Positions 1 through 34,381 of a DNA stretch of 34,381 bases are shown in pieces. Location: assembly GCA_902774995.1 (NCBI GenBank), contig CACYKR010000015.1, positions 1 through 34,381 on the forward strand. Reading direction: 5' to 3'. The DNA is from an uncultured Bacteroidales bacterium. GTDB lineage: Bacteria > Bacteroidota > Bacteroidia > Bacteroidales > Paludibacteraceae. The number at the start of each line of letters is the position of its first letter. Position 1 is the first letter of the stretch. The position numbers were made by a program, and so were the translations under genes. The notes under the pieces are model-generated. The model did no database searches. It worked only from the letters and a program-made list of their open reading frames with translations, and was not told where the DNA came from.

Positions 1-59
1 ATCTATCCGCGCAAAACAGATAGAATTACATTCTATTCGTCAAAAAAATGCCCGAACGC

Positions 60-90
60 TTGCATATGTGCAATTTTTGTTGTACCTTTG
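60..90 (+). promoter_or_regulatory. Bacteroidetes-type promoter of the Dcu transporter gene
   Basis: TTG at 60-62 and TACCTTTG at 83-90 are separated by 20 nt, matching the Bacteroidetes sigma-ABfr consensus (TTG, 19-21 nt, TAnnTTTG). Transcription would begin about 7 nt downstream, leaving a leader of only about 20 nt before the ATG at 118. Confidence 0.8.
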
Positions 91-117
91 CAGCGGAAAT
101 AAGCGTTGAGAAATAAA

Positions 118-1560
118 ATGATAACCATGATTATTCTTTTCGTGCTGATGCTGTTCGTACTGTGGCTCGGTTCGCGGTACGGCGGTCTGGCTCTGGGTGC
201 GATCTCCGGTCTGGGACTGGCGGTGATGGTTTTCTGTTTCGGTCTGAAGCCCGGCAACCCTCCCACTGACGTCATCTACATCATCATCGCCGCCATCACC
301 TGCGCCGGCGTCATGCAGGCGTCCGGAGGGATGGACTGGCTCGTCCAGCTCGCGGAGAAGATGCTGCGCAAGCATCCGAACCGCATCACATTCCTCGCCC
401 CTCTGGCGACCTTCACCCTCACCGTCCTTTGCGGAACGGGCCACGTAGTATATATGCTGATGCCGATTATCTGCGACATCGCCCTCAAGAAAGGTATCCG
501 TCCCGAGCGTCCGTGCGCCGTAGCTTCGGTAGCCGCCCAGGTAGGTATCACCTGCTCGCCCATAGCCGCCGCCGTGGTAGCTTTCGTAGCGATCAGTAAC
601 GCCAACGGATTCGATATCACGATCCCGCAGGTGCTGATGGTCAACCTGCCCGCATGCCTCTGCGGCCTAATGGCCGCCGCGGCGATGTCATACAAACGGG
701 GGCTTGATTTGGACAAAGACCCTGAGTTTCAGGCGAAGATAGCCGACCCTGCGCAACGCGCCTATATCTACGGCGATTCCGCCACATCGCTCGGCAAGGA
801 GATATCCAAGTCCGCCAAGGCGTCCGTCTTCATCTTCCTTGCGGCACTGGCTTGCATCATCACTTTCGCCATCTTCCCCAATCTCCTGCCGGATTACGAG
901 ACCGTCAGGGCCGTCCAAGGCGCAGCGGACATAGAGGTTGTTGAAGGAATCACTATCTCCGCCGAACATCTCGCCGAAGAGGGTGTCGTCATCGATTCTA
1001 TCACGGAGGAGACGGAGGAGGACCTGAAGATGAACCTGGCTATCCAGATCCTGATGCTCTGCGCCGCCGCGCTGATGATCATTTTCTGCAAGGCCAACCC
1101 CAAGAAAGCCGTCTCCGGCGCCGTATGGCAGGCCGGCATGACAGCCGTCGTAGCTATCTTCGGAATAGCATGGATGGCAGATACCTATTTTGCGAATTTC
1201 ATGCCTGAGATCCAGTCGTTGCTCGAGTCCGTGGTAGCCCGATACCCGTGGTCCATCGCCTTGGTATTCTTCGTTGTGTCGGTACTGATCAACTCGCAGG
1301 GCGCGGTCATTGTAGCGATGCTGCCCCTTGCCTACTCGCTCGGCATACCGGGTCCCGTCCTGCTCGGCGTACTGCCGTCCGTATATGGCTATTTCTTCAT
1401 ACCGAACTACCCCTCGGATATTGCGACTGTCAATTTCGACCGCTCCGGCACAACGAAGATAGGCAAGTATCTGCTCAACCACTCTTTCATGATGCCGGGT
1501 CTCGTGTCGGTAGGCGTTTCCACCGTCGTGGCTTACCTCCTCGCATGGCTTATCTTTTAG
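118..1560 (+). CDS. Anaerobic C4-dicarboxylate transporter, DcuA/DcuB family
   Basis: This is a 480-residue inner-membrane protein with about 10-12 hydrophobic segments. The stretch around residues 105-155 (TGHVVYMLMPIICDIALKKG, followed by RPERP and SVAAQVGITCSPIAAA) is typical of DcuA/DcuB exchangers, which swap fumarate, malate or aspartate for succinate during anaerobic growth. The frame is open further upstream to a TTG at 106, but the ATG at 118 fits the promoter (TAnnTTTG at 83-90) and gives a normal hydrophobic N-terminus. A hydrophilic, acidic insertion of roughly 50 residues (about 265-310, rich in E, V and I) makes it longer than the roughly 430-residue E. coli proteins. It is monocistronic: its own promoter lies in front and an intrinsic terminator behind. 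Whether it imports, exports or exchanges cannot be told from sequence. It would fit succinate fermentation together with the PEP carboxykinase at 32524. Confidence 0.9.
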   Translation: MITMIILFVLMLFVLWLGSRYGGLALGAISGLGLAVMVFCFGLKPGNPPTDVIYIIIAAITCAGVMQASGGMDWLVQLAEKMLRKHPNRITFLAPLATFTLTVLCGTGHVVYMLMPIICDIALKKGIRPERPCAVASVAAQVGITCSPIAAAVVAFVAISNANGFDITIPQVLMVNLPACLCGLMAAAAMSYKRGLDLDKDPEFQAKIADPAQRAYIYGDSATSLGKEISKSAKASVFIFLAALACIITFAIFPNLLPDYETVRAVQGAADIEVVEGITISAEHLAEEGVVIDSITEETEEDLKMNLAIQILMLCAAALMIIFCKANPKKAVSGAVWQAGMTAVVAIFGIAWMADTYFANFMPEIQSLLESVVARYPWSIALVFFVVSVLINSQGAVIVAMLPLAYSLGIPGPVLLGVLPSVYGYFFIPNYPSDIATVNFDRSGTTKIGKYLLNHSFMMPGLVSVGVSTVVAYLLAWLIF

Positions 1561-1613
1561 ACGCAATGGGGAAAAATTGACACATTTAGACGCAATGGGG
1601 AAAAATTGACACC
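1556..1613 (+). repeat. Tandem duplication, 2 x 29 bp, covering the end of the Dcu gene
   Basis: Two adjacent 29-bp units (1556-1584 and 1585-1613) differ only at the last base. Each begins tttagacgcaatgggg and ends aaaaattgacac. The first unit contains the stop codon of the transporter gene. Looser copies of a second word, aaaactttgca followed by cgtaaa, follow at 1615 and 1646. Confidence 0.9.
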
Positions 1614-1670
1614 AAAACTTTGCAATTCGTAAATTTTTAAGTCTAAAACTTTGCACTGCGTAAAAATTTG

Positions 1671-1702
1671 CGCGTATGCCTTGTGCGTACGCGTTTTTTT
1701 TT
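1671..1702 (+). terminator. Intrinsic terminator after the Dcu gene
   Basis: A stem of nine pairs (cgcgtatgc, loop cttgt, gcgtacgcg; one T-G wobble) is followed directly by nine T residues. The loop contains the TTG -33 element of the next promoter, so terminator and promoter overlap physically. Confidence 0.8.
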
Positions 1703-1711
1703 GTAACTTTG
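1681..1711 (+). promoter_or_regulatory. Promoter of the first secreted CTD-protein gene
   Basis: TTG at 1681-1683 and TAACTTTG at 1704-1711 have a 20-nt spacer. The spacer contains the right arm and T-run of the upstream terminator. The leader before the ATG at 1758 is about 40 nt and AT-rich. Confidence 0.75.
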
Positions 1712-1757
1712 CACACGAAGAATGGTTTTTTAAGAACACACTAACACTAAAATACAA

Positions 1758-3242
1758 ATGAAGAAACGATTTTTAAAGGAAATGATGTATGTGCTGGCCG
1801 CCGTCCTGTGCTTGCCGGCATATGCAGACGAAGACCCACAGCCCGAGGCTCCGCGGGGTATCTTCTCGGTAGGGCCGAACACCTACGTGCAGTTCAAAGA
1901 CATAAATGAGTCCCGGTTGGTGCAATGGGCGAACCTTCCTGCAGAGGACACCTACGGCTGGCGCGTGCTGACCAGCGCGGAATGGAGTTATCTGTTGGTC
2001 ACCCGTGATGATGATAGTCATTTTAACAGGGACCTTAACGCGCTTGGAAAGGTGGCTGGTAAAAACGGATTGATTATTCTTCCGGACGGCTGGGTGCAGC
2101 CTGAGGGTGTGCCGGTATTTACCTGCGTGCATGATGGTATCACCTTTGACAAGAATACCTATACCGCCGCGGAGTGGGAGATCATGAAGGCTTCGGGTGC
2201 GGCTTTCCTGCCTTGCGAGGGATACGGATATAACGGAGATGATCTAACGAATCTGCCATCAAATATAAAAGAAACTCCTGACCATACAATAAATGTCACC
2301 GACCATGGTGCTTATTGGGCAGCGGATCAGTATAGCACCGACAAAGCCCATTGTATGCGTTTTTCTGCACCGCAGTCTGGAACCGGCGATATCCATGATT
2401 TGAATTACCAAGAAAAAGTTGCCTATTATTCCGTTCGTCTGGCACGGACGGTGGTGGTATTGGATGAGATGGACGAGACGGATGCTTTTCTGGCTAAACT
2501 GCCGGAGGCACGCGAACGGAATTTTGCATTGGTGCGCCGTACCTTGGGGAAAGACGGTACGTTCTATACCCTCTGCCTGCCTTTCGATGTACCGGACATA
2601 GCGGAATCGCCTCTGGCAGGCGCGGAAGTGTTCACTTTCGACGGCGGCAGGGTGAGCGGAAGTCAAGGCAATGAGCAGTTGAACTTGGAGGTATCTCCGT
2701 TGGGCGGCAGGACGCTGACACGGGGCGTGCCCTATCTGCTCCGTTGGACGAATACCGGGGAAAGAATGACGATGCTGCGTTTCGACGGCGTAGAGAACTG
2801 GGCAGCAGCAGGCGTTTATGAATCGCCGTCCGACCCGGGTGTCGGGGATATCAAGTTCCATGGTCTCTATCCCCGGAAACGTATCCCGGGTTATGACGAA
2901 ACCGTGGGGGCTCCCCACTACAATTTCTTCCTGGGAGCAAACAACACGCTCTACTGGCCGGATGATGACAAATACCGCGACTCCAAGATGAAAGGCTTCC
3001 GCGCATATTTCTATCTGAACGGCGGTGGCCCGAACGGGCACGAGTTCAATAACCAGTCTCAGTCCCAAGTAGCCTCCAGATACCGCAATATGCCTGCCGT
3101 CTGGCGCATACGGAACACGGCTACGGGGGTTGAGAATGTACAAAAGGAGAATGAACCATGTACAAAGGTTATCAAAAACGGCGTTCTTGTAATCCGCCAC
3201 GGCGGGAAGGAATACAACATACTCGGTGAAATGATCAAATAA
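1758..3242 (+). CDS. Secreted protein with FGE-like/paralogous N-domain and CTD-like tail
   Basis: The product has 494 residues. An N-terminal signal peptide (basic MKKRF, hydrophobic core, cleavage likely after AYA near residue 23) points to export. Residues about 35-230 contain GWRVLTSAEWSYLL, then YTAAEWEIMKASGAAFLP, and later YSVRLAR. This resembles the formylglycine-generating-enzyme-like or Fibrobacter paralogous domains of Bacteroidetes surface proteins, but no catalytic cysteine pair is evident. Residues about 260-430 form a second domain (TFYTLCLPFDVP, VPYLLRW, NFFLGANNTLYWPDD, MKGFRAYFYL) that is also present near the end of the BspA-like protein at 13783. The last 25 residues (KVIKNGVLVIRHGGKEY then NILGEMIK) resemble the tails of two other proteins here and are probably a type IX-like sorting signal; this is inference. 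Function is unknown. A small ORF and the giant gene follow on the same strand. Confidence 0.75.
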   Translation: MKKRFLKEMMYVLAAVLCLPAYADEDPQPEAPRGIFSVGPNTYVQFKDINESRLVQWANLPAEDTYGWRVLTSAEWSYLLVTRDDDSHFNRDLNALGKVAGKNGLIILPDGWVQPEGVPVFTCVHDGITFDKNTYTAAEWEIMKASGAAFLPCEGYGYNGDDLTNLPSNIKETPDHTINVTDHGAYWAADQYSTDKAHCMRFSAPQSGTGDIHDLNYQEKVAYYSVRLARTVVVLDEMDETDAFLAKLPEARERNFALVRRTLGKDGTFYTLCLPFDVPDIAESPLAGAEVFTFDGGRVSGSQGNEQLNLEVSPLGGRTLTRGVPYLLRWTNTGERMTMLRFDGVENWAAAGVYESPSDPGVGDIKFHGLYPRKRIPGYDETVGAPHYNFFLGANNTLYWPDDDKYRDSKMKGFRAYFYLNGGGPNGHEFNNQSQSQVASRYRNMPAVWRIRNTATGVENVQKENEPCTKVIKNGVLVIRHGGKEYNILGEMIK

Positions 3243-3254
3243 ACAAATACAAAA

Positions 3255-3416
3255 ATGAGTAAATGTGCAAATATGAAAATGCGTAATTACATAACTCCCT
3301 CCGTGGAGATGCAGCCGGTACAGGCGGTGGGACTGATATTAAGTACCAGCTTTGAGACCAGTACTGAGGGCGGCGACCAGAATTCTGCACAGTCCGCAAA
3401 GCGACGGGTGTTCTAA
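3255..3416 (+). CDS. Small ORF, 53 aa, possible paralogue of the ORF at 18270
   Basis: An ATG-initiated ORF starts 12 nt after the preceding stop. The central part reads NYITPSVEMQPVQAVGLILS and the end is EGGDQNSAQSAKRRVF. The 52-aa ORF at 18270 has the same plan: Tyr, Pro, Glu-Met/Val, x-Pro, a short hydrophobic patch ending in Ser, then a GG(D/N)xxS segment, Ala and a final Phe. Both lie directly behind genes for proteins with the same C-terminal tail. There is no signal peptide and no Cys-based motif. Internal ATGs at 3273 and 3279 are equally possible starts. Function is unknown. It could be a leader-type peptide, a secretion accessory or a small regulator. That it is a gene rests on the shared pattern and position. 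Confidence 0.6.
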   Translation: MSKCANMKMRNYITPSVEMQPVQAVGLILSTSFETSTEGGDQNSAQSAKRRVF

Positions 3417-3476
3417 CGACACAGGCAAGCGGCAATCCGCACAATTGGTTATTAATCAAAACTAAAAATAACAACA

Positions 3477-6400
3477 ATGAAAAAAGTAATTCTTTATTTG
3501 GTAGCCGTGGTGGCGCTCGCCAGCGCCCCGCTGGTAAACCTCTTCGCCAGAGCCAGTCACGGAGACTGGTATTTCCGTGAGGAATGGGGCGGGACCCAAT
3601 ACTCCGCCTATGGGATGGGAAACGGGAAAGTGCATTACAAGATTCTCGTTTATGCCACCGGCGACAGTAAGAACTTCTGGGCCTATTCGAATGAAGAACA
3701 AGTCAATTCGACATCGAGCAACGTAGATCACGGCTCACGATGCTGGACGCACTTGGAAGGTGCAGGCGACTACCCGAACTTCCTGATTTACGAGGCGGAC
3801 AACGCGGAGCATAACCGGCCTTCCGGAGATGGCGGCAAGAACCCCAACGACAGAGGCTGGGTGCGGCTGAAGGTGCTGTCCGGTTCCATTATCGTGACCA
3901 ATACCTACGACGGCGAGCCGGATTATGTAACGGCTGACGGCAAATGGCATGAGTTCTGGCTCAAACGCATGGGTACCGCGGACTGGCTGACCTATCTGGA
4001 GTTCGACTGGATAGAGCCCGCTGAATATGCCAACAAGGTTTACTGGGTAGGTAACTCGGTTTGCTACCGGCGTGAAGGTTCCAAAGTATCCGACCAGGCC
4101 AGAGGCGAACAGACGCGTACGCTTGCGAAGCTGACGGGCGGCAATCCAGATCCCGCTCCGCAGTTGCAAAATCCGTTCCTCTACGTCCTGAATGAAAACG
4201 GAACCGCGGGATACGGCAAGATAGCCATTCCCTATGTCTCCGTCCAAAAGCCGTACCGGTATTGGATCAACGGTACAGGCAATCCGATCCCCAGCGAGGA
4301 CCGGGCGGGTATGGTTTTTGCCAACAGCGACGATGTGGTCCGCAGCCTGTACGTCTCGATGGAGATACAGCGTTCTGTGGACAGCATGCAAACGCAGGTA
4401 CTCAACTCGAATACAGTCAATATCCCGGCATACCACAAGATTCATGATTTTGCGGTAACGAGTTATTCCCATAAAGGGGCATCGGGGCTGTCGTTTGTCA
4501 ACGAGCGGCACAAACAGATATCTTGGAAGATCTATCATCCCCGGCAAGAGGAGCTCATGGAGAACGACATGTTCGAGATCCAGCGTGCCTACCATTGGGA
4601 TTACTCGGACGCAGAGACCATCGGCCTTATCCCGATGGAATACGACTCGCTGACCACTGACGCCACGGCCGACAAACAGACCTATACCTATTTGGATACC
4701 GCCCAAGCGGCATGGTGGAACCCCGTGGAGAACAACTACAAGATATACTACCGTGTCCGCCGTGTGTCCTCCTCGCAATGGGGATGGATTGGCCATGAGT
4801 TTGTCGCATCGGGCGCTTTTAACCCGGAGAGGAATTACTATCCGGCACCTTTCTTGGAGAACGGCACCGCCGGATTCTATACGCCGGCTGCGGATTTCGA
4901 GCAGTCGCGCCAGTTGGAACTCACCATCCGCCTGTTCGCCAAAGAGACAAACGACGGAAACGGCAGCGTAACCAAACCGGCTTACGAGCGGTTCTATTGG
5001 GATGAGAACCAGGTGCTGAGAATCCGCAAGGTATTGAAAGAGTTGGGAGACACGATATATATCGAGGTTCCGAACGACAGCATCCGGAATGCCTTTGCGC
5101 GCCTGAGAAACAGCCCGTATAGCGCATTTAACAGCAGAGACTATATCGATGTCCGCTATACCGACGTTGTCAATACTCCCTGCGTGCATTATGAATATGC
5201 AGCGGTCATAGACACCGCCGATGTGAAGGTGAAGAAGCTGTACGCTTCGCATGCGTACACGGAGTACCTGCCTGTCACCGGCGAAGACCTCTATTTCACC
5301 GAAGCGGCGAACCTCAGGACCTTCACCGCAACCAAACTGGAGTACTCCGACGGCGTACTGCTGAGATGGGAGACGACGGAAGGAAACGTAGGCTCGTACA
5401 AGATCGAGACCCGTCCCGCCGGCAAAGAAACAGAGTGGACGGTATTGGAGGATAACTACCAGGGGCGGTGGTACAAAGACCAAACCGCCGACCCCACCGT
5501 CTCGCCCGAATGGGAATACCGCCTGACGATGACCTACGAATGCAACGGCAATATCCAATCCGACGAAGCCGTCGCCATCGGTTCGCGTAACCCGTACGGC
5601 AAAGTCAGCGGTTATATCCGCTACGAGGACGAGTCGGCCTGCCCGGGCGTGACCGTCACCGCCAGCCTCACCGGCTCCGGCAGCACCGTACAGACGGTAG
5701 TGACCGACGAGGACGGATACTACCTGCTCGACAGCCTGCTCTACGGCGGGGGATACACTTACTCGATACAACCTACCGGGCAGACGGCGGAGTTCCGTTT
5801 CAACAACACCTCTTCCCAGACAGCTACCGTCACGCTCGGTCCGGATAACAGCATCCGTGAGAATATCCATTTCACGAACATCTCCTCCGTACCCTTCTCG
5901 GGCCGCGTGCTCTTTGAGAACAGTACGGTGCCGGTACGCGACGTACAGTTCCTGCTGAACGGCGTTCCTGTCAAGAACGGCACCTCGTATTACAAGACCG
6001 ATGCCTCCGGTAAGTTCGAGTTCTGCGTGCCGAAGAACTCCGCCTTCACGCTGCAGGCCTACAAAGAGGGTCACACCTTCGCCGGCGACGGCTTCGTACG
6101 CGTAGCCAATGAGGTTACCGGCGAAGAGGACAGCCTGATCACTTTAGCGAAACGCCAGCCGGCGGTACGTATCTACGACCGGACCAAAGTACGCCTCATC
6201 GGACGGCTCTCCGGCGGACACGTACAGGCGAACAAACCCCTCGGCTTCGGCCTGAGCCGGAACAACCTCGGCGATGACCTGAAGATGGTATTCGAGCTGG
6301 AGGGAGACAATATATCCCAAATCGTACATTACCCCGACGACCTGCTCAAAGACAGCGTGACCGTCACTTTCCGCCACGAAGTACGCAACGGCGCGGAAAC

Positions 6401-9400
6401 CGACTCGGTAGGCGTGACACGCGCGGAATACTACAAGAAACGCATCATCATCTACCCGGATGTGAATACCGGCGAGTATTATGTGGATCTCTTTCCTGTC
6501 AAATACAAAATCACCCAGGCTACCGCCAAGGGCTACGCTACGCTCTACGCGGAGGGCAAGACAGGCGGGACGATCGACCTGACCGAAGCGCCGCTTCATC
6601 AGCGAACCAACACCCTGGACGGCAAAGAGGTGGATTACAACGAGAGCTATAACATCACCTACCACAGTCCTATCTCCGTATCCTGCACCCAGCTGCTATT
6701 CGGCATGCCGCTGCCTTATTACGGAGAGAAGACCATCACCCGCCAGAATATCCGGAACCAAAAAATCGAGGTGCCGGTAGTAGAACGGCAGGCGGACGGG
6801 TCGTACAGCTACCTCTTCGGCGCGCCGGTATTCAATTCGGACACCTATCAGTTCCGCGTGACGGCGCAGGAGAACTATTACTATAACAACGAACCTACTT
6901 CGGCCCGCCACGAGACAGTGCGTCTGCAGGGCGGTACGCTCAAGGTCTATAACGGGCTCTATGACGCCCCGAACACCGAGATCCAGACCCATGAGTTGGA
7001 CACCCTGGGCCAGGCGGTATTCACTATTCCGATAGACTATGTATCGTTCATCAAGACAGGCGAGGAAGCGCTGCGCGTGCTCGACCTCTCGGTAGAATAC
7101 CAGGGAGCGTATATCGAGAGCCAGGCGTTGCGCGCCTATGTGACAGGCGACAGGCTCAAAGGACAGGAGTACACCGCCTCCACCCATGGCGACGTGGTTC
7201 TGCTGGATGTACTGCGTGACCCTCCCGGAACGGGCAGCTCCGCATACCTGGAGGCCGGTTCGTCCTACAGCTATACCTGCGCTACGGATTTCAAACTGAC
7301 CTTCGGTCTGGATATCACTCTCAAATACGGCGCCGGCGCCAATATCTATATGGGTGCTTTTGCCGGCATGGGCGGCGGTGTATGGACCGGTATGCCTACC
7401 GAGGTAGCGTCCAACTATTCGCTCTCGCTGCCTATCACCAGTTCCTTTGTATATAAGCATAACGGCACTTATACCTTCACTACCTCCGAGCGTATCACCA
7501 CCTCGAGTGATTTCCTCTCGGTAGGCGCAGACGCGGATGTGTTCATCGGCGCCACCCAGAACGTACTCTACGGAGCCATGGATGCCGTACAGCCGCTCGA
7601 CTCGCTGACCTATGTCACGCTTGCAGCGCGCGCCGCCAACGGCACCATGCGGACCATTGCCGAAGGCAGGGATGCCTCCGGGCAGAAATACTACCTCGTC
7701 ATCGGTACCGAGTTAGGAGCCAAATCCTATATCAGCTCCACCTTCGTGCATACCCAGAGCTATATCGAGCGCACTTTGTTGCCGCAGCTCATCCAGCAGC
7801 GTGACGCGCTCCTGATGACAGGCGACAGCGCTACGGTAGCGTCCATCGCGGTTTCCACCGGCAAACCGGCCTACTGGAGCAAGGTATCGCCCGAGGACGA
7901 GAACTTTGGTATGGAGGGCTACTACGAGATGATCCTGCCGGACAACAGCAGGCTCTACGACGACGAGGTAGCCGCCTACAACCGCCAGTACGTCAACTGG
8001 TTCGGATTGCTCATCAAGAACGAGCATGAGAAGATCGACGCCCTCCGCGGATCGAGCAGAGAACTGGTAGGCACCTGGTCCATGGGCGGCGCTACCACCG
8101 TGACGCACTCCGAGAGCTACAACTCCACCAGCTCCGTTTATGCCAAATTCACCTACCCGGGCTTGTCGCTCAATACGGCACTGCCCAAAGGCGACGCCAC
8201 GATGATCATGGGCGAAAAAGCCGGCATGGACAAACTGATGCAGACCGCCTTCAAGCAGAAGGACACCGGCGAGAACAAACCGTTAGAGGTACTGGGCAAG
8301 ACCGCTTCCGCTACCTGGAAGTTCGAGTTCACGCCTATCTTCAATATGGACTGGAACATGAGTCCCGCCACCAGCTCCAGCAGCAAAACCAAATCGACCG
8401 GATTCACGCTCAAGGGCGATGATTTCGCTTACGAGCATATCAATGTGTCCGTCTATCGCGTAGTGGACAAGAACGACCGTTTCAACGACGCAACGGAAGA
8501 AAACCGCGATTTCACCGATGCCGGCAACAAGTACCGCTACGGTTCGTATGTCTATTTCCTCAACGGCGGTGCTACCCGCTGCCCCTGGGAGGGTCCGGAC
8601 TCCACGCGCTTCTACACGCCGAAAGTGCCCCTCTCCGCCGGTACGCTCAAGCTGGAGAACCCCAAACTGGATATCGACATTCACGAGCGCAGCAATGTGC
8701 CGGTGGACCAGCCTGCCGTATTCTACGTCCGTCTCAGCAACGAGAGCGAAGTACCTTACGGCGACGGACCTATCAAATTCAACCTCAGGCTCCAGAACGG
8801 CTGCAACCCCAAGGGCGCCAAAATCATGATTGACGGCGAGGCGCTGTTAGAGCAGGGACGCGATCTCTACCTCACGCGTGCGAACGTTATAACAAAGCGC
8901 GTGGAGGTGTACGCGGGCGAGGGATATGATTTCGAGAACCTGACCCTCGCGCTGATGTCGTCATGCTCGCTGACCGAACTGGCTAAATGCACCTTCTCCG
9001 TCCATTATATGCCGGTAGCCTGCCCCGTGAATATCTCCGCTCCGCACGCCGACTGGATCATGAACACCCTCTCGCCGCAAGACTCGACAGGATGGTATCT
9101 GCCGGTTGTGATCGACGGATTTGATGTCAACTACAAGAACTTCGACCATATCGAGTTCCAGTACAAACTCGCTACCCGCAGCGACGAGGACTGGGTGAAC
9201 CTCTGCTCCTACTACGCCGAGGACAGCCTCTATGAGCTCGCTTCGGGCAACAAGGCGATGATCCACGGCGGCCGTATCGAGAACGTACGGTTCTACGGCG
9301 AGCGCGACCCGATGGAGCAGCAGTACGACCTCCGCGCCGTAGCTTTCTGCCGCCACGGTAACGGATTTATCACCCGCGCTTCGGAAGTAATACGCGGTAT

Positions 9401-12400
9401 CAAGGATACGCGCCCGCCACGCGTATTCGGAGAACCCGAACCCGCCGATGCCATACTCGGCGTAGGCGACAATTTCAAACTGCGGTTCAACGAACCTATT
9501 GCCGGCAATTACCTTGACGAGGACAACAACTTCCAAATAACCGGTTACACCAACGAATCCGGCATCACCACCGGTACCTCGCTTCATTTCGACGGTACGG
9601 AGGAATCCTATGCCGAATCGAAGGTGCTCCGTTCGTTCCTGAACAAGTCGTTCTCCATCGATATGATGATCCGGCCGACAGACGCGAACAAGACTTCCTT
9701 CCCCTTCATCTACCGATCCGACAAGACACTGACGTATCTGGTATTGTCCCAGAACATGCTGGGGCTGGGATATAACCTCTTCGGCGGCGCTTCCAAGTCA
9801 CTGCCGATCCCGGAGCCTATGACGTCCTTCACCCGCGTCGTAGTGACCTACGACCATACGACCCGCAAGGTACGCTATTTCGTAGGCACCCAGGAGATCA
9901 CCGATCCGAATGATGCGCCCTTCAAGGAAGGGGCTCCGGTTTCCTCCGGCAGCGCGCCTATCTGTCTGGGAAAGAGCTTTGAAGGAAACATGATGGAGGT
10001 ACGCCTCTGGTCCAAAGCGCTGACGCCGGAAGAGATAGCGGAAACCCATATGCGCCGCCTGACAGGATACGAGAAAGAGCTGATCGCCTATTACCCCATG
10101 AACGAAGGTATCGGCGATGTGGTTTACGACAAAGCGACGGGGGCTACCCTCTATACCCACGGCGCCACCTGGGAACACCAGAAAGGCATCTCGCTCCGTC
10201 TGGAGAAAGACCAGCCTGTCCGGCTGGACGACCAACTCATGAGCCGTTCCTCCAAGCAGGACGAGACACTCATGTTCTGGTTCAAGACCGCCGGAAAGGG
10301 TACGCTCTTCACCGCCGGGCGCACCGACGAGACGCAGGGCACCGAGATAGCGGTTACCGACGGAGGCATCACCCTCTATTCCGACAACGCCTACTGGACC
10401 CTGCCCGGCACGTACGACGATGACGAATGGCACCATTTCGCCCTCGCCGTCAACCGCACTTACAATAACGTAGCGGTCTATGTGGACGACCATCTCAAAC
10501 AGACTTTCGCCGCAACCAAATTAGGCGCCGTCTCCGGCTCCATGTACCTTGGCGGAAAGGACTTCGAAGGCCATATCGACCAGTTCGCCGTCTTCGAGCA
10601 GGCCCTGCCCAAATCGCTGTTAGAGTCCTTCGGTACGATTTCTCCTTCCGGCGACGAGATGGGTCTGATGGCATACCTGCCTTTCCAGGAGATGAAGGAG
10701 AACGGCAACGGTATCTACGAGCAGGTCTTCTCCGTCAACGACCAGCGTATCCGGACCGTCAACGGCACCGTGGTGGATAAGAAAAACCCGGTTATACTGG
10801 ACGACCCCGCTACGCTCCATCCGGACAGGACGCAGTGCGCTCCCGTATCGGACATGGGCAAACTGACCAAGATGAATTTCGACTGGGCGTTCAACGGCGA
10901 CGAGCTGCTCGTCAATCTCAACATGCAGGACCGCGAGATCAACAAACAGACCATCTATGTCACCGTCCGCGACGTGGAGGACCTGAACGGCAACCCGATG
11001 GTATCGCCTGTCACCTGGACCGCCTTTGTCGATAAGAACGCCCTCAAATGGGAAGAGCGGACCATCCGGATGCATGCCATCTATGGCGAAGAGACCAACG
11101 GAGTAGCGTATGTCACCCGCGTAATCAACCACTCCGGCAAACGCCATCCGTACAGCATTGAGTCCCTGCCCGAATGGCTCACGGTGAACGCCGCCTACGG
11201 CACCATCAACCCCACGGAGGAGCTCTATCTCACTTTCTCCGCCAATACGGACATGGCTCCCGGAGTATATGAGGACATCGTCTATGTCACCGACGAGAAC
11301 GGACTATCCGAGCCTATGCGCGTGGAACTGACCATCGAGGCGGTAGCGCCCTACGAGGAGATTGACGAGCACAAGTATCCGCTCAACATGTCCGTTTGCG
11401 CACAAGTCAAACTGAACGACACCGAATACGACACCGACCCCAACGACATCGTCTATGCCTTCTACCAGAACGAGTGCGTCGGTATGGATCATGTGTCCTT
11501 CAACGAATCGACCCATAAATCCAAAGTATTCCTGACGGTCCATGGCGTGGATGAGATGAACCGCAAGCCGATACGCTTCCAGCTCTGGCAGGCTTCGACC
11601 GGCAGAGTCTTTGACCTGACCACCAACCGCAATGTCATCTTCGCACACGGCTTCGTCTATAACTGCGGCGACACCGACCCGCTGATTCTGACCACCTACG
11701 GCAGCGAGATGCAGGCTATTGAACTAGAGCCGGGATGGAACTGGATATCCGTCAATCTGGATTTGAAATCCTCCGGCGGCAAACTCGCCAACTGTCTCAC
11801 CGCCAACGAGCCCTGGACGGAAGGCGACCAGATCAAGAACCCCCATTCCCGCCTGTTCAGCACCTACAGCGAGACCTCCGGTACCTTCGTCGGAACGCTG
11901 GACGCGCTCCATTACTCGAACATGTACATGGTTTATTCCCAGACGGGCAACACCATGCGCATCTCCGGAGACACGCTCGCCGAAGACTCCATGAAAATCA
12001 AAGTCCGCGGAGACGGACAATGGAGCCTGATGCCGTGTCTATTCAACCGCACCACGCCTATCTCCGAGGCTCTGGCAGGCTACTTCCAGTACGCCAAACC
12101 GGGCGACCTCATCAAGGCGCACAACCGCTTTGCCACCTTCTCCGAGGACAAGCGATGGGAAGGTAACCTGACCGCCCTCCGGCCTGGCGAAGGATACCTC
12201 TTCCGCCGTCTGGGATTAGGCACAGTGGAGATACCGTTCTATCACCAGACGACCTCGCATGCGCCTAAGAGAGCACCGGGAGAGAAGCCCAAGGCGTTCA
12301 CCAACGCCCATGCGGCCGCCAACATGACCATGATCGCGAAGGTACAAGGAGAGCATGTACAAGGTACGAAGGTGATGGTATATGCAGGCGACGAACTCGC

Positions 12401-12695
12401 CGGCGTAGCTGAACCGATAGATTCAATCTATTTCATCACCATCCAGAGCGATAAAGTCGGGGAGGCGTTACGCTTCGAGACGGAAGACGGCACACCGCTG
12501 AGGGTTCAGACGGGAAATGACCAAATGACAAATGGTCAAATGGTAAATGTACCTGATGCACACCACGGAACGCTCAAAGCACCGGTCATCCTGATTCCGA
12601 CGGACGCAAGCCGGCCGTATAAGGTGATTGAAAACAACCATGTAGTAATAATTCGAAACAATGAGAAATATGATGTTACGGGCAAAAAACTTTAG
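3477..12695 (+). CDS. Giant secreted multidomain protein (3072 aa) with LamG domains and CTD-like tail
   Basis: A signal peptide (residues about 1-25, MKKVILYLVAVVALASAP) starts the protein. Recognisable parts in order are two carboxypeptidase-regulatory-like beta-sandwiches (about 708-772, with GKVSGYIRYEDESACPGVTV and TDEDGYYLLDSL; and 805-870, with SGRVLFENSTVPVRDVQF), a long unassigned region including a Gly/Ser-rich stretch near 1270-1420, an SbsA/Big_5-like Ig segment (about 1977-2030, TRPPRVFGEPEPAD), two LamG/concanavalin-like folds (about 2034-2225 and 2237-2382, with DDEWHHFALAVNRTYNNVAV), a BACON-like segment (about 2532-2620), and two copies of a module also found in the next gene (about 2634-2720 and 2949-3020). 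The last 24 residues (KVIENNHVVIIRNNEKYDV, TGKKL) form the tail shared with two other proteins. LamG and Ig folds suggest binding of glycans or host and diet polymers, but no catalytic domain was recognised. It is probably exported through the type IX system. The start 60 nt after the small ORF suggests one operon from 1758 on. Confidence 0.8.
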   Translation: MKKVILYLVAVVALASAPLVNLFARASHGDWYFREEWGGTQYSAYGMGNGKVHYKILVYATGDSKNFWAYSNEEQVNSTSSNVDHGSRCWTHLEGAGDYPNFLIYEADNAEHNRPSGDGGKNPNDRGWVRLKVLSGSIIVTNTYDGEPDYVTADGKWHEFWLKRMGTADWLTYLEFDWIEPAEYANKVYWVGNSVCYRREGSKVSDQARGEQTRTLAKLTGGNPDPAPQLQNPFLYVLNENGTAGYGKIAIPYVSVQKPYRYWINGTGNPIPSEDRAGMVFANSDDVVRSLYVSMEIQRSVDSMQTQVLNSNTVNIPAYHKIHDFAVTSYSHKGASGLSFVNERHKQISWKIYHPRQEELMENDMFEIQRAYHWDYSDAETIGLIPMEYDSLTTDATADKQTYTYLDTAQAAWWNPVENNYKIYYRVRRVSSSQWGWIGHEFVASGAFNPERNYYPAPFLENGTAGFYTPAADFEQSRQLELTIRLFAKETNDGNGSVTKPAYERFYWDENQVLRIRKVLKELGDTIYIEVPNDSIRNAFARLRNSPYSAFNSRDYIDVRYTDVVNTPCVHYEYAAVIDTADVKVKKLYASHAYTEYLPVTGEDLYFTEAANLRTFTATKLEYSDGVLLRWETTEGNVGSYKIETRPAGKETEWTVLEDNYQGRWYKDQTADPTVSPEWEYRLTMTYECNGNIQSDEAVAIGSRNPYGKVSGYIRYEDESACPGVTVTASLTGSGSTVQTVVTDEDGYYLLDSLLYGGGYTYSIQPTGQTAEFRFNNTSSQTATVTLGPDNSIRENIHFTNISSVPFSGRVLFENSTVPVRDVQFLLNGVPVKNGTSYYKTDASGKFEFCVPKNSAFTLQAYKEGHTFAGDGFVRVANEVTGEEDSLITLAKRQPAVRIYDRTKVRLIGRLSGGHVQANKPLGFGLSRNNLGDDLKMVFELEGDNISQIVHYPDDLLKDSVTVTFRHEVRNGAETDSVGVTRAEYYKKRIIIYPDVNTGEYYVDLFPVKYKITQATAKGYATLYAEGKTGGTIDLTEAPLHQRTNTLDGKEVDYNESYNITYHSPISVSCTQLLFGMPLPYYGEKTITRQNIRNQKIEVPVVERQADGSYSYLFGAPVFNSDTYQFRVTAQENYYYNNEPTSARHETVRLQGGTLKVYNGLYDAPNTEIQTHELDTLGQAVFTIPIDYVSFIKTGEEALRVLDLSVEYQGAYIESQALRAYVTGDRLKGQEYTASTHGDVVLLDVLRDPPGTGSSAYLEAGSSYSYTCATDFKLTFGLDITLKYGAGANIYMGAFAGMGGGVWTGMPTEVASNYSLSLPITSSFVYKHNGTYTFTTSERITTSSDFLSVGADADVFIGATQNVLYGAMDAVQPLDSLTYVTLAARAANGTMRTIAEGRDASGQKYYLVIGTELGAKSYISSTFVHTQSYIERTLLPQLIQQRDALLMTGDSATVASIAVSTGKPAYWSKVSPEDENFGMEGYYEMILPDNSRLYDDEVAAYNRQYVNWFGLLIKNEHEKIDALRGSSRELVGTWSMGGATTVTHSESYNSTSSVYAKFTYPGLSLNTALPKGDATMIMGEKAGMDKLMQTAFKQKDTGENKPLEVLGKTASATWKFEFTPIFNMDWNMSPATSSSSKTKSTGFTLKGDDFAYEHINVSVYRVVDKNDRFNDATEENRDFTDAGNKYRYGSYVYFLNGGATRCPWEGPDSTRFYTPKVPLSAGTLKLENPKLDIDIHERSNVPVDQPAVFYVRLSNESEVPYGDGPIKFNLRLQNGCNPKGAKIMIDGEALLEQGRDLYLTRANVITKRVEVYAGEGYDFENLTLALMSSCSLTELAKCTFSVHYMPVACPVNISAPHADWIMNTLSPQDSTGWYLPVVIDGFDVNYKNFDHIEFQYKLATRSDEDWVNLCSYYAEDSLYELASGNKAMIHGGRIENVRFYGERDPMEQQYDLRAVAFCRHGNGFITRASEVIRGIKDTRPPRVFGEPEPADAILGVGDNFKLRFNEPIAGNYLDEDNNFQITGYTNESGITTGTSLHFDGTEESYAESKVLRSFLNKSFSIDMMIRPTDANKTSFPFIYRSDKTLTYLVLSQNMLGLGYNLFGGASKSLPIPEPMTSFTRVVVTYDHTTRKVRYFVGTQEITDPNDAPFKEGAPVSSGSAPICLGKSFEGNMMEVRLWSKALTPEEIAETHMRRLTGYEKELIAYYPMNEGIGDVVYDKATGATLYTHGATWEHQKGISLRLEKDQPVRLDDQLMSRSSKQDETLMFWFKTAGKGTLFTAGRTDETQGTEIAVTDGGITLYSDNAYWTLPGTYDDDEWHHFALAVNRTYNNVAVYVDDHLKQTFAATKLGAVSGSMYLGGKDFEGHIDQFAVFEQALPKSLLESFGTISPSGDEMGLMAYLPFQEMKENGNGIYEQVFSVNDQRIRTVNGTVVDKKNPVILDDPATLHPDRTQCAPVSDMGKLTKMNFDWAFNGDELLVNLNMQDREINKQTIYVTVRDVEDLNGNPMVSPVTWTAFVDKNALKWEERTIRMHAIYGEETNGVAYVTRVINHSGKRHPYSIESLPEWLTVNAAYGTINPTEELYLTFSANTDMAPGVYEDIVYVTDENGLSEPMRVELTIEAVAPYEEIDEHKYPLNMSVCAQVKLNDTEYDTDPNDIVYAFYQNECVGMDHVSFNESTHKSKVFLTVHGVDEMNRKPIRFQLWQASTGRVFDLTTNRNVIFAHGFVYNCGDTDPLILTTYGSEMQAIELEPGWNWISVNLDLKSSGGKLANCLTANEPWTEGDQIKNPHSRLFSTYSETSGTFVGTLDALHYSNMYMVYSQTGNTMRISGDTLAEDSMKIKVRGDGQWSLMPCLFNRTTPISEALAGYFQYAKPGDLIKAHNRFATFSEDKRWEGNLTALRPGEGYLFRRLGLGTVEIPFYHQTTSHAPKRAPGEKPKAFTNAHAAANMTMIAKVQGEHVQGTKVMVYAGDELAGVAEPIDSIYFITIQSDKVGEALRFETEDGTPLRVQTGNDQMTNGQMVNVPDAHHGTLKAPVILIPTDASRPYKVIENNHVVIIRNNEKYDVTGKKL

Positions 12696-13143
12696 TACAT
12701 TCGTTCTCTGCACCCTGCTGCTTCTGGCAGCGGGATGCAAGAAGAACGACAGCAACAGCGACGAACCCGCTACCTTGGGAGCCAACGTAGCCAGACCCAC
12801 ATGGACGGCGACGGAGAACTATGACTACACCTCCTCCATGACGGCGGTGGTGAAGGTGGATTTGGCGGCGCAGTACCCTGCTTCCGCCAAGGATTTCGCC
12901 CTGCAAGAGAATGATCTGCTGGGTGCTTTCTCCTCCGACGGAGAGTGTCTCGGCGTGACGAGCTGTCAGGACGGGCTGTTCTTCCTCCTCATTTCCGGTA
13001 CGGAAGGCGCTGTCAGTCTCCGGTACTACTCCGGATACTACAAGAATATCTTTGTAGCGCAGGATGCCCTTACCTTCCGGACCGATGCCATGACCGGAAC
13101 GGTAGCCAAGCCCTTTGTCCCGGTATTCAAAGTAGCGGAATAA
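12661..13143 (+). CDS. Lipoprotein resembling a module of the giant protein
   Basis: The product has 160 residues with a lipoprotein signal: basic start, hydrophobic LLLLAAGC with the lipidated Cys at residue 26, then KKNDSNSDEP as flexible spacer. The remainder is a single domain (SMTAVVKVDL, ENDLLGAFSSDGECLGV, LFFLLISG, FVAQDALTF). It matches in pattern the module seen twice in the giant protein (NMSVCAQVKL, NDIVYAFYQNECVGM, KVFLTVHG; and NMTMIAKVQG, KVMVYAGDELAGV, IYFITIQS). The gene overlaps the 3' end of the giant gene by 35 nt (or 23-26 nt if ATG 12673 or 12670 is used), so translation is probably coupled. A partner or surface anchor for the giant protein is a reasonable guess, not shown. 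No strong terminator follows; only a 3-bp stem before a T6 run near 13171. Confidence 0.8.
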   Translation: MRNMMLRAKNFSTFVLCTLLLLAAGCKKNDSNSDEPATLGANVARPTWTATENYDYTSSMTAVVKVDLAAQYPASAKDFALQENDLLGAFSSDGECLGVTSCQDGLFFLLISGTEGAVSLRYYSGYYKNIFVAQDALTFRTDAMTGTVAKPFVPVFKVAE

Positions 13144-13188
13144 GACGGGATTGCGAAAAGGGGGACGCTGTTTTTTGGGTAGATTTAT

Positions 13189-13219
13189 TTGCATAATTCA
13201 AAAAAAAACACTACCTTTG
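13189..13219 (+). promoter_or_regulatory. Orphan promoter and leader ahead of the inverted repeat
   Basis: TTG at 13189-13191 and TACCTTTG at 13212-13219 have a 20-nt spacer, a consensus match. The following leader has a ccgctt/aagcgg hairpin (13223-13242 region) and runs to an ATG at 13282 whose first five codons equal those of gpmI (ATGAGTAAAGCATTA). After that the sequence turns back on itself in a palindrome, so the promoter now drives no recognisable gene. It is likely the former leader of gpmI or of a lost surface-protein gene. Its start TTTGCACCCG(C/T)TTTTGA also matches the BspA leader at 13710. Confidence 0.65.
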
Positions 13220-13279
13220 CACCCGCTTTTGACAGAAGCGGTAACCCACTACCAAAACAGCACATACTAAACACTACAG

Positions 13280-13314
13280 ATATGAGTAAAGCATTAATAA
13301 TGCTTTACTCATAT
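13280..13314. repeat. Near-perfect palindrome at the left cassette junction
   Basis: Two 17-nt arms (13280-13296 and 13298-13314) are exact reverse complements around the single base 13297. Each arm is the gpmI start region (atATGAGTAAAGCATTA). The gpmI gene itself carries the short quasi-palindrome CATTATTAATG at 19212-19222, where a fold-back could have occurred. Confidence 0.95.
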
Positions 13315-13369
13315 TTACGTTTTTTTAGTTCGTTACCAATTTTGCAGGTGCAAAATTACTACAAATTTT
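13292..13369 (-). repeat. Left copy of a 78-bp perfect inverted repeat (IR-L)
   Basis: The reverse complement is identical over 78 bp to 19145-19222, and weaker similarity continues for about 20-25 bp on the distal side. The copy carries a complete outward (leftward) promoter: TTG at 13379-13381, a 20-nt spacer, TAATTTTG at 13351-13358, and the gpmI start codon. Leftward transcription would give only a 12-codon peptide and then antisense RNA over the orphan leader. Confidence 0.95.
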
Positions 13370-13684
13370 TCAAATTTGCAAGATTTTTAGCAAAAAAAAA
13401 CAGTCTAAGCTCGCTTAAGTATGGTTTTATTTGCTAAAAAGATTGTAGTTTGCACGAAAGTGCGACCGTAAATTCGGCGGGAGCCCGCTTGCGGGAGGGC
13501 CGAAGTTACTGCAAATATTTTTTTTGACATATGTAAATAATTCTTTCTTTTTAGTCCAAAAACATCCCAATACTCCCTCAAATCCTATTGGTCAATATTG
13601 TTGTTCATTTTGTAAACTAAACTTTGCAAAATAAATTTTTATGCTACTAAAAAGACCTTTTTTATAACATTTTGTATATTTTAC
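13370..13684. other. AT-rich gene-free stretch with one strong hairpin
   Basis: No convincing ORF lies between IR-L and the BspA promoter. The stretch holds a TAAGC/GCTTA mini-hairpin near 13406-13417, a GCAC-GAAA-GTGC hairpin at 13452-13463, a long GC-rich hairpin (13467-13509) with a downstream T-run, and otherwise AT-rich DNA. Confidence 0.6.
13467..13524 (+). terminator. GC-rich hairpin with T-run, terminator-like
   Basis: An outer stem (GTAA, one mismatch, TTCGGC pairing with GCCGAA, mismatch, TTAC) and an inner stem (CCCGC, TT, GCGGG) are followed by tattttttttg. Flanking TTTGCA and TGCAAA can also pair. It could stop read-through from the orphan promoter before the BspA gene, or be part of a small structured RNA from that promoter. 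Confidence 0.5.
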
Positions 13685-13715
13685 TTGCATATATTAAATA
13701 AATTTGATAATTTTG
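13685..13715 (+). promoter_or_regulatory. Promoter of the BspA-like gene
   Basis: TTG at 13685-13687 and TAATTTTG at 13708-13715 are separated by 20 nt. A leader of about 60 nt precedes the ATG at 13783. Confidence 0.8.
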
Positions 13716-13782
13716 CACCCGTTTTTGAACAAAAGACATCACCTACTTATAATTTACCACAGAAACTTAAATACTATCGCAT

Positions 13783-16700
13783 ATGAAAAAAACTCTACTT
13801 TCTTTAATTACAATCACATTCTTCCTCTGCGAAGCGTCTTTTACTGGGGGGGGTACTGCGTTCGCAGCGACTTCATACACACTTTCGGCTGACAATAAGA
13901 CACTTACCATCACCGGAAGTGGAGCAATGACGGATTGGATAAGCAGCAATTATACAAACGCAACAACAGGCCGTGGATGGCAAAGCAATATTGGCACTAT
14001 TACCAAAATAGTTATTAGTGAAGGAGTATCATCTGTTGGTGCTTATGCTTTCCGCGGAATGACCGAGGTTACTACAGTTGAGGTAGCCAGTACTGTTACA
14101 TCCATTGGTTCTTATGCTTTTTATGGTTGTAGTAAATTAGCTACCGTTAAGTTTGGAACAAGCTCAACGTATAAGTGCAATATTGATACGATTCAAAATT
14201 ATGCATTTTACTCTTGTACAGCAGTAGCAAATGTATATTGCTACGGAAGTAGTACTACCGACGCTATGGCAAGATGGCTAAAGATAGGTTTTTATGCTGA
14301 TACTTCCAATCCGTTTTATGCTTCTACGGTTGCCACAAAATATTTCTATACGAACACTTCAAGGCAAACATCCTTAACAACGACTAATTTAAGTGGTGCA
14401 ACTAAAATCAAACAATATGCTTTTTATAACAACACGTCATTAACCGCTATTACATTACCGACAACTATAACATGGATTGGTAAGAAAGCTTTTGCTAAGT
14501 GTAGTAATAGTAGTTTTACAAAAATTGCTATTCCAGAGAATGTAACTATTTGCGGTGAAGATGTATTTACAGGTTGCAAAGCTTTGACATCTGTTACATG
14601 GAATGCTACCAATTGTACAAAATATCTACCTAATAATACTTTTACTACAAGTTACAATCCATTTAGTAATTCTACCCTCAGCGGGCAAATTACTTCTTTT
14701 ACATTCGGTGATAATGTCGAAGCTATTCCGCCTGCCATTTGTAGTAAGATGTCAAATTTGACATCCATTGTGATTCCTGCGAGTGTGACATCAATTGGCA
14801 CTGAAACATTTAAGGGGTGCACCGGTTTGACATCTATTGTCTCTTTGTCAACTACACCACCCGAGGTGGCAAATGTGAATGCGTTTACGAATGTAACGAA
14901 ATCGATTCCGGTGGTTGTAACTTCTGCAGATGCAGTTACTGCGTATGAAGGTGCTACTGGCTGGAGTGATTTTACCAATATTACAACCGTTTTGTCTGGT
15001 GCTTGCGGAACAAGCGCAACGTTTGAATTGGATTTTGCAACAGGCACATTGACTATTTCCGGTACTGGGGCAATGACTGATTATGCTACTTCCGACAGTA
15101 ATCGTTCGCCGTGGTATAAATACAATAGTTACATTACAGATATAGTTGTAAATAGCGGTATCACCACCATAGGAAATGCTGCTTTTGCCAACTGCGATGT
15201 AGAGACTTGTACGATACCAGCTTCCGTAACCAATTTTGTTACACAGTGTTTCTTTGGGGCTAAAGTAAACAAATTGTACTATGGAGGCACGCTTAGTCAA
15301 TGGTGTAATATTACGCGTGGTACGAATAATCCTCACCCCGTAACACAAAAATTTTACATCAGTAGTTCAGAAAAAACAAGTTTGACATTACCAAGTAATT
15401 CCTCTTTGGCTGCCAAAGCATTCATGAATATGAAAGGTATTACTGCGGTTACAATTCCTGCTGCGGTAACAACCATTGGTGCAGATGCATTTTCCGGTTG
15501 CAGCAATATAGCTAATGTGTATTATCAAGGTACTCTGGCACAGTGGTGCGCAATTAGTTTCTCTAATGATGCCGAAGCTAATCCTGCATTTAATGGTGCA
15601 AGTTTACATATTGATGATAGTGATATAAATGATGGCGCTGTATATGTGAAAGATGAGATTACATCTATCGGTAATTATGTCTTTTGCGGTGTAACGAATT
15701 ATACCTCTATAGACATTAATGCAGCAACAACCGTAGGTGCATATACATTTAAGAATTGTACGGCTCAGATCTTGTATAGAGGTTCTGCCAGCGGAACAAG
15801 TGGTAATGTATCGTGGACTTGGGATGATGGTGTCTTGACCTTGACAGGTACTGGCACAATGACGAATTATACATCCGCCGCTAATGTTCCCTGGACTCCT
15901 TACATGGGAAGTACGCATGAGATTATAGTAGAGGATGGTATAACTTCTATTGGTAATTATGCATTTAATAGCCCTGCTGCTTCTCCGGTTACTATTACAT
16001 TACCTTCTTCCGGATTAAAGACGATAGGTAATTCTTCTTTTAGCGGATTGACAACTTTGCGTGAATTGACTATACCAAACGGGGTGACAACTATCGGAAC
16101 GAATGCGTTTAGTAGTTGTACAAATTTGGAAAAAATCTATTGTCCTTCAACAGTTCCGGCTTTGACGAATGCGGCGGGTGGAGGCTATACCGTTTACAAT
16201 AGTTTTGCTAGCAATGCGCCATTCTATGTGTTGCCTGCGTCTTATTCGTCTTATGCTGGTTCTGCTTGGACAAGTTTTGGCTCTAATTTCTTTATATATG
16301 GTGACTGTGGTGCGAGTGGAGATAATGTACAATGGGTATTGGCTAAAAAAACAGATACTCTTACCATCTCTGGTACAGGGGCAATTAAGAACTATACAAG
16401 CGCAAGTAGTGTTCCTTGGTATAGTTTCCGTTCGGATATAAAGGCAATTATGATTGAAGGCGGAGTAACAACTATCGGCAACTATGCATTCTATTGTTGT
16501 GATAATGCCTTATTTACTTCAATCTCTATTCCGGAAGGAGTAACGGGTCTTGGTAATAGTGCTTTCTACAGTTGTACCTCTTTAGCGTCCGTAACTTTAC
16601 CCAGCACGCTTGTTTCCATCGGTAGTAATGCGTTCCATTCAAATGCATTGACTTCTATTTCCATTCCCAATAGCGTAACTTCTATAGGGTCTTATGCGTT

Positions 16701-18246
16701 TAAGGATTGTTCCTCGCTTGAGTCCGTAAGTCTTTCCAATATTACTGTTCTTAACGAAGAAGTATTCTCCGGTTGTTCTGCATTGGAATCTATTGCATTG
16801 CCTGCTTCATTGACTACAATCAATAGATATGCATTCAAAAATTGCAGTTCATTAACAAGTATTACTATTCCGGAGAATGTAACTACAATTACCTGTGTCT
16901 CCGGTAGTTCAGCTTATTCTACATTCGCAGGCTGCACCTCGTTAGCATCCGTTGAATGGAATGCACGCCATTGTGGTGGATTTACACGTGTGGGGCAATA
17001 TCAGGAATATGCAACGCCTTTTGAAGCAATCAAAGCAAACATTTCCTCTTTCACTTTTGGCGAAAATGTGGAGCATATTCCTGCTTATCTTTGCCACGGC
17101 ATGACGGGCTTGGAATCCATCACTATTCCTTCATCGGTAAGCTCTATAGGGGCATATGCCTTTGACGGCTGCACGGGTATTACCTCTGTTGCCTCCAATG
17201 CGACCATTCCTCCTACTTTGGCAAGTGGTGCATTCTCTTCGCCGTCCACCAAGAAACTCTACATCCCGCATGACGTTGATGTAAAAGCCGCATATCGTGC
17301 AGCGAGTGGATGGAACTCCTTCACCGAGGCGAACACCTTCCCGAAGATTGTGCAGTTTGACCTCAACGGCAAGTCCGGCACGATCCCGGATCCGCAGTTC
17401 TTCGATGATAAAACTTCGAAGGCTGCTGCACCTGCTATTCCTGCGGATGATGGCTATTATACATTCGATCAATGGACTACAGACGCCTCAGGCGCATCGC
17501 CCTTTACGTTCGCTTCAACCAATATCACTTCCGATCTCACCCTCTATGCCCAATGGACATTGAATGGTCTTGCACTCGACGAGAATGCCGATAATGCATC
17601 GCTCCTTGCGGCGTACGACGGTCTGACGACCGATGTAAGTATGATCCGCAGTTTGACCAATGTGCAGTATAATACCTTCTGTCTGCCGTTCAGCCTGAGC
17701 GCGGAGGTAATGACAGAGAAGTTCGGTGCCGGCTATGACTTGGAAGAGCTGACGGGTGTGGCTTATAACGCAGGAGAGCTGACGCTCGAGTTCACAAAAC
17801 GCGATGAACTGGAGGCAGGCAAACCTTATTTGTTGCAACCGGTGAACATTGTAGAGAATCCTTCGTTCGCGGAAGTGACTATCAGCAATGCTGCTCCCAG
17901 CGACGGTCTGAATAATGCGTATCTGGCATTCCACGGTATCTACTCGCCGACCGAGCTGGAGGGCGGAAACCATAACCTGCTTTTCCTCGGTGCCGGTAAC
18001 GAACTCTTCTGGCCTGCTACAACGGGTAGTATGAAGGGCTTCCGTGGGTACTTTGAGATAAAGTCACCTGCTCTCGCTGCTGTTAGAGCACGGATTGTGA
18101 AGAAAGAGGATGCTGCAACCGGCATTGAAGAAGTGAGAAGTGAGAACGCTAACGCTGTAAGAAGTGAGAAAATTCTCCGCAGCGGACAGCTCCTCATCCT
18201 CCGCGACGGTAAGACCTATAACGCACAAGGTATGTTGGTAGAATGA
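13783..18246 (+). CDS. BspA-like leucine-rich-repeat surface protein with CTD-like tail
   Basis: The 1487-residue product starts with an export signal (MKKTLLSLITITFFL, ending near TAFA at about residue 28). Residues about 30-1165 are BspA-type (LRR_5) repeats of the form SIGxYAFxxCxxLxxVxIPxxV. They are interrupted at least four times by a blade such as DNKTLTITGSGAMTDW or GTLTISGTGAMTDY. Residues about 1187-1260 are an InlB/Flg_new repeat (FDLNGKSG to LTLYAQW). Then comes the TFCLPF/AGKPYLLQP/MKGFRGYF domain shared with the protein at 1758, and a tail (EKILRSGQLLILRDGKTY then NAQGMLVE). BspA proteins are known adhesins that bind host matrix or other bacteria; ligand and role here are inferred. 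Codons 21-24 (ACT GGG GGG GGT) create a G8 tract in the signal region. Base composition is AT-rich up to about 17.25 kb and GC-rich after it. Confidence 0.9.
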   Translation: MKKTLLSLITITFFLCEASFTGGGTAFAATSYTLSADNKTLTITGSGAMTDWISSNYTNATTGRGWQSNIGTITKIVISEGVSSVGAYAFRGMTEVTTVEVASTVTSIGSYAFYGCSKLATVKFGTSSTYKCNIDTIQNYAFYSCTAVANVYCYGSSTTDAMARWLKIGFYADTSNPFYASTVATKYFYTNTSRQTSLTTTNLSGATKIKQYAFYNNTSLTAITLPTTITWIGKKAFAKCSNSSFTKIAIPENVTICGEDVFTGCKALTSVTWNATNCTKYLPNNTFTTSYNPFSNSTLSGQITSFTFGDNVEAIPPAICSKMSNLTSIVIPASVTSIGTETFKGCTGLTSIVSLSTTPPEVANVNAFTNVTKSIPVVVTSADAVTAYEGATGWSDFTNITTVLSGACGTSATFELDFATGTLTISGTGAMTDYATSDSNRSPWYKYNSYITDIVVNSGITTIGNAAFANCDVETCTIPASVTNFVTQCFFGAKVNKLYYGGTLSQWCNITRGTNNPHPVTQKFYISSSEKTSLTLPSNSSLAAKAFMNMKGITAVTIPAAVTTIGADAFSGCSNIANVYYQGTLAQWCAISFSNDAEANPAFNGASLHIDDSDINDGAVYVKDEITSIGNYVFCGVTNYTSIDINAATTVGAYTFKNCTAQILYRGSASGTSGNVSWTWDDGVLTLTGTGTMTNYTSAANVPWTPYMGSTHEIIVEDGITSIGNYAFNSPAASPVTITLPSSGLKTIGNSSFSGLTTLRELTIPNGVTTIGTNAFSSCTNLEKIYCPSTVPALTNAAGGGYTVYNSFASNAPFYVLPASYSSYAGSAWTSFGSNFFIYGDCGASGDNVQWVLAKKTDTLTISGTGAIKNYTSASSVPWYSFRSDIKAIMIEGGVTTIGNYAFYCCDNALFTSISIPEGVTGLGNSAFYSCTSLASVTLPSTLVSIGSNAFHSNALTSISIPNSVTSIGSYAFKDCSSLESVSLSNITVLNEEVFSGCSALESIALPASLTTINRYAFKNCSSLTSITIPENVTTITCVSGSSAYSTFAGCTSLASVEWNARHCGGFTRVGQYQEYATPFEAIKANISSFTFGENVEHIPAYLCHGMTGLESITIPSSVSSIGAYAFDGCTGITSVASNATIPPTLASGAFSSPSTKKLYIPHDVDVKAAYRAASGWNSFTEANTFPKIVQFDLNGKSGTIPDPQFFDDKTSKAAAPAIPADDGYYTFDQWTTDASGASPFTFASTNITSDLTLYAQWTLNGLALDENADNASLLAAYDGLTTDVSMIRSLTNVQYNTFCLPFSLSAEVMTEKFGAGYDLEELTGVAYNAGELTLEFTKRDELEAGKPYLLQPVNIVENPSFAEVTISNAAPSDGLNNAYLAFHGIYSPTELEGGNHNLLFLGAGNELFWPATTGSMKGFRGYFEIKSPALAAVRARIVKKEDAATGIEEVRSENANAVRSEKILRSGQLLILRDGKTYNAQGMLVE
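13846..13853 (+). repeat. G8 homopolymer in the BspA signal-peptide codons
   Basis: Eight consecutive G residues encode the Gly-Gly-Gly of the export signal. A one-base slip would move translation into a frame that stops near 13892, so the tract could switch the protein off. Confidence 0.9.
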
Positions 18247-18269
18247 TGAAATGTTGAAATGATTAAATG

Positions 18270-18428
18270 ATGAAAGTTATGACAAAGATATATAATTCTC
18301 CTCAAATGGAGGTGCATCCCATCACTCCGCTGTTGATGCTTTGCGCCAGCGGTGCAACAGATCGTGTGTCGTCCAATGTGAATCTGAAAGGAGGTAATAA
18401 CTCCGGAGATGCTACAGAGGCATTTTAA
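18270..18428 (+). CDS. Small ORF, 52 aa, possible paralogue of the ORF at 3255
   Basis: It starts 23 nt after the BspA stop, at an ATG inside a short tgaaatg-type repeat (18244-18276), and ends 30 nt before the lipoprotein gene. The sequence includes KIYNSPQMEVHPITPLLMLC followed by AS, then KGGNNSGDATEAF at the end. The order of features (Tyr, Pro, Met-Glu, Pro, hydrophobic patch, Ser, GG-rich segment, terminal Phe) parallels the ORF at 3255. An alternative start is ATG 18279. No signal peptide is evident. The product is unknown. Two occurrences behind two unrelated CTD-tailed proteins argue that it is real. Confidence 0.6.
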   Translation: MKVMTKIYNSPQMEVHPITPLLMLCASGATDRVSSNVNLKGGNNSGDATEAF

Positions 18429-18458
18429 TAAACTTACTTACATAAAAACAGAAAAGCA

Positions 18459-18950
18459 ATGAAAAAGATTGTATTTGCACTCAGTGCATTGGTGCTCTCG
18501 ATGAGCATGTTAGTCGGTTGTTCCGGCTCGAATGATGGAAACCTCCCCGGTAATCCAGTTGAGATTTCAACTGAAACAGTGAGTAGAATATGGCAGCAGT
18601 ATTCCTCTTCGGTAGATGGAGAATCTTATGTTTATCCGGAGATGTACAGACAGTACTTCGAATTTAGAGCGGATGGACGCCTGCTGGTGTATGATTATGA
18701 CGGTGAGTACAGAGGGTTTAATAACTGGTCGGTAGCTAATGGGATAATATCTATTGTGGATGCAATGGATATTAATGGTTTGCCGGGGAGAATAGATGAG
18801 CAGGATTGGCGAATTATTCAACTGACGGATCAGGCGCTGAAAATTCAGGTAATGGGGGATGGAAGTATAGAAGACAGAGAAGATATTTATATGGTTTTCC
18901 ATCGGCCGACTTCTCTTCCGAACTTCTACGGAAAGCCGACGAATTTATAA
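18459..18950 (+). CDS. Lipoprotein with lipocalin-like domain (hypothetical)
   Basis: The product has 163 residues. The signal peptide ends in a lipobox (MLVGC, lipidated Cys at residue 21) followed by the spacer SGSNDGNLPGN, so the mature protein should sit in the outer or inner membrane. The domain (FEFRADGRLLVYDYDGEY, WSVANGIISIVD, WRIIQLTDQALKIQV) has the strand pattern of small lipocalin-like lipoproteins common in Bacteroidetes, where a display value, a written form and a regression to baseline alternate; this is a weak assignment by pattern. It follows the small ORF at 30 nt spacing and ends at an intrinsic terminator, so BspA, small ORF and lipoprotein form one transcription unit. Composition is AT-rich like the cassette and unlike gpmI. 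Confidence 0.75.
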   Translation: MKKIVFALSALVLSMSMLVGCSGSNDGNLPGNPVEISTETVSRIWQQYSSSVDGESYVYPEMYRQYFEFRADGRLLVYDYDGEYRGFNNWSVANGIISIVDAMDINGLPGRIDEQDWRIIQLTDQALKIQVMGDGSIEDREDIYMVFHRPTSLPNFYGKPTNL

Positions 18951-18967
18951 ACCAATACGAACGAGAA

Positions 18968-18992
18968 ACAGTCACTTCGGTGGCTGTTTTTT
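18968..18992 (+). terminator. Intrinsic terminator of the BspA cassette
   Basis: A stem ACAGTCAC, tetraloop TTCG, GTGGCTGT (one T-G wobble) is followed by six T residues. UUCG tetraloops are exceptionally stable. It lies 17 nt behind the lipoprotein stop. Confidence 0.9.
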
Positions 18993-19132
18993 GATGTTAG
19001 ACAGATAGAACATTGTTAAGTAGGTATCTCCCTCGTATTGCTCAGGTGATGCCCTTGTGATTAACCCGTGTGGGCTTTTGGAACATTTTCACACTAAAAA
19101 AACCATTAAATTTGATTTTTTGTGGCAAAATC

Positions 19133-19163
19133 TTGCATATATGCAAAATTTGTAGTAATTTTG
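19133..19163 (+). promoter_or_regulatory. gpmI promoter inside the right inverted repeat
   Basis: TTG at 19133-19135 and TAATTTTG at 19156-19163 have a 20-nt spacer. The -7 element lies in the perfect 78-bp repeat; the -33 TTG lies just outside it but is preserved in the left copy at the same spacing. Confidence 0.8.
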
Positions 19164-19222
19164 CACCTGCAAAATTGGTAACGAACTAAAAAAACGTAAA
19201 TATGAGTAAAGCATTATTAATG
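19145..19222 (+). repeat. Right copy of the 78-bp perfect inverted repeat (IR-R)
   Basis: This is the exact reverse complement of 13292-13369. It spans the gpmI -7 region, its leader and the first seven codons of gpmI. The first divergence is at 19223, inside codon 8. Confidence 0.95.
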
Positions 19223-20737
19223 ATTTTGGATGGCTGGGGCATCGGTGACAAGAGCAAGTCCGATGTCATCAGCGTGACGCCGACGCCGCACTGGGATGCG
19301 CTGCTGGCGAAATACCCCCATTCGCAGCTGCAAGCCAGCGGAGAGAACGTAGGTCTGCCGGACGGACAGATGGGTAACAGCGAGGTAGGACACCTCAATA
19401 TAGGTGCCGGCCGCGTGGTATATCAAGACCTGGTAAAAATCAACCGCTCCATCCGCGACAACTCCATCATGCAGAACCCCGAGATTATCGCTGCATACAA
19501 AGCGGCACAGGCAGCGGGCAAGAAACTGCACCTGATGGGCCTATGCTCGACGGGCGGCGTACACAGCTCGCTGGACCACCTGTTCAAACTGGTGGAGATA
19601 GCCAAGGAGTACGGCGTAGCGGAGAAGACGTTCGTCCACTGTTTCATGGACGGCCGTGACACCGACCCGCGGAGCGGCAAAGGGTTCGTCAGTGACCTGC
19701 AGAAAGTATGCGATGCCAACGGCGCACATATCGCCTCTATCATCGGCCGCTTCTACGCCATGGACCGTGACAAACGGTGGGAGCGCATCAAAGTGGCATA
19801 TGACCAATTGGTCAACGGTGTAGGTCGTCAGGAGACAGACATGGTAGCTGCCGTACAGGGCTGCTACGACCGCCATACGGAGGAGCACAAGGATACGGAT
19901 GAGTTCATGGAGCCGCTGGTGAACGCCACCTGCGACGGACGGATAGCGGAAGGCGACGTAGTTATCTTCTTCAACTACCGCAACGACCGTGCCAAGGAAA
20001 TCACCATCGTCCTCACCCAGCAGGATATGCCGGAGCAGGGCATGCACACCATCAAGGGGTTGCATTATTGCTGCATGACGCCGTACGACAGTTCGTTCCA
20101 GGGCCTGCACGTGCTCTTCCCGAAAGAGAACGTATCGAACACCCTGGGCGAAGTGGTAAGCAAACTCGGCATGAAACAGCTGCGTATCGCCGAGACGGAG
20201 AAGTTCGCCCACGTGACTTTCTTCTTCAACGGCGGACGCGAAGCGGAATACCCGGGCGAGGAGCGTATATTGATTCCGAGTCCGAAAGTACCGACCTACG
20301 ACCTCAAACCGGAGATGAGTGCGCCGGAGGTGACCGAAGCGCTGGTAGCCGCTATCAAGACGCAGAAATTCGACTATATCACCCTCAACTTCGCCAACGG
20401 CGACATGATCGGTCATACGGGTGTATATGCCGCCATCGAGAAAGCCGTGAAATGCATTGACGAATGCTCGCACAAAGTGATAGAAGCGGCGCTGGAGAAC
20501 GGCTATGAGATCATCGTCATTGCCGACCACGGCAACTGCGACAACGCCATCAACCCCGACGGCACGCCGAATACGGCGCACTCGCTCAACCCCGTGCCCT
20601 TCGTATATATCAGCAAGGACCACGTGAACGCGAAGGTGGAGAACGGCATCCTCGCCGATGTAGCTCCGTCGCTGTGCCATATCATGGGCATCAAGCAGCC
20701 GGAAGAGATGACGGGAAGATGCCTAATCAAAGATTAA
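19202..20737 (+). CDS. gpmI: 2,3-bisphosphoglycerate-independent phosphoglycerate mutase
   Basis: The 511-residue cytoplasmic enzyme interconverts 3- and 2-phosphoglycerate in glycolysis and gluconeogenesis using two Mn ions and a phosphoserine intermediate. Visible hallmarks are LILDGWG-like MILDGWGIG near residue 7, [15 protein letters not shown] with the nucleophile Ser60, [25 protein letters not shown], and the metal site ADHGNCDNA with the later [12 protein letters not shown]. Length is normal for the family. It starts [13 protein letters not shown], and the first seven codons belong to the inverted repeat that bounds the BspA cassette. The gene is GC-rich, unlike the cassette upstream, and ends with a bidirectional terminator shared with the opposite small lipoprotein gene. 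Confidence 0.97.
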
Positions 20738-20747
20738 GTCTCAAGAC

Positions 20748-20783
20748 ACCCCCCGCCCCCTCTCAAAGGGGGAGAAGGGGGAG
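20748..20783. repeat. C-run/G-run intergenic inverted repeat
   Basis: A C-rich stretch (ccccccgccccc) is followed after tctcaaa by ggggg, agaa, ggggg, so the two halves can pair. It sits between the gpmI stop and a GAGATTT array. Confidence 0.6.
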
Positions 20784-20801
20784 ATTTGAGATTTGAGATT
20801 T
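20781..20801 (+). repeat. Heptamer array, 3 perfect copies of GAGATTT
   Basis: Three uninterrupted GAGATTT units. The same heptamer forms another array at 22036-22063 between the PASTA and RluA genes. Confidence 0.9.
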
Positions 20802-20808
20802 AAAAAGA

Positions 20809-20838
20809 AAGCGGCTCTTGCGAGTCGCTTCTTTTTTT
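20809..20838. terminator. Bidirectional terminator between gpmI and the Cys-rich lipoprotein
   Basis: A stem AAGCGGCTC, loop TTGC, GAGTCGCTT (one G-T wobble) is followed by C and seven T on the plus strand and preceded by an A-rich flank that gives a T-rich tail on the minus strand. It serves both converging genes. Confidence 0.85.
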
Positions 20839-20867
20839 GTAGGGATTTGTACCTTACCTGTTGCTGA

Positions 20868-21065
20868 TTACTCAGCAGCCTCAGCAGCTACCTCCTCTAC
20901 TACCTCAACGGCAGCAGTGTCAGCAACAGCCTCTTCCTCTACTACAACAGTAGTGTCTGCACAGCATGCAGCAGAATCCTGCTCGCAGCATTTTTTCTCG
21001 CAGCACTTGTTGCCGCAGCTCATTGCAGCAAATGCAACAGCTACGATAAGAAGCATCTTCTTCAT
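20868..21065 (-). CDS. Small Cys-rich, acidic lipoprotein (65 aa)
   Basis: The peptide has a short lipoprotein signal (MKKMLLIVAVAFAAMSC, lipidated Cys17). Six further cysteines follow in three adjacent pairs (21-22, 26-27, 34-35) within KCCEKKCCEQDSAACC, and then an acidic, Val/Ala/Glu-rich tail to the end. The paired cysteines could bind a metal ion or form disulfides, which is speculation from composition. It has its own consensus promoter overlapping that of the divergent PASTA gene, and it shares the bidirectional terminator with gpmI. Small lipoproteins of this look are common in Bacteroidales, but no function is known to me. Confidence 0.8.
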   Translation of the reverse strand: MKKMLLIVAVAFAAMSCGNKCCEKKCCEQDSAACCADTTVVVEEEAVADTAAVEVVEEVAAEAAE

Positions 21066-21138
21066 TGTTCTGTTCTTAATTTGGGGTTAATAAAGCTTTA
21101 TTTCATTCAATTCTTCGCCTTTTTGCGAAAAAACGGTG

Positions 21139-21169
21139 CAAAAGTACTGCTTTTTTTGGATATATGCAA
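21139..21169 (-). promoter_or_regulatory. Promoter of the Cys-rich lipoprotein gene
   Basis: On the minus strand, TTG (21167-21169) and TACTTTTG (21139-21146) have a 20-nt spacer. Its -33 element lies between the -33 and -7 of the opposite PASTA promoter. Confidence 0.8.
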
Positions 21170-21186
21170 AAAAAATTGTAATTTTG
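21156..21186 (+). promoter_or_regulatory. Promoter of the PASTA-rluA-porX operon
   Basis: TTG at 21156-21158 and TAATTTTG at 21179-21186 have a 20-nt spacer. The leader is about 14 nt. The DNA is shared with the divergent promoter. Confidence 0.8.
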
Positions 21187-21206
21187 CACACTAAAAATTA
21201 CATTTT

Positions 21207-22037
21207 ATGGCAAAAAAGGCATTTATAGACAAGACAGACCTGCGTTTTGTAGGTTGGAATATCGCAGCGGCCGTGCTCTCAGGGGTATTGATTCTGGCCG
21301 GATTGATATGGTGGTTACGCGGTTATACGCAGCACGGAGTAGAGGTAGAGGTAGAGGATGTACGGGGATTGGTGGTAGCGGAGGCGGAACCTATCCTGTC
21401 CACCAGCGGGCTGAGACTGATTGTCGTAGACTCCACCTATTCGGACAAAGTGCCGTTTGGCACGATTGTTGAACAGGACCCAAAGCCGGCCTCTCATGCC
21501 AAACACGGACGCGCAGTCTATGTGACCATCAACGCTACGGGCAAACGGCAGATCATCATGCCGAACCTGCAGGACCTGAGTTACAGGCAGGCGGAGACGA
21601 CACTTCGCGGATTAGGCATCGAGGTAGATTCGGTCTATGAATACGAGCCGTCGGCATACCGCGACCTGGTGCTGGACGTGCGGATGGACACGGTGAGCAT
21701 CCAGCCGGGCGACAAGATCGCCGTAGGCAGCAAGGTGCGGCTGGTAGTCGGTTTCGGCCGCGGTACGGAGTATGTAGAGACGCCGAACGTAGTAGGACTC
21801 ACCTTCCGGGACGCACGCAGCCTGCTGCTGCATAACCGCCTGACGATAGGTGCGGTACAGTACGACGAAGAGGAAAGTCCCGCCGAAGGCGAGGAGAACA
21901 AAGAGCAGTATATATACCGCCAGGAACCCGATGCGGGCACAAAAATCATAGAAGGAGAGACCGTTGCATTATGGCTCTCGACGGACATCGAGAAAGTTGT
22001 TTCGGGCGGCAACAGCGAGGAAGAGGAGTGGTTTTGA
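21207..22037 (+). CDS. Membrane-anchored PASTA-domain protein
   Basis: The product has 276 residues: a short cytoplasmic N-terminus, one membrane segment (about 17-37, NIAAAVLSGVLILAGLIWWL), then three PASTA repeats outside (about 43-110, 113-183 and 188-258; note the P-N-L/V-V-G-L type starts IIMPNLQDLS and ETPNVVGLTFRDA). The tail is acidic (NSEEEEWF). PASTA repeats bind peptidoglycan stem peptides or beta-lactams in kinases and PBPs; here there is no kinase or transpeptidase domain, so a peptidoglycan-sensing or cell-wall role is inferred. It is the first gene of a run with an RluA-family synthase and porX. Its stop codon overlaps the first base pair step of a GAGATTT array. Confidence 0.85.
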   Translation: MAKKAFIDKTDLRFVGWNIAAAVLSGVLILAGLIWWLRGYTQHGVEVEVEDVRGLVVAEAEPILSTSGLRLIVVDSTYSDKVPFGTIVEQDPKPASHAKHGRAVYVTINATGKRQIIMPNLQDLSYRQAETTLRGLGIEVDSVYEYEPSAYRDLVLDVRMDTVSIQPGDKIAVGSKVRLVVGFGRGTEYVETPNVVGLTFRDARSLLLHNRLTIGAVQYDEEESPAEGEENKEQYIYRQEPDAGTKIIEGETVALWLSTDIEKVVSGGNSEEEEWF

Positions 22038-22071
22038 GATTTGACATTTGAGATTTGAGATTTGAGGATTT
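22036..22071 (+). repeat. GAGATTT heptamer array spanning the PASTA-rluA junction
   Basis: Four consecutive heptamers (GAGATTT, GACATTT, GAGATTT, GAGATTT; 22036-22063) plus a GAGGATTT variant. The array contains part of the PASTA stop codon (22035-22037) and the TTG start of the next gene (22055-22057). Confidence 0.9.
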
Positions 22072-23113
22072 AAATATAGAGAGCGACGAGCTGTGGGAGC
22101 GTTGGCGGTGCGAGGTGGACAAGGGTCAAGGCAAGGAACGCGTTGACAAATACCTGGCGGAGCATATGACGAACACAAGCCGTAACCGCATCCAGACGGC
22201 AGCGGAGGCGGGTAACGTATGGGTGAACGGCAGTCCGGTAGCGTCCAACTACCGCGTCAAACCGGGCGACGTGATCCAAGTGCTGCTGGACCATGAGCCC
22301 CACGATTTCACCATCACGCCGGAAAACATACCGCTGGATATCGTCTATGAGGACGAGGATCTGATGGTGGTCAACAAACCCGCCGGTCTGGTGGTTCACC
22401 CCGGCCACGGCAACTACGAGCACACGCTGCTCCACGCCCTGGCATGGCATTTTAAGGAACAAAGTGACAAAGGACAAGGGACAAAGGCGCTTGATATCAA
22501 CGATCCCTCTATCGGGCTGGTGCACCGGATTGACAAAGACACCTCGGGGCTGCTGCTGATCGCCAAAACACCGGAGGCGAAGACGCATTTGGCAAAACAG
22601 TTCTTCGACCATACCACGGAGCGGACTTATAACGCGTTGGTTTGGGGCACATTCAAAGAGGATAGTGGCACCATTGAAGGCGCATTGGCACGCGACAACC
22701 GCGACCGAACCATCTACCGCGTATGGGATCTTGAGGAGTGCCCGCAAGCCAAAGAGGCGGTGACCCACTGGCGGGTGCTGGAGCGGTTTCCGTACGTGAC
22801 ACTGGTAGAATGCAGGTTAGAGACCGGCCGCACCCACCAGATACGCGTGCATATGAAGCATATCGGTCATCCGCTCTTCAGCGACGAGAAATACGGAGGG
22901 TGCGAGATACTCAAAGGGCTCCGTACCCAGAAATACAGACAATATATAGAGAACTGCTTCGCCCTCTGTCCCCGGCAAGTGCTGCACGCGCGAACCTTGG
23001 GATTCACCCACCCGCGGACGGGAGAACGTATGTTCTTCGACAGCGAATGGCCGGAAGACATGACGAACCTGATTAACAAATGGAGAAACTATGAACCGAA
23101 TACTCTGGGTTGA
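22055..23113 (+). CDS. RluA-family 23S/tRNA pseudouridine synthase
   Basis: The product has 352 residues. An S4 RNA-binding domain (about 28-75, DKYLAEHMTNTSRNRIQTAA, VWVNGSPV) is followed by the synthase domain with the catalytic motif GLVHRIDKDTSGLLLIAKT (Asp160), the earlier VNKPAGLVVHPGHGN, and ETGRTHQIRVHMKHIGHP. It most resembles RluD-type enzymes that modify 23S rRNA, but target specificity cannot be fixed here. No ATG precedes the conserved VDKGQ/RVDKYL region in frame; an in-frame stop lies at 22049-22051 and the first possible start is TTG 22055, within a GAGATTT array. A second run of repeated words (caaag/gacaaag, 22457-22487) adds KEQSDKGQGTK between conserved blocks. The 3' end overlaps porX by 23 nt. 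Confidence 0.9.
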   Translation: MRFEDLNIESDELWERWRCEVDKGQGKERVDKYLAEHMTNTSRNRIQTAAEAGNVWVNGSPVASNYRVKPGDVIQVLLDHEPHDFTITPENIPLDIVYEDEDLMVVNKPAGLVVHPGHGNYEHTLLHALAWHFKEQSDKGQGTKALDINDPSIGLVHRIDKDTSGLLLIAKTPEAKTHLAKQFFDHTTERTYNALVWGTFKEDSGTIEGALARDNRDRTIYRVWDLEECPQAKEAVTHWRVLERFPYVTLVECRLETGRTHQIRVHMKHIGHPLFSDEKYGGCEILKGLRTQKYRQYIENCFALCPRQVLHARTLGFTHPRTGERMFFDSEWPEDMTNLINKWRNYEPNTLG

Positions 23114-24653
23114 CGACGAGATAGACTTGTTGCGACCGTATATTATTTACCTCAAAGACAAAGGTTACGAAGTCCTCACCGCCAGCAACGGCGAGGACGC
23201 CTTGGACACACTCCGGCATCATTCAGCGGAGATCAGCATTGTCTTTCTGGACGAGAACATGCCCGGTATGACTGGGTTGGAGACGCTCCAGGAAATCAAA
23301 CGGATTCATCCGGAGGTGCCAGTAGTGATGATTACGAAGAGCGAGGAGGAGCATCTCATGGAACAGGCGATAGGGGAAAAGATAGCCGACTACCTCATCA
23401 AACCCGTCAACCCGAACCAGATTCTCCTCTGCCTCAAGCGGCATATCCACCAGCAGGAGATCGTTACCGAAAAGGCGCAGCAAAACTACCGCCAGGAATG
23501 GGGCGACATATCCTATATGATCGACACCGCAACTACCATCGAGGAATGGCAGGCTATCGAACGTACGCTCAGCCGATGGGATCTGGAACTGGAGAACTCT
23601 CCCATGCGCTCCCTCATCGAGGACCAGCGCACGCAAGCCAACACAGCCTTCGGCAAATGGGTTGCGAAGAACTACGAGTCGATCGTAGAAAGCAGAAAGA
23701 CCACTTCGCTCAAAGACGAGAGCATGATCATGTCTCCGGACGTAATGAAACACGCGGTGTTCCCGCTGCTGGACCAAGGGGAGAAGGTGCTACTATGCGT
23801 AATCGACAATTTCCGGTACGACCAATGGAAGACCATCCAGCCTCTTCTCAGCGATTTCTACACCATCCGCACGGAGGAGCAGTACACCTCTATCCTGCCT
23901 ACAGCCACCCAGTACGCCCGTAACGCCATTTTCTCAGGCCTGATGCCGCTGCAGATTCAGGAGATGTACCCCGAATACTGGGTAGAAGAAGGCGACGAGG
24001 AGAGCAAGAACCAGCACGAGCGCGAACTGGTACAGACCCTGCTGGACCGCTACCGCCGGCGGGAGACGTTCAACTACTGGAAGGTCAACGAGAGTGATTT
24101 CTGCGAGCGCGTCATCCACCAGCTCAAGGGCGTACAGACACCGCTCAATATCGTAGTACTGAATTTCATCGACATGCTCTCCCACTCGCGTACCGAGAGC
24201 AAGATGATGCGGGAGCTGGCGAATGACGAGGCGGCGTACAGGAGCCTGACACTCAGCTGGTTCCGCCATTCGCCCACCTACGAGCTGCTGCGCCGGGCGG
24301 CAGAGTTAGGCTTCACGCTGGTGCTCACCACCGACCATGGTACCACGAGGGTGAAGAACGCCGTACAGATCATTGCCGACAAGAACACCAACACCAATAT
24401 CCGGTACAAGGTAGGCAAAGCGCTGAACTGCAGCAGCAAGAACGTATTCACCATCGAACAGCCGAAACGCGTAGGCCTGCCCTGCCCGAACGTGAGCAGC
24501 AGTTATGCTTTCTGCACGGGAAGCGATTTCTTCGCCTACCCCAACCAGTTCAACTACTACGCCCAGTATTACCGCAACACCTTCCAGCACGGAGGCATCT
24601 CGCTGGAGGAGATGATCATCCCGCTGGTGACGCTGGCGCCGAAAGGTCGCTAA
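23091..24653 (+). CDS. porX: PorX: response regulator with PglZ/alkaline-phosphatase-like effector domain
   Basis: The product has 520 residues. The receiver domain (1-120) has DD at 8-9, the phosphoacceptor Asp54 (VFLDENMPGM), Thr82 and Lys104 (LIKPV). A helical linker follows, then a PglZ-type domain from about 200 (LLCVIDNFRYDQW, SILPTATQYARNAIFSGLMP, TTDHGTTRVKN) whose Asp/His/Thr residues belong to the zinc-dependent phosphatase superfamily. In Porphyromonas and Flavobacterium PorX with the kinase PorY controls type IX secretion, and its effector domain is a nucleotide phosphodiesterase. Length and domain order match. The gene overlaps the preceding pseudouridine synthase by 23 nt. No PorY or structural Por/Gld gene lies in this window, but three proteins with CTD-like tails do. 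Confidence 0.93.
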   Translation: MNRILWVDDEIDLLRPYIIYLKDKGYEVLTASNGEDALDTLRHHSAEISIVFLDENMPGMTGLETLQEIKRIHPEVPVVMITKSEEEHLMEQAIGEKIADYLIKPVNPNQILLCLKRHIHQQEIVTEKAQQNYRQEWGDISYMIDTATTIEEWQAIERTLSRWDLELENSPMRSLIEDQRTQANTAFGKWVAKNYESIVESRKTTSLKDESMIMSPDVMKHAVFPLLDQGEKVLLCVIDNFRYDQWKTIQPLLSDFYTIRTEEQYTSILPTATQYARNAIFSGLMPLQIQEMYPEYWVEEGDEESKNQHERELVQTLLDRYRRRETFNYWKVNESDFCERVIHQLKGVQTPLNIVVLNFIDMLSHSRTESKMMRELANDEAAYRSLTLSWFRHSPTYELLRRAAELGFTLVLTTDHGTTRVKNAVQIIADKNTNTNIRYKVGKALNCSSKNVFTIEQPKRVGLPCPNVSSSYAFCTGSDFFAYPNQFNYYAQYYRNTFQHGGISLEEMIIPLVTLAPKGR

Positions 24654-24659
24654 GCAACG

Positions 24660-24685
24660 TTAATTTGTTAAATTGTTAAATTGTT
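24660..24685 (+). repeat. Octamer array TTAAATTG ahead of the EEP gene
   Basis: Three octamers (TTAATTTG, TTAAATTG, TTAAATTG) and a partial TTG directly precede the GTG/TTG start of the next gene. An in-frame stop (TAA 24677-24679) lies within the array. Confidence 0.85.
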
Positions 24686-25459
24686 GTGTTGCACTGTTTG
24701 CTCATAGCCATCACCATCCTGACATGGAACACCGCGCGGATGGATTATACCCATAAGCCGGGTGAGAACGAGGTGCTCCGCTTTCTGACAACCCAGAAGG
24801 CGGACATAATCTGTCTGCAGGAAGTAGATGTATATAAGAACGCCAGATACTTGACCTTGCAGGACGTTAAGGAGACTTTGGGCAAAATATACCCCTATTC
24901 GTATCTGGATTTCTCCGTCTATAACAGCCGCCACCAGTACGGGACGATGGTGTGGTCCAAATATCCGCTGATCCACAAACAGAGTATACATTACGAGAGT
25001 GCGGGCAACCTCTCCAACCGATGCGACGTAGTAATAGGGAAAGATACTTTCAGGCTGATTAACAACCATTTGGAATCGTATAAACTGCAAAAGGGAGACA
25101 TGTCCGACATGAACAAGATAGAGGCGAAATGGAAACGCGCCATCCCGCTCCGCAACCGTCAGGCGCAGGCAGTACGGGACGAGATAGAGGCCAGTCCGTA
25201 CCCCGTGATTGTAGCAGGCGATTTCAACTCCGTGCCGCTTAGTTATGCCTATTGGCATATCAGCCGCGGGCTGCATGACGCATGGAGCGAGCTGCATCCA
25301 TGGGAATGGGGCGGGACATATGAATACCACGGCATTGGTCTCCGAATCGACTATATCCTCTGCTCCGACCCTCTCAAGCCGCAGCACAGCGCAGTAAAAG
25401 AAACCACCGGCTCGGATCACAAGCCGGTAGTAGCCACTCTCATCTTCCCCGGGGACTAA
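24686..25459 (+). CDS. Endonuclease/exonuclease/phosphatase (EEP) family protein
   Basis: The product is about 257 residues. EEP hallmarks are LTWNTAR (metal-site Asn15), CLQEVDV (catalytic Glu46), INNHLES, VAGDFNSVP (Asp179, Asn181) and the terminal GSDHKPVVATL (Asp244, His245). Such enzymes hydrolyse phosphodiesters in nucleic acids or other phosphate esters; the substrate is unknown. No ATG is available at the 5' end; a GTG at 24686 or TTG at 24689 next to an octamer array are the only early starts. The N-terminus (MLHCLLIAITI) is hydrophobic but too short for a clear signal peptide, so the protein may be cytoplasmic. It lies 32 nt behind porX and ends in a 4-nt convergent overlap with the rhomboid gene. 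Confidence 0.85.
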   Translation: MLHCLLIAITILTWNTARMDYTHKPGENEVLRFLTTQKADIICLQEVDVYKNARYLTLQDVKETLGKIYPYSYLDFSVYNSRHQYGTMVWSKYPLIHKQSIHYESAGNLSNRCDVVIGKDTFRLINNHLESYKLQKGDMSDMNKIEAKWKRAIPLRNRQAQAVRDEIEASPYPVIVAGDFNSVPLSYAYWHISRGLHDAWSELHPWEWGGTYEYHGIGLRIDYILCSDPLKPQHSAVKETTGSDHKPVVATLIFPGD

Positions 25460-26190
25460 ACCCTCTTCTTATAGTGATAACCGCCAAAACGGCCGGTATC
25501 ATCCGAGTCTTTCGTACGTCCGAACCCTTCAAAAGGATTGCGCCAGCCGGTTTTCTTCCAGAACAGAATCAGCAGCCATCCGAAGAGCATTCCACCCAGA
25601 TGGGCGAAATGCGCCACATGGTCCGCCGTCAGTCCCGCTACCGTACCCAGCCCGGCGAAGAGCTCGATAAGCGCATATATAATAACGAATACGCGCGCAC
25701 GTATAGGAACAGGCACAAAAATGATATACATCGGTACGTCGGGGTAGAGCCAGCCGAAAGCGAACAATATACCAAACACGGCACCGGAAGCACCGATGGT
25801 ATTCAGGAAATAGGCGTACTGGCTGAGCGCGGCGGCGCCATAGGACAGGCTCATATTACCGAGCATCAGCGCCCACACGCCCTCCTGCACCAAGGCGGCA
25901 CCCAGACCGCAGACAAGGTAATAAATCAGGAACCGCCGTTCGCCCCACTCGTTCTCTATCACCGGAGCGAACATCCACACGGCGAACATGTTAAAGAACA
26001 GGTGGCTTAGATTGGCATGAAGGAACATGTAGGTGAAAGGTTGCCACCAATGGAAGGAGTCTGCTGCGCAATAATGCAAACCGCCCCACACATTCAGATC
26101 CACCCCGTACCGCTGCATAGCGGAGGCGAGCAGATAGATAATCAGATTGGCTATCAGCAGATAGCGCGTGACTGTCGGTAAATTTCTCAT
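25456..26190 (-). CDS. Rhomboid family intramembrane serine protease
   Basis: The product has 244 residues and six or so membrane segments. The catalytic serine is in GASGAVFG (Ser135) and the catalytic histidine in HFAHLGG (His197); the WxFxH-type FTYMFLHANLSHLFFNM and the loop ENEWGERRFLIYY (L1 region) are also present. Rhomboids cleave membrane-protein substrates within the bilayer; the substrate here is unknown. A -7 element TACCTTTG lies on the minus strand at 26199-26206, but the -33 position reads ATG rather than TTG. The stop codon overlaps that of the convergent EEP gene and no terminator is visible between them. Confidence 0.93.
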   Translation of the reverse strand: MRNLPTVTRYLLIANLIIYLLASAMQRYGVDLNVWGGLHYCAADSFHWWQPFTYMFLHANLSHLFFNMFAVWMFAPVIENEWGERRFLIYYLVCGLGAALVQEGVWALMLGNMSLSYGAAALSQYAYFLNTIGASGAVFGILFAFGWLYPDVPMYIIFVPVPIRARVFVIIYALIELFAGLGTVAGLTADHVAHFAHLGGMLFGWLLILFWKKTGWRNPFEGFGRTKDSDDTGRFGGYHYKKRV

Positions 26191-26198
26191 AACGGCGA

Positions 26199-26206
26199 CA
26201 AAGGTA
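26199..26206 (-). promoter_or_regulatory. -7 element of the rhomboid promoter
   Basis: TACCTTTG on the minus strand, 8 nt upstream of the ATG. The expected TTG at 20 nt spacing is replaced by ATG, so the promoter may be weak or spaced differently. Confidence 0.5.
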
Positions 26207-26300
26207 CTACTTTTTTATGATATAATCATATAAAAAGTGCCTTAAAATGACAAAAAATGTGTTTTTTTTGTAAAAAATGGTATTTTTTTGATAAAAATAT

Positions 26301-26330
26301 TTGTTAATTCAATAAATTTTTGTAACTTTG
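26301..26330 (+). promoter_or_regulatory. Promoter of the HU gene
   Basis: TTG at 26301-26303 and TAACTTTG at 26323-26330 have a 19-nt spacer within an AT-rich region. A leader of about 58 nt precedes the ATG at 26395. Confidence 0.8.
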
Positions 26331-26394
26331 CGGTCGCATTCCGAACAGGAAACCCAATAAATCACATTATTAATAACTCAAAAACTCTAAAGTT

Positions 26395-26658
26395 ATGAAC
26401 AAATCAGAACTTATTAAGGCAGTTGCAGCTAAGGCTGAGGTATCTGCAGCATTGGCAACCAAGGTTCTCGACGCAGCTCTTGACGCAGCTGTTGAGGCAG
26501 TTAAGAAAGGCGAGAGCGTACAGCTCGTAGGTTATGCTACCGTCAGCGTAGCTCAGAAGGCTGCCCGTACCGCTAAGAACCCGCGTACCGGCGCTGTTGT
26601 TAACGTACCTGCAAAGAAGGTTGTTAAGATCAAACCGGGTGCAAAATTTGCGCTCTAA
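26395..26658 (+). CDS. HU-family DNA-binding protein
   Basis: The 87-residue product is basic and has the HU/IHF fold signature: two N-terminal helices (MNKSELIKAVAAKAEVSAAL), the beta arm TAKNPRTGAVVNVPAKKVVK with the DNA-intercalating Pro region, and the short end KPGAKFAL. HU dimers bend and compact DNA and help replication, recombination and site-specific inversion. The ORF is full length. Its own strong promoter lies 58 nt upstream and an intrinsic terminator follows, so it is monocistronic. The codon use and short leader suggest high expression. Confidence 0.95.
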   Translation: MNKSELIKAVAAKAEVSAALATKVLDAALDAAVEAVKKGESVQLVGYATVSVAQKAARTAKNPRTGAVVNVPAKKVVKIKPGAKFAL

Positions 26659-26677
26659 TTCAACCATTTAGCAATGC

Positions 26678-26712
26678 AAACGAGTTGCTCGAGAGAAGGG
26701 GCAACTCGTTTT
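26678..26712 (+). terminator. Intrinsic terminator after HU
   Basis: An 11-bp perfect stem (aaacgagttgc / gcaactcgttt) closes a 12-nt loop and is followed by four T, then gcgtctgttttt. It separates HU from adk. Confidence 0.85.
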
Positions 26713-26741
26713 GCGTCTGTTTTTACAAAGGTATTAGTACG

Positions 26742-27323
26742 ATGTTGAATATTATTTTATGCGGTGCCCCGGGTAGCGGAAAAGGCACGCAGTCGGCTTT
26801 CATTGCTCAGAAATACGGGTTGCTGCATCTCTCTACCGGAGACGTGCTCCGGGCAGAGATAGCCAAAGGTTCGGAGTTAGGCAAACAGATCGACGCACTG
26901 ATCTCCAAAGGAAATCTGGTGCCGGACGACATGATGTTCGGCGTGATAGAGAATTATATATCTTCCCTCCCTGCGGATTGCAAAGGTACGATCTTTGACG
27001 GTTATCCGCGTACCGAGGCGCAGGCGGAGGCTTTGACAGGGCTGCTCAAGAAATATAACATGGAAGCCATCATGATAGACCTGATGGTAGATGAGCAGCT
27101 GCTTATCCAGCGCCTCATTGAACGCGGCAAAGTAAGCGGACGTAAGGACGACAATCTCAACACCATCCGCCACCGCATCGCCGTTTACCACAACCAGACG
27201 GAGCCTATCGCGCATTATTACCTCCATCAAGGGAATTACTATGCCGTAAACGGCAACCACCAGATGGCGGATGTGTTCCTGCAGATCATGCGTATCATCG
27301 ACCGCTACCAAGCGCTATCGTAA
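26742..27323 (+). CDS. adk: Adenylate kinase
   Basis: The product has 193 residues, the short (lidless) Bacteroidetes-type form. The P-loop GAPGSGKGTQ is at residues 8-17, followed by STGDVLRAEI (AMP binding), DGYPRTEAQAE and RLIERGKVSGRKDDN. It makes ADP from ATP and AMP in the cytoplasm. The frame stays open upstream to 26685, but that would run through the HU terminator; the ATG at 26742 matches the family N-terminus (MLNIILCGAPG). obg follows 19 nt after the stop, suggesting cotranscription with obg and the ClC gene. Confidence 0.96.
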   Translation: MLNIILCGAPGSGKGTQSAFIAQKYGLLHLSTGDVLRAEIAKGSELGKQIDALISKGNLVPDDMMFGVIENYISSLPADCKGTIFDGYPRTEAQAEALTGLLKKYNMEAIMIDLMVDEQLLIQRLIERGKVSGRKDDNLNTIRHRIAVYHNQTEPIAHYYLHQGNYYAVNGNHQMADVFLQIMRIIDRYQALS

Positions 27324-27342
27324 ACCACAAATCATAAACAAA

Positions 27343-28527
27343 ATGGCTGCCAATTTCATCGATTATGTCAAGATCTACTGCCGCTCCGGAAAGGGCGGCG
27401 CGGGTTGTATGCACCTTCACCGGGCCAAGTATCTGCCGAAAGGCGGACCGGACGGCGGCGACGGAGGCAAAGGCGGGTCGGTGATTCTGCGCGGCAACCG
27501 GAACCTATGGACGCTCCTGCACCTGAAGTACCAGAAACATATCATGGCTACGGACGGCGGCAAGGGCGGCCAGAGCCGGTCGTTCGGAAAAGACGGCGAG
27601 GACAAGATCATCGAGGTGCCGTGCGGCACCGTGGTCTATGACGGCGAGACGGGAGAGTTCATCTGTGAGGTGAAGGAGCATAACGAGCGCGTGGTGCTCC
27701 TCAAAGGAGGACGCGGAGGATTAGGCAACTGGCATTTCCGGACAGCTACCAACCAGGCTCCGCGTTATGCCCAGCCCGGAGAACCGGCCCAGGAACGGAC
27801 GGTCATCATGCAGCTCAAGGTACTAGCGGACGTCGGTCTGGTGGGATTCCCCAATGCCGGCAAATCGACGCTGCTCAGTGTAGTCTCAGCCGCCAAACCG
27901 GAGATAGCCGATTATCCGTTCACGACCCTCACGCCGCAACTCGGCATCGTCTCGTACCGCGACGGACGGTCGTTCTGCATGGCGGACATACCCGGTATCA
28001 TCGAGGGGGCAAGCGAAGGCAAGGGTCTGGGTCTGCGTTTTCTACGGCATATAGAGCGTAACGCGGTGCTTCTCTTCATGGTACCGGCTACCTCGCCGGA
28101 CATAGAGGCGGAGTATAACATCCTCCTGCATGAGCTGGAGCAATACAACCCCGAACTGCTTACCAAAGCACGTATCCTGGCCGTCACCAAATGCGACCTG
28201 CCCCGTATAGACGCAGAAGGAAACGAACTGCCGGATTTGGGCTCCGTAATCAGCCGTCTGAAATCAGATACCGGCATCGAAGTGCTACCCGTCTCGTCGG
28301 TAGCCGGAGAGGGGATTGAAGCCCTCAAAGACGCCCTCTGGACGGAGCTTAACAAAGAGCAGAACCAAGTCATCGAGATCAGCCACGCTCCGATAGACGT
28401 CACCGTCATCGAGCGCGACGAGCCGGAGGAACAGAACGATGACGACGAGGAACACACCATATACCTCAACGAAGTAGAGGAAGAATGGGACCTCGACAAA
28501 TACAAAGGCATCGGATGGGATGAGTAA
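27343..28527 (+). CDS. obg: GTPase Obg (CgtA)
   Basis: The product has 394 residues. The glycine-rich Obg fold (1-160, YCRSGKGGAGCMHLHRAKYL, GGPDGGDGGKGG) is followed by a G domain with G1 GFPNAGKST, switch and G2 YPFTTLTPQLG, G3 DIPGIIEGA and G4 TKCD (NKxD variant). The C-terminus is acidic. Obg is an essential ribosome-assembly and stress GTPase. The ORF is open further upstream to 27271, but this overlaps adk; ATG 27343 (MAANFIDYVKIYC) is the family start. The 3' end overlaps the ClC gene by 8 nt (ATGAGTAA), indicating translational coupling. Confidence 0.96.
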   Translation: MAANFIDYVKIYCRSGKGGAGCMHLHRAKYLPKGGPDGGDGGKGGSVILRGNRNLWTLLHLKYQKHIMATDGGKGGQSRSFGKDGEDKIIEVPCGTVVYDGETGEFICEVKEHNERVVLLKGGRGGLGNWHFRTATNQAPRYAQPGEPAQERTVIMQLKVLADVGLVGFPNAGKSTLLSVVSAAKPEIADYPFTTLTPQLGIVSYRDGRSFCMADIPGIIEGASEGKGLGLRFLRHIERNAVLLFMVPATSPDIEAEYNILLHELEQYNPELLTKARILAVTKCDLPRIDAEGNELPDLGSVISRLKSDTGIEVLPVSSVAGEGIEALKDALWTELNKEQNQVIEISHAPIDVTVIERDEPEEQNDDDEEHTIYLNEVEEEWDLDKYKGIGWDE

Positions 28528-30328
28528 ATTCTACGACAGGTTAATAGAGTGGAGAGAACACTATATCAGCGAGAAGAATCTGGTGATTATTCTCTCTTTC
28601 TTCGTCGGCACGCTCTCCGCGCTGGCGGCCGCCCTCCTGAAATCGTTCATCCATCTCATCCAGCGTTTCGTACAGGAGCAGCTGATTGCCGACGAACGCA
28701 CCTGGTGGTATCTCATCACGCCGGTGATCGGTATCACGCTGGCGGCGCTGTTTGTCAAATATATCGTGCGGGACGATATCTCGCATGGTATTACGAAAAT
28801 CCTCTACGCCATCTCCCAGCGCAAATCCATCATCAAGGCGCATAACATGTGGAGCTCTATTATCGGTTCGGGGCTGACCATCGGCTTCGGCGGATCGGTC
28901 GGAGCGGAGGCGCCTATCGTACTCACCGGTGCCGCCATCGGTTCGAACCTGGCCAAAGCCTTCCGGCTCGACCAGAAGACGATGATGCTGATGATCGGTT
29001 GTGGCGCTGCGGGGGCCGTAGGAGGTATCTTCAAGGCCCCGATAGCCGGTCTGGTATTCACGTTAGAGGTGCTGATGATGGATCTGACGATGACCTCTGT
29101 AGCACCGCTGCTCATCTCATCCGTCACGGCAACCGCCATCTCCTATATCCTGACCGGCGTGGAGCCCATGTTCCCGCTGGATAGCACGGAGCCCTTCCTC
29201 GTCACCCGCATCCCCTGGTATCTCGTTCTGGGAGCCGTATGCGGGATAGTCAGCCTCTATTTCACCCGCGGGATGAACGGCCTGGAGCGGTGGATGAAAC
29301 ATAAAGTACGCAGTATAGGCGCCAAAATAGCCGTCGGAGGACTGACACTGAGCATCCTGATCTATCTCTTCCCGCCGCTCTACGGAGAGGGATACGACAC
29401 CATCCGGCAACTCATCAACGGGGACAGCCTCAGCGCACTCTTCAACAGCCCGCTGGAGAACTATATCATCCCTACCCGTTTCTACGCACAGCTCTCTACG
29501 GTAAACACCCAACTTATCATCCTGGCCTACTTCGTGGCGATCGTTCTTTTCAAGATCGTCGCTTCGGTTGCGACTAACGGCGGCGGCGGCGTGGGAGGTA
29601 TCTTCGCACCCTCGCTTTTCATGGGAGCTATCACCGGTTTCGTCACTGCCAGGATCATGAACATATGCGGACTGATGGTACCGGAGACCAGTTTTGCGCT
29701 CGTAGGGATGGCGGGCCTGATGTCCGGCGTGATGCACGCGCCCTTGACCGGCATATTCCTCATTGCAGAACTCACAGGAGGATACCATCTCTTCATGCCG
29801 CTGATGCTCGTGAGCGTGATCTCCTATCTGACCATCATGCTCTTCGAGCCCCACTCGCTGTACGCGATGCGACTGGCGCAGAAAGGGGAGCTCCTTACCC
29901 ATAACAAGGACCGCAATGTACTCACCCTGCTCAAGATGGACAACGTGCTGGAAACAGATCTGAAGGTCATCTCGCCTCAGATGAATCTGGGCGAACTGGT
30001 GAAAGTCATCAGCGAGAGCAGGCGTAACATCTTCCCCGTCATTGACGACGACGGAAAGCTCCGCGGCGTACTGCTGCTGGACGAAGTAAGGAACATCATG
30101 TTCCAACCACGGCTGTACAAACGGTTCACGGTAGAGCAACTGATGACTTCGCCACCGGCTATTCTACAGTTCGACATGCCGATGGACAAGGTCATGGAGA
30201 CCTTTGAAGACACCGGGGCATGGAACCTGCCGGTAGTCGATCAGGACCGCCGGTACTTGGGATTTGTATCCAAATCGAAGATCTTCAACTCATACCGGAA
30301 TGTCCTGGTGCATTTCAGCGATGAGTGA
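28520..30328 (+). CDS. ClC-family chloride channel/transporter with C-terminal CBS pair
   Basis: The product has 602 residues. The membrane domain (about 20-430, 10 or more helices) has the ClC filter regions: SHGI near 88-91, GGSVGAEAPIV with the gating Glu130, and GGVGGIFAPSLFMGA. Residues about 455-600 form two CBS domains (VISESRRNIFPVIDDDG; VMETFEDTGAWNLPVVDQD) that typically bind adenine nucleotides and regulate transport. ClC proteins carry Cl- or exchange Cl-/F- for H+; channel versus exchanger cannot be told. It overlaps obg by 8 nt and its last 39 nt overlap the converging xseB gene. A possible terminator for it lies within xseB at 30349-30373. Confidence 0.93.
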   Translation: MSKFYDRLIEWREHYISEKNLVIILSFFVGTLSALAAALLKSFIHLIQRFVQEQLIADERTWWYLITPVIGITLAALFVKYIVRDDISHGITKILYAISQRKSIIKAHNMWSSIIGSGLTIGFGGSVGAEAPIVLTGAAIGSNLAKAFRLDQKTMMLMIGCGAAGAVGGIFKAPIAGLVFTLEVLMMDLTMTSVAPLLISSVTATAISYILTGVEPMFPLDSTEPFLVTRIPWYLVLGAVCGIVSLYFTRGMNGLERWMKHKVRSIGAKIAVGGLTLSILIYLFPPLYGEGYDTIRQLINGDSLSALFNSPLENYIIPTRFYAQLSTVNTQLIILAYFVAIVLFKIVASVATNGGGGVGGIFAPSLFMGAITGFVTARIMNICGLMVPETSFALVGMAGLMSGVMHAPLTGIFLIAELTGGYHLFMPLMLVSVISYLTIMLFEPHSLYAMRLAQKGELLTHNKDRNVLTLLKMDNVLETDLKVISPQMNLGELVKVISESRRNIFPVIDDDGKLRGVLLLDEVRNIMFQPRLYKRFTVEQLMTSPPAILQFDMPMDKVMETFEDTGAWNLPVVDQDRRYLGFVSKSKIFNSYRNVLVHFSDE

Positions 30329-30475
30329 TTTGCAATATTGCAGAAGAGAGGTAGCTTCAGCTGCCTTTTTTTTGTATTCGTCCATTCCTATAGCCTCCGC
30401 TTGCTCCAGTCCGGCTATGATAGCCTCCGCACGGGCTATGGCTTCGTCGTAGGTATAGTTATTTACCTTTTCCAT
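30290..30475 (-). CDS. xseB: Exodeoxyribonuclease VII small subunit
   Basis: The 61-residue product is a helical hairpin with the XseB pattern (YDEAIARAEAIIAGLE, then GMDEYKKKAAEATSLLQYCK). It binds the large subunit XseA in a nuclease that degrades single-stranded DNA. The usual partner xseA is not in the window. It is the last gene of a minus-strand run and its start overlaps the stop of the sugar transferase gene by 17 nt. The codons for KKKAAEATS carry, on the opposite strand, a hairpin plus T-run likely to end ClC transcription. Confidence 0.85.
   Translation of the reverse strand: MEKVNNYTYDEAIARAEAIIAGLEQAEAIGMDEYKKKAAEATSLLQYCKSLIAEMHQDIPV
30349..30373 (+). terminator. Terminator of the ClC gene embedded in xseB
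   Basis: AGGTAGC, loop TTCA, GCTGCCT (with one T-G wobble) is followed by eight T on the plus strand. It lies 20 nt behind the ClC stop and entirely within the xseB coding sequence on the other strand. Confidence 0.65.
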
Positions 30476-31730
30476 GGATGATAACTCCTATTGTATAGAA
30501 CATTATTTTCAGGTCCAGCAGCAGGCTCATATTCTCCACATACACCACATCGCAGTTCAGCCGCTCGATCATCTTTTCCATCGTATCGGTATATCCTACG
30601 CGGATGGGGCCCCAGCTCGTCAGCCCCGGGCGGACCTTGTACAGCAGGCAGTAATAAGGGGCTTCCTTCATGATTTGCTCGATGAAGAACGGACGCTCCG
30701 GACGCGGGCCTACGACAGACATGTCTCCGCGGAGGATATTCCATAACTGCGGCAGCTCGTCCAGACGGTACTTACGCAGCCAATGGCCTGGAGGGGTGAT
30801 ACGCGGATCGTTGTCCTCCGTCAGGTGCGGCAGACCGTCCGCCTCGGCATGGTGGACCATCGTACGGAACTTATATATCAGGAACGGCAGACCGTACAGC
30901 CCCGTACGTTTCTGGGTATAGAAAACAGGACCCTTGGAACTGATTTTGACCTGTATGGCAATCACCGCCATGAGCGGCGAGAGGACCACCAGCCCGACAG
31001 CGGAGACCACTATGTCAAACGCGCGTTTGATACATAACTCGGAGTCGTTCATCGTCTGTTCGGTAATACGGATCAGAGAGGGCCGGTCCAGATGACCGAT
31101 TCTGGCGGCGCCGGTCATCATATCATACACGCGCGGAACCATACTTATCTCGCACGAGAGCGGGTACAGGCGCGCAATGAGCTCGTACAACTCCCGGTCG
31201 GTATAGCCTTCCGGCAAGTCGATAATCACCTCGTCCTGCTCACCGGTCTTCAGCTGCTCCGCCTCATCCATGGAATGGACCGTCCGGGTCCGGAGAATAC
31301 CCCGCCGGCGGGTAAGGAGCGTGATAACCAGACGCGGAATATAACTCAGGATAAACTGCAGGCCGAAGAGGACGCACAACGACACTATATAGCGGTTGTA
31401 GGATTCCACCCGGTCATCTATGATGATGATGAAGAAGAACAACAGCGTAATGATGAGCGCCGAAGTGAAAGTCCGAAAGAACTCCCTCCAGAGCGGCTTC
31501 TGGAAAGGACGCAGATAGTAGCCGGACAGGTAATAGACAACCAGACACACCAGCGGATAGACCAGCAACGGCACCCAGAAACTGAAAGCCGGAATCAGCA
31601 CATCGTCCATCACCCCCGCGCGGCCTTCATACACCATCCAGCGGAAACCCAGAAAGAAAATCCACACCAGTATGCTGCTGATGAGATCCGCTGTGATATA
31701 CAGTAACTGCTGTCTGCGCCTGAGATTCAT
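30459..31730 (-). CDS. Polyprenyl-phosphate sugar-1-phosphate transferase (polyisoprenyl-phosphate hexose-1-P transferase family)
   Basis: The product has 423 residues: four or so N-terminal membrane helices, a cytoplasmic region, then the catalytic bacterial sugar transferase domain (about 230-423) with KRAFDIVVSAVGLVVLSPLM, GPVFYTQKRTGLYG, YKFRTM, LRKYRLDELPQLWNILRGDM and GPRPERP. It transfers a sugar phosphate to undecaprenyl phosphate, the first step of capsule or exopolysaccharide assembly; WcaJ/EpsE-type enzymes have this architecture. The frame is open upstream to 31829, overlapping the sua5 gene; the ATG at 31730 (MNLRRRQQLLY) sits 5 nt behind that gene and gives a normal N-terminus. 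The sugar cannot be determined and no other capsule genes are nearby. Confidence 0.92.
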   Translation of the reverse strand: MNLRRRQQLLYITADLISSILVWIFFLGFRWMVYEGRAGVMDDVLIPAFSFWVPLLVYPLVCLVVYYLSGYYLRPFQKPLWREFFRTFTSALIITLLFFFIIIIDDRVESYNRYIVSLCVLFGLQFILSYIPRLVITLLTRRRGILRTRTVHSMDEAEQLKTGEQDEVIIDLPEGYTDRELYELIARLYPLSCEISMVPRVYDMMTGAARIGHLDRPSLIRITEQTMNDSELCIKRAFDIVVSAVGLVVLSPLMAVIAIQVKISSKGPVFYTQKRTGLYGLPFLIYKFRTMVHHAEADGLPHLTEDNDPRITPPGHWLRKYRLDELPQLWNILRGDMSVVGPRPERPFFIEQIMKEAPYYCLLYKVRPGLTSWGPIRVGYTDTMEKMIERLNCDVVYVENMSLLLDLKIMFYTIGVIIHGKGK

Positions 31731-31735
31731 ACTGT

Positions 31736-32320
31736 TTACGCTCTGATAATTTGAAAGGTATTGTCGGTATTGACTTTGATGATGGAGCTCGGCTCGTGGG
31801 GAGTGCTGTCCTCGCGCCGGTAACGGCATACATAATCCACCCCGTCGAGAATCTCCGCTTCTATCTCATGGTAGAAATGCGCCGTGGCATGACCGCTGAT
31901 GTTTGCGGAGGTGGACACAATCGGCTTCTTCAACTGTGCGCAAAGCGCCCGGCTGAATGCCTCATCCGTGATCCGTATGCCTATACTGCCGTCTTCGGCC
32001 ACCAGGTTCTCCGCCAGATGCCGCGCGTTGGGGTAAATGAGCGTCAGAGGCTTGACGTTTTCCTGCACTCCCAACAGCATCTCCGCCGCCTCCGGCACAT
32101 CTGCATAATAGTCCAGCTTCGCCGCTGAATCAAGCAGCACCAGCATCGATTTGCTGTCTTCGCGCCGCTTGAGGGCGTAAATCCGCTTTACCGCATCCGC
32201 GTTCGTAGCGTCACAGCCGATGCCCCACACCGTATCCGTCGGGTAGGCGATGATGCCCCCCTCACGCAGCACACGCAACGCCGTCTGCAAATCTTCCTTG
32301 TCGTATCGGTTATTATTCAT
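31736..32320 (-). CDS. L-threonylcarbamoyladenylate synthase (TsaC/Sua5/YrdC family)
   Basis: The product has 194 residues, the short TsaC-like length. Family features are GGIIAYPTDTVWGIGCDA, the KRREDSKSMLVLL ATP/bicarbonate region, and IVSTSANISGHATA. It makes threonylcarbamoyl-AMP for t6A modification of tRNA position 37. A consensus promoter lies just upstream, and the sugar transferase and xseB follow at 5 nt and with a 17-nt overlap, so the three form one operon with unrelated functions. Confidence 0.93.
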   Translation of the reverse strand: MNNNRYDKEDLQTALRVLREGGIIAYPTDTVWGIGCDATNADAVKRIYALKRREDSKSMLVLLDSAAKLDYYADVPEAAEMLLGVQENVKPLTLIYPNARHLAENLVAEDGSIGIRITDEAFSRALCAQLKKPIVSTSANISGHATAHFYHEIEAEILDGVDYVCRYRREDSTPHEPSSIIKVNTDNTFQIIRA

Positions 32321-32330
32321 AAAAACGCCA

Positions 32331-32361
32331 CAAAGGTACTATAAAATATTGAATTTGACAA
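32331..32361 (-). promoter_or_regulatory. Promoter of the sua5-sugar transferase-xseB operon
   Basis: On the minus strand, TTG (32359-32361) and TACCTTTG (32331-32338) have a 20-nt spacer; the ATG is 10 nt downstream. Confidence 0.8.
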
Positions 32362-32409
32362 ACAAAATGAACAAATTGAAGATTTTTTCTTAAAAAATTT
32401 ATTACTTAT

Positions 32410-32440
32410 TTGCATAATTGCAAATTTTGTTGTAACTTTG
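32410..32440 (+). promoter_or_regulatory. Promoter of the PEP carboxykinase gene
   Basis: TTG at 32410-32412 and TAACTTTG at 32433-32440 have a 20-nt spacer. The leader is about 77 nt and contains a small GGCT/AGCC hairpin (32464-32476) and a CGCA/TGCG pairing before T5; these are weak and may have no function. Confidence 0.8.
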
Positions 32441-32523
32441 TACCCAGTTTAATAGCGCAAGACGGCTCGCAAAGCCATATAACTGCGTTTTTAATGCTTA
32501 AACAACTAAAAACTATATAATTT

Positions 32524-34128
32524 ATGAAAGAGTTAGATCTTACCAAGTATGGTATTCAGGGCGCTACCGTAATCGCCCACAACCCTTCCTACGAGTATCT
32601 GTTCGCAGAGGAGACAAAGCCCGGACTGACCGGTTATGACAAAGGTCAGGAGACCGAGCTCGGAGCCGTAAACGTAATGACCGGTATCTATACCGGCCGT
32701 TCGCCCAAGGACAAATACATCGTGGACGATGCTCAGAGCCACAACAACGTATGGTGGACCACCGAGGGCTACAAGAACGACAACCACCCGATGTCCGAGG
32801 ACGTTTGGGCCAAGGTAAAAGAGCTGGCTATCAAGGAGCTGAGCAACAAGAACCTCTATGTAGTAGATGCTTTCTGCGGCGCTAACAAAGAGACACGTCT
32901 GGCTGTCCGCTTCATCGTTGAGGTAGCATGGCAGGCTCACTTCGTAAAGAACATGTTCATCCAGCCGACCGAGGAGGAACTGGAGAACTTCGAGCCGAAC
33001 TTCGTCATCTACAACGCTTCGAAAGCCAAAGTAGAGAACTACAAAGAGCTGGGCCTGAACAGCGAGACCTGCGTAGCGTTCAACACCACCAGCCGCGAGC
33101 AGGTGATCATCAACACGTGGTACGGCGGCGAGATGAAGAAAGGTATGTTCTCCATGCAGAACTACTATCTGCCTCTCCGCGGCATCGCTTCGATGCACTG
33201 CTCCGCCAACACCGACATGGAGGGTAAGAACACCGCTATCTTCTTCGGTCTCTCCGGTACCGGTAAGACCACCCTTTCCACCGACCCGAAACGTCTGCTT
33301 ATCGGTGACGACGAGCACGGATGGGACGACGAGGGCGTATTCAACCTCGAGGGCGGCTGCTACGCAAAGGTCATCAACCTCGACAAAGAGTCCGAGCCGG
33401 ACATCTACAACGCTATCAAGCGCAACGCTCTCTTGGAGAACGTAACCGTGGACAAGAACGGCAAGATCGATTTCGCCGACAAGAGCGTGACGGAGAACAC
33501 CCGCGTAAGCTATCCTATCAACCATATCGAGAAGATTGTTCGTCCTATCTCTGCAGGTCCTGCAGCCAAGAACGTCATCTTCCTTTCCGCTGACGCCTTT
33601 GGTGTACTGCCTCCTGTATCGATCCTGACTCCGGAGCAGACCAAGTATTACTTCCTCTCCGGCTTCACCGCTAAACTGGCAGGTACCGAGCGCGGCATCA
33701 CCGAGCCGACTCCGACTTTCTCCGCTTGCTTCGGACAGGCATTCCTGGAGCTCCACCCGACCAAATACGCAGAGGAGCTGGTTAAGAAAATGGAGAAATC
33801 CGGCGCGAAGGCATACCTCGTTAACACCGGCTGGAACGGTACGGGCAAACGTATCTCCATCCGCGACACCCGTGGTATCATCGACGCTATCCTCGGCGGC
33901 GACATCCTCACCGCTCCGACCAAGAAGATTCCGTACTTCAACTTCGAGGTACCGACCGCTCTGCCGGGCGTAGATCCCGCTATCCTCGATCCGCGTGATA
34001 CCTACAAAGACGCTGCTGAGTGGGAAGTAAAAGCAAAAGACCTCGCTGCCCGCTTCATCAAGAACTTTGACAAGTACACGACCAACGAGGCAGGAAAGGC
34101 TCTCGTTGCTGCAGGTCCGCAACTCTGA
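32524..34128 (+). CDS. pckA: ATP-dependent phosphoenolpyruvate carboxykinase
   Basis: The product has 534 residues, the normal length. Hallmarks are [15 protein letters not shown] near residue 52, the P-loop [14 protein letters not shown] (about 242-255), kinase-2 [10 protein letters not shown], and [18 protein letters not shown]. It interconverts oxaloacetate plus ATP with PEP, CO2 and ADP. In fermentative Bacteroidetes and rumen bacteria it usually runs towards oxaloacetate, fixing CO2 on the way to succinate; that direction is inferred. It is monocistronic, with its own promoter and a terminator 90 nt behind the stop. Codon use is strongly biased (few rare codons), as for abundant enzymes. 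Confidence 0.97.
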
Positions 34129-34217
34129 TCATTACGACCTTTCATCGATGCAATCGTTAATGATAAGTTAAGGATACGTTGATGATTTGTTAAAGATTCA
34201 AATAGTTAAGTAATAAG

Positions 34218-34248
34218 AATCAGGCACCCGGAAGGATGCCTGATTTTT
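34218..34248 (+). terminator. Terminator of pckA
   Basis: A 9-bp perfect stem AATCAGGCA / TGCCTGATT with a 10-nt loop is followed by T-rich TTT. It also lies behind the minus-strand gene ending at 34277 and may serve both. Confidence 0.8.
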
Positions 34249-34276
34249 GTTTGGCTACTGCGGAACGGTGGGCTGC

Positions 34277-34381
34277 TTACTCTTCTATGTAATCGCCGGA
34301 TTCCTTGTCCATCTCTTCTTTCTCGCTCTTGATAATACTGATGCGGGTCATCACCATCATCTGGAGCGGGATAGCCGGCAC
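34277..34381 (-). CDS. Unknown protein, C-terminal 34 residues (cut by the window edge)
   Basis: An open frame on the minus strand enters at the window edge and stops at 34277. The visible end reads PAIPLQMMVMTRISIIKSEK then EEMDKESGDYIEE. The hydrophobic start could be the end of a membrane helix followed by a charged, acidic cytoplasmic tail. I do not recognise the family; it faces the convergent pckA and ends 29 nt before the shared hairpin. Confidence 0.6.
   Translation of the reverse strand: MPAIPLQMMVMTRISIIKSEKEEMDKESGDYIEE

Follow-up and report, generated by a model that had tools for sequence, protein, structure and literature searches.

GENE CONTENT OF THE LOCUS

The window, the whole stretch of DNA analysed, is 34,381 nucleotides of contig CACYKR010000015.1 (contig C15) from an uncultured Bacteroidales bacterium, the genome studied (G000). 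Within it a BspA-type surface protein gene and a small putative lipoprotein gene, lip2, precede gpmI, the gene for 2,3-bisphosphoglycerate-independent phosphoglycerate mutase (Table 1). BspA matches PF13306 (LRR_5) in 11 stretches (E 1.1e-144), as expected of a BspA-type leucine-rich-repeat protein. Lip2 gave no match in Pfam and none in NCBIfam; we take it to be a lipoprotein from its start, which fits a lipobox pattern. The gene name smpB is likewise a putative assignment.

A sequence-only reading had described the segment as BspA, a small ORF and a lipoprotein, AT-richer than the flanks. The two larger genes stand; the small ORF is not confirmed, no ORF of at least 80 aa being listed between them. 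The composition is low in GC at 13001-17000 (0.375-0.408) and 18001-19000 (0.437), but 17001-18000 (0.510) is near the flanks. Genome-wide profile searches for two recombinase families gave matches on contigs C14 and C17 (PF00589) and C16 (PF00239) and none on C15, in keeping with the earlier statement that the window holds no recombinase gene. Rfam gave no RNA-element match at gathering scores in 12600-20800. A BLAST extension had hinted at a remnant of the first lipoprotein gene at the start of the window; on checking, this idea was dropped.

Table 1. Coordinates and basis of the features at the BspA-gpmI locus (positions in the window)
Feature	Position	Strand	Basis
Near-perfect palindrome from the left join; 18-pair hairpin, then T run on + strand	13278..13316	.	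fold prediction
Native promoter A of gpmI (TTG, 20 nt, TACCTTTG) with its leader; the cassette separates both from the gene	13189..13281	+	consensus promoter 13189-13219
17-bp direct repeat, left copy: AT and first 15 nt of gpmI	13280..13296	+	repeat search
Left join, 5-bp CATTA, sense gpmI start (native leader) to antisense gpmI start (donor leader)	13292..13296	.	reading and alignment
Left arm of exact 78-bp inverted repeat, carrying the gpmI start, leader B and the -7 region in reverse	13292..13369	-	repeat search and G107 alignment
13 nt common to G107 promoters P and B, where the left arm turns from gpmI-type to proS-type promoter	13357..13369	-	G107 alignment
P-type dispersed promoter element, directed away from BspA	13358..13512	-	search at E<=1e-10
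BspA consensus promoter, within the cassette and upstream of the gene	13685..13715	+	promoter scan; 96% identity to G107 in this stretch
BspA-type leucine-rich-repeat surface protein, 1487 aa	13783..18246	+	ORF; Pfam LRR_5
lip2, small putative lipoprotein, 163 aa	18459..18950	+	ORF; 95% aa identity to G107
Terminator-like hairpin after lip2	18962..18993	+	fold; G107 identity stops at 18992
Promoter B and leader B of donor type, now standing before gpmI	19133..19201	+	promoter 19133-19163
Right arm of 78-bp exact inverted repeat	19145..19222	+	repeat search
Right join: stretch common to donor type and recipient gpmI, then recipient type	19200..19218	+	leader comparison
gpmI, 2,3-bisphosphoglycerate-independent phosphoglycerate mutase, native to the lineage	19202..20737	+	TIGR01307; sister of G136 gpmI

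REPEATS

The two arms are exact reverse complements (78/78 identical), with mismatched adjoining bases on both the outer and the inner side. When mismatches are allowed the inverted repeat extends to 13288-13398 and 19116-19226 at 92% identity. The direct repeat is exact between 13280-13296 and 19200-19216, the starts lying 5,920 apart. Both repeats had been noted from the letters alone, and our search returned the same coordinates and spacing; the right arm does hold the gpmI -7 element, leader and first seven codons, and each arm keeps TTG at 20 nt from TANNTTTG (19133-19163 on the + strand, 13381-13351 on the - strand). In searches with 30-base exact seeds this was the sole 78-bp inverted repeat among 29 sequences of at least 5 kb (452,338 bases, window included), which are partly overlapping relatives of the locus and not a random sample; the other inverted repeats in the set, of 34 and 31 bp, both lie around gpmI in genome G136.

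The palindrome at the left edge has a predicted fold of -21.3 kcal/mol (z -6.75). It was rejected as a selected terminator: it folds well, but 8 terminator-like sites were found where 7.7 are expected from shuffles.

The direct repeat lies at the very ends of the inverted one, as it would if a transposon with terminal inverted repeats had duplicated a 17-bp target. The inverted arms, however, overlap the direct repeat and include target-gene sequence, and neither BspA nor lip2 is a transposase by Pfam and NCBIfam. The same cassette at locus L069 of genome G107 has no exact inverted repeat of at least 30 bp, and the palindromic join is confined to 1 of 178 genomes, the genome studied itself, with up to 3 mismatches allowed. 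We rejected a transposon as extremely improbable, the cassette being without a transposase and its ends built from target-gene sequence.

EVIDENCE FOR TRANSFER

In a tree of 32 gpmI genes the copy studied is sister to that of G136 (support 1.0), and G107 groups with G168 (0.977). The gene is 94.8% identical to that of G136 at the nucleotide level; its first 60 nt are 100% identical to G136 and 87% to G107, and are therefore of recipient type. Leaders were read for 32 of at least 163 genomes with a gpmI match, namely the 30 best gpmI matches (the genome studied included) plus G107 and G064.

The cassette has a different distribution. Lip2 was found in 3 of the 178 genomes of the genus: the one studied, G107 (95% aa identity) and G045 (remote, 36%). 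It was absent from the sister genome G136 in the same 178-genome search. A collection of named genomes, from which the studied genome's own records may be left out, yielded one close match, together with three partial matches to Frankia at 43%. At third codon positions, identity to G107 reaches 98.2% in lip2 and 89.7% in 29 codons at the BspA start, against 61.4% in gpmI. Nucleotide identity to G107 is 94-96% for the BspA upstream region and 5' end and 86% for 17532-18992, from the BspA 3' end through lip2.

Gene order in G107 is proS (leftward; identified by TIGR00408), then BspA, lip2 and gpmI (all rightward), the cassette having the same orientation as in the genome studied. In G136, promoter A and its leader stand directly at gpmI, with other genes upstream. 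Since the region upstream of promoter A also differs between the two sister genomes, other rearrangements have happened here too.

By these comparisons, the segment between the repeats was gained by horizontal transfer from a different species within the genus. Insertion of a cassette, one of several readings first offered for the segment, is borne out by the distribution of lip2, the third-position contrast with G107 and the cassette-free G136. A deletion between the direct repeats had been foreseen to restore promoter A and its leader to gpmI; as that arrangement exists in the sister genome, the foreseen product resembles the pre-insertion state. G107 is a proxy only for the donor: the middle of BspA differs between the two genomes, and 18993-19131 has no G107 match at E<=1e-6.

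JUNCTIONS AND PROMOTERS

In G136 the counterpart of 13182-13296, by alignment, is the promoter and leader of gpmI, and leader B (19147-19201) is 96% identical to G107. Aligned with G107, the left arm is a chimera that runs from the P element through reverse gpmI leader B and start to native leader A. The inverted copy is bounded by two short inverted matches, the 13 nt shared by P and B (with G107 as proxy) and a 5-nt quasi-palindrome. A fold-back at the gpmI quasi-palindrome had been suggested earlier, and the left edge, with its chimeric arm and CATTA join, looks like one. A copy made recently by fold-back or template switching should be identical to its template, as is the case here over the full 78 bp. 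Each switch position rests on a few bases.

P elements were counted in 16 of the 178 genomes at E<=1e-10: one copy in the genome studied, none in G136, 2-11 in seven others and none in a further seven. The arm also has many weaker, promoter-like matches in the genome studied (46 at E<=10). Some P copies naturally carry a B-like -7 sequence, so the stretch shared in the true donor could exceed 13 nt. Nor does P occur throughout the group of the donor: at E<=1e-10 it is absent from G168, the tree neighbour of G107, and from G109.

The left arm might have been imported as it was, from a donor whose gpmI stood divergently beside BspA behind P; insertion would then have needed no fold-back, and the right arm would be a second gpmI promoter. 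P copies in relatives do precede many different genes, and the proS-gpmI interval varies between relatives. However, among the matches listed at E<=1e-10, none of 38 P copies in the seven other genomes with P lies directly at gpmI. The right arm corresponds to the gpmI promoter of G107 itself, so this route still requires two gpmI promoters with the very same 65-nt leader and start to come together, and the CATTA join on the left stays even without fold-back. We give this route little chance.

INVERSION AND ARTEFACT AS EXPLANATIONS

An exact long inverted repeat that encloses a surface-protein gene and carries promoters is reminiscent of Bacteroidales invertons and Mpi-controlled promoters. 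The segment had accordingly been read, as one option, as an invertible, phase-variable surface antigen, with the 78-bp repeats as recombination sites flipped by an invertase or RecA. The genome holds one Mpi-family serine invertase above the NCBIfam cut-off, on a different contig, C16. In B. fragilis, such invertases have distant sites as their targets (PMC4747536). Both arms contain a promoter and gpmI would, from sequence, keep one whichever way the cassette lies, as had been predicted.

But BspA and its consensus promoter both lie inside the cassette, so inversion would not switch BspA, and no altered expression upon inversion is indicated by the letters. G107, the sole other close carrier, has the same orientation, and no inverted allele was seen among the assemblies compared. 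The two PF00589 proteins have XerD and XerC as best matches, below the cut-offs of those models. The only motif tried, which we take to be the B. fragilis Mpi repeat motif, does not occur in the arms, where the closest site has 2 mismatches in 10; with 2 or fewer mismatches there are 83 sites in the window. The arms consist of gpmI leader and start with promoter P and B sequence, and enclose a 5.8-kb interior that holds gene and promoter together. They measure 78 bp, against the 10-40 nt described for invertons (PMC11892184). An invertible segment is thus not supported, and we hold it to be very unlikely.

The source is a fragmented draft assembly (114 contigs, 86.7% complete), the one genome of its species here, and an inverted chimera arising in amplification, library or assembly could have joined the left flank to the cassette. 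In multiple displacement amplification the main product is inverted chimeras primed at 2-21 nt matches, as outlined in PMC1855051, and the 13-nt and 5-nt joins resemble such priming. A fold-back within one molecule, however, predicts the same leader on both sides, where here there is leader A on one and leader B on the other. Both flanks are of the G136-like lineage and meet exactly at the gpmI start, and the assembly holds one gpmI match among the matches listed. The joins are also shorter than the usual assembly k-mers. We regard an artefact as unlikely.

PROPOSED ROUTE OF INSERTION

The cassette of BspA and lipoprotein probably derives from a G107-like donor and reached the first codons of gpmI by fold-back copying combined with template switching. 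Sequence comparison establishes the transfer, the type of donor, the cassette-free state of the sister genome and where the junctions lie; the route of copying and all effects on expression are inferred. In the donor type the cassette lies between proS, read leftward from P, and gpmI, read rightward from promoter B, so that P and B make up a naturally occurring, imperfect inverted repeat.

A single growing strand that changes template three times would suffice for the product. In the first, copying would pass from recipient promoter A, leader and gpmI start to the donor gpmI start in reverse, at the 5-nt CATTA/TAATG, after which leader B would be copied backwards. In the second it would move onto P within the 13 nt common to B and P, and then run forward through BspA, lip2 and B. 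In the third it would return to recipient gpmI within approximately 17-19 identical bases at the gene start. Followed in the opposite direction, the same route would be a two-step snap-back: P folds onto B and is extended to the gpmI start, and the extended end, folding back on the quasi-palindrome, is then connected to the recipient. The outcome would be gpmI under the donor promoter, native promoter A stranded 5.9 kb away before a hairpin, and an orphan leftward promoter facing it.

COMPARISON WITH KNOWN SYSTEMS

A keyword search of the literature, judged by titles and opening lines of abstracts, found no such fold-back insertion. The nearest systems are compared here. Homology-facilitated illegitimate recombination (HFIR) in bacteria combines one-sided homology with 3-10 bp of microhomology and usually replaces recipient DNA of similar length (PMC3240628). 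Like it, our case has foreign DNA anchored by homology at the gpmI start, with a right join within 19 identical nt, and microhomology at the other end, although the 5-bp CATTA is inverted. Unlike the usual HFIR product, it has no visible deletion: leader A runs up to the start of gpmI, just as it does in G136. It also carries a 17-bp duplication, and its illegitimate side repeats the anchored side in inverted orientation.

In yeast, foldback inversions form via single-strand hairpins, two cases showing two sequential hairpins (PMC7467729). There too short inverted matches prime extension and an inverted copy is left behind, but the present case is in a bacterium, at the edge of DNA from another species and in one genome only. 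Microhomology-mediated break-induced replication (PMC2621351) shares the use of one strand, several template changes at short matches and an inverted piece; it is a model made for human rearrangements and a candidate mechanism here.

IMPLICATIONS

The locus offers a base-resolution case of a surface-protein cassette moving between species of an uncultured Bacteroidales genus. In arriving, the cassette would have given a central metabolic gene a new promoter in place of the old one, apparently needing no recombinase of its own. The locus also cautions against taking every long, perfect inverted repeat that flanks a surface gene for a phase switch. We offer a generalization as a speculation, more doubtful than not by a wide measure: the near-identical promoter modules that precede many genes across this genus, and whose divergent pairs are ready inverted repeats, may prime fold-back entry of surface-protein cassettes beside essential genes without a recombinase, the target gene gaining a donor promoter as part of that event and its old promoter being left behind a new hairpin.

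Repeats and genes of the cassette

The window spans contig C15 in full, and the source assembly is a draft of 114 contigs with a completeness of 86.7%. The 78-bp exact inverted repeat bounding the cassette has the position and sequence given in the sequence-only reading, and the 17-bp direct repeat is exactly as described there. BspA and lip2 lie between the arms; lip2 has no match in Pfam or NCBIfam, and an extra small ORF claimed for the cassette is absent from the list of ORFs of at least 80 aa. The cassette had also been called AT-richer than its flanks, where GC is 0.51-0.58 over most of the DNA. This stands for four of its six kilobases (GC 0.375-0.408), but the other two are higher (0.510 and 0.437), so GC agrees only in part with a foreign origin.

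Features of the cassette and its edges in the window. A, native type of gpmI promoter and leader, as in the sister genome G136; B, donor type, as in the related genome G107; P, promoter element on the proS side in G107; L-numbers, loci of relatives.
Feature	Position	Strand	Remark
Inverted repeat, left arm	13292-13369		78 bp
Inverted repeat, right arm	19145-19222		78 bp
Direct repeat	13280-13296 and 19200-19216		17 bp
BspA	13783-18246		LRR_5; between repeats
lip2	18459-18950		putative lipoprotein, 163 aa; between repeats
P, dispersed intergenic element	13358-13512		about 120-155 nt; copies in L139, L045, L046, L047, L058 and others
Piece (a), P element	about 13512 down to 13370	-	13370-13455 is proS-BspA interval sequence of G107
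Piece (b), gpmI promoter of B type	change within 13357-13369	-	P and B of G107 share these 13 nt
Piece (c), reverse complement of native gpmI start and leader A	from 13292-13296, CATTA	-	
Promoter A	13189-13219		
BspA consensus promoter	13685-13715		

Origin of the cassette

Three of the 178 genomes searched within the genus contain a lip2 match: the source genome (G000), G107 (95% aa) and, remotely, G045 (36%). The gene order in G107 is proS (leftward; TIGR00408), BspA, lip2, gpmI, identical to that of the window from BspA rightward. Third-codon-position identity to G107 is 98.2% for lip2, 89.7% for the first 29 codons of BspA and 61.4% for the adjoining gpmI. The upstream region and 5′ end of BspA are 94-96% identical to G107, and 17532-18992 is 86% identical; the middle of BspA has no match there at E<=1e-5. 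A tree built from 32 gpmI genes makes G000 the sister of G136 (support 1.0) and joins G107 with G168 (0.977). Over its first 60 nt, gpmI of the window has an identity of 100% to G136 and of 87% to G107. The distribution of lip2, the third-position identities, the gpmI tree and the gpmI start show that gpmI is native and the BspA-lip2 cassette foreign.

The stretch from the lip2 terminator to promoter B (18993-19131) is unmatched in G107 at E<=1e-6, which points to a donor that is G107-like and not G107 itself. With 18951-19140 as query, G064, G016 and G044 match only 33-59 nt at its promoter end (78-94%). The end of 18951-18992, with the hairpin that follows lip2, has matches of 27-42 nt at 94-100% in seven other genomes of the genus and resembles a shared terminator module.

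A second surface-gene group (494-aa protein, giant surface protein, 160-aa lipoprotein) is common to window 106-13143 and the G107 locus L149 (4833-18096); it follows the C4-dicarboxylate transporter in the window and precedes the transporter in G107. This lipoprotein may also have been exchanged, since it has 90% aa identity to G107 (next best 63% among the matches listed) and 88% third-position identity. An exact 28-bp repeat, 29 bases from start to start, lies at the transporter gene end (1556-1612).

The site before insertion

The gpmI promoter and leader of G136 align with window 13182-13296 at both promoter boxes and over the final 22 leader nucleotides, where they differ once. In the window, the 15 initial nucleotides of gpmI come after promoter A, and the cassette comes next. 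Upstream stretches were read by eye for 32 of the 163 genomes with a gpmI match, and leader A was found elsewhere only in G136. Farther upstream G000 and G136 differ, which indicates a fluid gpmI neighbourhood. An smpB-like gene end lies upstream of gpmI in 16 of the 32 (simple pattern, up to 1.5 kb). Inverted copies of one intergenic sequence lie on both sides of gpmI in G136 (L070 1862-1942 and 3902-3975), with exact pieces of 34 and 31 bp.

Anatomy of the left edge

Aligned with G107, the left arm on the minus strand consists of pieces (a) to (c). Piece (b) goes on to include leader B and the gpmI start and matches the right arm exactly. The exact repeat is therefore bounded by the end of the P/B likeness and by the quasi-palindrome. 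The P/B common stretch may exceed 13 nt in the true donor, because some P copies have B-like sequence at the -7 element.

P combines a hairpin, GC-rich and variable, with a conserved stretch that has inverted symmetry within it, followed by a consensus promoter; its copies precede different genes. At E<=1e-10 there are 11 copies in G164, 8 in G106, 7 in G162, 5 in G114, 3 in G042, 2 each in G107 and G121, and one in G000, inside the cassette; 8 of the 16 genomes searched, including G136, G168 and G109, have none. Weaker promoter-like matches are widespread: the left 141 nt has 46 in G000 at E<=10, itself included, and 13144-13420 has some match in 178/178 genomes.

The palindromic join, searched in 178 genomes of the genus with G000 as the one representative of its species, is present in G000 alone. 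Inverted chimeras with short matches are typical of multiple displacement amplification (PMC1855051). An artefact of assembly or amplification is nevertheless unlikely here, as the palindrome's two sides bear different leaders and both flanks are of recipient lineage, meeting exactly at gpmI.

Proposed copying route

The junctions and the transfer are legible in the sequence, and we infer the route: the cassette joins are most likely explained by a single growing strand that changed template three times. The strand would begin by copying native leader A and the gpmI start. At CATTA/TAATG it would turn onto the donor gpmI start, copied in reverse with leader B; in the P/B common stretch it would change onto P and continue through BspA, lip2 and B; and in the common gpmI start it would return to native gpmI. 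In a mirror version, the P end of a donor strand would fold onto B, be extended to the gpmI start and refold at the quasi-palindrome. The literature describes comparable events: two yeast foldback inversions interpreted as two sequential hairpins (PMC7467729), bacterial homology-facilitated illegitimate recombination with homology at one end and mostly 3-10 bp of microhomology at the other (PMC3240628), and several template changes in series during microhomology-mediated break-induced replication (PMC2621351).

Inversion and promoters

An unlikely alternative is that the cassette is an inverton, phase-variable by flipping. In its favour, G000 encodes an Mpi-family serine invertase (contig C16, NF009949 above cut-off), and enzymes of this type act at a distance (PMC4747536). 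The 78-bp repeats, however, exceed the 10-40 nt stated for invertons (PMC11892184). The two PF00589 proteins have XerD and XerC as best matches, under those models' own cut-offs, and the sole other close carrier, G107, has the cassette in the same orientation. The arms are accounted for without any invertase site, and the one candidate Mpi motif searched for is absent from them. Homologous inversion via the 78-bp repeats may occur at some rate. The invertase gene lies at G000:C16:33132-33554 (L168 1498-2130); one pair of inverted repeats of 14 bp and another of 19 bp lie near it in the 9 kb searched around the gene.

Promoter A leads into an 18-pair hairpin and then a T run, although a terminator scan found 8 sites against 7.7 expected. 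The left-arm promoter is directed leftward, against leader A, and BspA has its own consensus promoter. Judged from sequence alone, gpmI should depend on promoter B after insertion, and inversion of the cassette would switch nothing, because BspA and gpmI would each keep a promoter either way.
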